From: Methylobacterium sp. 17Sr1-1
GTDB lineage: Bacteria > Pseudomonadota > Alphaproteobacteria > Rhizobiales > Beijerinckiaceae
Assembly (NCBI RefSeq): GCF_003173775.1
Contig: NZ_CP029552.1
Coordinates: 3,210,001 to 3,274,000 of the forward strand
Length of the DNA stretch: 64,000 bases
Reading direction: 5' to 3'
The stretch's first letter is position 1. Every line of letters starts with the position of its first letter. Below are positions 1 through 64,000 of this stretch, in pieces. The position numbers were made by a program, and so were the translations under genes. The notes below the pieces were generated by a model that searched no databases, had not been told where the DNA came from, and saw only the letters and a program-made list of their open reading frames with translations.

Positions 1-346
1 TGGGTGGTCGTATAGGCCCCGCCTTTTCCCCCGTCAACTCCTTTGTGACGCTCCCGCGACAAGCCTCCTCCCCTCCCGGGCCCGCGACGGCCTCCCAGGG
101 GCCCGGGACCGGGTCGGGCCGATACGATCGGATACGGAGCAGATACAGCCAGAAGGGCAGCGCTTGACGGGCGTTCGCAACTTCCGGAAGAACGTCCCGA
201 ATCCGACGAACGAACCATGCCGAATGCCAGGTCGCCTTGATCGCCAGGGGGTCGCCGTCTCCGCGGACCAACCCGTCGCTCCCGTCTGCTCCCTGCGGCC
301 CGCCGCTCCGACGGTGCTTCGAACCGTCGCCACGCTCGGGAAGACC

Positions 347-907
347 GTGCGGGCGGAGTCGAAGAGCCAGAAGCCGGTGATCCTCTGGCTGACCGGCCTG
401 TCCGGCGCCGGCAAGTCGACCGTGGCGAACAGGGTCGAGGAGATGCTGTGGCGGTGCGGTCATCACACCATGCTGCTCGACGGCGACAACATGCGCGTCG
501 GGCTCAACAAGGATCTGGCCTTCACCGATGCCGACCGGGTCGAGAACATCCGGCGGACGGCGGAGGTCGCCAAGCTGATGCTCGAGGCCGGGCTGATCGT
601 GATCTGCTCGCTGATCTCGCCGTTCCGGCGCGAGCGGATGCTGGCGCGCCAGTTGGTGGGCCCGGACGAGTTCCTCGAGGTCTTCGTCGATGCGCCTCTC
701 GACCTGTGCAAGCGGCGCGATCCGAAGGGGCTCTATGCCCGCGCCCTCGCCGGGCAGATCCCGAACTTCACCGGCATCTCCTCGCCCTACGAACCCCCGG
801 AATCGCCCGAGATTCACTTGCGGACCGACGTGGACGGCGTCGATGCGCTGGCCGGTCAGGTCCTGGACGCGCTGCGGCGGAGGGGCATCACGACCTGCGC
901 TCCGTAA
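347..907 (+). CDS. cysC: Adenylylsulfate (APS) kinase family protein
   Basis: APS kinases phosphorylate adenosine 5'-phosphosulfate at the 3' position to give PAPS. From the GTG at 347 the protein is 186 aa. The Walker A motif GLSGAGKS is at residues 17-24, after the family's hydrophobic strand VILWLTG. Downstream are [15 protein letters not shown], the ENIRR segment, ISPFR and [18 protein letters not shown], all standard CysC landmarks. The frame stays open upstream to a TTG at 164 and an ATG at 224, but that stretch has no family similarity and no clear ribosome site, so the start is uncertain. No cysD, cysN or sulfate transporter lies nearby, so it is an orphan kinase that may feed a sulfotransferase rather than assimilation (inference). 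Confidence 0.88.
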
Positions 908-1007
908 CTGTCCGCACCGCATGAGGCGGATGCGCGCCGGACGGTGGTCCCGCCCGCGGCGTCACGCTATGTTGCAGTGCAGCATGACGTGGCGACGGAG
1001 CGAAGAG

Positions 1008-1223
1008 ATGGTCGAGCTGATACCCGTGGCGGAGGCGGCCGGATTCACCGCAGGCTGCCTGGCCATCCACGCGGCCCGGCGCTGGGCCGAGACCCTGACG
1101 CCGATCCTGACCTACCTGGTCTTCGCCCTGGCCGTCTGCCTGCTGATCGTCGCCGGCATCCAGAACGCGTCCGATCCGGACCAGCTCGTCGCGATGATGA
1201 CGCAGGCGATGGCGACGTATTGA
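1008..1223 (+). CDS. Small single-pass membrane protein, unknown function
   Basis: This 71-aa ORF starts at an ATG preceded by GGAG seven bases upstream (997-1000). It has an amphipathic N-terminal half, a hydrophobic stretch of about 20 residues (roughly 33-52, LTYLVFALAVCLLIVAGIQ) and a short polar tail. I do not recognise a named family. It lies between the APS kinase and a convergent small gene. An in-frame ATG at 969 would add 13 residues but has no better ribosome site. It is probably a real small inner-membrane protein. Confidence 0.5.
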   Translation: MVELIPVAEAAGFTAGCLAIHAARRWAETLTPILTYLVFALAVCLLIVAGIQNASDPDQLVAMMTQAMATY

Positions 1224-1226
1224 CGA

Positions 1227-1466
1227 TCAGGCCGGCGGCGACGCCTCTGGCGAAGCCTCGGACTTGGCCTCGATCTTGGCCTCCTCGGCGCATTTGAGGC
1301 AGAGCTGGCGCTTGGCGAGCAGGGCGGCGACCGCGTTCGCGCCCTCGAAGCTGACGACGTGGCCGCATTCGAGCACGTTGAGCACGCGCTGATCGGGATC
1401 GTCGCGCTCGCCGGAGGGATAGCAGCGAATCGCCGTCACGCGGCGCATCGGGATCTCAGCCTGCAT
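1227..1466 (-). CDS. Small cysteine-containing conserved hypothetical protein
   Basis: A 79-aa ORF. The core reads VLECGHVV, then about 20 residues later CLKCAEE. The CGH plus CxxC spacing looks like a small zinc-binding site, but no family assignment is made. The C-terminus is Ala/Glu/Pro-rich low complexity. The chosen start (MQAEIP) discards a longer in-frame extension to 1673 that is Arg/Pro-rich and looks non-coding. It converges with the small membrane protein gene, separated by only 3 bases. Confidence 0.5.
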   Translation of the reverse strand: MQAEIPMRRVTAIRCYPSGERDDPDQRVLNVLECGHVVSFEGANAVAALLAKRQLCLKCAEEAKIEAKSEASPEASPPA

Positions 1467-1768
1467 GGCGATGCCCTGGAACCTCGTCTCGGGGCGGCGG
1501 AAGGGCCGCGCCGCGCGGTCCCGGCTCCGTGCCGGGCTCGCGCCGGCCGCTCCATAGCACGGACGATGCCCCGGCGCATGGGGGGCTTGGGCCCGCGCCT
1601 CGTTCGGGCGCCATGTCCCGATGGTATGCCTGATGCATGAAAGCGGCCGGCCCGCGCGGCTCCCCGACGGCAATACCCTGTACGGGGATCGACGCCGCCC
1701 CTAAACCGGGGCCAGGCCGACGCCACCTCGTGGCGCAACCGGTTCACGCATCAGGAGGAAACGTCGCG

Positions 1769-3346
1769 GTGAGGGATTTCTCGAAGCCCGGGCGCTCGCC
1801 CGTCTACGCCGCCAACGCCGCCGTCGCGACGTCGCACCCGCTCTCGACCCTCGCGGCGATCGAGGTCCTGCGCGCGGGCGGCAACGCGGTCGATGCCGGC
1901 ATCGCCGCGGTGGCGGTGCAATGCGTGGTCGATCCGCTGATGACCGGCATCGGCGGCGACTGCTTCGCCCTCTACGCGCCGAAGGGCGCCCGCACGCCGG
2001 TCGCGCTCAACGGCTCCGGCCGCAGCCCGGCGGCGGCGCACGATGCCTGGTTCCTCGAGCGCGGCATCACCCTGACCCCGACCTCGCCCCACGCCGTCAC
2101 GGTGCCGGGGGCGGTCGCCGCTTGGGGCAAGCTCCTGGAGGATCACGGCACCCGCAGCCTCGGCGAGCTGCTGCAGCCGGCGATCCGCTACGCCGAGGAC
2201 GGCTACCCGGTCCAGCCCCGCGTCGCCCTCGACTGGTCGCGCAGCGTCGAGCGCGTCGCCGGCGATCCGGCCTCCGCCGCCACCTACCTGATCGACGGGC
2301 GGGCACCGGAGGTCGGCACGATCATGCGGCATCCGAAGCTCGCCGCCACTTTGCGGCGCATCGCCGAACACGGCCCGCGCGGCTTCTACGAGGGGCCGGT
2401 GGCCGAGGACATCGTCGCGCGCCTGCGCGATCTCGGCGGCCTGCACACGCTGGAGGACTTCGCCTCGGCGGCACCCGAGGTCGTCACCCCGGTCACCACG
2501 CGCTACCGCGGCTACGACGTCTACGAGTGTCCGCCGAGCGGCCAGGGCCTCGCGGTGCTGATGATGCTCAACGTGCTCACCCACTACGATATCGCGGGCC
2601 TGCCGGAGCTCGACCGGGTCCACCTCTTCGCCGAGGCCTGCAAGCAGGCCTATCACCACCGCGACGCGCTCTTCGCCGATCCGGTGCTGAACCGGGTGCC
2701 GGTGGAGCACCTGCTGTCGGAAGCCTGGCGGGCGAGCGCCCACGGGGCGATCGACATGGCCCGCGCGCAGGAGCCGGTGATCTGGCCCGAACTGGCGCAC
2801 AAGGACACGGTGTACCTGAGCGTCGTCGACCGGGACGGCAACGCGCTCTCGCTGATCAACTCGATCTTCCAGGGCTTCGGCAGCGGCATCACCGCGCCGG
2901 AGAGCGGGGTCCTGCTGCACAATCGCGGCCTGTCCTTCCGCATCGATCCCGGCCACCCGAACACGATCGGGCCGAGGAAGCGGCCGATGCACACCATCAT
3001 CCCGGGCATGCTGATGCGGGACGGCGCGGCGGTGGCGCCCTTCGGCGTGATGGGCGGGCACTACCAGGCGATGGGCCATGTCGAGCTCCTGACCGGCATC
3101 CTCGACCGCGGCCTCGACGTGCAGGAGGCGCTCGATGCCCCGCGCAGCTTCGCCTATGGCGGCGGGATCGAGATGGAGCCGGGCTTCGCGCCCGAGGTGG
3201 TCGCCGGCCTCGAGGCGCGGGGCCACCGCCTCATCCCGGCCTCCGGCCCGATCGGTGGCGGCCAGATCATCTGGATCGACCGGGAGCGCGGGGTGCTCGC
3301 CGCGGGCTCCGACCCGCGCAAGGACGGCAGCGCGCTCGGCTATTGA
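1769..3346 (+). CDS. ggt: Gamma-glutamyltransferase family protein
   Basis: This Ntn hydrolase transfers or hydrolyses gamma-glutamyl groups (glutathione, or in some family members other amides). The GTG start at 1769 follows AGGAGG at 1753-1758 and gives 525 aa, normal for the family; the frame is open further upstream without support. The N-terminal half carries ATSHPLST, GGNAVDAGIA and GIGGDCFALY. The autoprocessing nucleophile should be Thr347 in HKDTVYLSVVDRDGNA, followed by the oxyanion region FGSGI and by GPRKRPMHT. No signal peptide is visible, unlike periplasmic Ggt of enterobacteria. It is followed 10 bases later by a FAH-family gene, so the two probably form an operon working on an amide-derived substrate (inference). 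Confidence 0.9.
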   Translation: MRDFSKPGRSPVYAANAAVATSHPLSTLAAIEVLRAGGNAVDAGIAAVAVQCVVDPLMTGIGGDCFALYAPKGARTPVALNGSGRSPAAAHDAWFLERGITLTPTSPHAVTVPGAVAAWGKLLEDHGTRSLGELLQPAIRYAEDGYPVQPRVALDWSRSVERVAGDPASAATYLIDGRAPEVGTIMRHPKLAATLRRIAEHGPRGFYEGPVAEDIVARLRDLGGLHTLEDFASAAPEVVTPVTTRYRGYDVYECPPSGQGLAVLMMLNVLTHYDIAGLPELDRVHLFAEACKQAYHHRDALFADPVLNRVPVEHLLSEAWRASAHGAIDMARAQEPVIWPELAHKDTVYLSVVDRDGNALSLINSIFQGFGSGITAPESGVLLHNRGLSFRIDPGHPNTIGPRKRPMHTIIPGMLMRDGAAVAPFGVMGGHYQAMGHVELLTGILDRGLDVQEALDAPRSFAYGGGIEMEPGFAPEVVAGLEARGHRLIPASGPIGGGQIIWIDRERGVLAAGSDPRKDGSALGY

Positions 3347-3356
3347 GGGGATCGTC

Positions 3357-4109
3357 ATGCCACTGGACATCGACGCCGCCGCGGCGGCACTCCTCGACGC
3401 CCGCCGCTCGGGCACCCGCCTCGACGCCCTTCCGGAGGGCGCCCGGCCGGGCAGCGAGGCGGAAGCCTACGCGGTGCAGGACGCGGTCGCCCGCGTTCTC
3501 GGCCCGGTCGCCGGCTGGAAGGTCGGCGCGCCGAGCGCCACCGCCACTCCGGCCCGCGCGGCGCTCCACGCCGAGACGATCTTCGAGACCGACGTCTTGC
3601 CGGCCTCACTGTTCCACGTGATCGGGGCGGAGGCCGAGATCGCCTACCGCTTCGGCCGCGATCTGCCGCCGGATTTGGGGCCCTACGACCGCGAGACGGT
3701 GCTGGCGGCGGTCGCCACGATGCATCCGGCGATCGAGATCGCCGATACGCGGTTTTCCACCTTCGGCGCGGTCGATGCCCCCAGCCAGCGCGCCGACCAG
3801 CAGAATCACGGCGTCTTGGTGCTCGGGCCCGGGCTCACGGAGTGGCGCGGCCTCGACCCGGTGACCCAGCCCGTGCGGCTCACCCTCGACGGCCGGGTCG
3901 TCCATGACAAGGTCGGCGGCAACTCGGCGGTCGATCCGGTGCGCCTGCTGGTCTGGCTCGCCAACGAGGGCGCGCGGTCGCTGGGCGGGATCAAGGCCGG
4001 CCAGGTCGTCACCACCGGCTCCTGCACCGGCACCGATTTCGTCACGGCGCCGACCCGGATGACGGCGGAGTTCCCCGGCCTGGGCAGCGTGACGCTGGCG
4101 ATCGAATAG
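3357..4109 (+). CDS. 2-keto-4-pentenoate hydratase / fumarylacetoacetate hydrolase family protein
   Basis: 250 aa. FAH-superfamily hydratases or decarboxylases act on beta-dicarbonyl or 2-oxo-alkenoate compounds using Mg2+. Visible family features are GWKVGAPS near residue 49, AEAEIAYRFGRDLP, HPAIEIADTRF and the terminal VVTTGSCTGTDF loop. It follows ggt by 10 bases on the same strand. A second paralogue of the same group lies at 25861-26640. The substrate cannot be read from the sequence. Confidence 0.85.
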   Translation: MPLDIDAAAAALLDARRSGTRLDALPEGARPGSEAEAYAVQDAVARVLGPVAGWKVGAPSATATPARAALHAETIFETDVLPASLFHVIGAEAEIAYRFGRDLPPDLGPYDRETVLAAVATMHPAIEIADTRFSTFGAVDAPSQRADQQNHGVLVLGPGLTEWRGLDPVTQPVRLTLDGRVVHDKVGGNSAVDPVRLLVWLANEGARSLGGIKAGQVVTTGSCTGTDFVTAPTRMTAEFPGLGSVTLAIE

Positions 4110-4112
4110 GGT

Positions 4113-4140
4113 GAGAGCGACGCCCGCGGGCGTCGCTCTC
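4113..4140. terminator. 28-bp perfect palindrome between convergent genes
   Basis: GAGAGCGACGCCCG is followed directly by its exact reverse complement, giving a 28-bp perfect palindrome that fills the gap between two convergent genes (stops at 4109 and 4143). It should fold on both transcripts and act as a bidirectional terminator, although no T-run follows. The role is inferred. Confidence 0.7.
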
Positions 4141-4142
4141 CC

Positions 4143-4547
4143 TCACACCTGGAACTCCCGGTCCACCGGCACCTGCAGGCCGGTGACGAGCGCGTTGGTC
4201 TGGTTCGCCATGCCGATCACCGCCAGGAGCTCGCCGTACTGCGCCTCGGTCATGCCCTTGGCCCGGGCCGCGGCGGTGTGGGAGTGGATGCAGTAGCTGC
4301 AGCCGTTGGCGGTCGAGACCGCGATGTAGATCAGCTCCTTGGTCAGTGGGTCGAGGGCGCCGTCGGCCGCCATCACCTGCTTCAGGTCGGCCCAGGTCCG
4401 TTCCAGGACCGCCGGCTGGTTGGCGAGCGCACGCCAGAAATTGTTGATGAAGTCGGAGCGGCGCGCCGCCCGGATGTCGTCGAACACCGCCTTGACGCGG
4501 GGATGGCCTTCAGCCTCCGCGTCGCTCCACAATCTCACGGTCGCCAT
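4143..4547 (-). CDS. Carboxymuconolactone decarboxylase / AhpD-like family protein
   Basis: 134 aa. This is the all-alpha AhpD-like fold. The redox motif CSYC at residues 83-86, followed by IHSH, matches the CxxC...H signature of the peroxidase-type members rather than true gamma-carboxymuconolactone decarboxylase. It probably reduces peroxides or acts as a thiol-disulfide partner. Located 57 bases downstream of the dihydropyrimidinase gene on the same strand, so co-transcription is possible. Confidence 0.85.
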   Translation of the reverse strand: MATVRLWSDAEAEGHPRVKAVFDDIRAARRSDFINNFWRALANQPAVLERTWADLKQVMAADGALDPLTKELIYIAVSTANGCSYCIHSHTAAARAKGMTEAQYGELLAVIGMANQTNALVTGLQVPVDREFQV

Positions 4548-4604
4548 GCGCTCCTCCCGGTGGAGCGCGCAGGATCCATCAGGCGGCGTCCGGCGTCGAG
4601 GGCG

Positions 4605-6101
4605 TCAGCGCCGCGCCGCCGCGTCGAAGCCGTCCGGCACCCGGCCCGAGGGGGTCGCGAGCGCGTAGGGGCCGCGGGCGAGGAAGCGGCCGGAGCCCGG
4701 TTCGGCGAGGACCTCACCGTCGCGCACCGCGATCTCGCCGCGCCGGATCGTCATGGTGGGCAGGCCCTTGAGGCGCATGCCCTCCCACGGCGTGTAGTCG
4801 ATGGCGTGGTGCAGGTCGGCGTTGGTCAGGATCTTCTCGGCGTCGGGGTTCCACAGCACCAGGTCGGCGTCGGCACCGGGCGCCAGCGTCCCTTTCCGGC
4901 CGGCGAGGCCGAACAGGCGGGCGGCGTTGGTGGAGGTCAGGCGCACGAAGGTCGGCAGGTCGATGCGGCCGGCCGAGACGCCCTCGGAGAAGAGCACCGG
5001 CAGCCGGGTCTCGATGCCCGGCACGCCGTTCGGGATCGCGTTGAAGGCCGGCATGCCGTCGGGCCGGGCCCCTGCCCCGCCCTGGCCGTAGCCGCTGCTG
5101 CCGGGATCGCGCTTGGCTTTGGCGAAGGAGAAGCCGCAATGGTCGGAGGAGACCACGTCGAGGGTGCCCTCGCGGATGCGGGCCCAGATCCGCTCCGATT
5201 CGCCGGGCGCCCGCAAAGCCGGCGAGCACACCACCTTGGCGCCCTCGAAGTTCGGCTTCGCGAGGTCGTCGGTCGAGAGGGTGAGGTATTGCGGGCAGGT
5301 CTCACCCCAGACCTTGACGCCGCGGGCGCGCGCCCGGGCGATCTCTTCCGCCGCCTCGTCGCAGGAGACGTGGAAGACCTGGATCGGCTGGTCGACGAGC
5401 TCGGCGAGCGCGATGGCCCGGTGGGTCGCCTCGCGCTCGACCACCGGCGGCCGGGCCCAGGCGTGCTGGAGCGGGTCGGTGAGGCCGGCCGCGAGAAGGG
5501 CGCGGATGCGCCAGCCGATGGCGTCGTAATTCTCGCAATGCACCGTCACGAAGGCGCCGAGGCGCCGCGCGGTCGCCAGCACCTCCAGGAACTGCCCGTC
5601 GGTGAGGCGCAAGGGATCGTAGGTGAGAAAAACCTTGAGGCTGCGGATGCCGCGCGCGACGAGGGCCGGCACCTCCCGCTCCAGCACGTCGGGCGTCGGG
5701 TCGGTGATGATCTGGTGGAAGCTGTAATCGGCGCGCGAGGCCCGGGCGCGGACCTCGTAATCCGTCGCCGTCGCGGCGATCGGGTGGCCCTTCCATTGCG
5801 GCACGAAGCAGATGAACGAGGTGGTGCCGCCGGCGAGCGCGGCGGCGGAGCCGCTGGCGAAGCTCTCCTCCTGCACGCCGCCGCCCTCGGAGGGCTCCTC
5901 GATGTGGCAGTGCGGGTCGAGGCCGCCCGGGGTGACGACGAGGCCCTTGGCGTCGATCTCCTCGTGCCCACGCCGCAGGTTCCGGCCAACGGCCGCGATC
6001 ACCCCGCCGCGCACGCCGAGATCGCACTCGAACACCTCGGCCGGGCCGGCGAGCGTCGCGCCGCGCACCACCAGGTCGTAGTCGCAATCGTGGCTCGACA
6101 T
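4605..6101 (-). CDS. hydA: Dihydropyrimidinase / D-hydantoinase family amidohydrolase
   Basis: This metal-dependent cyclic amidohydrolase opens dihydropyrimidine or 5-substituted hydantoin rings to N-carbamoyl amino acids. 498 aa from the ATG at 6101, which follows GGGAGG. Seen: the metal-binding pair in DPHCHIEEPS, the likely carboxylated lysine in SLKVFLTYDPL, FVTVHCENYDAI, IQVFHVSC and SSDHCGFS. The frame remains open upstream to 6254 without a ribosome site. Neighbours (AhpD-like protein, ggt, FAH) and the M20 carbamoylase-like gene at 34.5 kb suggest reductive pyrimidine or hydantoin use, though they are not in one operon. Confidence 0.9.
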   Translation of the reverse strand: MSSHDCDYDLVVRGATLAGPAEVFECDLGVRGGVIAAVGRNLRRGHEEIDAKGLVVTPGGLDPHCHIEEPSEGGGVQEESFASGSAAALAGGTTSFICFVPQWKGHPIAATATDYEVRARASRADYSFHQIITDPTPDVLEREVPALVARGIRSLKVFLTYDPLRLTDGQFLEVLATARRLGAFVTVHCENYDAIGWRIRALLAAGLTDPLQHAWARPPVVEREATHRAIALAELVDQPIQVFHVSCDEAAEEIARARARGVKVWGETCPQYLTLSTDDLAKPNFEGAKVVCSPALRAPGESERIWARIREGTLDVVSSDHCGFSFAKAKRDPGSSGYGQGGAGARPDGMPAFNAIPNGVPGIETRLPVLFSEGVSAGRIDLPTFVRLTSTNAARLFGLAGRKGTLAPGADADLVLWNPDAEKILTNADLHHAIDYTPWEGMRLKGLPTMTIRRGEIAVRDGEVLAEPGSGRFLARGPYALATPSGRVPDGFDAAARR

Positions 6102-6399
6102 CGCGGATCCTCCCTCGTTGCCAGCGGTGTAGGAACCGGCCGGGAAGGCTGTCAATTCGGGTGCCGGGGCGAAGGCCCTGCCTGCCGGGGGTTTGCGCAG
6201 GGGGCCCACCATTCGGGCGGGGATGCCGGCCGCGTGCCCGCACCGGCGGCACATGACCTAACGACCGGTTTGACAAGCTTATCCAGCCGGCGGAGAACTA
6301 CGGTACCGCTGAGGTGACCGGCCGCGCTCGCGCCGAGGGACGTCCCGCGATCGAGCGCGCGCATAAGGGCGCCCACGGTGCAGCGTGGAGGAAACTCAG

Positions 6400-7398
6400 A
6401 TGACGATTCGGTTGGACAGCCAAAGCTTGCCGTCTCCCAGCCGGCGCGGCCTGATGCTCGGCGCGGCGGCGGCCGCGGTGACGGCCGGGCTGCCGGGCGT
6501 GGCGCAGGCCAAGGCGCCGATGCTGCGCAGCCAGAGCCCGTACTTCTACCGCTTCACCCTCGGCGATGCCGAGGCGACGATGGTCTCCGACGGCACCCTG
6601 CCGCTCGGCGACCCCCACGCCAACTTCCTCGGCCTCACCCCGGCCGAGATGGATGCGCAGCTCACCAACAACTTCCTGCCGCTCTCGAACGCGGTGCTGG
6701 AGCAGAACATCCTGATCCTCAACACCGGCAGCAAGCTGGTGCTGTTCGATACCGGCATGGGCTCGCTCAAGCTGTTCGGGCCGACCACCGGCAAGCTTCT
6801 GACCACGATGCGCCAGGCCGGCATCGACCCGAAGGACATCGACGCCGTGGTGATGAGCCACGCCCATGTCGACCATTGCGGCGGCTGCGTCGGCGACGAC
6901 GGGGTGCCGCACTTCCCCAACGCCCAGTTCTACATCTCCCAGGCCGATTTCGACTACTGGACCGACCCGGGCAAGGTGCCGGCCTCGTTCAGCGCCTTCC
7001 TCGATACCGCGCGCAAGAACCTGCTGCCGATCCGCGACCGGCTGGTCTTCGTCAAGGACGGTCAGGAATTCCTGCCCGGCATCCAGGCCCTGGCGGCGCC
7101 GGGCCACAGCATCGGCCACACGATGTTCATGATCACCTCGGGCAAGGACAGCCTCTGCTACCTCGGCGACCTGACGCACCATCCGGTGCTGCTGATGGAG
7201 AAGCCGCTGACCGAGTTCGCCTACGACACCGACCCGAAGCAGTCGGCCCAGACCCGGCTCCGGATGCTGACGATGCTGGCGAAGAACCGGATCCCGGTGC
7301 TCGCCTATCACTTCGCCTGGCCGGGCATCGGCCACGTCGCGGAGAACGGCCAGGGCGGGTTCCGGTACTATCCGCAGGCGATGAAGATGGAGCTGTAG
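6400..7398 (+). CDS. Tat-exported metallo-beta-lactamase-fold hydrolase
   Basis: 332 aa. The N-terminus has a twin-arginine signal (SRRGLML, then an Ala-rich stretch ending GVAQAKA), so the enzyme is probably periplasmic. The metal site motif HAHVDHCGG lies near residues 153-160, with further ligands in APGHSIGHT, LGDLTHHP and the late AYHFAWPG. This resembles the quorum-quenching or arylsulfatase-like MBL group, but the substrate is unknown. ATG 6400 follows GGAGG; a GTG at 6385 would place the ribosome site inside the gene. Confidence 0.88.
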   Translation: MTIRLDSQSLPSPSRRGLMLGAAAAAVTAGLPGVAQAKAPMLRSQSPYFYRFTLGDAEATMVSDGTLPLGDPHANFLGLTPAEMDAQLTNNFLPLSNAVLEQNILILNTGSKLVLFDTGMGSLKLFGPTTGKLLTTMRQAGIDPKDIDAVVMSHAHVDHCGGCVGDDGVPHFPNAQFYISQADFDYWTDPGKVPASFSAFLDTARKNLLPIRDRLVFVKDGQEFLPGIQALAAPGHSIGHTMFMITSGKDSLCYLGDLTHHPVLLMEKPLTEFAYDTDPKQSAQTRLRMLTMLAKNRIPVLAYHFAWPGIGHVAENGQGGFRYYPQAMKMEL

Positions 7399-7407
7399 GG
7401 GGCTCAG

Positions 7408-7431
7408 GCCGGCGCGATCCATCGCGCCGGC
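7408..7431. terminator. Hairpin between convergent genes
   Basis: GCCGGCGCGAT, a CC spacer, then the exact reverse complement. It sits after the MBL-fold gene and abuts the end of the DUF6883 gene, so it can serve both transcripts. No T-run follows. Confidence 0.65.
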
Positions 7432-7773
7432 TCACTCCTTCGACGGGTAGGCCGTCACGAAGCTCGCGAAGCCGGTTCGATCGACGATCCAGACCATGCG
7501 GATCGAAGGAGTGCGCCCGTCCGGTGTCTGGGTCGGCCCGTCGTAGATGTGCTTCATGCCATGGACGGAGGGCGCGGACCGGACAAGGCGGGACGGCGAG
7601 GGATGGCGGAGGAGCGCTTCGGCCAGTACCTCCGGGGCCTCAGGCGAGAAGCCGAAGCGCAGGAAGAACCTGGCCTTGGGTCCGCCGGCCGGATGGTCGG
7701 GATCCAGAAGGTAGCCGGTGATCTTCGCGCTATCGAGCTTGAACTGCGTGCTGGATGGCGGTCCACCCGTCAC
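7432..7773 (-). CDS. DUF6883-type protein
   Basis: 113 aa from a GTG whose last bases overlap the stop of the upstream gene (GTGA), so translation is coupled. The sequence SAKITGYLLDPDHPAGG, KARFFLRFGF, HGMKHIYDG and the closing RMVWIVDRTG...FVTAYPS matches what I know as DUF6883 (family recalled, not searched). These proteins are often small partners of a DUF4926 protein, as here. Function is unknown; the compact fold and pairing resemble toxin or immunity modules (inference). A longer in-frame start at 7875 would overlap most of the partner gene and is unlikely. Confidence 0.75.
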   Translation of the reverse strand: MTGGPPSSTQFKLDSAKITGYLLDPDHPAGGPKARFFLRFGFSPEAPEVLAEALLRHPSPSRLVRSAPSVHGMKHIYDGPTQTPDGRTPSIRMVWIVDRTGFASFVTAYPSKE

Positions 7774-8057
7774 GGCGTGGTATCCGACACCCGAACGATT
7801 TGCCCGCCTTCGACCGTGGCCAGAGCCTGAAAAGGCACGACGAACTCCACCTCGTAGGCCTCGCCCTGGTTCCACACTCCGACGACCGTGCCGACCGAGC
7901 CGGCCGGCACCTCGTGACCGTCATCGTCCGTGACCGGCACGAGCAACCGCGCCGTGTCCAGTTCCCGGATCGCCGAGGGCGCATCGGTTGTCAGCACGAA
8001 GGTCGTCGACATGTGGCTCATGTCCGACAAGGTACGCTCAACGGAGAGGTCGAGCAA
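7770..8057 (-). CDS. DUF4926-type small protein
   Basis: Up to 95 aa from a TTG at 8057 preceded by GAGGAG; ATGs at 8021 and 8012 are alternative starts. The core (ARLLVPVTDDDGHEVPAGSVGTVVGVW, shown here to its outline of a small beta-barrel, then EVEFVV) fits DUF4926, a roughly 60-residue all-beta domain. It overlaps the DUF6883 gene by 4 bases. The function of the pair is not known. It lies directly beside a RES-Xre toxin-antitoxin module on the same strand. Confidence 0.72.
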   Translation of the reverse strand: MLDLSVERTLSDMSHMSTTFVLTTDAPSAIRELDTARLLVPVTDDDGHEVPAGSVGTVVGVWNQGEAYEVEFVVPFQALATVEGGQIVRVSDTTP

Positions 8058-8080
8058 CGCTCCTCACCCCATCGATTCCG

Positions 8081-8815
8081 TCAGCGCTCCCAGACCATCC
8101 CGGCGAGGCGCGGGTCGTCGAAGGACTCCCGCGCGAAGCCGAGGCGCAGGGTCGGAAATTCCCGGATCGCGCGGATGCCCGCCGGTCCGGGATGGATGCG
8201 CCAGGTCTGCCGGGCGACGATGCGGCGGCTCGCGAAGGCCCGGCAGGTCAGGAGCGCGAGGTTGGCGCCCCGGCCGGGATCACGCACCGAGGCGTAGCGG
8301 ATCGCCGTCACGCCGTCGGCCCGCGCGGCATCCGCGAGGGCCTGGCACGGTCCGTAATCGGTCGGGTGGCACCACGTCTCCGCCTGCCCGGCGTAGGGCG
8401 CAGCGGTGAGGTCAATCCCCCGGTCGGCCGCGAACCGGGCCGAGAAGGCGGTGTACTCGGCCGGGTTCTCCGGCCAGGGCGTCCCGGGCGATTCGGCGAA
8501 GAACAGCAGGCGGTAGAACGCCACCTCGGCGACGGCGGTCTCGACGGCCTCCGCCGCGTAGTACACGCCCTCCATCTGGTTGGCGCGCCGGAAGCGCGAG
8601 CCGTGCGGGTAGGGCCGGTAGCGGAACGGCGCCGACAGGAGGTAGTCGAGAGACCGGCATTCCGCCGGCATCGGCGGCTTGGACGCCTCGATCAGCTCTT
8701 CGAGGATCTGCTGCTCGTCGAGCGTGTCCGTCAGCTTCATCGTCGCGACGAGGTGCTGCGCCTCGACAAGGCGCCAGCAGGTACCGGTGAGGGCCCGGGT
8801 CTCAAATGACGGCAC
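8081..8815 (-). CDS. RES-domain toxin
   Basis: 244 aa. RES-domain toxins degrade NAD+ by an ADP-ribosyltransferase-like fold. Visible landmarks: CWRLVE near residue 13, RYRPYPHGSRFR, the GVYYAAE segment followed by TAVAEVAFYR, and ASVRDPGRGANLALL towards the end. The start overlaps the upstream Xre/MbcA-type gene by 14 bases, the usual antitoxin-first order. Length is at the upper end for the family. Confidence 0.88.
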   Translation of the reverse strand: MPSFETRALTGTCWRLVEAQHLVATMKLTDTLDEQQILEELIEASKPPMPAECRSLDYLLSAPFRYRPYPHGSRFRRANQMEGVYYAAEAVETAVAEVAFYRLLFFAESPGTPWPENPAEYTAFSARFAADRGIDLTAAPYAGQAETWCHPTDYGPCQALADAARADGVTAIRYASVRDPGRGANLALLTCRAFASRRIVARQTWRIHPGPAGIRAIREFPTLRLGFARESFDDPRLAGMVWER

Positions 8816-9191
8816 GCCGGGCGTCCAGGTAGAGGACGGTGCTCACCAGGCCCTCGACGGTCTGGATCAGGTCCAGGGGTACGGCGTGCAGGGCCGTGTT
8901 CTCGCCCCTGAGCCACGCCGCCGCCATGGCCGGATCGCCGCCGGTGACCGCGTCGAGCGACCGGTAGAGGCGGATCAGCATCACGGCGAGCTCGAACGAC
9001 TTGGCCTGGCGATCCAGCACGAACTCGCCCCGGGTCAGGCGCGAGACCGAGGCCTCGGACAGCCCGAGGATGCCGGCGAGAGCTCGGTTGCTGAGGCCGA
9101 GAGCGGCGGCGGCCCGCACGACCGCCTTGCTGACGGTCTGCGCCTCGCGCTGCGCCCGGTCGGGCTGGGTGACGGACTTGAGCATGGTCAT
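8802..9191 (-). CDS. Xre/MbcA/ParS-type antitoxin
   Basis: 129 aa. The N-terminal half is a helix-turn-helix (SNRALAGILGLSEASVSRLT, roughly residues 35-54). The C-terminal half (ELAVMLIRLYRSLDAVTGGD, AAAWLRGENTAL, LIQTVEGL) is the toxin-binding domain of the Xre-MbcA-ParS group. It precedes and overlaps the RES toxin gene. ATG 9191 follows AGAGGAC. It probably neutralises the toxin and represses its own promoter through the repeats at 9198-9237. Confidence 0.88.
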   Translation of the reverse strand: MTMLKSVTQPDRAQREAQTVSKAVVRAAAALGLSNRALAGILGLSEASVSRLTRGEFVLDRQAKSFELAVMLIRLYRSLDAVTGGDPAMAAAWLRGENTALHAVPLDLIQTVEGLVSTVLYLDARRAVI

Positions 9192-9197
9192 GTCCTC

Positions 9198-9237
9198 TTT
9201 CTGAGGAAAATATAGGACATGAACCTTTCAGAGGAAA
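9198..9237 (-). promoter_or_regulatory. Putative autoregulatory operators of the RES-Xre module
   Basis: Two copies of TTTCWGAGGAAA (9198-9209 and 9226-9237), 28 bases apart, stand directly upstream of the antitoxin start. They bracket an AT-rich stretch (TATATTTTCC on the minus strand) that could hold the -10 box. Each copy also lies in a short inverted repeat. Position and symmetry fit HTH antitoxin binding; binding itself is inferred. Confidence 0.6.
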
Positions 9238-9244
9238 GGGCCGC

Positions 9245-9898
9245 TCACCCCGCCTTCGGCCGCGGCCCGTAGGACTTGAACCGCTCCATCGCCTCCGCCA
9301 CCTCGGCCTCGCTGAGGATGTGCGGTCGGCCGACCTGGAGCGCCACGGCGTATTGCCGGCACAGGGTCTCGAGCTCGACCGCGAGCCACAGGGCCTTCGC
9401 CAGGGTCGGGCCGGTGGCGATCATGCCGTGATTGGCGAGCAGGCAGCAGGTGCGGTCCTGGAGCGCCTCCAGCGCCCGCTGCGACAGTTCCTCGGTGCCG
9501 AACAAAGCGTAGCCGCCGCAGCGCACATTCGGCCCGCCGGCGGCGGCGATCATGTAGTGCGCCGCCGGGATGTCCTTCCGGCACATCGCGAAGGCGGTGC
9601 AGTAGGTCGGGTGGGCATGGACGATGGCCGCGACGTCGGGGCGGGCCCGCAGGATGTCGCGGTGGAAGCGCCACTCGGAGGAGGGCGACAGCGCGTGGTC
9701 GGTCCGGCCGTCCATCGTCATCGGCACGATGTCGTCGGGCGTCATCTCCTCGTAGGGCAGGCCCGACGGGGTGATGAGCAGCCCGTCGCCGAACCGCACC
9801 GAGACGTTGCCGGAGGTGCCCTGGTTCAGGCCCTGCTCGGCCATGCTGCGGCAGGTCGCGACGATCGCCGCACGCAAGCTCGCCTCGGTCTCAGCCAT
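9245..9898 (-). CDS. Class II aldolase/adducin family protein
   Basis: 217 aa. L-fuculose-phosphate-aldolase-like fold that cleaves or isomerises sugar-phosphate-like compounds with Zn2+. Visible features: GNVSVRFGDGLLITPSGLPYE (N-terminal phosphate loop, quoted in outline), SSEWRFHRDIL with the catalytic Glu region, VHAHPTYC with the metal histidines, and LLANHGMIATG with the last His. Last gene of a four-gene minus-strand operon; its start overlaps the transporter stop by 8 bases. Confidence 0.88.
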   Translation of the reverse strand: MAETEASLRAAIVATCRSMAEQGLNQGTSGNVSVRFGDGLLITPSGLPYEEMTPDDIVPMTMDGRTDHALSPSSEWRFHRDILRARPDVAAIVHAHPTYCTAFAMCRKDIPAAHYMIAAAGGPNVRCGGYALFGTEELSQRALEALQDRTCCLLANHGMIATGPTLAKALWLAVELETLCRQYAVALQVGRPHILSEAEVAEAMERFKSYGPRPKAG

Positions 9899-11237
9899 TC
9901 TCCGCCTCCGTCGCGCTCCGCTCCTTCGCCATAGCGTCCTGCCGGCGCCCGAGCCAGAGCCCGTTGACGAGCCAGGCCAAGGAGAGCGGGACCGCCAGGA
10001 CCGAGAGGGCGGTGGCGCTCAAGCCCAGGAACCCGACCAGGCCGTAGGACCAGGCGCCGACCTGGTCGCCGAGGCGGTAGACCACCGTGTCGATGAAGGC
10101 CTTGGCCTTGTAGCGGTCCTCCCGCGGCAGCACGGTGAACAGCACCTCGCGCACCGGCCGGGCGATGGCGAAGTTGCCGGCCCGGCGCAGCACGCCGAAC
10201 ACCACCACGCTGGCGATGGTGGGCGCCACCGCGAGCAGCCCGAAGCCCAGCGCGCTGACGAGCGGCAGGATCGCCAGGGTGAGACCGACGCCGAGCCGGC
10301 GCACGATCCGCCCGGTGAGGAAGAGCTGGATGCCGAGCGTCAGCACGTTCACCGCGAGGTCGACGGAGGCGAAGAACGCCGTCTGGGAGCCGCGATCGGG
10401 GAAGCTGCGCTTCGCGATGCCGGCCTGCTCGAAGTACAGGAAGGTCGAGGTGATCGAGAACAGGAGCAGGAACAGGCAGATGCCGAGCAGGTAGGGCGAG
10501 CCGAGCACCCGGCTGATGCCGGCGAACGGGCTGCCGCCGATCGCCTGCGCCGCCGCCCCCGGCTCGCGCGACAGCGCGTCCGAGATCCGGGCGAGACCCC
10601 GCATGCTGACGACGGCGAGTTCGAGGAGGGCCGCCGCCGCCAGCAGCAGGAAGGGAATCGGCACGTCGCGGGCCAGCACCGCCGTGAAGGCCGAGCCGGT
10701 GATGGCCCCGAGCGTCGCGCCGGCCGCGATGAAGCCGAACAGCCGCTTGCCCTGCTCGGTGTCGAACACGTCGACGATGGTGGCCCAGAAGATCGAGACC
10801 ACGAACAGGTTGAAGATCGACAGCCAGACGAAGAACACCCGGCCGATCCACACCGTATCCTCCGGCCCGGCGCGGTAGAGCACGACCGCGAAGACGAGGA
10901 TGTTGGCGGCGAAGAAGCGGTAGGTGATCGGGATGAAGCGGGCCCGCGGCAGCTTGCGCACCAGCCAGCCGAACGGCACGTTGAGGACCAGCATGCCCAC
11001 CAGCGTGGCGGTGAACAGCCAGGGCAGGTTCTCGAGCCCGCCCGCCAGCCCCATCTGGTCGCGGATCGGCCGCATCACGTAGTAGGACGAGAGCAGCGCG
11101 AAGATGTAGAGCCAGGCCCAGCCGAGGGCCGGCACCTCCTCCGGCCGCACGTCGGTGAGGCGGCGCAGCCAGGCCGGCACCCTGAGGCCGGCGCGCGCCG
11201 CCTCCGCAGAAGAGGCGGCGCCGGGGGTCGCGCTCAT
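9891..11237 (-). CDS. ATP/ADP-translocase-like MFS carrier
   Basis: 448 aa with about twelve hydrophobic segments. The pattern YYVMRPIRDQMG, WLFTATLVGML, PFGWLVRKLPRARFIP, ITYRFFAAN and FWATIVDVFD is that of the NTT-like group of the major facilitator superfamily (COG3202-type). In free-living bacteria their substrate is mostly unknown. It starts inside the stop of the upstream gene (ATGA overlap at 11234-11237) and overlaps the aldolase start, so translation is coupled on both sides. Confidence 0.82.
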   Translation of the reverse strand: MSATPGAASSAEAARAGLRVPAWLRRLTDVRPEEVPALGWAWLYIFALLSSYYVMRPIRDQMGLAGGLENLPWLFTATLVGMLVLNVPFGWLVRKLPRARFIPITYRFFAANILVFAVVLYRAGPEDTVWIGRVFFVWLSIFNLFVVSIFWATIVDVFDTEQGKRLFGFIAAGATLGAITGSAFTAVLARDVPIPFLLLAAAALLELAVVSMRGLARISDALSREPGAAAQAIGGSPFAGISRVLGSPYLLGICLFLLLFSITSTFLYFEQAGIAKRSFPDRGSQTAFFASVDLAVNVLTLGIQLFLTGRIVRRLGVGLTLAILPLVSALGFGLLAVAPTIASVVVFGVLRRAGNFAIARPVREVLFTVLPREDRYKAKAFIDTVVYRLGDQVGAWSYGLVGFLGLSATALSVLAVPLSLAWLVNGLWLGRRQDAMAKERSATEAENG

Positions 11238-11950
11238 TCGGCGACCCCGAAGGCCTTGCGGGCCTCGGGGCCGGTGACGTCGCGGCCGTAGTTCGGGGCG
11301 CCCATCTGGAACTGCCGCGCCGCGTCGAGGCCGCCGACCACCACCGGGTCGAAGCCGGCATCGCGCACCAGGGCCGCCGCGACGGTGAGCGCCTGTCTGT
11401 CGTCGCCGGCGATCGGCACCGCCATCTTTGCGCCGCTGCGATGGGCGCTCTGGGCGAAGAGGCGGTAATTCGCGGCGTTGAAGGCCCGCACCAGCCGCGC
11501 GCCGGGCAGGTACTTCGCCGAGGTGGCGCCGATGCCGGCGCTCTCGGCCTCGGCCGCCAGCTCCCCGTCCCGCGCCTTGGTGGCGTTGCCGGCATCGAGC
11601 ACCACCTTGCCCTTCAGGAGGCCGGCATGGGTTTGTCCGAGCTCCGGATAGGCCTTGTAGGGCACCGCGATCAGCACCGCGTCGCCGAAGGCGAGCGCCT
11701 GCTCGACCGTGCCCGCCTTGGCGAGCGGTCCCAGTTTCTCGACCAGCGGCTTCAGGTCCTCCGGGTGGCGCGAGGCGAACATCACCGGGTGGCCGGCCTT
11801 GACCCACAAGCCCCCGATGGTGCCGCCGATATTGCCGCCGCCGATCACCGCGATCGGGATCTTCGAGTCCTGCTGCGCGAGAGCGGGACCGGCGGCGAGC
11901 GCCAGGACGAACGCGCTTGCGCGCAGGAGCGTGCGGCGATCACAGGCCAT
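11234..11950 (-). CDS. Exported NADP-binding oxidoreductase (NADPH:F420 reductase-like)
   Basis: 238 aa. Residues 1-25 look like a Tat or Sec signal (CDRRTLLRA, hydrophobic run, AGPALAQQ). A Rossmann motif follows, IAVIGGGNIGGTIGGLWVKA, with MFASRHPEDL at the NADP phosphate position and later VVLDAGNATK and RAFNAANY. This is the F420-dependent NADP reductase-like group, often of unknown substrate. An exported NADP-binding domain is odd, because the cofactor would have to be bound before Tat export. Overlaps the AKR gene by 11 bases and the carrier by 4. Confidence 0.8.
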   Translation of the reverse strand: MACDRRTLLRASAFVLALAAGPALAQQDSKIPIAVIGGGNIGGTIGGLWVKAGHPVMFASRHPEDLKPLVEKLGPLAKAGTVEQALAFGDAVLIAVPYKAYPELGQTHAGLLKGKVVLDAGNATKARDGELAAEAESAGIGATSAKYLPGARLVRAFNAANYRLFAQSAHRSGAKMAVPIAGDDRQALTVAAALVRDAGFDPVVVGGLDAARQFQMGAPNYGRDVTGPEARKAFGVAE

Positions 11951-12848
11951 CGATGAACTCCTCCATCTTGCGGCGGGCGGCGGCGTCGGGCAGGCGGCCG
12001 CGGGCCGCGCCGAGATTGTCCTCGGCGTAGCGGACCTGCGCCGTGCCGGGCACCGGGCAGGTCACCGCCTCGTGCGACAGGACGTATTTGAGAAAGAATT
12101 GCGGCCAGCTCCGGCAGTCGAACTCCGCCGCGAAAGGCGGCAGCTCGCGGCCGCGCACCAGGTTGAACAACCGCTCGCGGCCGAACGGCACGTTCACCAT
12201 CACGGCGATGCCGCGCTCACGCGCGAGCGGCAGGATGCGCTCGGCGGCCTGGCGGGCATCGACGGCGTAATTGACCTGGATCACGTCGAGCTTCTCGGCC
12301 TTCATCAGCGCTTCGAGATCGCCGTACTGCTTCTCGGCCCAGGTCGTGGCGCCGAGATAGCGGATGCGCTTCTTCTCTTTCAGCTCCCGCAGGAGCGGCA
12401 GCTGCGCCTCCGGGTCGATCAGGTTGTGGACCGCGATCAGGTCGATCCGGTCGGTGCCGAGGCGGCGGAACGATTGCTCGATCTGCGCCTGGCCCGCCTC
12501 GCGCCCACGCGCCGCCACCTTGCTGCACAGGAAGATCTTTTCGCGCAGACCGGTGTCCTTCAGGATCCGGCCCAGCACCTCCTCGGCCCGGCCGTAATCC
12601 GGCGCGGTGTCGATCACCGTGCCGCCGCTCGCGACGAACGTCGCCACCGTCTCGCGCAACGGCGCCAGCGCCTCCGAATCCGGCGCCACGTCGTAGCGCC
12701 GCGAGGTGCCGATGCCGATGGCCGGCACCGTCTCGCCGGTCGAGGGGATCGGGCGGCGGAGCAGCCCCTCGCCTTGCGCCAGAAGGCGGCCCGGGAGCAG
12801 GCCCGAGGCCAGGGTACCGGCCAGCACGGCGCGGCGGTGGAGCTTCAT
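11940..12848 (-). CDS. Aldo/keto reductase with Tat-like signal
   Basis: 302 aa. The N-terminus MKLHRRAVLAGTLASGLLPG resembles a twin-arginine signal. The AKR barrel follows: IGIGTSRRYDV, FVASGGTVIDTAPDYGRAEE with catalytic Asp and Tyr, LCSKVAA with Lys, and IDLIAVHNL with His. It is the first gene of the operon with the exported NADP-binding protein, carrier and aldolase. Together they suggest periplasmic or membrane-linked carbohydrate or aldehyde oxidoreduction (inference). Confidence 0.85.
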   Translation of the reverse strand: MKLHRRAVLAGTLASGLLPGRLLAQGEGLLRRPIPSTGETVPAIGIGTSRRYDVAPDSEALAPLRETVATFVASGGTVIDTAPDYGRAEEVLGRILKDTGLREKIFLCSKVAARGREAGQAQIEQSFRRLGTDRIDLIAVHNLIDPEAQLPLLRELKEKKRIRYLGATTWAEKQYGDLEALMKAEKLDVIQVNYAVDARQAAERILPLARERGIAVMVNVPFGRERLFNLVRGRELPPFAAEFDCRSWPQFFLKYVLSHEAVTCPVPGTAQVRYAEDNLGAARGRLPDAAARRKMEEFIDGL

Positions 12849-12966
12849 GCAAGGATCCCTTCGGCTCGTCGATCGCCGGCGCAAGATTAGGGCGCGGCGG
12901 GGGGCTCGCCCACGCCGCGCCCGCACACAAGCGCTTGAGGTCACTCGCGTCTGAGGGAAGCTCTGT

Positions 12967-14214
12967 TCACCCCAGCCGCGCCGGCAACCGCAGGAAGCCG
13001 CGGAAGCGCACGCGCTGCGAGCGGACCGGCGCGCCGTCGAGGCGGTAATCCGGGAAGCGGGCAAGGAAGCGCGAGAGTGCGATCCGGCCCTCCAGCCGGG
13101 CCACCGCCATGCCGACGCATTGGTGGATCCCGCTCGCGAAGGCGAGGTGGCGGTTGGGGTCGCGGGCGACGTCGAAGGTGTCGGGATCGGCGAAATGCGC
13201 AGGGTCGCGGTTGGCGGCGCCGATGCAGAGCGTGATCTGGGTGCCGGCCGGGAAGTCGCGGCCCTCGATCGCGAAAGCGGTCGTCGCGACGCGGTTGCCG
13301 AGCTGGTTCGAGCTCTCGAAGCGGAGGATCTCCTCCACGGCCTTGCGCATCAGGTCCGGCTCGGCGAGCAGGCGGGCCCGCGCCTCGGGGTGCCCGGTCA
13401 GCAGGTGGAGCCCGTTGCCGATCAGGTTGGTGGTGGTCTCGTGCCCGGCATTGAGGATGAAGATGCAGTTCTGGAGCAGTTCCTCCGGCGACAGCCGCTC
13501 GCCGCCGACCTCGCCCTGGATCAGGCGGGTGAGGATGTCCTTGTCCGGGTCGCCCGGGCGGCGGCGGCGATCCTCGACGAGGTGCGCGAGATAGTCCAGG
13601 AACTCGGTCACCGCCCGGTTGCCGGCGGCCTCGACCTCCGGCGACAGCACCGGTTCGAGGGCGCCGAGGATCGCCAGCGACCAGTCCCGCAAGGGGCCGC
13701 GCTCCGCCCGCGGCACCCCGAGCAGGTTGCCGATCACCTCCACGGGGATCGCGGCGGCGAAATCCTCGATCAGGTCGATGGTGTCGCGCGAAGCGGCCGC
13801 GTCGAGCAGGCCGTCCACCAGCGCGACGATGCCGGGCTCCATCGCGGCGACCGCCCGCGGCGTCAGCGCCCCGGCGATGATGCGCCGGACCCGGGTGTGG
13901 CGCGGCGGATCGTTGAAGACGAGGCTCGTCGTGTGGTGGCGGTAGAGCGGGCAGGCTCCCTCCTCCGCCACCCGGAACTTGGTGCCGAACTCGACGGTCT
14001 TGTCCGAGCTGAAGGTCGCGGCGTCCTTGTAGACCCGCTCCAGGTCGGCGTAGCGGGAGAGCAGGATCTGGGCCTCGCCCGAGGACGTCCGGCCCATCAC
14101 GTGGACCGGCGCGTGCGCGCGGAGCGCCGCGTAGACCGGATAGGGATCCTCGATGAAGCCCTCCGGCAAGCGCCGGAGGTCGAACCCTTGGGCGAGAGCG
14201 GGACCGCTCGTCAT
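12967..14214 (-). CDS. Cytochrome P450
   Basis: 415 aa soluble bacterial P450. The I-helix motif is AGHETTTN, the ExxR motif lies in EEILRFES, and the heme ligand is Cys366 in FASGIHQCVGMAVARLEG. An unusual feature is the HQCVG form where FGxGxHxCxG is usual; here it reads FASGIHQCVG, which still fits. The ATG overlaps the stop of the upstream solute-binding-protein gene (ATGA), so substrate uptake and hydroxylation may be linked. No ferredoxin or reductase gene is nearby. Confidence 0.92.
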   Translation of the reverse strand: MTSGPALAQGFDLRRLPEGFIEDPYPVYAALRAHAPVHVMGRTSSGEAQILLSRYADLERVYKDAATFSSDKTVEFGTKFRVAEEGACPLYRHHTTSLVFNDPPRHTRVRRIIAGALTPRAVAAMEPGIVALVDGLLDAAASRDTIDLIEDFAAAIPVEVIGNLLGVPRAERGPLRDWSLAILGALEPVLSPEVEAAGNRAVTEFLDYLAHLVEDRRRRPGDPDKDILTRLIQGEVGGERLSPEELLQNCIFILNAGHETTTNLIGNGLHLLTGHPEARARLLAEPDLMRKAVEEILRFESSNQLGNRVATTAFAIEGRDFPAGTQITLCIGAANRDPAHFADPDTFDVARDPNRHLAFASGIHQCVGMAVARLEGRIALSRFLARFPDYRLDGAPVRSQRVRFRGFLRLPARLG

Positions 14215-15434
14215 CCGCGCCCGTTCCCCGCGCAGGCCGGGTTCATCGGCAGGAACGCCTCTTCCTTCGGGATGGTGCGCAAAACCTCGTAGAGGTCCCA
14301 CGGCCCCTTGGACGCGCTCGGCTCCTTCGCCCGGTAGAGCACGGGATCGTAGAGGAGCCGCCCGTCGGCCCGCAGGGTGGCCGGGTGGTCGAAGAACGCC
14401 ACCGGCAGGCTGCGCATGGCGGCGTTCGCCGCCACCGCCTCGTCGGTGCCGGCCTTGTCGACCCCCTTCAGGTAGTGGGTGACGGCGGTGTAGATCAGCG
14501 CCTGGTTCTTCGTCGGCATCGCGCCGGTGCGCTCGAAGAAGCGCTTGGCGAAGGTGCGGGCGGCATCGTTCTGGTCCCAGTAGAACGCCTCCGAGAAGGT
14601 CAGGCCGTGCGCCACCGGCAGGCCGAGGCCCTTGATGTCGGTGACGTAGACGAGGAAGCCCGTCAGCGTCTGGCGCCCGCCGGTCAGGCCGAACTCGTCG
14701 GCCTGCTTGACCGCCTTGGTGAAGTCGTCGCCGACGCTGGCGAAGGCGACCACGTCCGCCCCCGAGCTCTGGGCCTGGAGCAGGAAGGAGGAGTAGTCGG
14801 CGGTGTTGATCGGGTGGCGCGAGGTGCCCACCACCTTGCCGCCGAGCGCCTCGACCACCGTGGTCGCCTCCTTCTGCAGGGCGTGGCCGAAGGCGTGGTC
14901 GACGGTGATGAAGTACCAGGACTTGCCGCCGCGCTCGAACACCGCCCGAGCCGTGCCGGCGGTGAGCGCGTGGGTGTCGTCGGTCCAGTGCGAGCTGACC
15001 GGGGAACAGGTCTTGGCGGTGAGGTCGGAGGTCGCCGCGGCGGTGATCATCACCGTGCGGTTCTTCTCCTTGGCGACCGCCTGGACGGCCAGCGCGATCG
15101 CCGTCACCGGCAGGTCGACGACGGCGTCGACCTTGTCGACGTCGTACCAGCGCCGGGCGATCGACGAGGCCACGTCCGGCTTGTTCTGGTGGTCGGCCGA
15201 GACGATCTCGACCGGCTTGCCCCGCACGCTGCCGCCAAAGTCCTTCGCCGCCATCTCGGCCGCCGCCACCGAACCGCGCCCGCCGCTATCGGCGTAGGGG
15301 CCCGAGAGGTCGGTGAGCACGCCGATCCGCACCACGTCGTCGGAAATCTGCGCCGCGGCGGGACCCGCGAAGGGACCGGCCAGCGCCGCGAGCGCGAGGA
15401 GCGCTCCGCCCAGGGCGGTGGTGAAACGGATCAT
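14211..15434 (-). CDS. ABC transporter substrate-binding protein, branched-chain amino acid type
   Basis: 407 aa with a Sec signal (MIRFTTALGGALLALAALAG, cleavage near AAAQ). The mature protein begins VRIGVLTDLSGPYADSGG and contains VEIVSADHQNKPDVASS, typical of the LivJ-like periplasmic-binding fold. ATG 15434 follows GGAGGAG. No permease or ATPase genes are adjacent; the only partner is the overlapped P450 gene, which suggests an orphan binding protein for an aromatic or other P450 substrate (inference). Confidence 0.9.
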   Translation of the reverse strand: MIRFTTALGGALLALAALAGPFAGPAAAQISDDVVRIGVLTDLSGPYADSGGRGSVAAAEMAAKDFGGSVRGKPVEIVSADHQNKPDVASSIARRWYDVDKVDAVVDLPVTAIALAVQAVAKEKNRTVMITAAATSDLTAKTCSPVSSHWTDDTHALTAGTARAVFERGGKSWYFITVDHAFGHALQKEATTVVEALGGKVVGTSRHPINTADYSSFLLQAQSSGADVVAFASVGDDFTKAVKQADEFGLTGGRQTLTGFLVYVTDIKGLGLPVAHGLTFSEAFYWDQNDAARTFAKRFFERTGAMPTKNQALIYTAVTHYLKGVDKAGTDEAVAANAAMRSLPVAFFDHPATLRADGRLLYDPVLYRAKEPSASKGPWDLYEVLRTIPKEEAFLPMNPACAGNGRG

Positions 15435-15743
15435 CGGTCGGCTCCTCCCGGCGCCCGCGTCGTCCGCGCGTGGTCGCCCTGTCGTCACGTCTGCCTTCAC
15501 AGCCGATCCGGGCCGGTCTGGCAAGGGCTCTTCGACGGGTTTGTCGGCGAGTTCTTCGGCAGGACGACGTCAACCTGTTCGTGGGACGCTGGGCCTCGAG
15601 AACCCGGGTCGCGGGACCTTGGGCCGGGCCGGCAAGCACGGTACGGCCCGCCTCGGCCGCAACGGTCCACGCCGCCGGTCGTGACGGCCGGCATCGACGC
15701 CGAGACGAGCCACCGAGGTCGCCCGCATGCTGAAGCCCGAGCC

Positions 15744-16221
15744 ATGCTGAAGCCAAGCCGAGCCTCGGTCTCCTCGCCGACCTGCTCGACGGCCTCGACA
15801 TCGGCCTGTGCGCGTTCGACGCCGAGGACCGGACGCTCGCCTGGAACCAGACCTTCCTGTACCTCTTCCCCGAGCATGACGGCTTCGTCCATGCCGGCGA
15901 GCCTTACCGCGAGAACCTGCTGCGGTTCTACCGCACCCGCCTGACCTCCGACGAGCTTCCCTACATCGAGGAATACGTCGCGAGCGGGATCGCCCGCCAC
16001 CAGGCCCAGACCCGGCCGTTCGAGTTCGAGCATCGCGGCACCTGGCTCCAGGTCTCGGCCCAGACCATCCCGGGCCTCGGCCGGGAGGGTGGCCTGCGGA
16101 GCAGGTCGGGAGAGGGGCAGCGCGACGCTGGTTCAGCTCGCGCCCTACAGAACGGCTCAGTCATATCCGGAAGCGGCGTCCCCTCTCCCGCCCCACTCCG
16201 TGGGGCCCCCTCCCCCGCAGA
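15744..16221 (+). pseudogene. PAS-domain sensor gene remnant, frameshifted and truncated
   Basis: The frame encoding LLADLLDGLDIGLCAFDAED, WNQTFLYLFPEHDGF and TWLQVSAQTIPGLGR is a PAS-like sensory domain of about 110 residues. It has no start codon. The ATG at 15744 reads MLKP and then drops out of frame because AAGCC is duplicated (AAGCCAAGCCGAGCC); removing five bases gives MLKPSLGLLADLL in frame. After the PAS part, from about 16090, no further homology is seen, and the frame runs into the IS4 element. The output domain (perhaps GGDEF or kinase) is missing. Confidence 0.65.
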
Positions 16222-17639
16222 GCTACGGCCTTGACGGAAGTGAGTCTCTCGCGAGGAGGGCACCGGCGAGCATGGCCGAGAAGCGCTCCCATCCGCGCGC
16301 GACGACCTTGGGACCGGGTGGCGAGTTGGGAGCGTTCCAGCCGCCGTGGCGGGCCACGATCCACTCTAACCAGCTCAGGTTGCCGACGGGGTGAGGGTTG
16401 CGCAGGCGGTCCGTGCTGCCCTCGCAGGCCCGCCCCAGTTCCGCGACCACTGGCAGAGCCGCCTTATCCAGAACGTCCTGCATCGGTCGTCGGCTGCCGT
16501 CGCGGGCATCGACCAACTGCAGGATCCGCACGGCGGCTCCCAGCGCCAAGGCACTCAGCCGGAACAGCTTGTCTGGCACCCGCACCTGTGTCTCGTCCAG
16601 GCCGAGCCCGTCGCGCTTGAGAGCGCGGAACACCTCCTCGATCCGCCACCTCAACCGGTACAGCCGCACCATGTCCTGCGCGGCGGCGGCATCCGGCACC
16701 GCCCGCGTCGTCAGAAGCCGCCAGCACAAGGGCGTCACGCCCACAGGCGGCTCGAGTTCCTGCACGCAGACGCCATGCAGCCTCAGGCTGGCCGGCTCGC
16801 GGGCGCCTGGGCCGGAGGGACGGACCACCTCGACCGGTCCGGCCTGCAGCCTCACCTTGGCGATGCGGGCCGGCACCCCAGGGCGAGCCGGCACCTCCAC
16901 GGTGCCGGTTGTCGCGACGGGCCATGACGCCTTGTCCTGAAGGCTGCCCCCTTCAACCAGTGGCCGGTCATGGCGTGCCCGCACCAGAAGATCGCTGCCC
17001 GCGGGCCGACGGGCGAAGTGGCTGTAGATGTCGCCCTCCTGGTCGGCGACCACGATCAAGCTCCGGGCCGTGTCGGCCAAAGCCGTCGCGGCAGCGGCCG
17101 CTCCGGTGATCCAGCGCTGGCTCTCCTTGTCCTCGACTGGCCGCCGGTGACGTGGCGCCGTCTGGCGGGCGGCGCGGGTCCAGAGCTGGGCGTCGACCAA
17201 GCCCAGCACCGCCTCGTCCTCGGCATCGACGGCGATGACCGGGTGCAGGAAGAAGCCGGGATTGCGGCCGTTGCCGGCCGGCCCCAGGCCATGGCGGCCA
17301 GCAGCAGCTGGGGTGAAGTTGATCTCGCTCGTGTCCTGGACGGCCACGATCGGACGCCCGGCGCAGGCCTGGGCCGTGCGGGCTGCAAAAGCCTGCAGGA
17401 TGCCCTGCCAGTCAGCGCAGGGCGAGGAAAGGTAGCGATGGGCGGCCGCCGTACCGGCTTCGCTGCCGCCCACCGTGCTCAGCACCACGCTGCCGGTGGT
17501 GACGATCCGCTCAAACAGCCACGCCCCCCGGGCCTCGGTGCGTACGTCGCCCGATCCAAAGCCTCGCATCGGTTGTCCTCGCTGAACCGCAAAGACGCCC
17601 AACTCACAGACGCCGAACCATTTCCGTCAAGGCCGTAGC
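16222..17639 (-). mobile_element. IS4-family insertion sequence, complete
   Basis: 1418 bp with perfect 18-bp terminal inverted repeats GCTACGGCCTTGACGGAA. It is flanked by the direct repeat CCGCAGA (16215-16221 and 17640-17646). Without the element the flanks join to CCCTCCCCCGCAGAGGGGGGAGGG, a hairpin whose loop GCAGA was the insertion site. Confidence 0.85.
16223..17569 (-). CDS. IS4-family transposase
   Basis: 448 aa. DDE features: IVAVQDTSEINFT (first Asp), IVVADQEGDIYSHFA (second Asp) and YRLRWRIEEVFRALKRDGLG with the YREK-type Glu. The C-terminal part is of the IS50/ISH-like type. ATG 17569 follows GAGGAC; the frame is open to a TTG at 17602. The stop codon lies inside the terminal inverted repeat. 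Looks intact. Confidence 0.9.
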   Translation of the reverse strand: MRGFGSGDVRTEARGAWLFERIVTTGSVVLSTVGGSEAGTAAAHRYLSSPCADWQGILQAFAARTAQACAGRPIVAVQDTSEINFTPAAAGRHGLGPAGNGRNPGFFLHPVIAVDAEDEAVLGLVDAQLWTRAARQTAPRHRRPVEDKESQRWITGAAAAATALADTARSLIVVADQEGDIYSHFARRPAGSDLLVRARHDRPLVEGGSLQDKASWPVATTGTVEVPARPGVPARIAKVRLQAGPVEVVRPSGPGAREPASLRLHGVCVQELEPPVGVTPLCWRLLTTRAVPDAAAAQDMVRLYRLRWRIEEVFRALKRDGLGLDETQVRVPDKLFRLSALALGAAVRILQLVDARDGSRRPMQDVLDKAALPVVAELGRACEGSTDRLRNPHPVGNLSWLEWIVARHGGWNAPNSPPGPKVVARGWERFSAMLAGALLARDSLPSRP

Positions 17640-17673
17640 CCGCAGAGGGGGGAGGGTTGGAAGCGGCGGCGCC

Positions 17674-19029
17674 TCACCCCGCTCCCGCCCCACCCCGAAA
17701 CACCGCCTCCATCTCGCGCCGGAAGCGGATCGCCGGGTCGTCGGCCGAGAACGCGACGTCGTCCCACGACACCGGCCGGCCGGCGGCGACCGGGCGGGTG
17801 AGGGTGAGGCCGTGGGCGAGCCCGATCGGCAGGCCGCCGGCCTTCAGCGAATCGGCCGCCGGCATCAGCCTGCCGTAGACGGTGTAGCCCCCCTCCCCGT
17901 CCAGGCGCTCGCCGGCCTTCAGGGCGCGCTTGGCCGTCGCCACCACGTCGCCGGAGAAGCCCCTGGTCGTGCCGGTGGGCTCGCCCCGCACGGCGATGCT
18001 CGCGACCGAGAGCCCGAGCTCGAGCCCGATCAGGTGGTAGGGCTTGTACATCGCGCTGTAGCGCCCGCTCGGGTCGGTCTTCAGGCCGTACTCCGAGAAG
18101 CACTTGCGAACGTAGTCGGAGGGCGCCTCGAAGGTGGCGTAGACGCCCCAGCGCAGGTCGCGGAACACCAGGCGGCCGTCGCGTTCGAGCGACGACACCA
18201 CCTCGACCGTGCCGTCGACCGGCAGGATGCCGCCGGCGGATTCCGGACGCAGCAGGGTCGGCAGGTCGTCGACGCCGCAAGGAGGGAAGGCGAGGCCGGC
18301 GGGCGGCGGAGTCAGGTCGCAGGCATTGGCCACCGCCGCCATCTCCAGCGCCGACTTGGTGCCGTCGAGGAAGGAATTGAACATCTGCGGGTTGAAGTCG
18401 CCGCCGGCGACCTGCTCCTCCGAGAAGCCGTAATGCCCCCAGACCGTGTCGGGGGTCGAGGCGTGGTAGACCGGCAGGTACTTCGTGCCCTTGCCGGCGC
18501 AGACCACCCGGAAGCCCGCGGTGCGGGCCCAGTCGACGATCTCGGCGATGAGGGCCGGCTGGTCGCCGTATGCGAAGGAGTAGACGATGCCGGCCTCCGC
18601 CGCCCGGCGGGCGATGAGGGGCCCGGCGAGGGCGTCGGCCTCGACGTTGACCATCACGATGTGGCGCCGGTGGCGGCAGCAGGCGAGCGCGTGGCGGATG
18701 CCGGCACCCGGATGCCCGGTCGCCTCGACGATCACCTCGATTCCGTCCGCCGCGATCAGCCCTTCCGCGTCGTCGGTGAGGAAGGTGGTGCCCGTCCGCA
18801 TCGCCTCGGCGACGCTCCTCGCCTCCGAGCGCTCCGCCGGCCAGCCGACCCGGGCGAGCGCCGCCTTCGCCCGCTGCGGATCCAGATCGGCGATGCCGAC
18901 GACGTGCAGCCCCGGCGTTCGCGGCGCCTGCGACAGGAACATCGAGCCGAACTTGCCGGCCCCGATCACGCCGATCCGCACCGGATTGCCGGCCTCCGCC
19001 CGCGCGGCGAGCTTGTGGTACAGGCTCAT
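17674..19029 (-). CDS. SAF-domain NAD(P)-dependent oxidoreductase (homoserine dehydrogenase-like)
   Basis: 451 aa. N-terminal Rossmann fold (VRIGVIGAGKFGSMFLSQAP, residues ~17-36), then VIVEATGHPGAGIRHAL and the conserved VMVNVEADALAG. The C-terminal third has a SAF-like segment (GDVVATAKRALKAGERLDGEG, GLTLTRPVAAG). This is the family of dehydrogenase-like proteins with a SAF domain whose reaction is mostly unassigned; some act on branched or methylerythritol-like polyols. It stands alone, downstream of nothing on its strand. Confidence 0.82.
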   Translation of the reverse strand: MSLYHKLAARAEAGNPVRIGVIGAGKFGSMFLSQAPRTPGLHVVGIADLDPQRAKAALARVGWPAERSEARSVAEAMRTGTTFLTDDAEGLIAADGIEVIVEATGHPGAGIRHALACCRHRRHIVMVNVEADALAGPLIARRAAEAGIVYSFAYGDQPALIAEIVDWARTAGFRVVCAGKGTKYLPVYHASTPDTVWGHYGFSEEQVAGGDFNPQMFNSFLDGTKSALEMAAVANACDLTPPPAGLAFPPCGVDDLPTLLRPESAGGILPVDGTVEVVSSLERDGRLVFRDLRWGVYATFEAPSDYVRKCFSEYGLKTDPSGRYSAMYKPYHLIGLELGLSVASIAVRGEPTGTTRGFSGDVVATAKRALKAGERLDGEGGYTVYGRLMPAADSLKAGGLPIGLAHGLTLTRPVAAGRPVSWDDVAFSADDPAIRFRREMEAVFRGGAGAG

Positions 19030-19163
19030 GTCCCCTCCCTGGGCGGCCCTGCGGCCGCCTGCCCGATCGTTCGGCGCTCAGCGGGCGCCGTTGCGGGAAC
19101 CGTCGGGGATCGGCAGCCTGGGGTCAACCGGTGCCGGGCGCGGGCCGGGAGAGGGAGAGAGGC

Positions 19164-19595
19164 ATGGGTTTCACCTTCGCGCGGCTGACCCCGGAACTGC
19201 TGATCACCGACCTTGCGGCCAGCCTGCATTTCTGGGTCGACCTGATCGGGTTCCGGGTCGCCTACGACCGGCCCGAGGATGGCTTCGCCTATCTCGACCT
19301 CGACGGGGCGCAGGTGATGCTGGAGACGCGCAACCCCGCCTCGCGGCAATGGGAGACCGGCCCGCTGGAGGCGCCGCTCGGGCGCGGCATCAACTTCGAG
19401 ATCGGCGTCCCGGCGGTGGAGCCTATTCTGGCGCGCCTGGAGGAGGCCGGCTGGCCGCTGTACATGGCGGTCGAGGATGCCTGGTACCGGGCCGGTACCG
19501 TCGAGGTCGGGCAGCGCCAGTTCCTGGTGCAGGACCCGGACGGCTACCTGCTGCGGCTCGGGGCGAAGCTGGGGGAGCGGGCGGTGGGTACGTGA
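19164..19595 (+). CDS. VOC-family (glyoxalase/bleomycin-resistance-like) protein
   Basis: 143 aa. Two beta-alpha-beta-beta-beta modules typical of vicinal oxygen chelate proteins: PELLITDLAASLHFWVDLIG, then AYLDLDGAQVMLE, and GINFEIGV with FLVQDPDGYLLRLGAKLGE. It has the bleomycin-binding-like spacing, but no activity can be assigned. ATG 19164 follows GAGAGAGG. Confidence 0.85.
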   Translation: MGFTFARLTPELLITDLAASLHFWVDLIGFRVAYDRPEDGFAYLDLDGAQVMLETRNPASRQWETGPLEAPLGRGINFEIGVPAVEPILARLEEAGWPLYMAVEDAWYRAGTVEVGQRQFLVQDPDGYLLRLGAKLGERAVGT

Positions 19596-19651
19596 GAGAC
19601 GCACTACACTTCCTTCGAGGAACCGGGCTGACGCCATTCACAACCCACAGC

Positions 19652-19787
19652 GTCATTCCGGGGACGCGAAAGCGGAGCCCGGAATCCAGAACCGCAGGAT
19701 GCTCAGAATAGAGCGGAACGTCTTTCGCCTCGTCCGGCGTCACCTGAGTTTCTGGATTCGGGCTCCGCTGCGCGGCCCCGGAATGAC
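19652..19787. repeat. Large imperfect inverted repeat, dispersed intergenic family
   Basis: Left arm 19652-19691 begins GTCATTCCGGGG and ends GAATCCAGAA; the right arm at 19749-19787 is its near-perfect reverse complement. The arms frame ~57 bases. A shorter relative occurs at 30947-30999 with the same CATCCCGGGG-type core. The position between convergent genes and recurrence suggest a REP-like transcribed hairpin. Confidence 0.7.
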
Positions 19788-19828
19788 CTGGAGGATGTCG
19801 GCTCCGTCGCGAGAGACGAGCCCAAACC

Positions 19829-21778
19829 TCAGATCTCGATCTCCGTCCCCACCTCCACCACCTGCCGGGTCGGCACGCAGAAGAAGGCGCCGGTGCGCTC
19901 GCCGTTGCGCATCATGAAGGCGAACAGGGTCTCGCGCCACGTCGCCATGCCCTGGTGGTTGCGCTTGGGGATGACGGTCTCGTGGCCGACGAAGACCGTG
20001 ACGTCCTCGACGAAGTCGGCCGGCAGGCCGCGATGCGCCACCGCGCAGGCCAGCCCCTCGGGAATCGAGGCCTCCTCCATGAAGCCGTAGCGGAGCGTCA
20101 CGCGGTAGAGGTCGGGGGCGATCCGGGTCACCTCGGCGCGCTCGGCCTCCGGCACCACCGGCAGTTCCTCGTAGAGCGCGGTGACGATGGTGCAGCGGGA
20201 CGGCAGGGCGTGGCTGCGCTCCAGGAAGCGGGTCATGTGGAGCGGGATGCCCTTGGTGGCCGCCGACAGGAACGCCGCCGCGCCGGGCAGGCGGATCGGC
20301 GGGTCGTCGCGCAAGCGCCCCAGGAACACGGCCTCGTCCTGGCGGGCGCCGACCCGGTAGGCCTCGATCAGCCGGGTGCCCTGGAGCCAGGTCAGCATCG
20401 TCACGGCGACGATGGCGGTGAGCACCAGGGGGTACCAGCCGCCCTCGAGCACCTTCACGCTGTTGGCCGAGAGGAACACGAGATCGATCACCAGGAACAG
20501 GCCGTTGACCGCGAGGACGAGGAGGAGGTTGTAGCCCCAGCGCCGGGCGATCAGCCCGGCGAGCAGGGTCGTGATCGCCATCAGCAGCGAGACCGCGATG
20601 CCGTAGGCGCCGGCGAGCGCGTCGGAGGTCTCGAAGATCAGGACGGCGCTCAAGGTCGCGGCGGCGAGCAGCCAGTTGACGATCGGGACGTAGATCTGGC
20701 CGCGCTCCTCGCGCGCGGTGTGAATGATGCGGATATAGGGCAGGAAGCCGAGCTGGACCGCCTGCTGGGTCAGGGAGAACACGCCGGAGATGATCGCCTG
20801 CGAGGCGATGACGGTGGCGAGCGTGGCGAGCCCGATCAGCGGATAATGCGCCCAGTCGGGGCTGAGGCGGTAGAACGGGTTCTCGATCGCGTCGGGCTCG
20901 GCGAGCAGCACCGCGCCCTGTCCGAAATAGTTGATGACGAGGGCCGGCAGCACCAGGGCGAACCAGGCGAGCCGGATCGGCCGGGCGCCGAAATGGCCGA
21001 GATCGGCGTACATCGCCTCGCCGCCGGTCACCGCCAGGAAGGCGGCGCCGAGCATCGCGAAGCTGACGCCCCAGCCGGCATGGGTGAGGAAGTCGACCGC
21101 CTTCAGCGGGTTGAGGGCGGACAGGATCTGCGGCGATTGCAGGATGCCGCCTAGGCCCAGCAGCGCCAGGACGCAGAACCACACCAGCATCACCGGTCCG
21201 AAGATCCGCCCGATGAAGGCCACGCCCTTGCTCTGGATCAGGAACAGCCCGACCAGGATCACGAGGGTGATCGGCACCACCGCGCGGGCGAGGCTAGGGG
21301 CCTCGACCTTCAGGCCCTCGACGGCGCTGAGCACCGAGATCGCCGGGGTGATCGCCCCGTCGCCGTAGAGGAGCGCGGCGCCGACGAGACCGACGATGAG
21401 GAGAAGGCCGGCCCAGCTGCGCGGCTCGGCGTGGCGAGCACCGAGCAGCGCCAGCATCGCCACGATGCCGCCCTCGCCGTGGTTGTCGGCCCGCAGGATC
21501 AGCACCGCGTATTTGAGCGAGACCACGATGATGAGCGCCCACAGGATCAGCGACACCGCGCCGATCACCGCCGCCGGCTCGGCCTGGCCGTGCCCGGCCG
21601 CCCGCACCGCCTCCTTGAAGGCGTAGAGCGGGCTCGTGCCGATATCGCCGTAGACGACCCCGAGGGCGCCGAGCAGCAGCGCGGGCTTCAGCCGCCGCGC
21701 CGGCTCGTGCGCCTGTGCCTTTCGGGCCGACGCCTCGTTCGACGAGGCCTCGTCCTCCGTGCCGATGAGCTGGCCCAC
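19829..21778 (-). CDS. kup: Kup/Trk-type low-affinity potassium uptake protein
   Basis: 649 aa from the GTG at 21778, six bases after GGAGG; a TTG at 21811 would add 11 residues with no ribosome site. The signature GVVYGDIGTSPLYAFKEAVR is near the N-terminus, followed by about twelve hydrophobic segments and a cytoplasmic C-terminal part with the conserved MTRFLERSHALPSRC and FVGHETVIPK. It is an inner-membrane H+/K+ symporter. Upstream GC-rich DNA shows no riboswitch I can name. Confidence 0.95.
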   Translation of the reverse strand: MGQLIGTEDEASSNEASARKAQAHEPARRLKPALLLGALGVVYGDIGTSPLYAFKEAVRAAGHGQAEPAAVIGAVSLILWALIIVVSLKYAVLILRADNHGEGGIVAMLALLGARHAEPRSWAGLLLIVGLVGAALLYGDGAITPAISVLSAVEGLKVEAPSLARAVVPITLVILVGLFLIQSKGVAFIGRIFGPVMLVWFCVLALLGLGGILQSPQILSALNPLKAVDFLTHAGWGVSFAMLGAAFLAVTGGEAMYADLGHFGARPIRLAWFALVLPALVINYFGQGAVLLAEPDAIENPFYRLSPDWAHYPLIGLATLATVIASQAIISGVFSLTQQAVQLGFLPYIRIIHTAREERGQIYVPIVNWLLAAATLSAVLIFETSDALAGAYGIAVSLLMAITTLLAGLIARRWGYNLLLVLAVNGLFLVIDLVFLSANSVKVLEGGWYPLVLTAIVAVTMLTWLQGTRLIEAYRVGARQDEAVFLGRLRDDPPIRLPGAAAFLSAATKGIPLHMTRFLERSHALPSRCTIVTALYEELPVVPEAERAEVTRIAPDLYRVTLRYGFMEEASIPEGLACAVAHRGLPADFVEDVTVFVGHETVIPKRNHQGMATWRETLFAFMMRNGERTGAFFCVPTRQVVEVGTEIEI

Positions 21779-21977
21779 GGGTCGCCTCCGCCGGCATGCC
21801 CGGGCGCTCAAGGCCCCGCTGCCGCGTCAAGGAACGCGGATCTCCGCGTCGGGCTCCGCCCGGTCATGGCCTATGGCGAAGAAGCTATGCCCTGGCGGCA
21901 GGGCGCGATTGCGGCGCGGGACCCACCCGCCCGACGGGCGTTGTCCCGCCGACCAGGAACGAACAGAGGAGCCGCAC

Positions 21978-23039
21978 ATGACGGAGACCGTGCTGATCGT
22001 CGGCGCGAGCGGGATCGTCGGCAGCGCCGCGGCGACGGTGATGGGGGAGGCCGGCTGGCGCGTGCTCGGGCTCGCCCGCACCCCGCCGGCGCAGGACGGC
22101 GTGGTGCCGGTCGCCGCCGACCTCCAGGACCCCGACAGCCTGAAACAGGCCCTCGCGCCGCACCGGCCGACCCGTGTGGTGCTCTCGACCTGGATGCGCC
22201 GGCCGACCGAGGCCGAGATGATCCGGGTCAACGGCGCGATGGTGAAGAACCTCCTCGACGGCTTGCGGCCGGCCGGCAGCGTGCGCCACGTCGCGCTGGT
22301 GACGGGATTGAAGCATTATCTCGGCCCGTTCGAGGCCTACGGGAAGGGCGCGGTGCCCCAGACGCCGTTCCGCGAGGAGCAGGGCCGGCTGCCGGTCGAG
22401 AACTTCTACTACGCTCAAGAAGACGAGGTCTTCGCCGCGGCGAAGCGCGACGGCTTCTCGTGGAGCGTGCACCGCCCGCACACGATCATCGGCAAGGCGG
22501 TCGGCAACGCGATGAACATGGGCACCACGCTCGCGGTCTACGCCACGCTCTGCCGCGAGACCGGGCGGCCGTTCCGCTTTCCCGGCTCGGCGATGCAGTG
22601 GAACGGGCTCACCGACATGACCGACGCGCGGCTGCTCGCCCGCCAGCTGCTCTGGGCCTCGACCGCGCCCCAGGCCGAGAACCAGGATTTCAACGTGGTG
22701 AACGGCGACGTCTTCCGCTGGAGCTGGATGTGGGGGCGCCTCGCCGCCTGGTTCGGGATCGAGCCGGCGCCCTTCGACGGCACGGTGCGGCCGCTGGAGC
22801 AGCAGATGGCCGGCAACGCTCCCCTCTGGGCCGAGATCGCGAAGAAGCATAACCTCGCCGAGCCGGATCTCGACCGCCTCGCCTCGCCCTGGCACACCGA
22901 TGCCGATCTCGGCCGGCCGATCGAGGTCGTCACCGACATGAGCAAGAGCCGCCGCCTCGGCTTCCTCGACTACCAGCCCACCGACGACGCCTTCTTCGAC
23001 CTGTTTGGGCGCCTGCGCGCCGACCGGCTGATCCCGTGA
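21978..23039 (+). CDS. PRISE-type short-chain reductase (progesterone 5-beta-reductase/iridoid-synthase-like)
   Basis: 353 aa. Atypical extended SDR: N-terminal [18 protein letters not shown], then LARTPP at the NADP site, [19 protein letters not shown], and the distinctive [11 protein letters not shown] with the catalytic Tyr that defines the PRISE group. These reduce activated C=C bonds of enones with NADPH. Single gene with its own terminator hairpin just after the stop. Bacterial members have few tested substrates. Confidence 0.85.
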
Positions 23040-23040
23040 C

Positions 23041-23068
23041 AGGGCCCGGCGCCCCGGCGCCGGGCCCT
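23041..23068 (+). terminator. Terminator-like hairpin after PRISE reductase gene
   Basis: A 13-bp perfect stem AGGGCCCGGCGCC with a CC loop starts two bases after the stop codon. No T-run follows. Confidence 0.7.
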
Positions 23069-23169
23069 CGGACGCAGAATACCTGCGGTCAATCCTAAGT
23101 CGCGCCGATATAGTAGGAATTGCTTCAGACCCTGCCGATACCGTGACTCTGACAAGGAGACACGAGAGA

Positions 23170-25551
23170 ATGTCCATCAGGGCGCGCGTATTCGGGGGGT
23201 TCGGCCTCATCCTCCTGCTGACGGTCGCGGTCGCGGCGATCGGCTGGCAGAGCCTGACGGGCTTCGCCCGGCGGGTCGACACGGCCAACGCGGCGCAGCT
23301 CCTGGCCGGCGAGATCGGGGATCTGGCGCTCGCCACCGACCGTGCCCTCAAGAGCGACGACGCGCGCCGGGACGACGCGCTCAAGGCGGCGATCGGCCGG
23401 GTGCGAACGAGCGCCGGCGCCTTCTCGGGCCGCCTCGCCGACGACCCGAAGGCGGCGGCGTCCGCCGCCGGGATCGGCAGCGCCCTCGACGGCTTCGAGG
23501 CCGCCGTGAAGGCCTTCGGCGCGCAGAAGAGCGAGAAGCGCGGGCTCCAGGACCGTCACGCCGTCCTGATCACCGAACTGCAGACGACGGTCGCCGGCAT
23601 CGGCGCGGCGCAGGAGGCCCAGCTCGCGGAAGCCGGCAAGGCCCTCGACCGGGCGCTGGCCGACCAGAAGAGCGCCACCAACACCGGGGTCGTGGTCGCC
23701 TTCGCCATCCGCTCGGCGCTCGAGATGCAGGTGCTGCAGGTCGGCTACCTGGCGGGCGACGGCGACGACGGCAAGCTCGAGATCCAGTCGAAGGTGAACT
23801 CGGTCGCGGTGCTGCTCCGCCGCCTCGGCGCCATGACCTCGCCCGACGCCGTCGAGCCGGCGCTGAAGGCCCTCGACGCGTATCATGCCAAGCTCGACGA
23901 GCCGATGGGACCGGGGGGCAAGGCGGAGCGGACGGAGGAGCTCGCGCCGCTGTTCGGCGGATTGATCGTCGGCCTGCGCCAGATCGAGCAGGCGCAGAAC
24001 AACGCCCAGACCGCCGCCCAGGTGACGCTGCGCCAGCAGCAGGACAAGGTCGCCTCGGGCACGAGCTTGCTCGTCGCCAGCGGCAAGGCGATCACCGCCG
24101 CCAAGGAGGCCGAGCGGCTGGAGCAGCGCCTGATCCTGGCCCGCGACGCCGGCGCCGCCAAGGCCCTCGACGAGACCGCCGCCGCGCTGATCGACCAGGC
24201 CGAGACGATCCAGTACGGCGACATCGACACCGCCGCCCAGGCGGTCCTGCGCGACCTCGGCGCCAAGGTGCGGGCGTTCAAGGACAGCATCCCGGAGATC
24301 GTCAAGGCCAACGAGGCGCAAGGACAGATCTTCGCCGATCTCGACCGGCGCGCGGCCGAGCTGGTCTCGGCGGCGCGGGGCATCGGCGCGAGCGAGCTCG
24401 CCCAGCTCGCCGCCGAGCGCAACCGGGCCGTGTGGCTGCTCGCCGGCGGCGTCGGCCTCGCCTGCGCCATCGGGGCGGCGCTCGCCCTCCTGATCGGGCG
24501 CGGCATCACCCGGCCGATCGACCAGCTGTCGGGCGCCATGCGGGCACTGGCCGGCGGCGACCTCGGCACCCAGGTGCCGGCGCAAGACCGCCGCGACGAG
24601 ATCGGCGCGATGGCCGGCACCGTGCGGGTGTTCCGCGAGGCCCTGCTCGCCAAGGAGGCGGCCGACCGGACGGCCGCCGCCGAGGCCGCCGCCAAGGCCG
24701 AGCGGGCCGCGCGGCTCGACGCCGTGACCCGCTCCTTCGAGGCCAACGTGGTGGCGATGACCGAGACCCTGGGCGAGGCCGCCTCCGGCATGGAGGCGAC
24801 GGCGCGGGCCATGACCCAGGCCGCCGAGACCACCAACGGCCGCTCGGTCGAGGTGGCGGGCGCCGCCGAGCAGACGCTCGCCAACGTCCAGATGGTGGCG
24901 GCGGCGAGCGAGGAGCTCTCCGTGTCGATCGGCGGCATCGCCGCCCAGGTGGCGCAGTCCTCGGACATCGCCCGCGACGCGGTCGACCAGGCGCGCCGCA
25001 CCGACGAGACGGTGCAGCGGCTGGTGAAGTCCGCCGACCAGATCGGCGACATCGTGGCGCTGATCTCCTCGATCGCCTCCCAGACCAACCTGCTCGCGCT
25101 CAACGCCACGATCGAGGCGGCCCGGGCCGGCGAGGCGGGCCGCGGCTTCGCGGTGGTGGCGGCAGAGGTCAAGGACCTGGCGAGCCAGACCAGCCGCGCC
25201 ACCGCCGAGATCGCCCAGCAGATCGGCCATATCCAGGAGACCACCGGCGGCGTCGTGCAGGCGATCCGCGACATCTCCGGGGTGATCGAGCGGATGTCGG
25301 AGATCGCCGAGGGCGTCGCCGGCGCCGTCGACCAGCAGGGCTCGGCGACCCAGGAGATCGCCCGCAACGTCCAGCACGCGGCGCAAGGCACGCAGGCCGT
25401 GACGACCGGCATCGTGGCGGTGCAGCGCGAGGCCGGCAGCACGGGAGCCGCCGCGGCCGAGGTGCTCGGCGCGGCGGATCGGCTCGGGCGCTATGCCGGC
25501 GAGCTGGAGCGCGAGGTGGCGGAGTTCCTCAAAGGCGTGAAGGCGGCCTGA
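23170..25551 (+). CDS. Methyl-accepting chemotaxis protein
   Basis: 793 aa. TM1 at residues 6-27, a long helical periplasmic region (28 to ~420, many Ala/Glu heptads, helical-bimodular-like), TM2 at ~421-444, HAMP at ~445-498 ([20 protein letters not shown]), then the cytoplasmic signalling domain. The hairpin tip [20 protein letters not shown] is at ~640. It lacks a C-terminal CheR-tethering pentapeptide. No che genes are adjacent, so it serves a remote array. The ATG at 23170 is preferred over the GTG at 23143, which overlaps the AAGGAG ribosome site. Confidence 0.93.
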
Positions 25552-25580
25552 GGCCGGACCGTCACGGACGGGATGGAACA

Positions 25581-25608
25581 GGGGGATGCGGGTAGGCCCG
25601 CATCCCCC
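25581..25608 (+). terminator. Rho-independent terminator of the chemoreceptor gene
   Basis: Stem GGGGGATGCGGG, loop TAGG, stem CCCGCATCCCCC, followed by TTTCTC: a good intrinsic terminator 30 bases after the stop. Confidence 0.85.
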
Positions 25609-25612
25609 TTTC

Positions 25613-25798
25613 TCATTGCGGGGGCCCGCCCGCCTTCGGCGCCGTCCAGACGACGTCGCCGTCGACGGCATAGGGGCGGCGGGCCGGGTCGTTGGCGCGG
25701 CACTCGGCGAGGAGTGCCGGGAGCGGATCGGTCCCTGCATTGGCGGAGCCCCAGGACCCGTTCGGCGCGAGCACGAAGGCGCGGGACGGCGCCGACAT
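25613..25798 (-). CDS. Short hypothetical protein, probably a fragment
   Basis: 61 aa. AFVLAPNGSWG, LLAECRANDP and RRPYAVDGDVVWTAP resemble the C-terminal tail found in several exported or multidomain proteobacterial proteins (PNGxWG... C... YAVDGDVVW). No signal or catalytic part is present, so it may be a remnant. It ends next to the chemoreceptor terminator. Confidence 0.45.
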   Translation of the reverse strand: MSAPSRAFVLAPNGSWGSANAGTDPLPALLAECRANDPARRPYAVDGDVVWTAPKAGGPPQ

Positions 25799-25860
25799 CG
25801 TCGACCGCCGAGTGCCATCGATCCAAGGTTGCAGCCCCGTGCAACCCCGCGCACCGGCGG

Positions 25861-26640
25861 CTACGCCCCGACCCGCACCGTCAGCTCGCCGAGCCCCCCG
25901 AGCTCCGCCCGCACCACGTCCCCCGCCTCGACCGGCAGCGGCACCGCGGTGGTGCCGGTGGTGACGACCTCGCCCGCGCGCAGGGTGATGCCCTGCCCCG
26001 ACAAGGCATTGGCGAGCCAGGTCAGCGCGAGGCGCGGGTCGTCGAGGGCGTTGCCGCCGCGGCCCTCGTGGGGCGCCCGCCCCTCGGCACCGATCCGCGT
26101 CGGCATGGCGGCGAGGTCGAGGGTGCGCCAGCCCTCGCGCGCCGGGGGGCCGAGGACGAAGAGGTGGGCGCAGGCATTGTCAGCGATCAGGGCCGCCTCC
26201 CCTGCCCGCTCGAAGGCCTCCAGCCGCGAATCCGGGAACTCGATCGCCGGGTGGGCGTCGGCCACCGCCGCCATCACCTCGTCGACGGTGTAGGGCTCGG
26301 GCCGCGGCGGCAGGTCGGCTCCGATCCGGAACGCCACCTCGGGCTCGGCCACCCGCATCTGGTTGCCGGTGAGCGGCACCACGGCATCCGCGCTCAGGAC
26401 CTGCTCGGCCAGCAGCCGCCCGGCGAGAGGCCCGTCGGCGCCGATATGGCGCTGGCCGGCGAGGCTCGTCGCGGCGATCTTCCAGCCGTAGAGGGCGTGA
26501 GCACTGCGCGGCTCCAGCAGCGCCTGGATCCGGTACGCCTCCCCGCGGTCGGCCGGCGCGAGGTCCGGCGGGATCGCGGCCAGCAGCCGGCCCTCGCGCC
26601 AGTGGCGCCAGAGCAGGTCCGAGGCGGCCTGACGCGTCAC
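25861..26640 (-). CDS. 2-keto-4-pentenoate hydratase-like protein (MhpD type)
   Basis: 259 aa from a GTG that overlaps the stop of the upstream SDR gene by four bases. FAH-superfamily signs: YGWKIAATSLAGQRHIG, AEPEVAFRIGADLPPR, DAHPAIEFPDSRLE and VVTTGTTAVPLPVEAGD. In Mhp/Xyl-type pathways the enzyme hydrates 2-oxopent-4-enoates with Mg2+. Coupled with the SDR, it probably works in a short keto-acid route; it is a distant paralogue of the gene at 3357-4109. Confidence 0.85.
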   Translation of the reverse strand: MTRQAASDLLWRHWREGRLLAAIPPDLAPADRGEAYRIQALLEPRSAHALYGWKIAATSLAGQRHIGADGPLAGRLLAEQVLSADAVVPLTGNQMRVAEPEVAFRIGADLPPRPEPYTVDEVMAAVADAHPAIEFPDSRLEAFERAGEAALIADNACAHLFVLGPPAREGWRTLDLAAMPTRIGAEGRAPHEGRGGNALDDPRLALTWLANALSGQGITLRAGEVVTTGTTAVPLPVEAGDVVRAELGGLGELTVRVGA

Positions 26641-27455
26641 GCCACCCTCCCGGTCAGGCCGCCATCGACGGGCAGCGCCACGCCGGTGATGTAGGCGGCC
26701 TCGTCGGAGGCCAGGAAGAGCGCCGCGTTGGCGACGTCCCAGGCGGTGCCCATCCGGCCCATCGGGCAGGCGGCGTCGCGGGCGCGCACCATCGCCTCCG
26801 GATCCTGGTACTGGCCGGAGATCTGCTGGTGGATCAGCGGTGTGTTCATCAGCCCGGGCATGATCGCGTTCACCCGGATCCCGTCCTTCGCGTATTGCAG
26901 CGCCAGGCCGAGCGTGAAGTTGTTCACCGCGGCCTTGGCGGCGTAGTAGGCGGCATAAGGGTAGCCGGTGTAGCGGATCGCCGCCGCCGACGAGATGTTG
27001 ACGATGCTGCCGGCGCGCTGCGCCAGCATGTGCGGCAGCACGTGCTTGCAGGTGAGAAAGCAGGTGGTCAGGTTGAGGTCGAGGGTGCGGTGCCAGTCGG
27101 CCTCGCTCAATTCGACCGGGCCGCCCATCTGGGCGTAGCCGACATTGTTGTGCAGCACGTCGATGCGCCCTTGCGCCGCCATCACCTCGGCGACGAGGGC
27201 AGCGACCGCCTCCGAATTGGTGGCATCGCAGGCGGCGGCCGTGGCGGCGCCGTCCTCGCGCCGGATGATCTCGGCGGTTTCTTCGGCCGCCTCGCGCCGT
27301 ACGTCGACGCAGACCACCCGGGCGCCGTGGCGCGCGAAGGTCACCGCCGCGGCCTTGCCGTTGCCCCAGCCCGGCCCCGCCGAGCCGGCGCCGAACAGCA
27401 GAGCCACCTTGCCCTCGAGCCGCCGCGAGCCCGGGGCGCTTCCGCCCTCCGCCAT
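26637..27455 (-). CDS. SDR-family oxidoreductase
   Basis: 272 aa classical short-chain dehydrogenase: cofactor loop GAGSAGPGWGNGKAAA (a longer glycine loop than usual), VCVDVRRE favouring NAD(H), LHNNVGYAQMGG, catalytic Ser in IVNISSAAA and the YAAYYAAKAAV triad segment, ending AAYITGVALPVDGGLTG. First gene of a two-gene operon with the FAH-type hydratase, with GTGA coupling. Confidence 0.9.
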   Translation of the reverse strand: MAEGGSAPGSRRLEGKVALLFGAGSAGPGWGNGKAAAVTFARHGARVVCVDVRREAAEETAEIIRREDGAATAAACDATNSEAVAALVAEVMAAQGRIDVLHNNVGYAQMGGPVELSEADWHRTLDLNLTTCFLTCKHVLPHMLAQRAGSIVNISSAAAIRYTGYPYAAYYAAKAAVNNFTLGLALQYAKDGIRVNAIMPGLMNTPLIHQQISGQYQDPEAMVRARDAACPMGRMGTAWDVANAALFLASDEAAYITGVALPVDGGLTGRVA

Positions 27456-27616
27456 GTCGTCCTCCCTTGCGGCTCCCTGAGGGGGCCATGTTGTCCTCGC
27501 GCCTGTCGGCGCCTTGGATTCTTGCTTGTTCCGCGCCTGTCGGCGCGCTGCCCGGCAGCCTATAGAGATCGGCGACCGGCCGCAAAGCGAAGACGGCCGG
27601 ACGACGAGGAGACGCC

Positions 27617-28288
27617 ATGCCGACCCGCATCATCGCCGAGACCCCGCCCCGCCTGTCCGCCGACCTGATCAAGCGGTTCGCCGCCGTGCCGGTGGCGGTG
27701 GTGGTCGATCTGCTGGAGGGCCGCACCCAGGTCGATCCGGCGATCCGGCCGCTGCGGCGCATCGCCGGCGGTCCGAGCCTTCTCGGCAGCGCCGTCACCG
27801 CGTCCTGCGATCCGAAGGATTACGGCGCCGTCCACCACGCGATCGCGGTGGCGGAGGCCGGCGACGTGGTGGTGATCGATGCCGGCGGGCGCAGCGACGT
27901 CGCGATGATCGGCGACCTTCTCTCCACCGCGGCCCGGCGCAAGGGCATCGTCGGGCTCGTCGCCGACGGGGCGGTGCGCGACACCGGCATCCTCGGCGGC
28001 TGGAGCGACTTCGCGGTGTTCACCCGCCATGTCACGGCGCGCGGCCCGGCCTCGAAGGACGGTGGCACGGTCGATGCCCCGGTCACGATCGGCGGCGCCC
28101 CGGTGCGCCCTCGCGACCTGATCCTCGGCGACGACGACGGCGTCGTGGTGATCCCGCGCGAGGCGGCAGAAGACTTGATCGCCAAGGCCGAGGAGCGGGC
28201 CCAGGCCGAGATCGGCTGGGAGAAGCGGCTCTCGGCCGGGGAGACCACGCTGGCGGTGTTCGGCGTGCCGGACGCGGTCAGGGGCTGA
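27617..28288 (+). CDS. RraA-family protein (HMG/CHA aldolase-like)
   Basis: 223 aa. Seen: RPLRRIAGGPSLLGSAVTAS, VVVIDAGGRSDVAMIGDLLS with the substrate-binding loop, GLVADGAVRDTGIL with the Arg-Asp metal and substrate motif, and GDDDGVVVIPRE. Family members are divalent-metal 4-hydroxy-4-methyl-2-oxoglutarate aldolases or oxaloacetate decarboxylases; a few are RNase E regulators. The catabolic surroundings favour the aldolase role. The end overlaps the convergent flavin-reductase gene by 11 bases. Confidence 0.88.
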   Translation: MPTRIIAETPPRLSADLIKRFAAVPVAVVVDLLEGRTQVDPAIRPLRRIAGGPSLLGSAVTASCDPKDYGAVHHAIAVAEAGDVVVIDAGGRSDVAMIGDLLSTAARRKGIVGLVADGAVRDTGILGGWSDFAVFTRHVTARGPASKDGGTVDAPVTIGGAPVRPRDLILGDDDGVVVIPREAAEDLIAKAEERAQAEIGWEKRLSAGETTLAVFGVPDAVRG

Positions 28289-28919
28289 GGCGGGATCCCT
28301 TCGCCATGGCTTCTTCCGGCGTGACCCGGGGCACCGCGAAGCGGTCCCCGGTGCGGGCGTAGAGGTCGCCGTAGAGCCGGCCCACCGGCAGGAAGGCGTT
28401 TTGGCGCAGGTGGCGCCCGTCCGGGGTGAAGAGGTCGTCGCGGGCGTGCAGCGACACCACCTGCCCGAGCACGATCCGGCGCTCGGGCGAGAGGTCGATC
28501 ACCGTGTGGGTGCGGCAGCCGAGGCTCGCCGGCGCCTCGGCGATCCGCCCCGGCCCGACGCCGGTGCAGGGCATGAGCGTCAGCCCCGCCGCCGGGATCT
28601 CGCTCTCCCCGTGCGGGAACTCGGCGCCGCAGACGTTCATCGCCGGCACCATCGCCTCGTCGACGAGGTTGACCACGAACTCGCCCGTCTCGGCGATGTT
28701 GCGGGGGGTGTCCTTCAGGGTGCCGTCGGAGCGCAGGTTGAAGCTCAAGCACACGATCGGCGGCTCCTCGGCGAGCACCTGGAAGAAGCTGATCGGTGCC
28801 GCGTTGTCGGTGCCGTCGCCCGAGCGCGTGGTCACGAGGGCGATCGGCCGCGGCGTCACCAGGGCAGTGAGCAGGCGGTAGCGGTCGCGGGGCGGGAGGT
28901 CGTCGAAGCGGAGGTCCAT
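28278..28919 (-). CDS. Flavin reductase-like / FMN-binding protein
   Basis: 213 aa. The flavin_reduct domain is seen in LVTPRPIALVTTRSGDGTDN, NAAPISFFQVLAEEPP, KDTPRNIAETGEFVVNLV. It supplies reduced FMN to a partner monooxygenase or is a stand-alone flavoprotein. It ends 11 bases inside the RraA gene (convergent) and follows the acetamidase gene by 4 bases, so it is co-transcribed with it. Confidence 0.88.
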   Translation of the reverse strand: MDLRFDDLPPRDRYRLLTALVTPRPIALVTTRSGDGTDNAAPISFFQVLAEEPPIVCLSFNLRSDGTLKDTPRNIAETGEFVVNLVDEAMVPAMNVCGAEFPHGESEIPAAGLTLMPCTGVGPGRIAEAPASLGCRTHTVIDLSPERRIVLGQVVSLHARDDLFTPDGRHLRQNAFLPVGRLYGDLYARTGDRFAVPRVTPEEAMAKGSRLSP

Positions 28920-28923
28920 GCGC

Positions 28924-29904
28924 TCACAGCGTCCCGGGATTCGCGCCGTTCGGCAAGGGGCTCTCGGGCAAGGCGCTTTTCGGCAGCAGCATGTGCACGC
29001 CCTTGTTGCCGTCCACCGTCTGGGTGATGCGCAGGTTCCCGGCGAGCGAGCACAGCATGTAGGCCTGGTTGCGGGTGAGGTGCGTGCGGGCGCAGACGTG
29101 GCGGATCATCTCGCGCACCGCCTGGCGCATCGCCTCGTCGAGGCTCTCGTGCAGGCCGATGGACATCAGGTCGGTCGGCGTCTCGGCGAAGGGCCAGTCG
29201 TGGGCGAGGTCCTTGCGGAGCGTGAGCCGGAACGTGCCGGTGAGCCCGGTCTCGAGCGCGGTGATGCAGACCTCGCCGTCGCCCTGCACGCCGTGGCCGT
29301 CGCCGGCGTAGAAGCCCGCGCCCTCGGCGAGGACCGGCAGGTAGAGGGTGGTGCCGGCCTTCAGCTCCTTGTTGTCCATGTTGCCGCCGAAGCGGCGCGG
29401 CACCGGCGAGGTGACCTTGCCCCAGGCCGGCGGCGGCGAGGTGGCGAGGATGCCGAAGAACGGGTCGAGCGGCAGCTCCGTGCCCCAGGGCAGCACGGCG
29501 ACGCCACGGCCGACGTCGATGTCCGGGTGGATGGTCTCGGACGTGTCGAACTCGTCCGGCAGGGTGCCGAGGAGCGGCAGGATCGCGACGAACCCCCAAT
29601 CCATCCGGAACGTGAGGTCGAGGATGTCGACCTGCAGCACGTCGCCCGGCATCGCACCGCGGACATGGACCGGCCCGGTGACGAAGTGCGGGCCGAGGCC
29701 CGGCGAGAGCGCGTCGAGGGCGGCGAGGTAATCGGCCGGGTGGCGGGCGGGATCGGGGTGGAGCGAGGACCGCCCGCCGGCCGGATGGGAGTGCAGCGTG
29801 ACGGTGTCCCCGGATTCCACCGTCAGCACCGGCGGCAGGGCGGCGTCGAAGTAGCCCAGCACCATCGTGTCGGGCGTGGCGGGAATCTCGTGGTGCGTCG
29901 GCAT
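28924..29904 (-). CDS. Acetamidase/formamidase family protein
   Basis: 326 aa. FmdA/AmdA family: VESGDTVTLHSHPAGG, GPVHVRGAMPGDVLQVDI, DWGFVAILPLLG, a long PRRFGGNMDNKEL segment and GDGHGVQGDGEVCITALETG. They hydrolyse formamide or short aliphatic amides to ammonia and acid. The closely following flavin reductase gene shares its transcript. ATG 29904 follows GGGAGGATCC. Confidence 0.9.
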   Translation of the reverse strand: MPTHHEIPATPDTMVLGYFDAALPPVLTVESGDTVTLHSHPAGGRSSLHPDPARHPADYLAALDALSPGLGPHFVTGPVHVRGAMPGDVLQVDILDLTFRMDWGFVAILPLLGTLPDEFDTSETIHPDIDVGRGVAVLPWGTELPLDPFFGILATSPPPAWGKVTSPVPRRFGGNMDNKELKAGTTLYLPVLAEGAGFYAGDGHGVQGDGEVCITALETGLTGTFRLTLRKDLAHDWPFAETPTDLMSIGLHESLDEAMRQAVREMIRHVCARTHLTRNQAYMLCSLAGNLRITQTVDGNKGVHMLLPKSALPESPLPNGANPGTL

Positions 29905-30014
29905 GGATCCTCCCGGGATGTTCGCTCATCACGTCCTGCAAGAGCCGAGCCGCCACGGGAGACAGCGGCCCGCGTCCGGCGCACGATGCCGGCAAAATGC
30001 GAGGGAGGCCGGTC

Positions 30015-30926
30015 ATGGCGGAGATCACGGCGGAGATCTGGATCGAGGCGGCCCTGAACGGGCCGTGGGGGCGCGAGCGCCAGCCCGGCATCCCGATCAC
30101 GGTCGAGGAGGTGGTGGCCGACGGGCTCGCCGCCGCCGAGGCCGGGGCGGCGATCGTCCACGTCCACGCCTACGACCCCGAGACCGGGCGCCAGAACGAC
30201 GCCTGGGAGACCTATGCCCGCATCATCGAGGGCATCCGCGCGAAGGCCGACGTGATCGTCTACCCGACGATCCCGCTCGCCGGCTCGGATTACGCGGCGA
30301 GCGCGGCGAAGCGCTACGCCCATACCGAGGAGCTGGCCCGGCGCGGCCTGATCGAGTGGGCGGTGTGCGATCCGGGCTCCACCACCTTCCTGCGCTACGA
30401 CGAGGTCTCGGCCGAGGCGAGCGGCTTCCTCTACCAGAACCCGATGGCCGATATCCGCGATGGCCTGCGCATCGCCCGCACCCACCGGATCCGTCCGGGC
30501 TACGCCATCTACGAGCCGGGCTTCACGCGGCTGGGCGCGGCCCTCGCGGCGCTGGAGCCGCGCCCGCCGATGCCGGTCTACCGTTTCATGTTCTCCGACG
30601 AGTTCGCCTGGGGGTTTCCGCCGCGGGAGGCCTATCTCGCCGCGCATCTGGCGCTGCTGGCCGAATGCGCGCCGGGCGCGCCCTGGATGGTGGCGGGCCT
30701 CGGCGTCGACATCCTGCCGCTGGTGCCGGCGGCGGTGGTGCGCGGCGGTCACGTCCGGGTCGGGCTGGAGGACGCGCCGTGGGGAAGCGAGAGAGGCAAC
30801 CGGGCCTGGGTCGAGGCGGCGCGGCGGGCGATCGAGGCGGCCGGGGGGCGGGTGGCCGATGCCGCGGCGGTACGGCGGGAGCTGGCGGTGCGGGATGGGG
30901 CGGCCAGGCAGGACGCTCACGCGTGA
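30015..30926 (+). CDS. BKACE-family (3-keto-5-aminohexanoate cleavage enzyme, DUF849) protein
   Basis: 303 aa TIM barrel. Zn-binding pair in AAIVHVHAYDPETGRQND, substrate loop VYPTIPLAG, and C-terminal GGHVRVGLEDAPWGSERGN. Members condense beta-keto acids with acetyl-CoA to give acetoacetate and a CoA ester; the keto acid varies by subgroup. Here the second residue set (EWAVCDPGSTTFLRYDE) is unusual, so the substrate is not assigned. Divergent from the acetamidase gene. Confidence 0.88.
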   Translation: MAEITAEIWIEAALNGPWGRERQPGIPITVEEVVADGLAAAEAGAAIVHVHAYDPETGRQNDAWETYARIIEGIRAKADVIVYPTIPLAGSDYAASAAKRYAHTEELARRGLIEWAVCDPGSTTFLRYDEVSAEASGFLYQNPMADIRDGLRIARTHRIRPGYAIYEPGFTRLGAALAALEPRPPMPVYRFMFSDEFAWGFPPREAYLAAHLALLAECAPGAPWMVAGLGVDILPLVPAAVVRGGHVRVGLEDAPWGSERGNRAWVEAARRAIEAAGGRVADAAAVRRELAVRDGAARQDAHA

Positions 30927-30946
30927 CTGGCCCTCACGTCGACATC

Positions 30947-30999
30947 CCCTCCGCGTCATCCCGGGGCCGCGACAGCGGAACCCGGGATGACGCGGAGGG
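30947..30999. repeat. Inverted repeat, dispersed intergenic family
   Basis: 19-bp perfect arms: CCCTCCGCGTCATCCCGGG at 30947-30965 and its reverse complement at 30981-30999, loop of 15 bases. Shares the CATCCCGGGGCCGCG core with the larger repeat at 19652-19787. It lies between convergent genes and may terminate transcription. Confidence 0.75.
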
Positions 31000-31043
31000 T
31001 GAGGACGCCTTGCGCCTATCGAGAACCGTCACGGTCCCGGCCG

Positions 31044-33875
31044 CTACGCCGCCCGCAACGTCTCGATCTGCTCCAAAGCCGCCGCCCGCGCCGCCTCGAT
31101 CCGGCGCTGGAGCTCCGGCAGGTCGGCGCCGGCGAGGCAGGCGCCCTCGATCTCGCGGCAGAGATCGGACAGGCCGGTGAAGCCGAGGAGCCCCGCGGCG
31201 GCGATCATCGCGTGGGCGTCGCGGGCGAGGCCGGCGCGGTCGCCGCTGCGGGCGCGGAAGCGCTGCTCCAGTTCCGCCGCCAGCATCCCGAGCAGGCCGT
31301 CGATCCGCTCCGGCCCCATCAGGGTGCGGGCCGCCGCGAAGGCCTCGAAGTCGATCAGCGCCGGCAGCGGCGCGGGGCCGGCATCGGCGCGGTGGCGGGC
31401 GATGGCGGCGGCGAGCTCGGCGCGCTTGAACGGCTTGCCGACATGGCCGTCCATCCCGGCGGCCCGGAAGGTCTCGAGCTGGGCCGGCAGCACGTTCGCG
31501 GTCATCGCGACGATCGGCACGGTGCCGGTGGGGCCGGGCAGGCTCCGGATGGTGCGGGTGGCGGTGATCCCGTCCATGCCCGGCATCTGCACGTCCATCA
31601 GCACGAGGTCGTAGGGTTTCGCCCGCACCGCCTCGATCGCCGCCGCGCCGTCGCCCGCGACGTCGACGCTGTGGCCCTCGGATTCGAGCACCGCCCGGGC
31701 GAGGTCCTGGTTGATCGGCACGTCCTCGACCAGCAGCAGGCGGGCCGGGCGCACCGGGGCGGGATGCCCCTCCGCGGCCTCCGCCGCCGGCGCCGGACAG
31801 GCCGGCAGCGGTACCCGGAACCAGAAGGTCGAGCCGGCGCCCGGCCGGCTCTCGAGGCCGATCGTGCCGCCCATCAGCTCGACGAGGCCCTTGCAGATGG
31901 CCAACCCTAAGCCGCTGCCGCCGTATTGCCGGCGGATCGAGCCGTCGACCTGGCTGAAGCGCTGGAACAGGCGGCCGTGCTGCTCAGGGGCGATGCCGAT
32001 GCCGGTATCGGACACGGAGAAGCGCAGGCCCTCGCCCTCGGCCTCGACCCGCAGCGCGACCCGGCCGGCGGGGGTGAACTTGACGGCGTTGTTGAGCAGG
32101 TTGAGCAGGATCTGGCGCAGGCGGTCGGGATCGCCCCGGACCCAGTCCGGCACCGTCTCCCCGAGGGTGACGTCGAGGGCGAGGCCCTTGGGCTCGGACA
32201 GGCCGCGCACGATCGAGGCGGCGTTGTCGACGAGGGCGGCCGGCGCGAACGGCACCTCGGCGAGCGCGATGCCGCCGGCCTCGATGCGCGAGAAGTCGAG
32301 GATGTCGTCGACGACGGTGAGCAGCGCCCCGCCCGCCGAGGCGATCCGGTCGAGGTAGCGCCGGTGCCGGCCCGGCAGGGTGCGGTCGGCGAGCAGGAGG
32401 TCGGCGTAGCCGATGACGCCGTTCAGCGGCGTGCGGATCTCGTGGCTCATCGAGGCCAGGAAGTCGGTCTTGGCTTGGCTCGCCCGCTCGGCGGTGATCC
32501 GCGCCTCCTCCAGGGCGCGGGCGTGGCGCTGGCGCTCGCCGACGTCCCGGAAGGTCGCGATGATGGCGGGCTCGCCCGGCGCCGCGCCCGGGATGCGCCG
32601 GAACGCCCCCTCGACCCAGACCCAGGACCCGGTGCGGTGGCGGGCGCGGCAGACGACGCTCACCTGCGTCTCGCCGGCGGCGAGGCGGCGGGCCTGGGTC
32701 ACCAGCAGGGCCAGGTCCTCGCGGTGGACGCAGTCGCGCAGGCGCATCGCCGCCGCCTCCTCCGGCGTGTAGCCGAGAAGGCGCCGCACCGCCGGCGAGA
32801 CGTAGCTGCGCCGGCCGTCGTCGTGGGCGAGCACGATCAGCTCGCTGGTGTTCTCGGCGAGCAGCCGGTAGCGCGCCTCGCCGGCCGAGAGCATGCCGGC
32901 AGCGCGCCGCGCCTCCGCCTCGAGGTCGCGGTGGCGCATCAGGGCCCGGGTCAGCCCGAAGCCGAGGCCGACCAGCACGGTGCTGATCCCGAGCACCACC
33001 GCGGCATCCTGCTGCACGCCCTCGCGCCAGGCCGCCAGGGTCTCGTCCTTCGCGACGCCGGTGGTGACGAGGAGCGGCGCGCCGGCGACGCGCTGGAAGC
33101 TGCCGTAGCGCGGCACGCCGTCGATTGGCGAGGCGTTGCCCCCGAAGGTGCCGCCGGCGGCGCTGGCGGCGGCCCGCATCAGGGTGCCGCCGGCGACGCT
33201 GCGGCCGACCTTGTCGGGCACGTAGGGGTGGCGCACCAGGATCACGCCGTCGCTGCGCAGGAGCCCGATGGCGCCGTTGGGCCCGAGATCGAGCCGGCCG
33301 TAGAGCCGCTGCAGCTCGGAGAGCGAGAGGTCGGCCACCGCCACGAGCGGCGTCTCGCCCGGGCGCGGCACCACCAGGCGGGCGACGCTGACGAACCAGG
33401 AATCGGCCGGCCCGACCCGGGTCGGCGAGCCGACCGCGAGCTCGGACTGGCCGACCGACAGGGCGGCGCGGACGAGCTCGGCGTCCGTGGCGCGGCCCTC
33501 GGCCTCCGCCCCGCCCTGCGCGAACAGCACGCCGTCGGTGCTGCCGTCGAGCACCCGCACGGCCATCACCGCCGGGATGTGGGCCATCAGGCCGGAGAGG
33601 AGCTGGCGGGTGTAGTTCTGGCTCGCCCCGAAGGTGTGCGCGTCGACCCGGGCGGCGGCGGCGCTGAGCAGCATGTCGACGGAGGAGACGAGGCGGTTCG
33701 CCTCCTGGCCCAGCGCCTGCACCACCGCCTCGGCGGTGCTCTGCGCGTCGCGGATCGTGCGCTCGTAGTCGCGCGTGTCGGTCCAGACCGTGACCGTGGC
33801 GAGGCCGAGGCAGGTCGTCAGCACGCCCGCCCAGACGCCGCCCACGAGAGAGCGGTAGGACCGTTTCAGGTTCAT
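31044..33875 (-). CDS. Hybrid sensor histidine kinase with REC and HPt domains
   Basis: 943 aa. TM1 ~13-31; periplasmic double-Cache-like sensor to ~300; TM2 ~300-322; PAS domain ~345-465 with PAC ([20 protein letters not shown] in outline); HisKA with the phospho-His at about 477 ([18 protein letters not shown]); HATPase with the N box [21 protein letters not shown] and GLGLAICK; receiver ~725-845 with the Asp in [14 protein letters not shown] (~758); HPt at the C-terminus with the His in [15 protein letters not shown] (~887). It is a full four-step phosphorelay in one membrane protein. No separate response regulator is nearby, so the output is encoded elsewhere. The open frame upstream of 33875 is not supported. 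Confidence 0.93.
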
Positions 33876-34013
33876 CTCACACGCGCCCCGCGCCCCGCGC
33901 GCCCCCTCCGGGAGTCGCGGACGGCCCGACCGGGCGGGCCGTCCGTCAGGCGTACGGGGCGGAAAGCCCCGCCGCAAGTGGATCTTGTGAGGACAAGCGT
34001 GGCGGTAAGGGAG

Positions 34014-34427
34014 CTACATCGCCTCGAAGCGGATCGGCTGGGCGCCCTTCAACAGCGTCATGCGGCCGAGGTCGTAGACGTGCTCGATGCCGGTGGTGAT
34101 GGTCAGGAAGTGGTTGCCGGCGAGCTGCCCGACCTTGCTGGCGAAGTGCACGCCGCCATAGGCGAGCAGGATCTCGGTCTCGCTGATGCCGCCCGGATAG
34201 AGGATCATCTGTCCCGGGGCCGGGTAGCTGGTGTGATTCTCGTAGCCGACGCCGAAATCGAGGTCGCCGAGGGGCATCCACACGCCCTCGCCGCTCCAGC
34301 GCACGTGGATCACCTCACTGACGAAGGGCAGCGCCTTGAGGAAGGCGGCGCAGGTCTGGGGCGCCTTCTCGAGCTCGAGCCGGCCGACGAGATCGAACGG
34401 GCCGGCCTTGATCTTCAGTTCCTTCAC
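34014..34427 (-). CDS. DUF3830-family protein
   Basis: 137 aa. AGPFDLVGRLELEKAPQTC, FLKALPFVSEVIHVRWSGEG, GQMILYPGGISETEILLAYGG, FASKVGQLAGNHFLTI: the cyclophilin-like beta-barrel family DUF3830. Members usually sit in amide or hydantoin catabolic clusters; the role is unknown. It follows the M20 amidohydrolase gene by 39 bases and is probably co-transcribed with it. Confidence 0.87.
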   Translation of the reverse strand: MKELKIKAGPFDLVGRLELEKAPQTCAAFLKALPFVSEVIHVRWSGEGVWMPLGDLDFGVGYENHTSYPAPGQMILYPGGISETEILLAYGGVHFASKVGQLAGNHFLTITTGIEHVYDLGRMTLLKGAQPIRFEAM

Positions 34428-34466
34428 GGGATGTCTCCTGGTGGGTGTCGAGAAGCGGACCGGTCC

Positions 34467-35753
34467 CTAAAGCGAGGGTCGGGCCAGGGAGTCCGGTTGC
34501 AAGCCGCGCAGCACGTCGACGAGCAGGCGCGTCGCCACGTCGACATCGGCCGCGGTGACGGATTCCGCCGGGGAGTGGCTGAGCCCGCCGGCGCAGCGCA
34601 CGAAGATCATGCCGATCGGGCACAGGCCGGCGAGCGCCAGGCCGTCATGGCCGGCCCCGCTCGGCAGGTGCAGGGGGCGAAGGCCGAGGCGCGCGATGCC
34701 CTCGGCGAGGGCCGCCATCAGCCCGGGCGCGCAGGAAGCGGCGGGCTCGTCGTAGCTGCCTTGCGCGCTCACCGCGACGCCGCGGCGCTCGGCGATGGCC
34801 GCGAAGGCGGCGGAGAGGCGCGCGAGGGCCGCGTGGCGCACGGCGTCGCTCGGGCTGCGCAGGTCGAGGCTGAACCGGGTGAGCGCCGGGATGACGTTGA
34901 CGGCGCCCCGCGGCACCTCGATCTGGCCCACCGTGGCGACGAGGTCGGGGGTGCCCTTCGCCTCGGCCTCGATCGCCAGCACCATCTCGGCCGCCGCCGC
35001 CAGGGAATCGTGGCGCAAGGCCATCGGCACCGTACCGGCATGGCCCGCCCGGCCCTCGACCGTGACCACGAGGCGGCTCGCCCCGGCGATCGCCGTGACG
35101 ATGCCGACGGCTAAGTCCGCCTCCTCCAGGACCGGGCCCTGCTCGATATGGACCTCGAGGTAGCCGAGCACCGACGCCGGATCGCGGGCGAGGCCCGCCA
35201 CGCCGTCCGGATCGCCGCCGAATTCGCGGAGCGCCTGCGCCAGGCTCACCCCGTCGCGGTCGCGCGCATCGAGGGCGTCGGGCGAGACGAGCCCGGCGAG
35301 ACCCCGCGAGCCGGTGAGGGTGACGGGGAAGCGCACCCCCTCCTCGTCGCCGAAGGCCAGCACCTCGACCGCGAAGGGCAGCCGCTCGCCGAGCCGGTGC
35401 AGCTCCTGCACGGCGGCGATCGCCATCACGACCCCGAGATTGCCGTCGTAGCGGCCGGCATGGCGCACGGTGTCGATGTGCGAGCCGAGGAGCAGGGTCG
35501 GGGCGCCCGGCACCGCCGCCTCGTAGCGGCCGACCACGGTCGCGGCGGCGTCGAGCCGGGTAGTCATCCCGGCCTCCTCCATCCAGGCCGCCACCTGCCG
35601 GGCGGCCGCCGCGTGGGCGGGGGTGAGGTAGAGGCGGGTGAGCCCGTCCGCGTCGGCGCTGAAGCGCGCGAGGTCGTCGAGGCGCGCCATCACGGCGGCA
35701 CCGAGGGACGTTTGGCCGGGAGATGTCTGGTCGTGCGGCCGGTCGTGCGGCAT
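34467..35753 (-). CDS. M20-family N-carbamoyl-amino-acid / allantoate amidohydrolase
   Basis: 428 aa. Zinc ligands in LLLGSHIDTVRHAGRYDGNLGV and AFGDEEGVRFP; lid domain with SRLVVTVEGRAGHAGTVPM; late GAGHDGLALAG and LSHSPAESV. These enzymes hydrolyse N-carbamoyl-L-amino acids, beta-ureidopropionate or allantoate. The N-terminal 20 residues (HDRPHDQTSPGQTSLG) are low complexity. Transcribed divergently from a LysR gene, which probably regulates it, and followed by DUF3830. It could act after the dihydropyrimidinase at 4605-6101. Confidence 0.9.
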   Translation of the reverse strand: MPHDRPHDQTSPGQTSLGAAVMARLDDLARFSADADGLTRLYLTPAHAAAARQVAAWMEEAGMTTRLDAAATVVGRYEAAVPGAPTLLLGSHIDTVRHAGRYDGNLGVVMAIAAVQELHRLGERLPFAVEVLAFGDEEGVRFPVTLTGSRGLAGLVSPDALDARDRDGVSLAQALREFGGDPDGVAGLARDPASVLGYLEVHIEQGPVLEEADLAVGIVTAIAGASRLVVTVEGRAGHAGTVPMALRHDSLAAAAEMVLAIEAEAKGTPDLVATVGQIEVPRGAVNVIPALTRFSLDLRSPSDAVRHAALARLSAAFAAIAERRGVAVSAQGSYDEPAASCAPGLMAALAEGIARLGLRPLHLPSGAGHDGLALAGLCPIGMIFVRCAGGLSHSPAESVTAADVDVATRLLVDVLRGLQPDSLARPSL

Positions 35754-35976
35754 GGCGGTGGGGTCCGATCGATGCCTAGGGCTTTCGATGGCCCTGGGGT
35801 ATGGCCGTGGCGGAGAGCTGTCCAGCCGCCCCTTGGTCGGCGTAGGCGCCTTGGATGGGAGCCGCGCCGGTCGAGACCGGGAGCAGCGGCTCACCCTTGC
35901 GGCCGGCGGCGCTGGACGTCCAATATTCCGTTGCGTATGGTCCAGTCGTCTTTCGTCTGGATCCGGCCGACCGATC

Positions 35977-36879
35977 GTGGACTTGCGGCACCTGCGCTAC
36001 TTCGCGGCGGTGGCGGATTCCCTGAGCTTCACCGCGGCGGCGGAGCGCCTGGGCGTCTCGCAGCCGCCGCTGAGCCAGCAGATCCGCGACCTCGAGGCGG
36101 AGCTGGGCACCGCCCTCCTCTGGCGCACCAGCCGCAGCGTGGCGCTCACCCCCGCCGGCACCGCCTTCCTCGCCCGGGCGCGGCGCATCCTGGCGGAGGT
36201 CGAGGAGGCCTGCGACGAGGCCCGGGCCGTCGGCGCCGGGCGTACCGGCACCCTCGATCTCGGCCTCACCGGCTCGATCCTGGCCGGCCCCCTCGGGCGG
36301 CTGATCCGGTGCTTCGGCGTGCGCTATCCCGACGTGTTGGTGCGCCTGCACGAGATGCCGCCGGGCGAGCAGCCGGCGGCGTTGCACGCCCGCCGCACCG
36401 ATCTCTGCTTCCTGCGCGCGCCGCCGGACGATCCGACCCTGCGGGTGGTGCGGGCCTGGCCCGAGGCGGTCGGCGTCGCCCTGCCGGCAGGCCACCCGCT
36501 GGCGGAGCGCGCCGCACTCGCCTTGAGCGACCTCGCCGACGAGCCCTTCGTCTCGCTGCGCCTGCGCGATTCGCGCTTCGCCACCTCCCTGCGCGAGGCC
36601 TGCCTCGCGGCCGGCTTCGCGCCGCGGATCATGCAGCAGGTGGTCGAATCGGCCTCGCTCGTGAACCTCGTCGCGGCGGGGCTCGGCGTCGCCCTGGTGC
36701 CGGACTCGATCGGCGCCCTGAAGCGGCCGGATATCGCCTACCGTCCGCTCTCCGGCCCGGCCCCGGTCGCCGATGTCTGCGCCCTCTATCGCGCCCCGGC
36801 CGGCGCCGTGACGGAGAACTTTCTGGGGCTGATGCGCGACGAACTCGGCGCCTCCTCGGAGGGCTCGGCCGCCCCGTAG
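35977..36879 (+). CDS. LysR-type transcriptional regulator
   Basis: 300 aa from GTG 35977. DNA-binding helix-turn-helix LRHLRYFAAVADSLSFTAAAERLGVSQPPLSQQIRDLEAELG (residues 3-43, given in outline), then the ligand-binding domain with the typical LDLGLTGSIL and ESASLVNLVAAGLGVALVPD. It faces the M20 amidohydrolase gene across a ~220-base intergenic region, the usual arrangement for a LysR activator and its target. The ligand is probably the pathway substrate (inference). Confidence 0.92.
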   Translation: MDLRHLRYFAAVADSLSFTAAAERLGVSQPPLSQQIRDLEAELGTALLWRTSRSVALTPAGTAFLARARRILAEVEEACDEARAVGAGRTGTLDLGLTGSILAGPLGRLIRCFGVRYPDVLVRLHEMPPGEQPAALHARRTDLCFLRAPPDDPTLRVVRAWPEAVGVALPAGHPLAERAALALSDLADEPFVSLRLRDSRFATSLREACLAAGFAPRIMQQVVESASLVNLVAAGLGVALVPDSIGALKRPDIAYRPLSGPAPVADVCALYRAPAGAVTENFLGLMRDELGASSEGSAAP

Positions 36880-36975
36880 GGTTTCTGAAATCTTCATCCG
36901 GCGATAATCAGGGCCGCCGCGCAGGGCTCAGGCGCGGCAGGGTTCATTGGATTCCAGGTGATCGAGGGTTCGCGC

Positions 36976-38103
36976 ATGACCGAGAAGACCCGCGTCGCCG
37001 TCCTGTACGGCGGCAGATCCGGCGAGCACGAGGTCTCGCTGCGCTCCGCCGCTTCGGTGATCCGCCACCTCGACCGCGATCGCTTCGAGGTGATCCCGGT
37101 CAGCATCGACAAGGCCGGGCGGTGGCAGCGCCACGACCTGCGCCGCATCACCCAGACCGGCGACGAGAGCCTGGCGATTCCGCCGGAGAGCCCCGAGGTG
37201 CGGCTGGCGCCGGGAATCGGCGAAGGAGCCGGCGGGCGCGCCGCCGTGGTCGCCCTCGACGGCGCGCCGGCGCGCGCCGAGATCGACGTGGTGTTTCCGG
37301 TCCTGCACGGGCCGCTCTGCGAGGACGGGACCCTGCAGGGCCTGCTGGAGCTGACCGAGACGGCCTATGTCGGCTCGGGCGTGATGGCCTCGGCGGTCGG
37401 CATGGACAAGGACGTCACCAAGCGGCTGGCCGGCCTCGCCGGCATCCCGATCGCGCCCTACCGCGCCTTCACCCGCCGCGCCTGGGAGCGCGGCGCGGTC
37501 TCCCACGACGACATCGCCGCGACCCTGACGCTGCCGGTCTTCGTCAAGCCCTGCAACATGGGCTCCAGCGTCGGCATCCATAAGGTCAAGGACTGGAACG
37601 ACCTGCCCGCGGCGCTGGCCGACGCCTTCCGGTACGACGTCAAGGTGCTGGTCGAGCAGGGCATCGACGCCCGCGAGGTCGAGGTGGCGGTGCTCGACGG
37701 CGACCCGCCCTTCGTCAGCGTCGCGAGCGAGCTGAACCCGCAACCCCACCACGATTTCTACTCCTACGCCGCCAAGTACCTCGACCCCGAGGGTGCCAGC
37801 GTGGATCTCCCGGCCAAGATCACGCCGGCGCAGATGGAGCGGGTGCGCGCGCTGGCGCTCCAGGCCTTCGAGGCGCTCGAATGCAGCGGCATGGCCCGCG
37901 TCGACTTCTTCCTCGACCGGCAGACGGGTGATTTCTACCTCAACGAGGTCAACACCCTGCCGGGCTTCACCTCGATCAGCATGTACCCGCAGATGATGGA
38001 GGCCTCCGGCGTGCCCTATCCGGAGCTGCTGACGCGGCTCGTGGAACTGGCGCTGGAGCGGCACCGGACCCGGCGGGGGTTGACGCGGGAGTTCGAGGGC
38101 TAG
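36976..38103 (+). CDS. ddl: D-alanine--D-alanine ligase
   Basis: 375 aa ATP-grasp ligase that makes the D-Ala-D-Ala dipeptide of peptidoglycan. Seen: VAVLYGGRSGEHEVSLRSA, VFPVLHGPLCEDGTLQGLLE, VKPCNMGSSVGIHKV, and the metal-binding end DFYLNEVNTLPGFTSISMYP. Residues between are typical of the VanA-like/DdlA group, longer than DdlB. It is not in a dcw cluster, so it may be a second copy. ATG 36976 is preferred over GTG 36958. Confidence 0.94.
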   Translation: MTEKTRVAVLYGGRSGEHEVSLRSAASVIRHLDRDRFEVIPVSIDKAGRWQRHDLRRITQTGDESLAIPPESPEVRLAPGIGEGAGGRAAVVALDGAPARAEIDVVFPVLHGPLCEDGTLQGLLELTETAYVGSGVMASAVGMDKDVTKRLAGLAGIPIAPYRAFTRRAWERGAVSHDDIAATLTLPVFVKPCNMGSSVGIHKVKDWNDLPAALADAFRYDVKVLVEQGIDAREVEVAVLDGDPPFVSVASELNPQPHHDFYSYAAKYLDPEGASVDLPAKITPAQMERVRALALQAFEALECSGMARVDFFLDRQTGDFYLNEVNTLPGFTSISMYPQMMEASGVPYPELLTRLVELALERHRTRRGLTREFEG

Positions 38104-38202
38104 AGCATTTTCCGACCAGGCGGACGCCGGTCGGGCGAAGAAAATGCTGCAAAATCAAAGATCTAGAGAGCTTCGCGATGGCAACGCGATCGTGAAGCTC
38201 TC
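38104..38202. repeat. Tandem hairpins after ddl (dispersed intergenic palindromes)
   Basis: Hairpin 1: AGCATTTT (38104-38111) pairs with AAAATGCT (38141-38148), with an inner CCGACC/GGTCGG stem. Hairpin 2: GAGAGCTTCGCGAT (38166-38179) pairs with ATCGTGAAGCTCTC (38189-38202), one mismatch. This start-of-gap arrangement resembles short repeats spread through related genomes and probably terminates ddl transcription. Confidence 0.65.
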
Positions 38203-38402
38203 CAGGATCGTGGTGCAACGGGCGCAAGCCGCCTCTGCCCGCTCGTGGAGCGTCGCGGGTGGACCGGAGGCCTCCGGCGAGATCATGAACCGCTCCGGGC
38301 CTCGTCGCGGCAGGATCGCGACGGCCCCGGTCGCCCTCCTCCGTTCGACGACCATGCGCGGCCCGCGCCCCTATCCGGGAGCGCGGACACAGGTGCGCTA
38401 GC

Positions 38403-39521
38403 ATGGACGCGACCGACCGCCTGCCCTGCCAGAGGCACCTGTTCGAGGTCCCGGACGACGTCAGCTACCTCGACGCGGCAGCGTGGTCGCCGCTGCCACG
38501 GGCCGTGCGCGAGGCAGGGGAAGCGGGCTTGCTGGTGAAGGCCCGGCCCTGGGAGCACCCGCGCGAGGCGGTGCCGGCCCAGGCCGAGCGGGCGCGGAGG
38601 GCGGCGGCCCGGCTCATCGGCGCGGCCACGGACGATGTGGCCATCATGGGGTCCGTCAGCCACGCGATGGCCACCGCCGCCGCGAACCTGGTCGTCGCGC
38701 CGGGCGGGCGCGTGCTGCGCGTCGCCGACGAGTTCCCGTCGCTGCGCTACGCCTTCGACCGGCTCGCCACGGCCAGGGGCTTGATCGTCGAGGAGGTGCC
38801 GCGCCCCGGGGACGGCGACTGGACGGCGGCGCTGCTCGCGGCGATCGGACGCCCCGGGGCACCGCCCGTCGCGGTCGCGACCCTGACGCCGCTCCATTGG
38901 ACCGACGGCGGGCTGATCGACCTCGATCGGCTCGCACCAGCCGTCCACGCCGCGGGTGTCGCATTGGTGATCGACGCGACCCAGGCGGCGGGAGCCCTGG
39001 CGGTCGACGTGGGCCGCTGGCGCCCCGACTTCCTGGCCTTCCCGACCTACAAGTGGGCGCTCGGTCCCTACGGGCTCGCCTTCCTGTATGCCGCACCGCA
39101 TCGGCAGGGCGGCACACCGATCGAGGACAACATCGGCAACCGCCCGTCCGCGGCGGGTGCCCGGCGCTACGACCGGGGCGAGTTGAACGATCCGATCCTG
39201 CTGCCGATGGCGGCGACCGGGCTCGAACTGGTCCTGTCCTGGGACGTGTCGGCGGTGGCGACCCGGTTGCGACGCCTCACCGATCAGCTGGCCGAGGGCG
39301 TCGTCGGGCTCGGCGTCTCCGCGGCGGCGAGGCACCTCCGCTCGCCGAACATCCTCGGCCTCCGCGCGGCGGGCGGCCTGCCACCGGGCCTGGCGGATCG
39401 GCTGCGGCAGGCGGGCATCTTCGCGAGCGAACGATCCGGGGCCCTGCGCCTCAGCCCGCATGTCTGGGCCGACGAGGGTGACGTGAAGCGCTGCGTCGAG
39501 GCACTGCGCCACGCCTTGTAG
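38403..39521 (+). CDS. Class V aminotransferase-fold PLP enzyme
   Basis: 372 aa. Cysteine-desulfurase/isopenicillin-N-epimerase-like fold. The internal aldimine Lys lies in LAFPTYKWALGPYGLAFLY, preceded by VIDATQAAGALAVDVGRW with the PLP-contacting Asp and Gln. The N-terminal part has VSYLDAAAWSPLP. No Cys loop typical of IscS is evident, so it is more likely an aminotransferase, epimerase or lyase. Alone in the intergenic context after ddl. Confidence 0.87.
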   Translation: MDATDRLPCQRHLFEVPDDVSYLDAAAWSPLPRAVREAGEAGLLVKARPWEHPREAVPAQAERARRAAARLIGAATDDVAIMGSVSHAMATAAANLVVAPGGRVLRVADEFPSLRYAFDRLATARGLIVEEVPRPGDGDWTAALLAAIGRPGAPPVAVATLTPLHWTDGGLIDLDRLAPAVHAAGVALVIDATQAAGALAVDVGRWRPDFLAFPTYKWALGPYGLAFLYAAPHRQGGTPIEDNIGNRPSAAGARRYDRGELNDPILLPMAATGLELVLSWDVSAVATRLRRLTDQLAEGVVGLGVSAAARHLRSPNILGLRAAGGLPPGLADRLRQAGIFASERSGALRLSPHVWADEGDVKRCVEALRHAL

Positions 39522-39728
39522 AGCCCGCCCGACCTTCACCGGCCGTCCGATCTGTCGAACGGGCACGAGTCACCCGGTGCAGCAGTCGACACGACGCGAC
39601 GGCCGGGCCGGAAGCCGGATGCCCGGTCTTCGACATGGCCTTGGAGATGGCGCGCACGCGGCCGCTCCCCGCCCTCGGCGGTCCCTTGCGGGATCGCCAG
39701 GGAGCGCCGGACGTTTCGGCCACCGGCT

Positions 39729-41534
39729 TCACCGGACCGACGCCATCGCGACACCGCTGCCCCCCTCGCCCACCCGCGCGATCTCCCACGGCGGTGCGAT
39801 CTCCTCGCGCGTCGCGCAGAGGCCCGCCCGGACCATCGCCCGTCCCACCTCCGGCGCCGCCGTGAGGACGCAGAACGGCACCGCGAGCAGGCTGCCGAGG
39901 GTGAGCGGCAGGCTCCAGGCGAGGAGCGCCGGGGAGACGACGGCCAGCGCCCCGCACACCACGATCCCGAACAGGGTGACGCCGCCCAGGGCGCGGAAAG
40001 CCTCGCCCCAGCGCACGCCCCGCGCATCCCGGTCCTGCGCGCTCCACAATCCGGTCCGGCCGAGGGCGAGCCCGATCATCACCCCGGTGAGCCGGACCGA
40101 CGAGGCGCCGAGCAAGAGGAACGAGGCCGCGATCTCCGCCACCATCCCGGCGAGGAAGCGCATTCCCCCGCCATGGGCCGCCCGGGCCTCGCGGTCCGCC
40201 AGCACGGCGGCGTAGCCGGCGAGCTTCGGGGCGAGCGAGAGGAGGAGCCAGACGAGGTAGAGCGAAGCGGCGCCCGTCGCCGGGCCCCCTTGCGTGGCGG
40301 CGCGCCAGGGCAGGAGCAGGAGGGCGAGCGTCAGGGCCGGCGGGGTGAGGAACATCATCACCGCCCAGGCGAGCTGGAACCGGCTCATCGGCAGGAGGCC
40401 CGGGAGACGGGGCAGGCGCAGGTACTGGAGGTTGCCGCGGCACCAGCGGGCGTCGCGGGTGAGGTGGTCGAGGAGCGTCGGCGGGTTGTCCTCGAAGCTG
40501 CCCTCCTCGAGCGGCAGCACCCGGACCTCGTAGCCGGCCCGGCGCATCAGCACCGCCTCGACCTGGTCGTGCGACAGGACCGCCCCGCCGCCGCGTAAAC
40601 CCGGCAGCCGGCAATGGGCCGCGAAGGGGGCGATGCGCACCAGCGCGTTGTGGCCCCAGAACGGGCCGCATTCCGCCCCCCACCAGGCAGCTCCCAGCGT
40701 GTAGGGCAGCATGCCGTGGCGCATGCCGAACTGAAACAGCCGGGCAAAGGCGCTGCCCGCCGGTGCCCCGACCGCCAGGCTCTGCAGGATGCCGAGGCGC
40801 GGATGCGCCTGCATGATCCGCACGAGGCGCAGGATCGCCGGTCCGGTCATCAGGCTGTCGGCGTCGAGGGGCAGCATCAGGTCGGCGTCGCTGCGGGCGC
40901 AGAATTCCTGCAGGTTGCCGGCCTTGTAGCCGGCATTGTCGGTGCGCCGGCGGTAGTGGATCCGGGCCGCCTCCCCGTCGGGCAGCCCGGCGCGCCAGCC
41001 CGCGACCCACGCCTCCTCGGCCCGGATCACCGCCGGTTCGTCGCTGTCGCTGAGCACGTGATAATGGAAGGCATTGCCGTGGCCGGTGCGCTCCAGGCTC
41101 TCGCGCACCAGGGCGAGGCGTGCCAGGGCCCGGGCCGGGTCCTCGTTGCGCAGGGTCATGACCACGGCGGTCGTGAGATGGGGCGGGACCTGCCCCTCCC
41201 CCACCGCGGCCTGCGGCGCGGCGGCCATGAGCCCGACGCGGCCGGCCCGCAGGAGCAGGAAGCCGATCGCGGCGTTCCAGAATCCCAGCACCGTCCAGGG
41301 CAGGGTGGCGAGGCCGCAGGCGAGGAGCGCGAGGTCGAGGGCGTCGACCCCGTCCTGCGCCAGCACCGCCGCGAGGGCCGCCGCGAGGCTGAAGGTGGTC
41401 GCGAGGACGAGTCCGAGCACCAGCCACCGCCGGCGACGCAGGGCGATGCAGGCTTGCAGGCCCGTCGGCGTCGTGAGAGGAGCGCGGGACGCTCCCTCCG
41501 CGAGGGTGACCACCGAGGAGTCGGTTTGCGGCAT
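39729..41534 (-). CDS. mdoH: Membrane glucosyltransferase, OpgH/MdoH-like
   Basis: 601 aa, shorter than E. coli OpgH (847). N-terminal TM pair (~35-55, 65-90), GT2 core with VVMTLRNEDPARALARLA, HVLSDSDEP (first Asp pair), MLPLDADSLMTG (DxD), VLSHDQVEAVLMRRAGYE and the RDARWCRGNLQY (Q/RxxRW-type) loop, then about six C-terminal TM segments. Makes the linear backbone of osmoregulated periplasmic glucans. No opgG partner is in the window. Confidence 0.9.
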   Translation of the reverse strand: MPQTDSSVVTLAEGASRAPLTTPTGLQACIALRRRRWLVLGLVLATTFSLAAALAAVLAQDGVDALDLALLACGLATLPWTVLGFWNAAIGFLLLRAGRVGLMAAAPQAAVGEGQVPPHLTTAVVMTLRNEDPARALARLALVRESLERTGHGNAFHYHVLSDSDEPAVIRAEEAWVAGWRAGLPDGEAARIHYRRRTDNAGYKAGNLQEFCARSDADLMLPLDADSLMTGPAILRLVRIMQAHPRLGILQSLAVGAPAGSAFARLFQFGMRHGMLPYTLGAAWWGAECGPFWGHNALVRIAPFAAHCRLPGLRGGGAVLSHDQVEAVLMRRAGYEVRVLPLEEGSFEDNPPTLLDHLTRDARWCRGNLQYLRLPRLPGLLPMSRFQLAWAVMMFLTPPALTLALLLLPWRAATQGGPATGAASLYLVWLLLSLAPKLAGYAAVLADREARAAHGGGMRFLAGMVAEIAASFLLLGASSVRLTGVMIGLALGRTGLWSAQDRDARGVRWGEAFRALGGVTLFGIVVCGALAVVSPALLAWSLPLTLGSLLAVPFCVLTAAPEVGRAMVRAGLCATREEIAPPWEIARVGEGGSGVAMASVR

Positions 41535-41567
41535 CGTCAGGCATCCGGGAGCGGCACGGCGGACGCC

Positions 41568-42509
41568 GTGCGGGCGCTCTGGTATAGCGCAGCCGGCCAG
41601 GCGGAGCTGCGGCAAGAACGCCTGTCCCCACCGGGCGAGGGCGAGGTGCGGGCGCGCACCCTGTGGACGGCCCTGAGCCGGGGCACCGAGCGGCTGGTCT
41701 TCGAGGGCCGCGTTCCGGAGGCGGTGGCCGGGCGGATGCGGGCGCCGGCGCAAGAGGGCGAGTTCCCGTTCCCGGTCAAGTACGGCTACTGCGCGGTGGC
41801 CGAGACGGACGCCGGCGAGCGCGTCTTCGCGCTCCAGCCGCACCAGGAGGCGTTCAACGCCCCCCGGGTCGCCCTCTGCCCGCTGCCGAAGGGCCTGCCG
41901 CCCCGTCGCGCCGTGCTCGCCGCCAACATGGAGACGGCGCTCAACGCCGTGTGGGAGTCCGGCGCCGGGCCGGGGGACCGGATCGCGGTGGTGGGCGGCG
42001 GCGTGGTCGGGCTCCTCGTCGCCCATCTCTGCGCCGGACTGCCGGGCGCGGACATCTGCCTGATCGACCGCGCGCCGGCCCGGGCGGCGACGGCGCGGGC
42101 CTTGGGCCTCGCCTTCGCGCTGCCGGAGGCGGCGCCTCGAGAGGCCGACATCGTCTTCCACGCCAGCGCCAGCGAGGCCGGGCTGGCGCTCGCCCTGTCG
42201 CTCGCCGGCGAGGAGGCGGGAATCGTCGAGCTGAGCTGGTACGGCGAGAGCATGGTCGCCGCCCCCCTCGGCCTCGCCTTCCACGCGAAGCGCCTGCGCC
42301 TCGTCGCCAGCCAGGTCGGGGCGGTGGCGGCCTCGCGCCGCCCGCGCTGGAGCCACCGGCGGCGCCTCCTCAAGGCCCTCGACCTGCTGCGCGACGACCG
42401 CCTCGACGCCCTCGTCACCGAGGAGGTCGCCTTCGACGATCTGCCCGCCGAACTGCCGCGCCTGCTCGCCCCCGGCGCGCCGGGCCTGTGCACCGTGATC
42501 CGCTACTGA
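41568..42509 (+). CDS. MDR-superfamily (zinc-type) dehydrogenase
   Basis: 313 aa from the GTG at 41568. N-terminal GroES-like part (RARTLWTALSRGTERLVFEG, YGYCAVAETDAGERVFALQPH), then Rossmann VVGGGVVGLLVAHLCAGLPG and LIDRAPARAATARALG. The structural zinc Cys cluster of classical ADHs is missing. First gene of a four-gene operon with a PTPS homologue, a GT4 and a methyltransferase. Divergent from opgH-like gene with only 33 bases between starts. Confidence 0.82.
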   Translation: MRALWYSAAGQAELRQERLSPPGEGEVRARTLWTALSRGTERLVFEGRVPEAVAGRMRAPAQEGEFPFPVKYGYCAVAETDAGERVFALQPHQEAFNAPRVALCPLPKGLPPRRAVLAANMETALNAVWESGAGPGDRIAVVGGGVVGLLVAHLCAGLPGADICLIDRAPARAATARALGLAFALPEAAPREADIVFHASASEAGLALALSLAGEEAGIVELSWYGESMVAAPLGLAFHAKRLRLVASQVGAVAASRRPRWSHRRRLLKALDLLRDDRLDALVTEEVAFDDLPAELPRLLAPGAPGLCTVIRY

Positions 42510-42520
42510 CAGGAGCCCGC

Positions 42521-42922
42521 ATGTACGCCGTCGAGGTCCGCGACCACGTGATGATCGCCCACAGCTTCCGGGGCGAGCTGTTCGGGCCGGCGCAAGCCCT
42601 GCACGGCGCGACCTTCGTGGTCGACGTGGCGTTCTTCCGCGAGAGCCTGACCCCGGACGGGGTGGTGGTCGATATCGGCCGGGCGAGCGAGGCGCTGAAG
42701 ACGATCCTGGCGCCGCTCAACTACCGCAACCTCGACGACCTGCCGGAATTCTCCGGAGAGAACACCACCACCGAGTTCCTGTGCGGCCACATCCACCGGG
42801 CGATGGCCGCCGCGACGCGAGCCGGCGCCCTCGGCTCCGGCGGCGAGGGGGTGAGCCGCCTGCGCGTGACCCTGCACGAATCCCACCTGGCCCGGGCCTG
42901 GTTCGAGGCGCCGCTCGCCTGA
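42521..42922 (+). CDS. 6-pyruvoyltetrahydropterin synthase/QueD homologue with altered active site
   Basis: 133 aa T-fold protein. The first Zn His is kept (IAHSF, His14), but the usual CxxxHGH becomes AQALHGAT: His28 is present, the second ligand is Ala30 and the catalytic Cys position is Ala24. The later Asp and Glu-Asn-Thr segment (GENTTTEFLCGHIH) and terminal LHES are present. It therefore probably does not do the standard PTPS or CPH4 reaction as such. 11 bases after the MDR gene, with AGGAG; its stop overlaps the GT4 start. Confidence 0.82.
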   Translation: MYAVEVRDHVMIAHSFRGELFGPAQALHGATFVVDVAFFRESLTPDGVVVDIGRASEALKTILAPLNYRNLDDLPEFSGENTTTEFLCGHIHRAMAAATRAGALGSGGEGVSRLRVTLHESHLARAWFEAPLA

Positions 42923-43977
42923 TGCGTCTGGTTCTCGCCGTCCCGGGCGACCTGTCGGCGCCGACCGGCGGCTACGCCTATGCCCGCCAGCTCCTGGCGC
43001 ACCTGCCGGCGCAAGGGGTGGCGGCGACGCATCTCGCCCTGCCGGGCGGGTTCCCGGATCCAGGCCCGGACGACCTCGCCGGCACCGCCGCCCTCCTGGC
43101 GCAGGTGCCGAGAGACGCCGCGCTCCTCGTCGACGGCCTCGCCTACGGGGCCCTGCCGCCGGAGGTGATCCGCGCCGCCGGACGCCCGGTGGCGGCTCTG
43201 GTGCATCACCCTCTCGGCTACGAGACCGGCCTGTCGCCGGAGCGGGCGGCGGCGCTGGTCGCGGGCGAGCGCGGGGCTCTGGCGCTCGCGTCCCGCATCG
43301 TGACGACGAGCCGCTACACCGCCCGGCTGCTCGCGGCCGAGTTCGGCGTGGCGCCGGAGCGGATCGCCGTCGCGGAGCCCGGCACGCCCCCCGCCGCCCG
43401 GGTCGTGCCGCGGCCCGGCCCGCCGGTCCGGCTCCTCTCGGTCGGGACCGTCTCCCCGCGCAAGGGCTACGACGTCCTGGTGCGGGCGCTCGCGACGCTC
43501 ACCGACCTCGACTGGTCGCTGACGGTCGCCGGCAGCCTCGACCGGGCACCGGATTGCGCCGCGTCCCTCCGCGACCAGATCGCCGCATCCGGCCTCGATT
43601 CCCGCATCGCGCTGGCCGGCGCGGTGACGCCGGGGACGCTCGAGCGGCTCTATGCCGAGGCCGACCTCGCGGTCTCGGCCTCGCTGTTCGAGGGCTACGG
43701 CATGGCGCTCGCGGAAGCCCTCGCCCGCGGGCTGCCCCTCGTCGCCACCTCCGGCGGTGCGGCCGCCGAGACGGTGCCGGCGGGCGCCGGCCGCGCGGTG
43801 CCGCCCGGCGACGCCCCCGCCCTCGCCGGCGCCTTGCGCGCGCTCATGGCCGATCCGGCCCGCCGCGCCGAGGCCGCCGCCGCGTCCTGGGCCGCCGGCC
43901 GGCGCCTGCCGGACTGGCCCGATACCGCGGCGGCGGTCGCCGCGGCCCTGAGAGACCCGACCCCGAGGACAGCATGA
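42922..43977 (+). CDS. Glycosyltransferase family 4 protein
   Basis: 351 aa GT-B fold. N-terminal acceptor half (VLAVPGDLSAPTGGYAYARQ), then the donor half with LLSVGTVSPRKGYDVLVRAL and the EX7E motif SLFEGYGMALAEALARGLPL. The start codon overlaps the stop of the PTPS homologue (TGATG), and its own stop overlaps the methyltransferase start (ATGA). Sugar donor and acceptor are unknown; the operon suggests a small-molecule acceptor, possibly a pterin (inference). Confidence 0.9.
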   Translation: MRLVLAVPGDLSAPTGGYAYARQLLAHLPAQGVAATHLALPGGFPDPGPDDLAGTAALLAQVPRDAALLVDGLAYGALPPEVIRAAGRPVAALVHHPLGYETGLSPERAAALVAGERGALALASRIVTTSRYTARLLAAEFGVAPERIAVAEPGTPPAARVVPRPGPPVRLLSVGTVSPRKGYDVLVRALATLTDLDWSLTVAGSLDRAPDCAASLRDQIAASGLDSRIALAGAVTPGTLERLYAEADLAVSASLFEGYGMALAEALARGLPLVATSGGAAAETVPAGAGRAVPPGDAPALAGALRALMADPARRAEAAAASWAAGRRLPDWPDTAAAVAAALRDPTPRTA

Positions 43978-44831
43978 GCGGCTTCAGCCCCGACTGGCTC
44001 GCCCTGCGCGAGCCCGCCGACCGCGCCGCCCGCGACGCGGGCCTCGTCGCCGCCCTCGCGCGGGTGCTGCCGAAGTCGATGCGGGCGGTCGATCTCGGCT
44101 GCGGCACCGGCTCGAACCTGCGGGCGCTGGCGCCGCATCTGGGCTCCCGGCAGGCCTGGCTCCTCGTCGACCACGATCCCGCCCTGCTCTCCGCCGCGGC
44201 CGAGCGCCTGTCGGCCTGGGCGGAGCGGGCGGAGGAAACCGGGGACGGCCTGGTCCTGCATCGCGGCGGTCAGCGGATCGCCGTGCGCTTGCGCGCCCTC
44301 GACCTCGCGACCGACCCGGCGGCGGCCCTCGCGGAGGGGCCGGACCTCGTCACCGCGGCGGCCCTGTTCGATCTCGCCTCGGAGGCCTGGATCGCCGAGG
44401 TCGCGCGCGCGGTCGTCGGGGCCTGCGCCGTGTTCTACACCGCCCTCACCTATGACGGGCAGGAAAGCTGGACCCCGCCGCACCCGGCCGATGCCGCGAT
44501 CCATGCCGCGTTCCTCGCCCATCAGGCCGGCGACAAGGGCTTCGGGCCCGCCGCCGGCCCCGGCGCGACGGTGGCGCTCGCCACGGCCTTCCGGCACCAC
44601 GGCTACGCCGTTTCGACCGCCGCGAGCCCCTGGCGCCTCGGCACGGGCGAGGCCGCGCTGCTGCAGGATCTCGCCGCGGGCGCGGCGCGGGCGGCGGCGG
44701 AGACCGGGAGGGTGTGTGCGGCGGACGCGGCGGAGTGGGCGGCGGCCAGGCGGCGGCCCGGCACCAGAGCGGAGATCGGGCACCGGGATCTTCTGGCGCT
44801 ACCCGACACCGGCGGGCCTGAGCGCGGGTGA
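43974..44831 (+). CDS. Class I SAM-dependent methyltransferase
   Basis: 285 aa. AdoMet motif I is AVDLGCGTGSNLRALAPHL (~residues 37-55), with LLVDHDPALLSAA as the acidic strand-2 loop and DLVTAAALFDLAS as motif II. ATGA overlap with the GT4 gene. The last gene of the operon; GC content drops soon after its end. The C-terminal 60 residues are Ala/Arg-rich, typical of this GC-rich genome. Confidence 0.88.
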   Translation: MSGFSPDWLALREPADRAARDAGLVAALARVLPKSMRAVDLGCGTGSNLRALAPHLGSRQAWLLVDHDPALLSAAAERLSAWAERAEETGDGLVLHRGGQRIAVRLRALDLATDPAAALAEGPDLVTAAALFDLASEAWIAEVARAVVGACAVFYTALTYDGQESWTPPHPADAAIHAAFLAHQAGDKGFGPAAGPGATVALATAFRHHGYAVSTAASPWRLGTGEAALLQDLAAGAARAAAETGRVCAADAAEWAAARRRPGTRAEIGHRDLLALPDTGGPERG

Positions 44832-45448
44832 GCAGGCAGCGCCTGTGGTGAGGGCCGACGCGGGGCCGGCGAGTACGCTCGACCCGGCCCCGAGCGACGT
44901 GGAGCTGCCCGAGGATGAGAGCGGATTTGGATCGTGTCTGGTCGGGAGATGGTTTCCGACGAAGCAACGCGGCGGCCGTTCTCATCGACGATCCGCTCGC
45001 TAGCCTTGTGGTGAGACGCCCTGCTGGGCCTTCGATACATCTGGCACCGTCCCAGGGGGCTAGCATCGGCGCACCCCGCAGGCACATCACCGGCGAGCGG
45101 TTGCGCAGGATCGAGTTCGCCACGATCGCGTCGAGGCGTCGAGGGTCGGTCAGGTTCGGATCGTCCGGACTCTGCTCACCCTAGAGCGAGCTTTACCGCG
45201 CAGCAGCGAACCCAGTTCTTAAGCTCAGCACAGTCCTTAGCACTCCTAGCGCCTGTATGCGGCGGCGACTGAGGGTCCATTGGGCTGCTTCGTTATGCGC
45301 GCGCTTCGGCTGACGGCATTTTGGGTTCGTTCTGCCAAAACCCATCCCCCGCTTTTTTTGGAAGCTTGCCCGCGTTTGTGGTGCAGCGGAGCGGTGGGTC
45401 ACGGGGCCGCGCTGAGCGGGCGGCTAGCCCCCTCGTGATCAGGCTTGC
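44832..45448. other. Gap without recognised genes
   Basis: About 600 bases after the operon. No ORF with family features is seen on either strand. The GC content falls progressively. The stretch may hold remnants of a lost gene but I see no specific signal. Confidence 0.5.
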
Positions 45449-45588
45449 CTAGTCGGGCTTGGCCTGCTTGCGGCGCTTCTTGCGGTCACCGGAGGGCGGC
45501 TTGGTGAAGGTGCGCGAGGTCTTCTTCGGGCGTTGCAGCCGCAGCACCAGCTCGATCAGCTCCTCCTTAATCGAATGCTCAAGATCAC
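45449..45588 (-). pseudogene. IS66-type transposase N-terminal remnant
   Basis: The minus-strand frame ending at 45449 reads EELIELVLRLQRPKKTSRTF then TKPPSGDRKKRRKQAKPD and stop. The RxxKTSxTSSKPPSxDRK pattern is that of IS66-like transposases or their leader region. Only ~45 residues remain; upstream the frame is lost. Confidence 0.55.
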
Positions 45589-45955
45589 AGCGGCCCACTC
45601 ACGAGTTAGTCAGCGAAATCAGCTCTCGGCAAGAGGTACAGTGAGCACTCTGCATCGACGCCCCGCTGTCGTTACGCTGCGGCCGAGCGTACCCCATAAG
45701 TATTTATGAAATACCGACACAGGTTGTGATCCCAGCCATCGTCGATTGGTACGACAAATGCCTTAATTAATAGAATTCATGCGTCGAGGTATTGACGGAT
45801 TTTCAGTCGTCTGGCCAGCAGATTGCAAATTTATGTCTCCATTTTATTTAATATTAGCAGAAATAATATATAAAAATTCCTTTCCCAGCCTTGATTTCAT
45901 ATCCAAATCAAAAAGTATTTTATATAAAAATATATTGATTGATTCGATATCGAAA
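45589..45955. other. AT-rich gap without recognised genes
   Basis: This stretch is much richer in A/T than the rest, with runs such as AATATTAGCAGAAATAATAT. Short ORFs exist, but no family or ribosome-site support was found. Confidence 0.5.
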
Positions 45956-46198
45956 TTAAATGCGTTTTGAGCCCAATCGAAGGCCGGGGCCTCCACAATT
46001 TTCAGGTATGAAGTTGATACCTTGGCGCTCAAGTGCTAATTGTATTGCAGATATGGTTGAGCTATGCGCATTAAGACTGCCAGGTTTAGCTTCTAGCCGC
46101 TTGATGGTTGGGAGTGAGACTCCCGATGCCTCAGCCAAATCTTTCTGTTCCCACCGGATCAAAGCTCGCGCCGCTTTCACCAACTCGCTCGTCAACAT
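45956..46198 (-). CDS. Xre-type helix-turn-helix regulator
   Basis: 80 aa. LVKAARALIRWEQKDLAEAS, GVSLPTIKRLEA is a Cro/CI-like helix-turn-helix; the C-terminal part (HSSTISAIQLALERQGINFI) is the usual short dimerisation tail of this small alphaproteobacterial family. ATG 46198 is used; a farther ATG at 46249 lies inside the operator region and is less likely. No good ribosome site is seen. It faces a 36-aa gene across two palindromes and probably represses both. Confidence 0.85.
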   Translation of the reverse strand: MLTSELVKAARALIRWEQKDLAEASGVSLPTIKRLEAKPGSLNAHSSTISAIQLALERQGINFIPENCGGPGLRLGSKRI

Positions 46199-46230
46199 GC
46201 TTAGGAGATCCGCGATCCAGGGCCAAAACG

Positions 46231-46279
46231 ATACCTGAGGTATTGACATGGCCCGCCATCATAATGATACTCAGGGTAT
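46231..46279 (+). promoter_or_regulatory. Promoter with two overlapping palindromic operators
   Basis: Palindromes ATACCTGAGGTAT (46231-46243) and ATACTCAGGGTAT (46267-46279) are 36 bases apart centre to centre. A near-consensus promoter reads through them: TTGACA at 46243-46248, 17-base spacer, GATACT at 46266-46271. The -35 touches the first palindrome and the -10 lies in the second, so a bound Xre dimer would block RNA polymerase. The promoter points to the 36-aa gene. Confidence 0.75.
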
Positions 46280-46297
46280 CAGACACCGAGGAAGCCT

Positions 46298-46408
46298 ATG
46301 TATCAAGTCCGTCTTGTACCGAATCCGGCAGCAATAGGCGATATTGTCGCGAACCACATCACCTGCCGTCCGGGTAGCTGTGCGGCGAGCTGCCCCTACG
46401 AGGCTTAG
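46298..46408 (+). CDS. 36-aa cysteine-rich mini-protein
   Basis: Reads MYQVRLVPNPAAIGDIVANH then ITCRPGSCAASCPYEA and stop (three Cys as CRPGSCAASC). ATG 46298 follows GAGGAAG at ideal spacing, and a strong promoter lies 20 bases upstream. The Cys spacing suggests a metal site or disulfide. No family recognised. Divergent from the Xre gene, which likely controls it. Confidence 0.65.
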   Translation: MYQVRLVPNPAAIGDIVANHITCRPGSCAASCPYEA

Positions 46409-46870
46409 CCTAAGGTTGCATTTGAGCGTCCCCGCGCTTCGGCTGCCTCAGAACTCCACATTAGCAGTGGTTGGTACTATCACCGCGTGGGTGTCATGTT
46501 GGCTATTGCCGCGGCCATAGCGCACCGCGCGGGAATGAGACAATTGTGGAGCTCCGGCTTATCTGTTGTGCTCGCCAAAAATAATTTGACTGACACGCTC
46601 GATCTCTAGGTTGTTAGGCACTGGCTGATTTCTACGCGGCTCCGATCCATTTTCGCTGACTTCCAGAAATTCAGATTGATAAGTTTAAATCGATATCATT
46701 CCAAATTTGTCCTAATAAATGATTGCAGCACGCTGCGGCACAAACTTTTATGTTAATCGCCAGAGCTTCGGTACGACTACTTGTCTCACGTGCGGCGCGC
46801 GGAAATACTCCCAATACCGCGCCAGCAACCATCGATAATCTCCCTTGTTCTCTAACATGCGGCCATCCCA
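46409..46870. other. Gap without recognised genes
   Basis: About 460 bases of mixed composition between the mini-protein and the HNH operon. No ORF with family features or clear RNA gene was recognised. Confidence 0.5.
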
Positions 46871-47107
46871 ATGCCGAAGAAACCACAGCGATCCCGCGCG
46901 GCCGACTTTGCACGCCCAACCATCGCCAGTCTCGGCCTTCGCGTGACCCTCGTTCCCCACGAGGATGACACGGAGTTGCGCGCCCTCATCGAGCGCTACG
47001 AGCGGCTCACTGCCGAATGGGAGGCCCTCTCTCACCGCGCGCTCACGCTTATAGCCCGACGCTCCCGCGCTTCCGCCGAGGCCTACAATGCCGTTCATCG
47101 CTCCTAA
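46871..47107 (+). CDS. Small hypothetical protein upstream of HNH gene
   Basis: 78 aa. Basic N-terminus (MPKKPQRSRAADFARP), then an amphipathic helix-rich part (ELRALIERYERLTAEWEALS). It overlaps the start of the HNH-fusion gene by 20 bases, suggesting co-translation. No family recognised. Confidence 0.55.
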   Translation: MPKKPQRSRAADFARPTIASLGLRVTLVPHEDDTELRALIERYERLTAEWEALSHRALTLIARRSRASAEAYNAVHRS

Positions 47108-48257
47108 GGACGTTGGCACCACGCCTCGCCGCTCCCTCTCCGCCCACCGCCGCCTCCAGGCCTGGGAGAGAACCAAGGGCGTCTGCGTCATCTGTGAGAC
47201 ACCCATCGACGGCGTCCGCGAGCGCTGGATCGTCGAGCACATACGAGCCCTAGAACTCGGTGGAGCCGACGATTTGGAAAACATGGGACCTGCGCACGAG
47301 GGCTGCGCGCGCGCCAAAACGCGTGATGATCACGCATTCACAGCGCGCGCCAAACGGCAGAAGATTCTGCACCTTGGCGCAGCCACCACGTCCCATCCTC
47401 TCCCCGGCTCACGTGGCAGCCCTCTCAAGAGAAAGATTAATGGCCAAGTGGTGTTGCGCGCTGAGTCGATGAGCAGGTTGGCACTCGCGGAGTTGGCGGC
47501 ACCCGTTTCTTCCTCTCAGCCTCTTGAAGAACGAGCATCGAAATTGCATTGTCCGCCCAGAGATGGCACGCCGCCAGGCATTCACTGTATGGCGAATTCT
47601 GAATCAATGCGCAAACCTACTGGTCCGGACGGCTCGCATCCGCGAAGCGTCAAAGCTGCGCCTAAATCAGCAGCGTTACGCATTCCTGCATCGCACGTAG
47701 TTCTCGCTGGCGAAGAGGCTGCACAGTACGAGAAACTCCACGCTGACATCGCTAGCGCGGTTGGTCCAACAGACATCATTGAGGAGTTTTGGGTTCGGGA
47801 CGTCGCGGACCTTGTCTGGGAGACATTACGCCTCCGCCGTCTTCGAGGCGCACTCCTGCAAGTGGCAATGCGCAACGGCCTTGAGCGCGTACTGCCCTTG
47901 CTTGTTGAAGCGAGCTTTGCAGAACGACTCGCAGAGGATTGGTTCAGAGGGGAGAACCAGGCGAACGCAGCAGTTGATACCCTCCTGGCCGACGCAGCCC
48001 TCTCATTCGATACCGTTAAGGCTGAGGCACTGGCCGCTCGTCTCGACGATTTCGAACGCTTCGACCGGCTTATCGCCAACGCCGAAGCACGTCGTAATGC
48101 AATTCTGCGCGAGGTCGACCGCCACCGTGAGGCGCTGGCCGTCCGGCTTGCCCGCATCGGAGAAACGATCATCGAGGCAGAATTCACCGACGTGAATCCT
48201 CAAACTCCGAATGTATCCCCGTCCGCTTCTGGCCAACCTTATGCCAAGCGCCCGTAG
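47088..48257 (+). CDS. HNH endonuclease fused to a helical hypothetical domain
   Basis: 389 aa. Residues ~1-125: HNH nuclease with GVCVICETPIDGVRERWIVE, HIRALELGGADDLENMGPAH and EGCARAKTRDDH, ending in a PGSRGSPLKRKINGQVV tail as in stand-alone HNH proteins. Residues ~185-380 are a separate hypothetical family (VGPTDIIEEFWVRDVADLVW, ARLDDFERFDRLIANAEARR). The ~60-residue link between them is low complexity. Two normally separate genes therefore appear joined, perhaps by loss of a stop. The end overlaps the next gene. Confidence 0.7.
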   Translation: MPFIAPKDVGTTPRRSLSAHRRLQAWERTKGVCVICETPIDGVRERWIVEHIRALELGGADDLENMGPAHEGCARAKTRDDHAFTARAKRQKILHLGAATTSHPLPGSRGSPLKRKINGQVVLRAESMSRLALAELAAPVSSSQPLEERASKLHCPPRDGTPPGIHCMANSESMRKPTGPDGSHPRSVKAAPKSAALRIPASHVVLAGEEAAQYEKLHADIASAVGPTDIIEEFWVRDVADLVWETLRLRRLRGALLQVAMRNGLERVLPLLVEASFAERLAEDWFRGENQANAAVDTLLADAALSFDTVKAEALAARLDDFERFDRLIANAEARRNAILREVDRHREALAVRLARIGETIIEAEFTDVNPQTPNVSPSASGQPYAKRP

Positions 48258-48801
48258 AGTTGCAGCGAACCGTGACAACGCGCAACGTAGCACTGGCCCT
48301 CGCTCTGCTAAGGGAAAAGCTACATCATCCCGGAACGCGGAGCGGCATGGCCTCGCGATTCCAATAATGGCGGACCCCTCGTTCAGCGCGCAGGCCCAAG
48401 CGTTGGCGCAGCAGATCCTGACGAGCTTGAGCGGCATTGAGGATCTCAATCTCGTCCTGCGCGTGGCCGAAGCGCAAATTGATCTTGAGCGCGTTCGGCA
48501 CGCGCGCCACCGGCTGATTGCTCAGGCACACGCGGAACCATCGGTCGGCAGGGCAAGGGGGTTGCCACATAATGACAAGCACATCACGAGTCTGCTGCCA
48601 GCAAACATCAGAAATCTTCAATCATATTTAGGCTCTCCCAATGTAGATGCTCGATTAACTGTTAAACCTGATCGCGAGGCGCAGATACTAGTGCAGTTCG
48701 CCCGCGATCTCACAGCACTTGATCGCTACGAGCGAAGTGCCTTGTCTCGGCGCAAATCCGCAATCCGTATTCTTGATAAAAGCCGAAGCGGATGTGGGTA
48801 G
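48241..48801 (+). CDS. Hypothetical protein with NRxNAxxSTGP motif
   Basis: 186 aa from ATG 48241 (an upstream in-frame ATG exists at 48211). RRVAANRDNAQRSTGPRSAK, GKATSSRNAERHGL is a widespread motif of unknown function found in proteins often associated with IS or plasmid regions. The middle forms helices (LRVAEAQIDLERVRHARHRL). Overlaps the HNH-fusion gene by 17 bases, so the two are coupled. Confidence 0.7.
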   Translation: MPSARRVAANRDNAQRSTGPRSAKGKATSSRNAERHGLAIPIMADPSFSAQAQALAQQILTSLSGIEDLNLVLRVAEAQIDLERVRHARHRLIAQAHAEPSVGRARGLPHNDKHITSLLPANIRNLQSYLGSPNVDARLTVKPDREAQILVQFARDLTALDRYERSALSRRKSAIRILDKSRSGCG

Positions 48802-48946
48802 GCCGAACATGCGCCTGCGGCAGTCATGACTCGGTAATCACCTACAACCATGGTGCGGCTAGTGATCTGAGTTAGAAGTCTGTTTGCAGAAGCGGGTGAA
48901 CCGCCCCGGGTTTCCCGGAAGCTCCAACTTCTGAGAGGAAGGAGCC

Positions 48947-49261
48947 ATAACGAAGCGAACAGCCCCGTTTTCCCCTGAGGTGCGCGAGCGTGCCGTGCGG
49001 ATGGTGCGCGAGCACGGCTCGCAATGCTCAGCGATCCAGTCGTTTGCTGCCAAGATCGGCTGCTCGGGTGAGACGCTGAGGAACTGGGTGCGCCAGTCCG
49101 AGCGTGATCAAGGTGTGCGGCCCGGCCAGACAACGGACGAGCGTTAGCGGATCAAGGCGCTGGAGCGCGAGGTTCGCGAGCTGCGCCAAGCCAACGAGAT
49201 CCTGCGCAAGGCGTCGGCGTATTTTGCCATGGCAGAACGGGACCGCCGGTCGCGGCCATGA
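48947..49261 (+). pseudogene. IS3 orfA (element A), start lost and amber stop
   Basis: Reads TKRTAPFSPEVRERAVRMVR, REHGSQCSAIQSFAAKIGCS, then TDER and an amber TAG at 49145-49147, then [19 protein letters not shown]. The codon after GGAGCC is ATA where ATG is expected, so the start is also lost. The stop TGA overlaps orfB start as usual for this family. Confidence 0.8.
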
Positions 49262-50523
49262 TCAGCTTCATCGACGAATACCGGGAGGTCTACGAGGTCG
49301 AGCCGATCTGCGGGGTGCTGCCGATCGCCCCGTCGCCCTACTACGTGCATGCCGCCCGGCGTGCCGATCCCGAGAAGCAACTGGTTCGTGCTCACAGCGA
49401 CGCTGCGTTGATGATCGAGATCCAGCGCGTGTTCGAGGCCAACTTCTGCGTCTACGGCGTGCGGAAGGTGTGGCGGCAACTGGCCCGGGAGGGGATCGTG
49501 ACCGCTCGATGCACGGTGGCGCGGCTGATGCGCCGACTGGGCTTGGCGGGGGTGGTGCGTGGCAGGAGCGTGCGCACCACGATCCCCGACCCGGCCGCAG
49601 CTTGCCCCCTCAACCGGGTCAATCGACAGTTCAAGGCTCCCCGGCCGAACGCCCTGTGGGTCAGCGACTTCATCTACGTAGCGACGTGGTCGGGCTTCGT
49701 CTATGTGGCCTTCGTCATCGATGTGTTCGCCCGGCGCATCGTGGGCTGGCGGGCCTCACGTCGTGCTCACGCGAGCTTCGTGCTGGATGCTCTGGAGCAG
49801 GCGCTGCACGAGCGTCGTCCTGTGCAAGGCAGCGGGCTGGTGCATCACTCGGACCGCGGCTCGCAAGGTGGATTCAAGTGATCGTCGCAACGGCTTAGCG
49901 GAGGGCATTTGTGATGGCAGGTCGGCGGCGTTCGGATCGGTGTCTTCGAGAGAAGCTTCGGTCACCGGGTCGTCCCGGGGTCGGTTTGCGCGCCACTCGG
50001 CGGGAGTTCTGGGCGATCATCGCGGACGGGGTGTCGAGCGAGGACGCAGCCATGAAGGTCGGGATCTCGCCGTCGGTTGGCTCGCGGTGGTTCCGGATGG
50101 CGGGCGCGGGATGGCGCCCAGCCACCTGTCGCCATCATCCAAGCCACTGTCGACCCACTTCCTGTCGATGGCCGAGAGGGAGGAGATCGCGCTGCTGCGA
50201 GCCCAGGGGCATGGGGTTCGGGGAGTGGCTCGGCATCTGGGACGTGCAGCATCGACCATCTCTCGAGAGTTGCGGCGCAATGCAGCGACCCGCAATGGCG
50301 GCCTGGACTATCGCGCCACGACCGCGCAGTGGCACGCTGAACGCGCGGCACGCCGGCCCAAGCCAGCGAAGCTTGCTGAGAACGTGGTACTGCGGACGTA
50401 TGTCCAGGAACGGCTCGCCGGTGCTGTCGCCACGCCGGGCGGGACCACCCTGCCTGGGACGAGCGTCACCTGGAAGGGGCGGCGACACGGACGGCGCCAG
50501 AGCCGGCGCTGGGGGCGATCCTA

Positions 50524-51651
50524 GTGCACTGACGCATTCGAAAGGTTCACACCAGGCGTGAGGCGTGCGAGTCTGCGGCATGGCTCAGACCGTCTGCGTA
50601 ATCCTCACTGAGGACGAAAAGGCACGGCTGCGCGCGATCAGCCAGGATCGTGCTCGCCCGCTCAAGCACGTCCAGCGCGCCCGCATCGTCCTGCTCTCCG
50701 CCGAGCGCCTTCCCGTGCTTGAAGTCGCCCACCAGGCCGGCGTCAGCCGAACCGCCGTCTGGCGCTGGCAACAGCGCTTCGCGGAAGAGGGGGTCGACGG
50801 CCTGCTGCGCGACAAGACCCGCCCGCCCGGCAAGCCGCCCCACTCCACCAGCACCGTCGCCGAGGTGCTGGCGCTGACCTGCTCCGAGCCGCCGGGTGAG
50901 GTCACTCATTGGACCGGTCGCGCGGTTGCTGCCGCGACCGGCATCTCGCTGCGCTCGGTCCAGCGCATCTGGCAGGAACACCGCCTGCAGCCGCACCGCG
51001 TGCGCACCTTCAAGCGCTCCACTGACCCGGCCTTCGCCGAGAAGGTGGAAGACATCGTCGGCCTCTACATGGACCCGCCTCGTCACGCGGTGGTGCTGTC
51101 GGTCGACGAGAAGAGCCAGATCCAGGCCCTGGAGCGCACCCGGCCCGACCGTCCGCTCGCGTCAGGACGCCCGGCGACCCGCACTCACGACTACATCCGC
51201 CACGGCACCACGACGCTGTTTGCAGCGCTGAACGTGCTGGAGGGCACGGTGATCGGCCGCTGCATGCAGCGCCACCGCCACGAGGAGTTCCTGCGCTTCC
51301 TCAACGCCGTCGAGGCGGCGGTGCCGGCCGGCAAGATCATCCACGTGGTGCTCGACAACTACCGCACCCACACCCATGCGAAGGTCCGGGCCTGGCTGTC
51401 GCGTCATCCGCGCTGGGTGTTCCACTTCACCCCGACCTCCGCGTCTTGGCTCAACGCCGTCGAGGGCTTCTTCTCGGCGCTGTCGCGTCGGCGACTGCGA
51501 CGCGGCACGTTCACCGGAATCGTCGACCTGCAGGCGGCGATCAAGCGCTACATTGCCGAACACAACGAGCGGCCCAGGCCCTTCATCTGGACCAAGCCGG
51601 CCGCCGCCATCCTCAACAGCCAGGCTGCACCTTCCGTCTGAGTCAGTGCAC
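50524..51651 (+). mobile_element. IS630-family element (A), complete
   Basis: 1128 bp with terminal inverted repeat GTGCACTGAC, flanked by the TA dinucleotide duplication typical of IS630 (50522-50523 and 51652-51653). Inserted inside the IS30 transposase. The only intact member of the nest and therefore the youngest. Confidence 0.88.
50580..51641 (+). CDS. IS630-family transposase
   Basis: 353 aa. N-terminal HTH (ISQDRARPLKHVQRARIVLL, VSRTAVWRWQQRFAEEGVDG), catalytic core AVVLSVDEKSQIQALERTRP (first Asp), IIHVVLDNYRTHTHAKVRAW (second Asp) and FTPTSASWLNAVEGFFSALS with the final Glu. Intact; stop is 10 bases inside the element end. Confidence 0.93.
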   Translation: MAQTVCVILTEDEKARLRAISQDRARPLKHVQRARIVLLSAERLPVLEVAHQAGVSRTAVWRWQQRFAEEGVDGLLRDKTRPPGKPPHSTSTVAEVLALTCSEPPGEVTHWTGRAVAAATGISLRSVQRIWQEHRLQPHRVRTFKRSTDPAFAEKVEDIVGLYMDPPRHAVVLSVDEKSQIQALERTRPDRPLASGRPATRTHDYIRHGTTTLFAALNVLEGTVIGRCMQRHRHEEFLRFLNAVEAAVPAGKIIHVVLDNYRTHTHAKVRAWLSRHPRWVFHFTPTSASWLNAVEGFFSALSRRRLRRGTFTGIVDLQAAIKRYIAEHNERPRPFIWTKPAAAILNSQAAPSV

Positions 51652-52788
51652 TAGAGCCCGCAGCAGATCGCCGAGCGTTTGCGGCTCGACTTCCCGGGCG
51701 ATACGATGATGCACATCAGTCACGAGGCGATCTACCAGGCGCTCTACGTCCAGGTCCGGGGCGCGCTGAAGCGTGAGTTGATCGCGTGTCTTCGCACAGG
51801 ACGGGCTTTGCGGTTGCCGCGGGCCCGCAGCCTGGGCCGAGGCAAGTCGTTCGTCACTCCCGAGGTGCTGATCAGCGAGCGTCCGCCCAAGGTGGAGGAT
51901 CGCGCGGTGCCAGGTCACTGGGAGGGCGATCTGATCCTGGGTCTGAAGAGTTCGGCGATCGGGACCCTGGTCGAGCGCACGACACGCTTCACGATGCTGC
52001 TGCATCTTCCGCCGATGGACGGTCATGGGGTGACGCCGCGCGCGAAGAACGGGCCGGCTTGGCTGGGCATGGGGCCGAAGCGGTCCGCAAGGCGATCGCC
52101 GGTACGATTGCGAGCTTGCCGGAGCACCTGCGACGCTCGTTGACCTGGGACCAGGGAACGGAGATGGCCGAGCATGCGCGCTTACGGATCGATACAGGTC
52201 TGCAGGTGTACTTCTGCGATCCGCGCTCATCCTGGCAGCGGGACACGAACGAGAACACGAATGGACTACTACGGCAGTACTTTCCGAAGGGAACGGATCT
52301 GAGCAAGCATAGTGCGAATGATCTTGCTGCTGTAGCCACCGTCCTGAACAGCAGGCGCCGCAAGACGCTGAACTGGAAGATGCCGGCAGAGGCACTCGAC
52401 GCTGTGCTGGCTGCCATGCAAGATGGTGTTGCGACGACCGCTTGAACCCAAGCAATACTTGGCTTTGCGCTACACCGAGCGCCTGGCTGGAGCCGGCATC
52501 GAGCCGTCGGTCGGCAGCGTCGGCGACAGCTACGACAACGCCTTGGCGGAGACGATCAACGGCTTGTTCAAGGCGGAGGTGATCCACCGACGCGGGCCGT
52601 GGCGCTCCTTCGAGGCGGTCGAGTACGCCACCCTGGAATGGGTCGACTGGTACAACCACCTTCGCCTCCTCGCGCCCATCGGCAACGTCCCTCCCGCCGA
52701 GGCTGAAGCGCGCTATTATGCCCATGGCGGCGACCAAGCCTTGGCCGCATGACCCAAGACAAACAGCCTCCGAGAAAACCGGGGCGGC

Positions 52789-53045
52789 CTCCTGCAGGAT
52801 CAGCTTGTCGAGTGTGTGGTCCGCGATCGCCTTGCGCAGCCGCTGGTTCTCGGTCTCCAGCTCCTTCATCCGGCGCACCTGGTCGGACTTCAGCCCACCG
52901 AACTCCTTGCGCCAGCGGTAATACGTGACCTCGGTCACGCCGATACCCCGGATCGCGTCAGCCACGCTCTGCCCTGTGAGACCAGCACATCCACCTGTCG
53001 CAGCTTGGCAACAAACTCTTCCGGCTGGTGCTTCTTGGTTCCCAT
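52789..53045 (-). pseudogene. IS3 orfA remnant (element B)
   Basis: Starts MGTKKHQPEEFVAKLRQVDV LVSQG, then a frameshift near 52975, then ADAIRGIGVTEVTYYRWRKE, FGGLKSDQVRRMKELETENQ, and ends LDKLILQEA where element A abuts. The rest of orfA and all of orfB are gone. Confidence 0.8.
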
Positions 53046-53141
53046 CGGGTCCGTCCTCCGTCGTGGTCCTGACCCACGAAACTGGTCCGGGCCGAGTGCA
53101 AGATTTTCGGGCATCCTGACCCCTGAAGGAGGGTGGATGCC

Positions 53142-53405
53142 ATGCCTCGCAAACGCTTCACGAACGAACAAATCGCCTTCGCCCTGAGACAGGCGGAGAA
53201 CGGCAGCACGGTGGACGAGGTCTGCCGAAAGATGGGCGTGTCTGAGCCAACCTTTTACCGGTGGAAGAAGCAGTTCGTCGGCATGGGCGTGCCGGAGATC
53301 CGACGCCTGAAGCAATTAGAGGACGATAACAGCAAGCTCAAACGCTTGGTCGCCGACCTGACGCCGGATCGCTCGATGCTGGAGGACGTGCTCAAGCGAA
53401 AGTGA
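53142..53405 (+). CDS. IS3 orfA (element C)
   Basis: 87 aa from ATG 53142: PRKRFTNEQIAFALRQAENG, EVCRKMGVSEPTFYRWKKQF (HTH), then a leucine-zipper-like EIRRLKQLEDDNSKLKRLVA. ATG follows AAGGAGGG. Its end overlaps orfB by a few bases, as needed for programmed frameshifting to OrfAB. Confidence 0.88.
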   Translation: MPRKRFTNEQIAFALRQAENGSTVDEVCRKMGVSEPTFYRWKKQFVGMGVPEIRRLKQLEDDNSKLKRLVADLTPDRSMLEDVLKRK

Positions 53406-54244
53406 TGAGGCCCGCCGTTAGGCGTGAGGTCGCCGGTCACCTGCAGGTGACCTACGGCATCAGCGAGCGGCGGGCCTGCCAGGCCACCGGCTTCGGCCGT
53501 TCGTCCCAGCGCTACCGGACGCGCACGGACCCACAGGTGGCGTTGCGCATGAGGCTCAAGGAGTTAGCGGCTGCGCGGGTCCGCTACGGCTACCGGCGAC
53601 TGCACGTCCTATTGCGGCGGGAGGGTTTAATCGTGAACCACAAGCGCACCTACCGGCTCTACCGGGACGAGGGGCTGTCGATCTGGCCCAAGCTGCCCAA
53701 GCGCAAGCGAGCTTGGCGCTACCGGCAAGGGCGGCCCGCGATCGACAGTCCCAACGAGGTCTGGGCGATGGACTTCATGTCCGACGGCCTCTTCGACGGA
53801 CGTCCGTTCCGGATCCTGACGGTCGTAGACTGCCGCACGCGAGAGGCGCTCTCGCTGGCACCGAGAACCACCTTCCGCGCCTTCCAGGTGGTGGAGGTTC
53901 TCGACGCACTGATCCGGCTCCGCGGGAGACCCAAAAGCCTGCGGGTGGACAATGGGCCGGAATTTGCCGGTCGTATGCTGGATCACTGGGCTTACCTCAA
54001 TGGGGTGGAGCTCGACTTCTCTCGTCCGGGAAAACCGACCGACAATGCCTACATCGAGGCCTTCAACGGCCGCTTACGAGCAGAGTGTCTAAACGCGTCG
54101 TGGTTCTTGTCGCTCGCTGATGCCCGAGCGCGCATCGAGGAATGGAGGTGCCACTACAACGAAGACCGACCTCACACGGCCCTGGGCGGCTTGACGCCTC
54201 GAGCCTTCGCCAACCAAGCTGTCACAGCCCGAGAACTTGCATAG
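53402..54244 (+). CDS. IS3 orfB transposase (element C)
   Basis: 280 aa from GTG 53402 (ATG at 53405). N-terminal HTH_21 part RYGYRRLHVLLRREGLIVNH; DDE core EVWAMDFMSDGLFDGRPFRI (Asp), LRVDNGPEFAGRMLDHWAYL (Asp) and KPTDNAYIEAFNGRLRAECL (Glu). Intact IS407-type OrfB. Confidence 0.92.
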   Translation: MMRPAVRREVAGHLQVTYGISERRACQATGFGRSSQRYRTRTDPQVALRMRLKELAAARVRYGYRRLHVLLRREGLIVNHKRTYRLYRDEGLSIWPKLPKRKRAWRYRQGRPAIDSPNEVWAMDFMSDGLFDGRPFRILTVVDCRTREALSLAPRTTFRAFQVVEVLDALIRLRGRPKSLRVDNGPEFAGRMLDHWAYLNGVELDFSRPGKPTDNAYIEAFNGRLRAECLNASWFLSLADARARIEEWRCHYNEDRPHTALGGLTPRAFANQAVTARELA

Positions 54245-54279
54245 GCCCCGGACCACAAACTAGGGCAAGACCAGTCGGC

Positions 54280-54630
54280 TCAGAGCCATACTTCAGGGCG
54301 GACCACTCGGATGGGGGCTGACCAGAAGCCCGGGTCGATGAGGTCGAAGCCCAGGAGGTACTTCCAGTCGATGCGGCCACGCGCCGCTTCGGCCGCACGG
54401 CGGTCCGAGAGGTTCTCGGCGAACTGCAACAAGGTAACGAGCGCCAGCCGCCAGGGTGCCTCGGCCGGGCGGCCACGGGAGGAGAACAATGCCGTGAACT
54501 GCGCGTCGGTGAACACGGTGCCGAGTTCATCCCTCAGCCGCATGTAAGCATTGCCTCGCGGGAACGCGGCTCGGGCCACGGCGGCGGTCTGGCGGGGAAC
54601 CTCGGCGGGCGAGCTTGGCTGCAGCGACAT
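54280..54630 (-). pseudogene. IS1182-like transposase N-terminal fragment
   Basis: ATG 54630, AAVARAAFPRGNAYMRLRDE, LGTVFTDAQFTALFSSRGRP, AENLSDRRAAEAARGRIDWK, YLLGFDLIDPGF are the conserved N-terminal domain of IS1182-type transposases. After DPGF the sequence diverges and stops; ~350 residues incl. the DDE core are missing. Truncated probably by element C or a deletion. Confidence 0.8.
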
Positions 54631-54982
54631 GACGAGCCTCGGCGAGCGTTGGATTGCGCTTTCACATCAACGAGCTAACCAAGCAGACGGATTCGCAAGC
54701 AGTATCAGAAACGGGGCAATCCCAGTCGGCGTGCTACGGCGCCGATCGCCGAGGGGGCGGCTCACCCTCGGTGACGATGAATAGCCCCCTGCACCTCAGA
54801 CCACGTCCGCCGCCGGCCGGCTTCGGTGAACAGCTCCACGCGCCTGCCGGCTTTGACATAGCCATACGCTTTGCCATAGACCAAGGATGGAGCTCCCTGA
54901 AATAACTGGCGGCGCGTGGACCGCAACCCCGGCTGCGGAGCGATGATAGCGGCCGGCTACGGGGGGACACTGTCGGTCTCCC
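54631..54982. other. Gap without recognised genes (IS debris likely)
   Basis: About 350 bases between the IS1182-like fragment and glmS. GC-rich patches alternate with mixed sequence; no reading frame with family features seen. It must contain the glmS transcription end; no clear terminator hairpin was found. Confidence 0.45.
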
Positions 54983-56809
<1,827 letters not shown>

Positions 56810-56869
56810 GTGCAGCACCCAAGTGACAGAAGTTGATTTGACCTAACTATTATGCGTTCTCGCCGTGAA

Positions 56870-57853
56870 CTATTTCTCCCACAGCCTTTTTTCCCAAGCA
56901 AAGGCCTGGGTGACGATCTCGCGCAGGTCGTCGTGCTGCGGCACCCAGCCGAGCTCGACCCGGATGCGGTCCGCCCCGGCGACGATCCGCGACGGGTCGC
57001 CGGCCCGACGCGGCGAGAGCTTGACCGGGAAGTCGACGCCGGAGACCGACTTCACCATGTCGATCACCTCCAGCACCGAGTAGCCGCGGCCGTAGCCGCA
57101 ATTGAGCGTCAGGCTCTCGCCCCCGGCCCGCAGGTGGCTGAGCGCCGCGAGGTGGGCCGCCGCCAGGTCCGAGACCTGGATGTAGTCGCGCAGGCACGAG
57201 CCGTCCGGCGTCGGATAGTCGGTGCCGAACACCTCGAGCTGGCCGCGCTTGCCCAACGCCGCCTGCGTCGCGACCTTGATGAGATGCGTGGCGTTGGGTG
57301 TCGACTGGCCCGACCGCCCGCGCGGATCGGCGCCCGCCACGTTGAAGTAGCGCAGGACCACGTAGCTGATGCCGTGGGCGCGGGCGGCGTCCTCCAGCAT
57401 CCACTCGGTCATCAGCTTGGAGCGGCCGTAGGGGTTGATCGGGTTCGGGGTCAGGTCCTCCGGCACCGGCACGACCGCCGGCTCGCCGTAGACCGCGGCG
57501 GTCGAGGAGAAGATCACGTGGCGCACGCCGGCCTTGATCGCCGCCTCGATCAGCGCGCGCGACTTGACGGTGTTGGCGAGGTAGTATCCGAGGGGATCCG
57601 ACACCGAGTCGGGCACCACGATCTTGGCGGCGAAGTGCGCCAGGGCATCGATGTTGTGCCGGCGGATGGTCTCGGCGACGAGCGCCTGGTCGGCGACGTC
57701 GCCGCGCACCAGCGTGACTTCCGGCGGCAGCGCCCAGTCGAAGCCGGTCGAGAGATCGTCGAGGACCACCACTTCGTCGTGGCCGGCGTCGATCAGGGCG
57801 AGCACCATATGGCTGCCGATATATCCGGCGCCGCCTGTAACCAAAACAGCCAT
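56870..57853 (-). CDS. galE: UDP-glucose 4-epimerase
   Basis: 327 aa extended SDR. VTGGAGYIGSHMVLALIDAG NAD-binding motif, FSSTAAVYGEP with the catalytic Ser, NPYGRSKLMTEWMLEDAARA with YxxxK, and LRYFNVAGADPRGRSGQS. Converts UDP-Glc and UDP-Gal, or the GlcNAc forms. Likely co-transcribed with glmS, giving sugar nucleotides for the adjacent polysaccharide locus. Confidence 0.95.
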   Translation of the reverse strand: MAVLVTGGAGYIGSHMVLALIDAGHDEVVVLDDLSTGFDWALPPEVTLVRGDVADQALVAETIRRHNIDALAHFAAKIVVPDSVSDPLGYYLANTVKSRALIEAAIKAGVRHVIFSSTAAVYGEPAVVPVPEDLTPNPINPYGRSKLMTEWMLEDAARAHGISYVVLRYFNVAGADPRGRSGQSTPNATHLIKVATQAALGKRGQLEVFGTDYPTPDGSCLRDYIQVSDLAAAHLAALSHLRAGGESLTLNCGYGRGYSVLEVIDMVKSVSGVDFPVKLSPRRAGDPSRIVAGADRIRVELGWVPQHDDLREIVTQAFAWEKRLWEK

Positions 57854-58170
57854 TATCTAATCCTCATCATTTCTCTACTGGTTAGGACCTAGATCTTAGA
57901 ATGAATATGCGCGAGGTGCGTCGAAAATGAGCACTCAAATCAGGACTATAGTACAGTATTTCAGCAGCCTAACGTTGTGCGCGGTGAGGGCATCGTCGAA
58001 TAGTCTCCAAGCGGCGCCACTAATAGGGTATTAAGATTTCTAAGTCTGTGGCATTTCCGCAACCGTTGAAAGAGAATTTTTTCTGATGAATCAGCTTTGG
58101 GCGACTAGCAGAACGGCACGATCGGGAGGCGTTGGCCTGGGATGGCTCGCCCGCTTCATTCCGACTGATA
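57854..58170. other. Intergenic region upstream of galE
   Basis: About 320 bases with more A/T than usual, between galE start and IS630 element B. It probably contains the galE promoter; no gene is seen. Confidence 0.5.
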
Positions 58171-59348
58171 CCAATTCCGGTTGATTAGGCCAGCTTAGGT
58201 ATTGGCTTGGTAGTTTTGGGCAGCCAATGGAAGCTCGTGCGTGAGCTGAGGACGTCAGGCTGGTCGCACAAGGTCTTGCACCACTGCTCGACCACGCGTT
58301 CCAGCTCGTCCAGGTTGGCGATGTGCCGGTTGACCACCGGCTCATCGACCAGCGGCCACAACGTCTCAGCGGGCTGCAGTTCGGGGGTGTAGGGCGGCAG
58401 GTAGACCAGCCGTACACCCTCGGGCACCGCCAGGCTGGGCTTTGTGTGCCAGCCGGCATTGTCGAGCACCACCACCCGGCAGCGCGTGCCCGTTCCGACC
58501 TTGCGCGCGAAGTCGGCCAACAGCGGCTCGAAGAACGGCTTGGACAGGCCGTCGGAGAGGTACCACACCGTCTCGCCCGTCGCCGGTGCCACGAAGGCAG
58601 TGACGTGCAGCCACTTGAAGCGGTGATGGCCCAGCGCCACCGGCCGCTCGCCCGCCGGCGCCCAGACCCGCCGCGTAACTGACTTCAGGCCGAGGCGGTG
58701 CTCGTCCGTCGCATAGACGACGACTGGGAAATGCGGCTCACGAGCTTCCTCGTCATCGACGGTCTGCGCCAACTATTGTTTAAAAGCCTGCGCAGCCTCG
58801 GGCGTGGCCGCGTGTGGATTGCGCGGGCGCGGCCGTTGCAGCGACCAGCCCAGCGCCTTGAGCGCCTCCCAGCCGCGCTGCACCGCCACCTGCTCGCGCC
58901 CCAGGTCCTGAGCCAGGATGTCCGCCACCTTGCGGCTCGTCCACACGTCCCCGTCCGGCGGCGGCTCGGCCAGGCGTTGGCGCAGGCGGTCGAGGACGTC
59001 TGGCGTCAGGAGGCTGGCCGCGGCTCCGTTGTGGCGGCGCCGGTCGCCCAACGCCTCGACCCCCTCGGCGTTGTAGCGGTCGCACAAACGGCGCACCCAG
59101 CGTTCGCTGAAGGCGGAGGCCGCGGCGGCTTGTGCGAAACTGTGGCCCTTGGCCGAAAGCCAGATCGCCTGGGTCTGACGGGCGGTGCGCGCATCACCAC
59201 AGGCGGTGAAGCGCTCCTCCAACTCCAACACGCTCAGGTGTGACACCGGGCCGGCCATCGCCGCCTCCCTCGACAAACGCAATCCCCTTGCAATGCACCA
59301 ACCCGCCCATCGGTTCACAGCTAAGCTGATCAAATCACATGGAAACCT
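58171..59348 (-). mobile_element. IS630-family element (B)
   Basis: Bounded by TA dinucleotides (58169-58170 and 59349-59350). Imperfect inverted ends CCAATTCCGGTTGATT and AGGTTTCCATGTGATT agree in the inner half. Carries one transposase frame split by an amber codon. Confidence 0.72.
58185..59258 (-). pseudogene. IS630-family transposase (element B) with internal amber stop
   Basis: From ATG 59258: HTH part ARQTQAIWLSAKGHSFAQAA, SERWVRRLCDRYNAEGVEAL, to EAAQAFKQ and a TAG at 58773-58775. The same frame continues at once with AQTVDDEEAREPHFPVVVYA, the catalytic TDEHRLGLKSVTRR, VVVLDNAGWHTKP and YTPELQPAETLWPLVDE. One stop thus splits an otherwise intact protein; suppression or reinitiation at the following TTG is possible but unproven. 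Confidence 0.82.
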
Positions 59349-59350
59349 TA

Positions 59351-59672
59351 TGAGTGCGGGCTGCGATTGCTCCGCTTCGTCGCGGGACACTATTTCTACC
59401 GCGAGACACTACCCGCGCTACGAGCGGGGGCCCTCTGCCGTACGACCGAGCCGTCATGGCCAGCACCTTGTCCAAACTGCACTCTGGCATCCGCGGTGCG
59501 ATGCTCCCGGCCAATGCTGGCATGCAGAGTCTTTATCTCTGGACTGTGAACCCTGCGAGTCTGCATAGCCCCTGTAACTTGCGAGCGCCGATGATGCTTG
59601 TCCAGCGAACCACATAATATCGAGCTCACCCCGGCAAAGCCGGGGCTTGCTCGTCAGTAAATATTTATTATT
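59351..59672. other. Gap between IS630 element B and the broken fkbM
   Basis: Mixed-composition DNA with no recognised gene. It ends in a hairpin (59629-59645) that may terminate the polysaccharide operon. Confidence 0.5.
59629..59645 (-). terminator. Hairpin downstream of the fkbM remnant
   Basis: CCCCGGC AAA GCCGGGG, a 7-bp perfect GC stem with a 3-base loop, 28 bases beyond the fkbM stop on the minus strand. No T-run follows, so terminator function is only likely. Confidence 0.45.
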
Positions 59673-60008
59673 TTAATAATTCATTCGTATATACTTGTTT
59701 TTCAACAAAACGTCATGTCTATATAATCTGGCAATTCTGAAGTTAGTCAATGCCGAAACAATATTATCGAGATTAATCCCGCCTTCATAGAGCTCCAGGT
59801 CCGAATATTCCGTATATAGGTATTTTGTTCTGCTCAGCGCGTCCTTACCTCCACCAATAAGATCGATCTCTGCACCTTGTATACTCGCCAAAAATAAAAT
59901 TGATCTTATCAATATTATCGCGAGAAGCCCAGCCATCCAAGCTTTGAACATTTACTGTGATCTGCTTATCAAATCTTATCCATAGATGCGTCTTTGTGTG
60001 CATCTTAG

Positions 60009-61425
60009 CATTACTCTGCCAGGTTGATGTCTCCTATCTCTTGTTTGCTGAGGCGAGCGGGAGAACCGCGATGGATGAGCTCGGGTCGAAGGTGTGGCTG
60101 GACCACTTGGAGGCATGGCTGGCTCCCTTTCTGGCCGCCTTGCCCCGCGCCGAACAGCGACGCTGGGCGCCGCTCTATCTGCGAGGCCTGCTTCTGCCTG
60201 GCGAGCGCAAGAGCGTGGAACCGATGGCGGCGCGCGTCGCGCCCGGCAACGTGCAGCAACTGCATCACTTCGTATCCGCCTCGCCTTGGCCGTACGCACG
60301 GCTCGAGCGCGTGCTGGCCGAGCAGGCCGACCGGCTCGTGGGCGGGCTACAGGCCGTGCTGGTGATCGACGACACCGCGCTGGTCAAGCAGGGGCGCCAC
60401 TCCGTCGGCGTGCAGCGCCAATATTGCGGCCAGCTCGGCAAGAAGGCGAACTGTCAGGCGCTGGTGTCGCTGACGCTGGCCCAGGGCGAGGTTCCGATCC
60501 CGGTGGCGCTGCGATTGTTCCTGCCCGACAGCTGGGCGGACGATCCGGCTCGGCGGCGCGCGGCAGGCGTGCCCGACGATGTCGCCGGTCGGCCCAAGTG
60601 GCAGATCGCCCTCGACGAGATCAATCGGCTGCGCGAGCAGACCGTGCGCTTCGGATGCGTGCTGGGCGACGCCGAGTACGGCAAGGTGGCGGCCTTCCGT
60701 CACGCCCTCGACGCCCGGGGCCTTCGTTGGGCCCTGGGCCTGCCGCCGACCCAAAAGGTGTTTGCCGCCGACGTCACGACGGCCATGCCCGCGCCCACCA
60801 GGGCGGGAGGACGCCCGCGCAAGCACCCCGTGCCCTCGGCGCCGAGCCGCCCGGCGGCGGCCTTGTTCGCCGATCCCCCCGACGCGACGTTCCGCAGCCT
60901 GTCGTGGCGCACCGGCACCAAGGGGCCGCTTCAGGCCGCCTTCAGCGCCCACCGCGTGCGCGTGGCCGACGGCCCGCTCGCCTCAGGGGCCCAGCACCTG
61001 CCAGGGGCCGAGCGCTGGCTAGTGTGTGAGCACCGCCCCACGGGCGAGCGCAAGCTGCACCTGACCAACCATCCGGCCGACACGACGCTGGAGCAGCTGG
61101 CAGCGGCCATCAAGGCGCGCTGGAGTTGCGAGCAGGCGCACCAGCAGCTCAAGGAGGAACTGGGCCTCGACCACTTCGAGGGTCGCTCCTGGATCGGGCT
61201 GCACCATCATGCACTCCTCTGCCAGATCGCGTTCGCCTTCCTGCAGAGCCAGCGGGTCGGGGAAAAAAAGGTGCGGGTCACAGGCGCCCGGCCCGCCGCC
61301 GCGGCCGACGCTGCCCGAGGTCAGGCGCCGTGTCGCCGCCGCGCTCCTCGTGCATCTCACGCGCTGCCCGCACTGCCGCCGGCCAAACCTCATCCACATG
61401 CTGCTATGAACATGGCAGAGTAGCG
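60009..61425 (+). mobile_element. IS701-family element
   Basis: 1417 bp. Terminal repeats CATTACTCTGCCA and CGCTACTCTGCCA (complement of right end). The TTAG duplication (60005-60008 and, after IS5 removal, 61426-61428 plus 62354) is the 4-bp YTAG-like target known for IS701. Inserted in the fkbM gene. Confidence 0.85.
60071..61423 (+). CDS. IS701-family transposase, C-terminus shifted
   Basis: 450 aa from ATG 60071. AVLVIDDTALVKQGRHSVGV (first Asp), QRQYCGQLGKKANCQALVSL, FGCVLGDAEYGKVAAFRHAL (second Asp) and IKARWSCEQAHQQLKEELGL with Glu are IS701 hallmarks. After GEKKV at a run of seven A (~61262-61268) the expected family tail (PPPRPTLPEVRRRVAAALLV) continues in another frame, ending at 61409. 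So the last ~40 residues are out of frame by one base; whether activity remains is unknown. Confidence 0.85.
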   Translation: MDELGSKVWLDHLEAWLAPFLAALPRAEQRRWAPLYLRGLLLPGERKSVEPMAARVAPGNVQQLHHFVSASPWPYARLERVLAEQADRLVGGLQAVLVIDDTALVKQGRHSVGVQRQYCGQLGKKANCQALVSLTLAQGEVPIPVALRLFLPDSWADDPARRRAAGVPDDVAGRPKWQIALDEINRLREQTVRFGCVLGDAEYGKVAAFRHALDARGLRWALGLPPTQKVFAADVTTAMPAPTRAGGRPRKHPVPSAPSRPAAALFADPPDATFRSLSWRTGTKGPLQAAFSAHRVRVADGPLASGAQHLPGAERWLVCEHRPTGERKLHLTNHPADTTLEQLAAAIKARWSCEQAHQQLKEELGLDHFEGRSWIGLHHHALLCQIAFAFLQSQRVGEKKVRVTGARPAAAADAARGQAPCRRRAPRASHALPALPPAKPHPHAAMNMAE

Positions 61426-61428
61426 TTA

Positions 61429-62350
61429 GACCCCGTTTCAGAACGGGTTCGCAAGCTTGGGTGTTGGGTGAGCGGCAGGCGTCGCGGGCGTTGGGAGAGT
61501 GTCTGACGCTCACCCGAGAGACCCGATGTGGACGCCCGCGGCCCGCGCCGAGCTTGTGCGCGAAACCCTGCCCTATGCAACCTGCCTGAGCGATGCCGAA
61601 TGGGCCGTGCTCGCCCCGCTGCTGACCGCGCCTGCCCGGACCGGCCGCCCGTGGCTCTGGTCGCAGCGCGCCGTGCTCGACGGCATCCTCTACGTCCTGC
61701 GCACCGGCTGTGCCTGGCGCCACCTGCCGCTCGACTTCCCGCCTTGGGGCACCGTGCACCGCTGGTTCCTGCGCTGGGCCGAAGCAGGCGTGTTCGAGCG
61801 GCTGGCTCATGCCCTGACCCTGGCCGATCGCGAGCGGGTCGGGCGCGAGGCCGGTCCAACGGGAGTCATCCTGGATGCGCAGGCCGCACGCTCTGGCGGC
61901 GTCGGGGTCGAGGGTGTGCGCGGCTACGACCCCGCCAAGCGCGTCGTCGGCCGCAAGCGCCATGCGCTGACCGACACCGACGGCCGTCTGCTGATGGCTG
62001 CCGTCTCGCCCGCCGACCTGCATGACAGCCACGGCGTCGCGCTCCTGCGGGCCTCGCGTCAGCTCTGGCCGTTCCTCGCTCACTGCTTTGCCGATCGCGC
62101 CTACCGGGGTGAGCGGGTCGGCACGGCCACAGCCATCACCGTCGAGATCGTCGAGCCCGAGGACCGCCAGATAGGCTTTGCGGTGCAGCCAAGACGCTGG
62201 GTGATCAAGCGCACGCTCGGCTGGATCGGCCGCTGCCGTCGACTGGCCCGCGACCACGAGGCCACTGTCTCCTCGGCGCTCACCTTCTTCGTCCTCGCGG
62301 CCGCCATGGTCCTCGTCAGGCGGCTCGCACGACCCTTATGAAACGGGGTC
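61429..62350 (+). mobile_element. IS5-family (IS427-like) element
   Basis: 922 bp. Inverted repeats GACCCCGTTTCA at both ends, with a TTA duplication (61426-61428 and 62351-62353). It inserted into the right-hand TTAG target copy of the IS701 element, so it is the younger of the two. Confidence 0.85.
61526..62341 (+). CDS. IS5-family transposase
   Basis: 271 aa. LSDAEWAVLAPLLTAPARTG, ILYVLRTGCAWRHLPLDFPP (N-terminal DUF4096-like domain), VILDAQAARSGGVGVEG with first Asp, KRHALTDTDGRLLMAAV, HCFADRAYRGERV with second Asp and GWIGRCRRLARDHEATVSSA with the Glu. Intact single ORF. In many IS427 members the gene is split in two; here it is fused in one frame. Confidence 0.9.
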   Translation: MWTPAARAELVRETLPYATCLSDAEWAVLAPLLTAPARTGRPWLWSQRAVLDGILYVLRTGCAWRHLPLDFPPWGTVHRWFLRWAEAGVFERLAHALTLADRERVGREAGPTGVILDAQAARSGGVGVEGVRGYDPAKRVVGRKRHALTDTDGRLLMAAVSPADLHDSHGVALLRASRQLWPFLAHCFADRAYRGERVGTATAITVEIVEPEDRQIGFAVQPRRWVIKRTLGWIGRCRRLARDHEATVSSALTFFVLAAAMVLVRRLARPL

Positions 62351-62844
62351 TTAGGCTTCCAAATGGAGCCGGAAAGATGCCAGCCCTCTGGATAAAGCTT
62401 CGGATCGTATTCCGGCGGTATGCCGCCGCTCATATTAAATTCTATCTCTCCGTCCTCTTTCCCTATTGCTGTTTCCACGAGCGTGATGTCTGATTTATCG
62501 AGCCTCGCCTTCCATAAGCGGATCGCTCTGGGATCACATTCGAACGTGTAGATACGCGCCTTGGGAAACATCTCGGAGATCTTTTTTGTATCTATACCAT
62601 CGTTGGCGCCCAATTCTACTATTAAGCTATCAGCCCCTTGGATCGATAATATGACATAACTCATCATAAATCGAACCGTGCGACATTTCATACGACATGC
62701 ATCTGGCCCTCCAGTATTTAGCCGTCTAGTACTTCCGAAAACCCGATAGTAATCATTCGAAAAATATTTTGCAACTTTCCTGGGGGCAATAAATGTAATA
62801 GCAACCAGCCGAGGTCGTACAATTTCATATTTTCTCCACGACAT

Positions 62845-63762
62845 CTAGATCGTGATCCACTCCGCAGGAACCGGGCTCCCGCGATCGGCATGGGTTAGCG
62901 TCCAGTTCCGTGGAGCGATTACATACTTTTTAGGATTGGCATTGAGCCAAGCGCCCCACCAGCTAAAAGAGCTATTTGCAATGATATGATGCGCGCATTT
63001 TGACATTAATATAATCTCCTCAGCATCTCTCTTCTCAAGGCCGCCATCAAGTTGCTCAACAAATATTGAATTGGAAGGAAAAATCATATTTTTCCTGCAC
63101 CAATCGATGTCATCACTGAAAATAATAAAGCATGCACCCGGAACAAGCTTGTTCATTTCCTCGATTGCAAGATTATACCAATCCTGGCTCATAGTTCCGT
63201 GATGTGAGGCCGCGTTGGGATTTGAAATGTAGTCCCCTCGGCGCACGTGTAACGAAACCAGAGGATAGAGTAAAGATTTTTGCAAAATGCCATTATAATA
63301 TTTTTTTCTGCTTTCTGGCACCGGATAAGAGAGCGTAAAATCACTTCTGATTACATCGGCTATCGTATTAAAATATTCTTGCCTTTGCCAGTATCCACTT
63401 AGATAGGCCGACTCTCTGACATTCATGGCATCACGATCAACAGGATAACCAAGTTGTGGGGTGTACAGCAATTCGAAACCCTGGAAAGGCTGTCGCTTTG
63501 CGGCGTCACCCACATGGAATCTGCATTTTTTGCCAGGCTCGACGCTGACCGGAACACCCCCAAGTGCTGAAGACAACACTCGCCCTTTGATCTGAAACGC
63601 ACTAAGACTAAACGAACGTTGAGTATCAGTATTAGGCCTGCCGCGATCAAACCAAGACGTATCGAGAACAATAGAACTTTTATTATGAATCGATAGGTTA
63701 CGCGCGATAGCGTACTGGAACATTTGATTACCGAGCCCGCCTATTATTCTAGTCACGATCAT
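62845..63762 (-). CDS. Alpha-1,2-fucosyltransferase (GT11)
   Basis: 305 aa from ATG 63762. IIGGLGNQMFQYAIARNLSI at the N-terminus, SLHVRRGDYISNPNAASHHG (GT11 motif I, GDP-Fuc binding) and IIANSSFSWWGAWLNANPKK (motif II). It transfers fucose from GDP-fucose to a galactose of a surface glycan. The gene is AT-rich compared with its genome, suggesting transfer. Its stop directly abuts the fkbM start, so the two formed an operon. GDP-fucose synthesis genes are not in the window. Confidence 0.92.
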   Translation of the reverse strand: MIVTRIIGGLGNQMFQYAIARNLSIHNKSSIVLDTSWFDRGRPNTDTQRSFSLSAFQIKGRVLSSALGGVPVSVEPGKKCRFHVGDAAKRQPFQGFELLYTPQLGYPVDRDAMNVRESAYLSGYWQRQEYFNTIADVIRSDFTLSYPVPESRKKYYNGILQKSLLYPLVSLHVRRGDYISNPNAASHHGTMSQDWYNLAIEEMNKLVPGACFIIFSDDIDWCRKNMIFPSNSIFVEQLDGGLEKRDAEEIILMSKCAHHIIANSSFSWWGAWLNANPKKYVIAPRNWTLTHADRGSPVPAEWITI

Positions 63763-63868
63763 TATATTCTCCAAAAAGACGCGATTAGTGCTTGACTTCA
63801 ATTCACAAATAGCTTGTTGACACAACCGCACTCAGATCCAACAGGCGAATATTTATCTGACCTTGATA

Positions 63869-64000
63869 TCACTCGATTTGCCCTCGCCACCAATCGATAC
63901 GATCGTTAGCAATCGAGAGCGCATCATCTACATTTGGCGGGCGTTCGGAAAGGAGCCATGCTTTGAACTGTTCAAAGACCGCTAATTGCTGCTGTGCTTC
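63869..64000 (-). CDS. C-terminal end of a gene running past the window
   Basis: The minus-strand frame reads EAQQQLAVFEQFKAWLLSER, PPNVDDALSIANDRIDWWRG, QIE and stop (43 residues). It is open to the window edge. No family recognised. It is upstream of the fucosyltransferase on the same strand and probably belongs to the polysaccharide locus. Confidence 0.5.
   Translation of the reverse strand, partial: EAQQQLAVFEQFKAWLLSERPPNVDDALSIANDRIDWWRGQIE

Follow-up and report, generated by a model that had tools for sequence, protein, structure and literature searches.

What does a PTPS homologue do once it has lost its catalytic cysteine and a zinc histidine and is encoded together with a dehydrogenase, a glycosyltransferase and a methyltransferase? 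This question is raised by a stretch of 64,000 nucleotides from Methylobacterium sp. 17Sr1-1, referred to here as the window, which contains the following features.

39729..41534, minus strand: MdoH-type membrane glucosyltransferase gene, divergent, with 33 bases between its start codon and the MDR start
41568..42509, plus strand: MDR-type dehydrogenase gene (start GTG 41568, stop TGA 42507-42509)
42521..42922, plus strand: PTPS homologue gene (start ATG 42521, stop TGA 42920-42922)
42922..43977, plus strand: GT4 glycosyltransferase gene (start ATG 42922, stop TGA 43975-43977)
43974..44831, plus strand: class I SAM methyltransferase (MT) gene (start ATG 43974, stop TGA 44829-44831)
44799..64000, no strand: left part of a transposase-rich island (about 54.6 kb as a whole) that separates the operon from the cytochrome b561 and GTP cyclohydrolase II (GCHII) genes

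Organization of the operon

The MDR, PTPS, GT4 and MT genes are tightly coupled, as the initial annotation had proposed. An 11-base gap (42510-42520) separates the MDR and PTPS genes, followed by a TGATG stop-start overlap between PTPS and GT4 and an ATGA overlap between GT4 and MT. These junctions are kept in relatives: counted with a script that chose the start nearest -4 and is thus biased toward overlaps, the start overlaps the stop or lies at most 15 bases away at 121 of 127 PTPS-GT4 and 109 of 112 GT4-MT junctions, and the MDR-PTPS junction is looser (63 of 119). All four genes look to be under purifying selection, with dN/dS values of 0.11-0.47 against four relatives (NG86); the PTPS gene has the lowest value of the operon in each of the four comparisons.

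The PTPS homologue carries an altered and strictly conserved site

The PTPS protein matches PF01242 with 72.2 bits. Aligned with the QueD of the same genome (L098), it has Ala24 for Cys24, Ala30 for His30 and Tyr68 where QueD has a His, and it retains His14, His28, Glu85 and Glu120. The predicted loss of the catalytic Cys and of one zinc His is confirmed, both alanines being invariant in 121 of 121 aligned PTPS-IV relatives. The catalytic Cys, zinc His30 and QueD His68 are missing from all 121 members, which all keep His14, His28, Glu85 and Glu120 and are further invariant at F21, G22, A24, Q25, G29, T31, D51, N70, D72 and T84. The predicted model (pLDDT 90) has the PTPS fold and matches 3D7J best, then QueD/PTPS structures. 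This fold, together with Glu120, whose position we take to be that of the ring-anchoring Glu of T-fold enzymes, places the protein in the T-fold superfamily.

The protein shares the T-fold, the ring-anchor Glu and two of the three zinc His with QueD/PTPS-I (E. coli 4NTK, about 20% identity, and the QueD of its own genome), but differs in the missing Cys, third zinc His and His68 and in its neighborhood. The motif CxxxHGH of QueD/PTPS-I is replaced by AQALHGA. The biopterin motif of PTPS-II (CxxxxxHGH) is also not found, there being no Cys and HGA at its end, nor is the folate motif of PTPS-III (ExxHGH), where QALHGA stands, as these motifs are defined in Zallot et al. 2016. The signature FGPAQ is present instead (F21-G22-P23-A24-Q25; F, G, A and Q in 121 of 121 relatives, P in 120), which the AGeNNT 2017 study (cluster-node 62; PMC5445326) describes as "preferentially" that of PTPS-IV. 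On this sequence signature, the operon PTPS is a member of the PTPS-IV subfamily of COG0720. Thus, the operon is not the single unusual case that it had been taken for: its altered PTPS is the mark of a named subfamily present in many bacteria.

The closest structure is that of SCO6650 from Streptomyces coelicolor (PDB 3D7J), a protein from a different host that is 55% identical, has the same altered motif and superimposes on the predicted model with a TM of 0.94 and 1.1 Å rmsd. To our knowledge, SCO6650 has no assigned function in Streptomyces either. The alteration of the site is genuine, of ancient origin and preserved without exception, which makes a T-fold role outside the canonical ones likely, in support of the initial annotation. 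We infer that PTPS-IV binds a 2-amino-4-oxo ring and performs a zinc-free, non-canonical chemistry.

Dehydrogenase, glycosyltransferase and methyltransferase

The MDR protein has clear orthologues across the phylum but is weakly recognized by family models (PF01266, 29 bits; BchC TIGR01202, 33 bits for a cut-off of 291). The sequence SRGTE is conserved at the place of the zinc-MDR Cys motif, as located from what we take to be the zinc-ligand positions of MDR alcohol dehydrogenases, and no Cys is found among the positions conserved at 95% or more in an alignment of 108 sequences. The usual annotation as a zinc alcohol dehydrogenase does not fit, its catalytic Cys/His ligands being apparently absent. 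The enzyme is apparently zinc-free, and its GxGxxG motif and Asp167 suggest the use of NAD(H).

The GT4 protein matches PF13692 (90 bits) and PF00534, and carries E257-x7-E265, presumably the E-x7-E motif of the GT4 family, with both Glu conserved in at least 95% of 115 sequences. Its structure matches are mixed. They include the cyanobacterial tetrahydrobiopterin glucosyltransferase (BGluT, 5ZE7), likewise a GT4-type enzyme acting on a pterin, as a weak match (E 8.6e-6) that is not the best; the BGluT route starts from GCH I. The MT protein matches PF08242 and PF13649 and has the class I SAM motif D40-L-G-C-G-T-G. It gives no hint of its substrate, because its structure matches are only generic class I folds (best 3MGG, query TM 0.61, then 2P35 and others).

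The operon is part of a larger conserved module

The four genes make up the left half of a biosynthetic module that is conserved across many bacteria and centers on PTPS-IV. In relatives it also includes GCHII, a RibD_C reductase and cytochrome b561, joined in some cases by an enzyme of the creatininase family. The suggested search of the neighborhood for ribA or reductase-type genes was thus fruitful, as the cluster takes in both GCHII and RibD-type genes in relatives. The altered PTPS was present in all 26 loci found through the dehydrogenase, with the MDR gene directly upstream in each, and none of the 26 has a homologue with the standard Cys and three His. Among these 26 stretches of 13-20 kb, GT4 was found in 25, MT in 24, RibD_C in 22, CDP-alcohol phosphatidyltransferase in 12, GCHII in 11 and creatininase in 6. 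Presence counts of this kind come from tblastn with a limited panel of reference proteins and bit thresholds that were fixed. Three of three weak-MDR loci (two from the 6 weak-match genomes, the third a further weak match in G265) lack PTPS-IV.

The same pairing was observed in loci found through PTPS-IV. Among 80 close loci, many of them truncated at contig ends, MDR lies directly upstream in 63 and does not adjoin PTPS-IV in 8 (1.5-10 kb of upstream DNA covered). It is directly upstream in 18 of 20 profile-found class loci, and on the opposite strand from PTPS-IV in one; the class sample had 45 PTPS-IV genomes, these 20 loci plus G012, G016, G280 and the window being covered and 21 left out. 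On plasmids, 12 of 14 loci have MDR directly upstream and two PTPS-IV copies stand alone (14 of 20 matches sampled). The module occurs, with most of its genes in each case, on plasmids of Agrobacterium, Streptomyces, Thiodictyon and Microbacterium. It ranges over Alphaproteobacteria, other Pseudomonadota and Actinomycetota, the last covered through plasmids only. Three genomes of 1.4-1.6 Mb share the seven-gene order creatininase-MDR-PTPS-GT4-MT-RibD_C-GCHII, contiguous in both of those that were examined gene by gene; in these two, Pfam confirms the families, except for MDR, which is below cut-off.

In the window genome (G000), cytochrome b561 and GCHII are located outside the window, from position 3309377 of contig C1, which puts GCHII about 55 kb from the operon, beyond the island. 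This GCHII passes the curated NF006456 cut-off. A FolE of its own was also located in this genome, and the sole RibD_C match is an ordinary bifunctional RibD; no cluster-type RibD_C was found in it or in those Methylobacterium loci that extend as far as GCHII (L004, L009, L018, L019).

Within Methylobacteriaceae, all 5 genomes that have the operon give a strong GCHII match, and none of the 8 that lack it does. Of 385 alphaproteobacterial genomes, 162 have a GCHII match (37 of the 45 with PTPS-IV and 125 of the 340 lacking it), and GCHII was not found in the searched stretch of 15 of the 26 dehydrogenase-anchored loci. GCHII as a module-specific gene of the class was therefore rejected; because it is common there anyway, it may in many of these genomes be no more than the enzyme of riboflavin synthesis. 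As the precursor of the module, the diaminopyrimidine made by GCHII is likelier than the GCH I product. A strict pairing of Met120-type GCHII with creatininase was also rejected: creatininase does not track this type, since it is found beside Tyr-type GCHII as well.

Alternative explanations

We judge it extremely improbable that the automatic annotation is right and the operon PTPS is an ordinary QueD/PTPS serving queuosine or biopterin synthesis. The protein is a PF01242 member with the QueD fold, but it scores 34 bits with TIGR03367 for a cut-off of 89.25 and has lost Cys, His30 and His68 in common with all aligned members, and the window genome has a separate QueD (motif CHRMHGH) adjoining an ORF that we take to be QueE-like. 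Motif, score and separate QueD led us to reject this identity. That the protein is a pseudoenzyme, a non-catalytic binding or scaffold protein presenting a pterin or pyrimidine to neighboring enzymes, is a more serious alternative, albeit an unlikely one. The residues missing from all 121 members speak for it, and SCO6650 reportedly has neither zinc nor PTPS activity. The strict conservation of the former active site, in contrast, is what a site catalyzing a new reaction would show, although a protein that only binds could show it too.

Two further proposals concern the locus as a whole. There is a very slim chance that it serves mainly an envelope polysaccharide (an MdoH-type glucan) with the PTPS gene as a passenger. 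Of the 80 close loci, 63 have MdoH beside the operon, 27 have YfhO and 20 have HGSNAT-type genes, but MdoH is less common further away (12 of 26 dehydrogenase-anchored and 5 of 20 class loci), where MDR is found with PTPS in 26 and 19 loci, respectively, and minimal clusters carry GTP-processing genes and no MdoH. The archaeal riboflavin/F420 entry proceeds through GCH III, ArfB and the archaeal reductase, which the cyclohydrolase, creatininase-family deformylase and RibD_C-type reductase of the module resemble, with scores of 37 bits for the ArfB model (cut-off 180) and 109 for that of the archaeal reductase (cut-off 186). The module differs in having GCHII for GCH III and the additional MDR, PTPS-IV, GT4 and MT. 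An F420- or F0-type deazaflavin is stated for PTPS-IV in Zallot et al. 2016, citing unpublished archaeal work. We consider such a product very improbable: CofD (PF01933) is matched in 2 of 14 cluster-bearing genomes, leaving 12 with no match, the window genome among them, and the F420 pathway was rejected on this count. The two matches need not be F420 genes, because the model also matches E. coli.

Proposed pathway

The explanation that we favor, and hold to be moderately probable, is a GTP-fed module around PTPS-IV that follows a five-step course. GCHII would open GTP to 2,5-diamino-6-ribosylamino-4(3H)-pyrimidinone 5'-phosphate (APy); with a Met120-type Streptomyces GCHII, the reaction would end at the formyl compound, from which the creatininase-family amidohydrolase could remove the formyl group. 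The ribosyl chain would then be reduced by the RibD_C-type reductase, where present, and a side-chain hydroxyl oxidized by the zinc-free, NAD-type MDR enzyme. PTPS-IV would hold the 2-amino-4-oxo-pyrimidine or pterin ring on Glu120 for a zinc-independent tautomerization or ring closure. Finally, the product would be methylated by the methyltransferase and glycosylated by the GT4 enzyme. In many genomes, CDP-alcohol phosphatidyltransferase and an LPG-synthase-TM-like membrane protein may attach it to the membrane or transfer it across, and cytochrome b561 may have a redox role.

The module probably converts GTP to a methylated, sugar-bearing, pterin-like small molecule; we infer all substrates, the step order and the product. 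The best reading of the latter is a pyrimidine or pterin that derives from GTP and carries both a methyl group and a sugar; phospholipid genes often lie alongside, and the earlier "pterin glycoside" is a reasonable but unproven guess. A bolder version, which we regard as quite unlikely, is a pterin route independent of GTP cyclohydrolase I. The GCHII diaminopyrimidine would be reduced to its ribityl form by RibD_C and oxidized at the 2'-hydroxyl by MDR, and PTPS-IV, as a zinc-free T-fold cyclase, would close a dihydroneopterin-like ring. Methylation and glycosylation would yield a redox-active lipid or glycoside, membrane-anchored in many bacteria and serviced by cytochrome b561.

Relation to previous work and implications

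The initial statement that no pathway with this gene set has been characterized holds in part. No established product for the cluster and nothing relevant on the module gene set or on SCO6650 by name was found in a literature search that most subscription papers lay outside. On the other hand, the subfamily is named, structure 3D7J is solved, and the PTPS-IV neighborhood with PF00925 (GCHII) and PF01872 (RibD_C), found here in many relatives, had already been reported (PMC5445326). The accessible part of that paper makes no mention of the MDR-GT4-MT operon, CDP-alcohol phosphatidyltransferase, creatininase, cytochrome b561 or a product.

Nearly all named proteins among the best 120 of at least 8000 homologues (E 1e-3, PTPS-IV share not separated) are called PTPS or 6-carboxytetrahydropterin synthase. 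Caution is warranted here, as annotated QueD genes need not imply queuosine synthesis, PTPS-IV being the sole PTPS match in 7 of 14 genomes. The seven-gene core makes the module directly testable by reconstitution. Three genomes of only 1.4-1.6 Mb, which keep little that is unneeded, retain it, and a GTP-consuming pathway conserved in this way exposes a real gap in the picture of bacterial metabolism.

The four-gene operon and its altered PTPS protein

The window spans 3210001-3274000 on one contig of 6.54 Mb. Direct reading of the sequence bore out the positions of the four genes and the stop-start junctions described in the initial annotation:

41568..42509 (+), MDR-type dehydrogenase (MDR)
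42521..42922 (+), PTPS homologue
42922..43977 (+), glycosyltransferase (GT4)
43974..44831 (+), SAM methyltransferase (MT)

The divergent neighbour of the operon encodes an MdoH-type membrane glucosyltransferase, whose start codon lies 33 bases from that of MDR. The nearest relatives of the PTPS protein belong to Methylobacterium. Comparison with four relatives indicates purifying selection on all four genes, strongest on PTPS. In most relatives PTPS-GT4 and GT4-MT are tightly joined; the MDR-PTPS junction is looser.

We aligned 121 PTPS homologues, drawn from 80 genome loci, 14 plasmid loci, 26 loci anchored on the dehydrogenase and the window itself, and compared them with QueD, the canonical PTPS-I of the window genome. 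The claimed losses of the catalytic Cys (Ala24) and of a zinc His (Ala30) hold in 121 of 121 sequences, and a third can be added at residue 68, a His in QueD, which is Tyr in 109, Met in five, Phe in four and Leu in three. Two of the three zinc histidines are retained; His14, His28, Asp51, Glu85 and Glu120 are kept in all 121. In the PTPS family a Glu grips the 2-amino-4-oxo ring, and its counterpart here, Glu120, is invariant. A structure search with the predicted model (pLDDT 90) ranked PDB 3D7J (SCO6650 from Streptomyces coelicolor; TM 0.94, 55% identity) above QueD/PTPS structures, which share only about 20% identity, and the sequence search agreed (E 5.4e-44). SCO6650 is reportedly devoid of zinc and of PTPS activity while keeping a pterin-like pocket.

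The operon is of a known, uncharacterised kind. FGPAQ is described as the typical signature of PTPS-IV, a cluster of 561 sequences near whose genes PF00925 and PF01872 are found (AGeNNT, PMC5445326), and PTPS-IV has been tied, as unpublished work, to archaeal F420 (Zallot et al., PMC5041015). A PTPS that has lost Cys and one His and sits among unusual genes thus represents a described subfamily and not a new discovery. The passages on PTPS-IV in these two papers give no product, and none was found by literature searches.

The altered PTPS is a constant of the MDR operons examined

The MDR protein matched 33 of 398 Pseudomonadota genomes at E 1e-10. Clear orthologues (E 1e-70 or better) occur in 27, window genome included, and an FGPAQ-type PTPS gene follows MDR in all 26 others. 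Such a gene is absent at three weak-MDR loci: two from the six genomes whose matches were all weak, and one a second weak match in G265. A PTPS-profile search matched 45 of 385 alphaproteobacterial genomes; 20 loci taken from these carry FGPAQ (19) or FGPAR (one). The refuting case named in the initial annotation, the standard Cys and three His in this operon type, was found at no locus examined. MDR lies directly upstream of PTPS-IV at 18 of 20 profile-found loci, 12 of 14 plasmid loci and 63 of 80 close loci; at the other close loci it lies 0.9-2.5 kb upstream (six) or is missing (eleven, eight of which had 1.5-10 kb of upstream DNA to inspect).

At one Hyphomicrobiales locus (L131, G217) the MDR match is broken into two pieces that overlap but differ in reading frame, as a frameshift would produce, while PTPS, RibD_C and GCHII remain. 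Solitary PTPS-IV genes occur on Streptomyces plasmids without other cluster genes (L088 9001-9426, with the motif FGSAQ; L102 10001-10399).

A larger module with a likely seven-gene core

In relatives, MDR-PTPS-GT4-MT is followed on the opposite strand by cytochrome b561 and a protein with a PF01872 reductase domain (RibD_C), then by GTP cyclohydrolase II (GCHII). Partners in other Pseudomonadota and Actinomycetota include a CDP-alcohol phosphatidyltransferase (CDP-alcohol PT) whose CDP-OH-P motif is intact, an LPG-synthase-TM protein, a creatininase-family amidohydrolase, and FkbM methyltransferase or sulfatase-like genes.

Partner counts by tblastn with fixed thresholds, within sequence stretches around each locus.
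26 dehydrogenase-anchored loci: GT4 25, MT 24, RibD_C 22, CDP-alcohol PT 12, MdoH 12, GCHII 11, creatininase 6
20 PTPS-anchored loci: MDR 19, GT4 18, MT 17, RibD_C 16, GCHII 8, CDP-alcohol PT 7, creatininase 6, MdoH 5
80 close loci, many ending at contig ends: GT4 78, MT 71, MDR 69, MdoH 63, cytochrome b561 49, RibD_C 40, GCHII 38

In three genomes, 1.4-1.6 Mb in size, the genes run creatininase-MDR-PTPS-GT4-MT-RibD_C-GCHII, and their products share 22-46% identity with the reference proteins. The seven genes are contiguous in two of them, with no intervening ORF of at least 110 residues among the ORFs read. Pfam matches back the family assignment of every protein scanned (all seven of one small genome, three of the other), with the MDR matches and one of two MT proteins below curated cut-offs. 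These seven genes are likely the core of the module.

Co-distribution and type of GCHII

Among Methylobacteriaceae, 5 of 5 operon-bearing genomes and 0 of 8 operon-less ones have a strong match to GCHII (PF00925 at E 1e-46 or better, with cysteines CLTGD...CDC), which links the two halves of the module though they stand apart. In the eight operon-less genomes (L160-L167; G059, G004, G187, G271, G143, G028, G167 and G151) the main matches are weaker (82-92 bits); the cysteines are visibly absent in seven, and for the eighth (L162) the motif search returned nothing. These are mainly degenerate RibBX-like domains. G167 has an additional cysteine-bearing, URC1-like protein; such a protein also occurs in some operon genomes, the window's included. 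Across Alphaproteobacteria, 37 of 45 genomes with PTPS-IV have a GCHII match versus 125 of 340 without (Fisher 8e-9, kinship uncorrected), by a model (NF006456, E 1e-30) that also matches E. coli and other controls and whose curated cut-off 2 of 385 genomes pass. The link is weaker here because GCHII is widespread across the class, presumably serving riboflavin.

At the GCHII switch position, Tyr reportedly gives the full product and Met (Met120 of SCO6655) the formyl intermediate. Of 56 cluster enzymes, 54 have Tyr there and two, on Streptomyces plasmids, have Met (L085 13479-14138, where it is residue 120, the one enzyme numbered; L104 from 13265). Both adjoin a creatininase-family gene, a pairing that is not strict because creatininase also accompanies Tyr-type enzymes. 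Most Pseudomonadota cluster GCHII proteins (e.g. that at 3310133-3311218 of G000:C1, the window's contig) are extended at the N-terminus by about 160 residues, which Streptomyces ones lack; the extension had no Pfam match in the two scanned (L061, L084).

An island splits the cluster in the window genome

Homology with the M. tarhaniae locus stops at window position 44798 and restarts at G000:C1 3309377. The corresponding points are 73 bases apart in M. tarhaniae, so that 54,578 bases intervene here:

window 44799-64000 on to G000:C1 3309376, lower-GC island of about 54.6 kb inside the cluster
window 49216-49332, ALIL pseudoknot (RF01497, 88 bits), lying just upstream of the transposase ORF, which it overlaps
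window 49258-49881, transposase ORF (rve, HTH_21)

At 45 kb of the window, G+C drops from 0.77 to 0.55. The ten ORFs scanned in the window part include five of transposase type and two sugar genes, for an SIS/GATase protein and a GT11 glycosyltransferase, and we attribute the pseudoknot to frameshifting in a transposase of IS3 type. ORFs at the far end are GDP-mannose dehydratase-like and GDP-fucose synthase-like. Cytochrome b561 and GCHII stand beyond the island. This point is also interrupted in M. frigidaeris, M. platani and M. nonmethylotrophicum, by insertions that differ in size.

Proposed chemistry

Conserved Cys ligands are missing from MDR, whose Rossmann motif, with Asp167, is retained and presumably marks an NAD-type enzyme. 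GT4 keeps E-x7-E and MT its SAM motif, and the RibD_C protein scores with ribosylaminopyrimidine reductases, below their cut-offs. Together with GCHII and the invariant Glu, these motifs point to a GTP-derived diaminopyrimidine or pterin. With the substrates and the order of steps that we infer, this compound would be oxidised or reduced, a zinc-free T-fold protein (PTPS-IV) may work on it, and the product would be methylated and glycosylated. F420, to which archaeal PTPS-IV has been tied, is unlikely to be the product, as CofD is present in 2 of 14 genomes. The observation in the initial annotation was confirmed, and its interpretation was partly right. The phospholipid genes suggest membrane attachment of the module's product in many, not all, hosts; none was seen in the three minimal clusters.

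The most useful additions made here are the core of seven genes, its lipid-linked accessories, the finding that the window genome has a split copy, and the co-distribution with GCHII; they make the product of the module testable.
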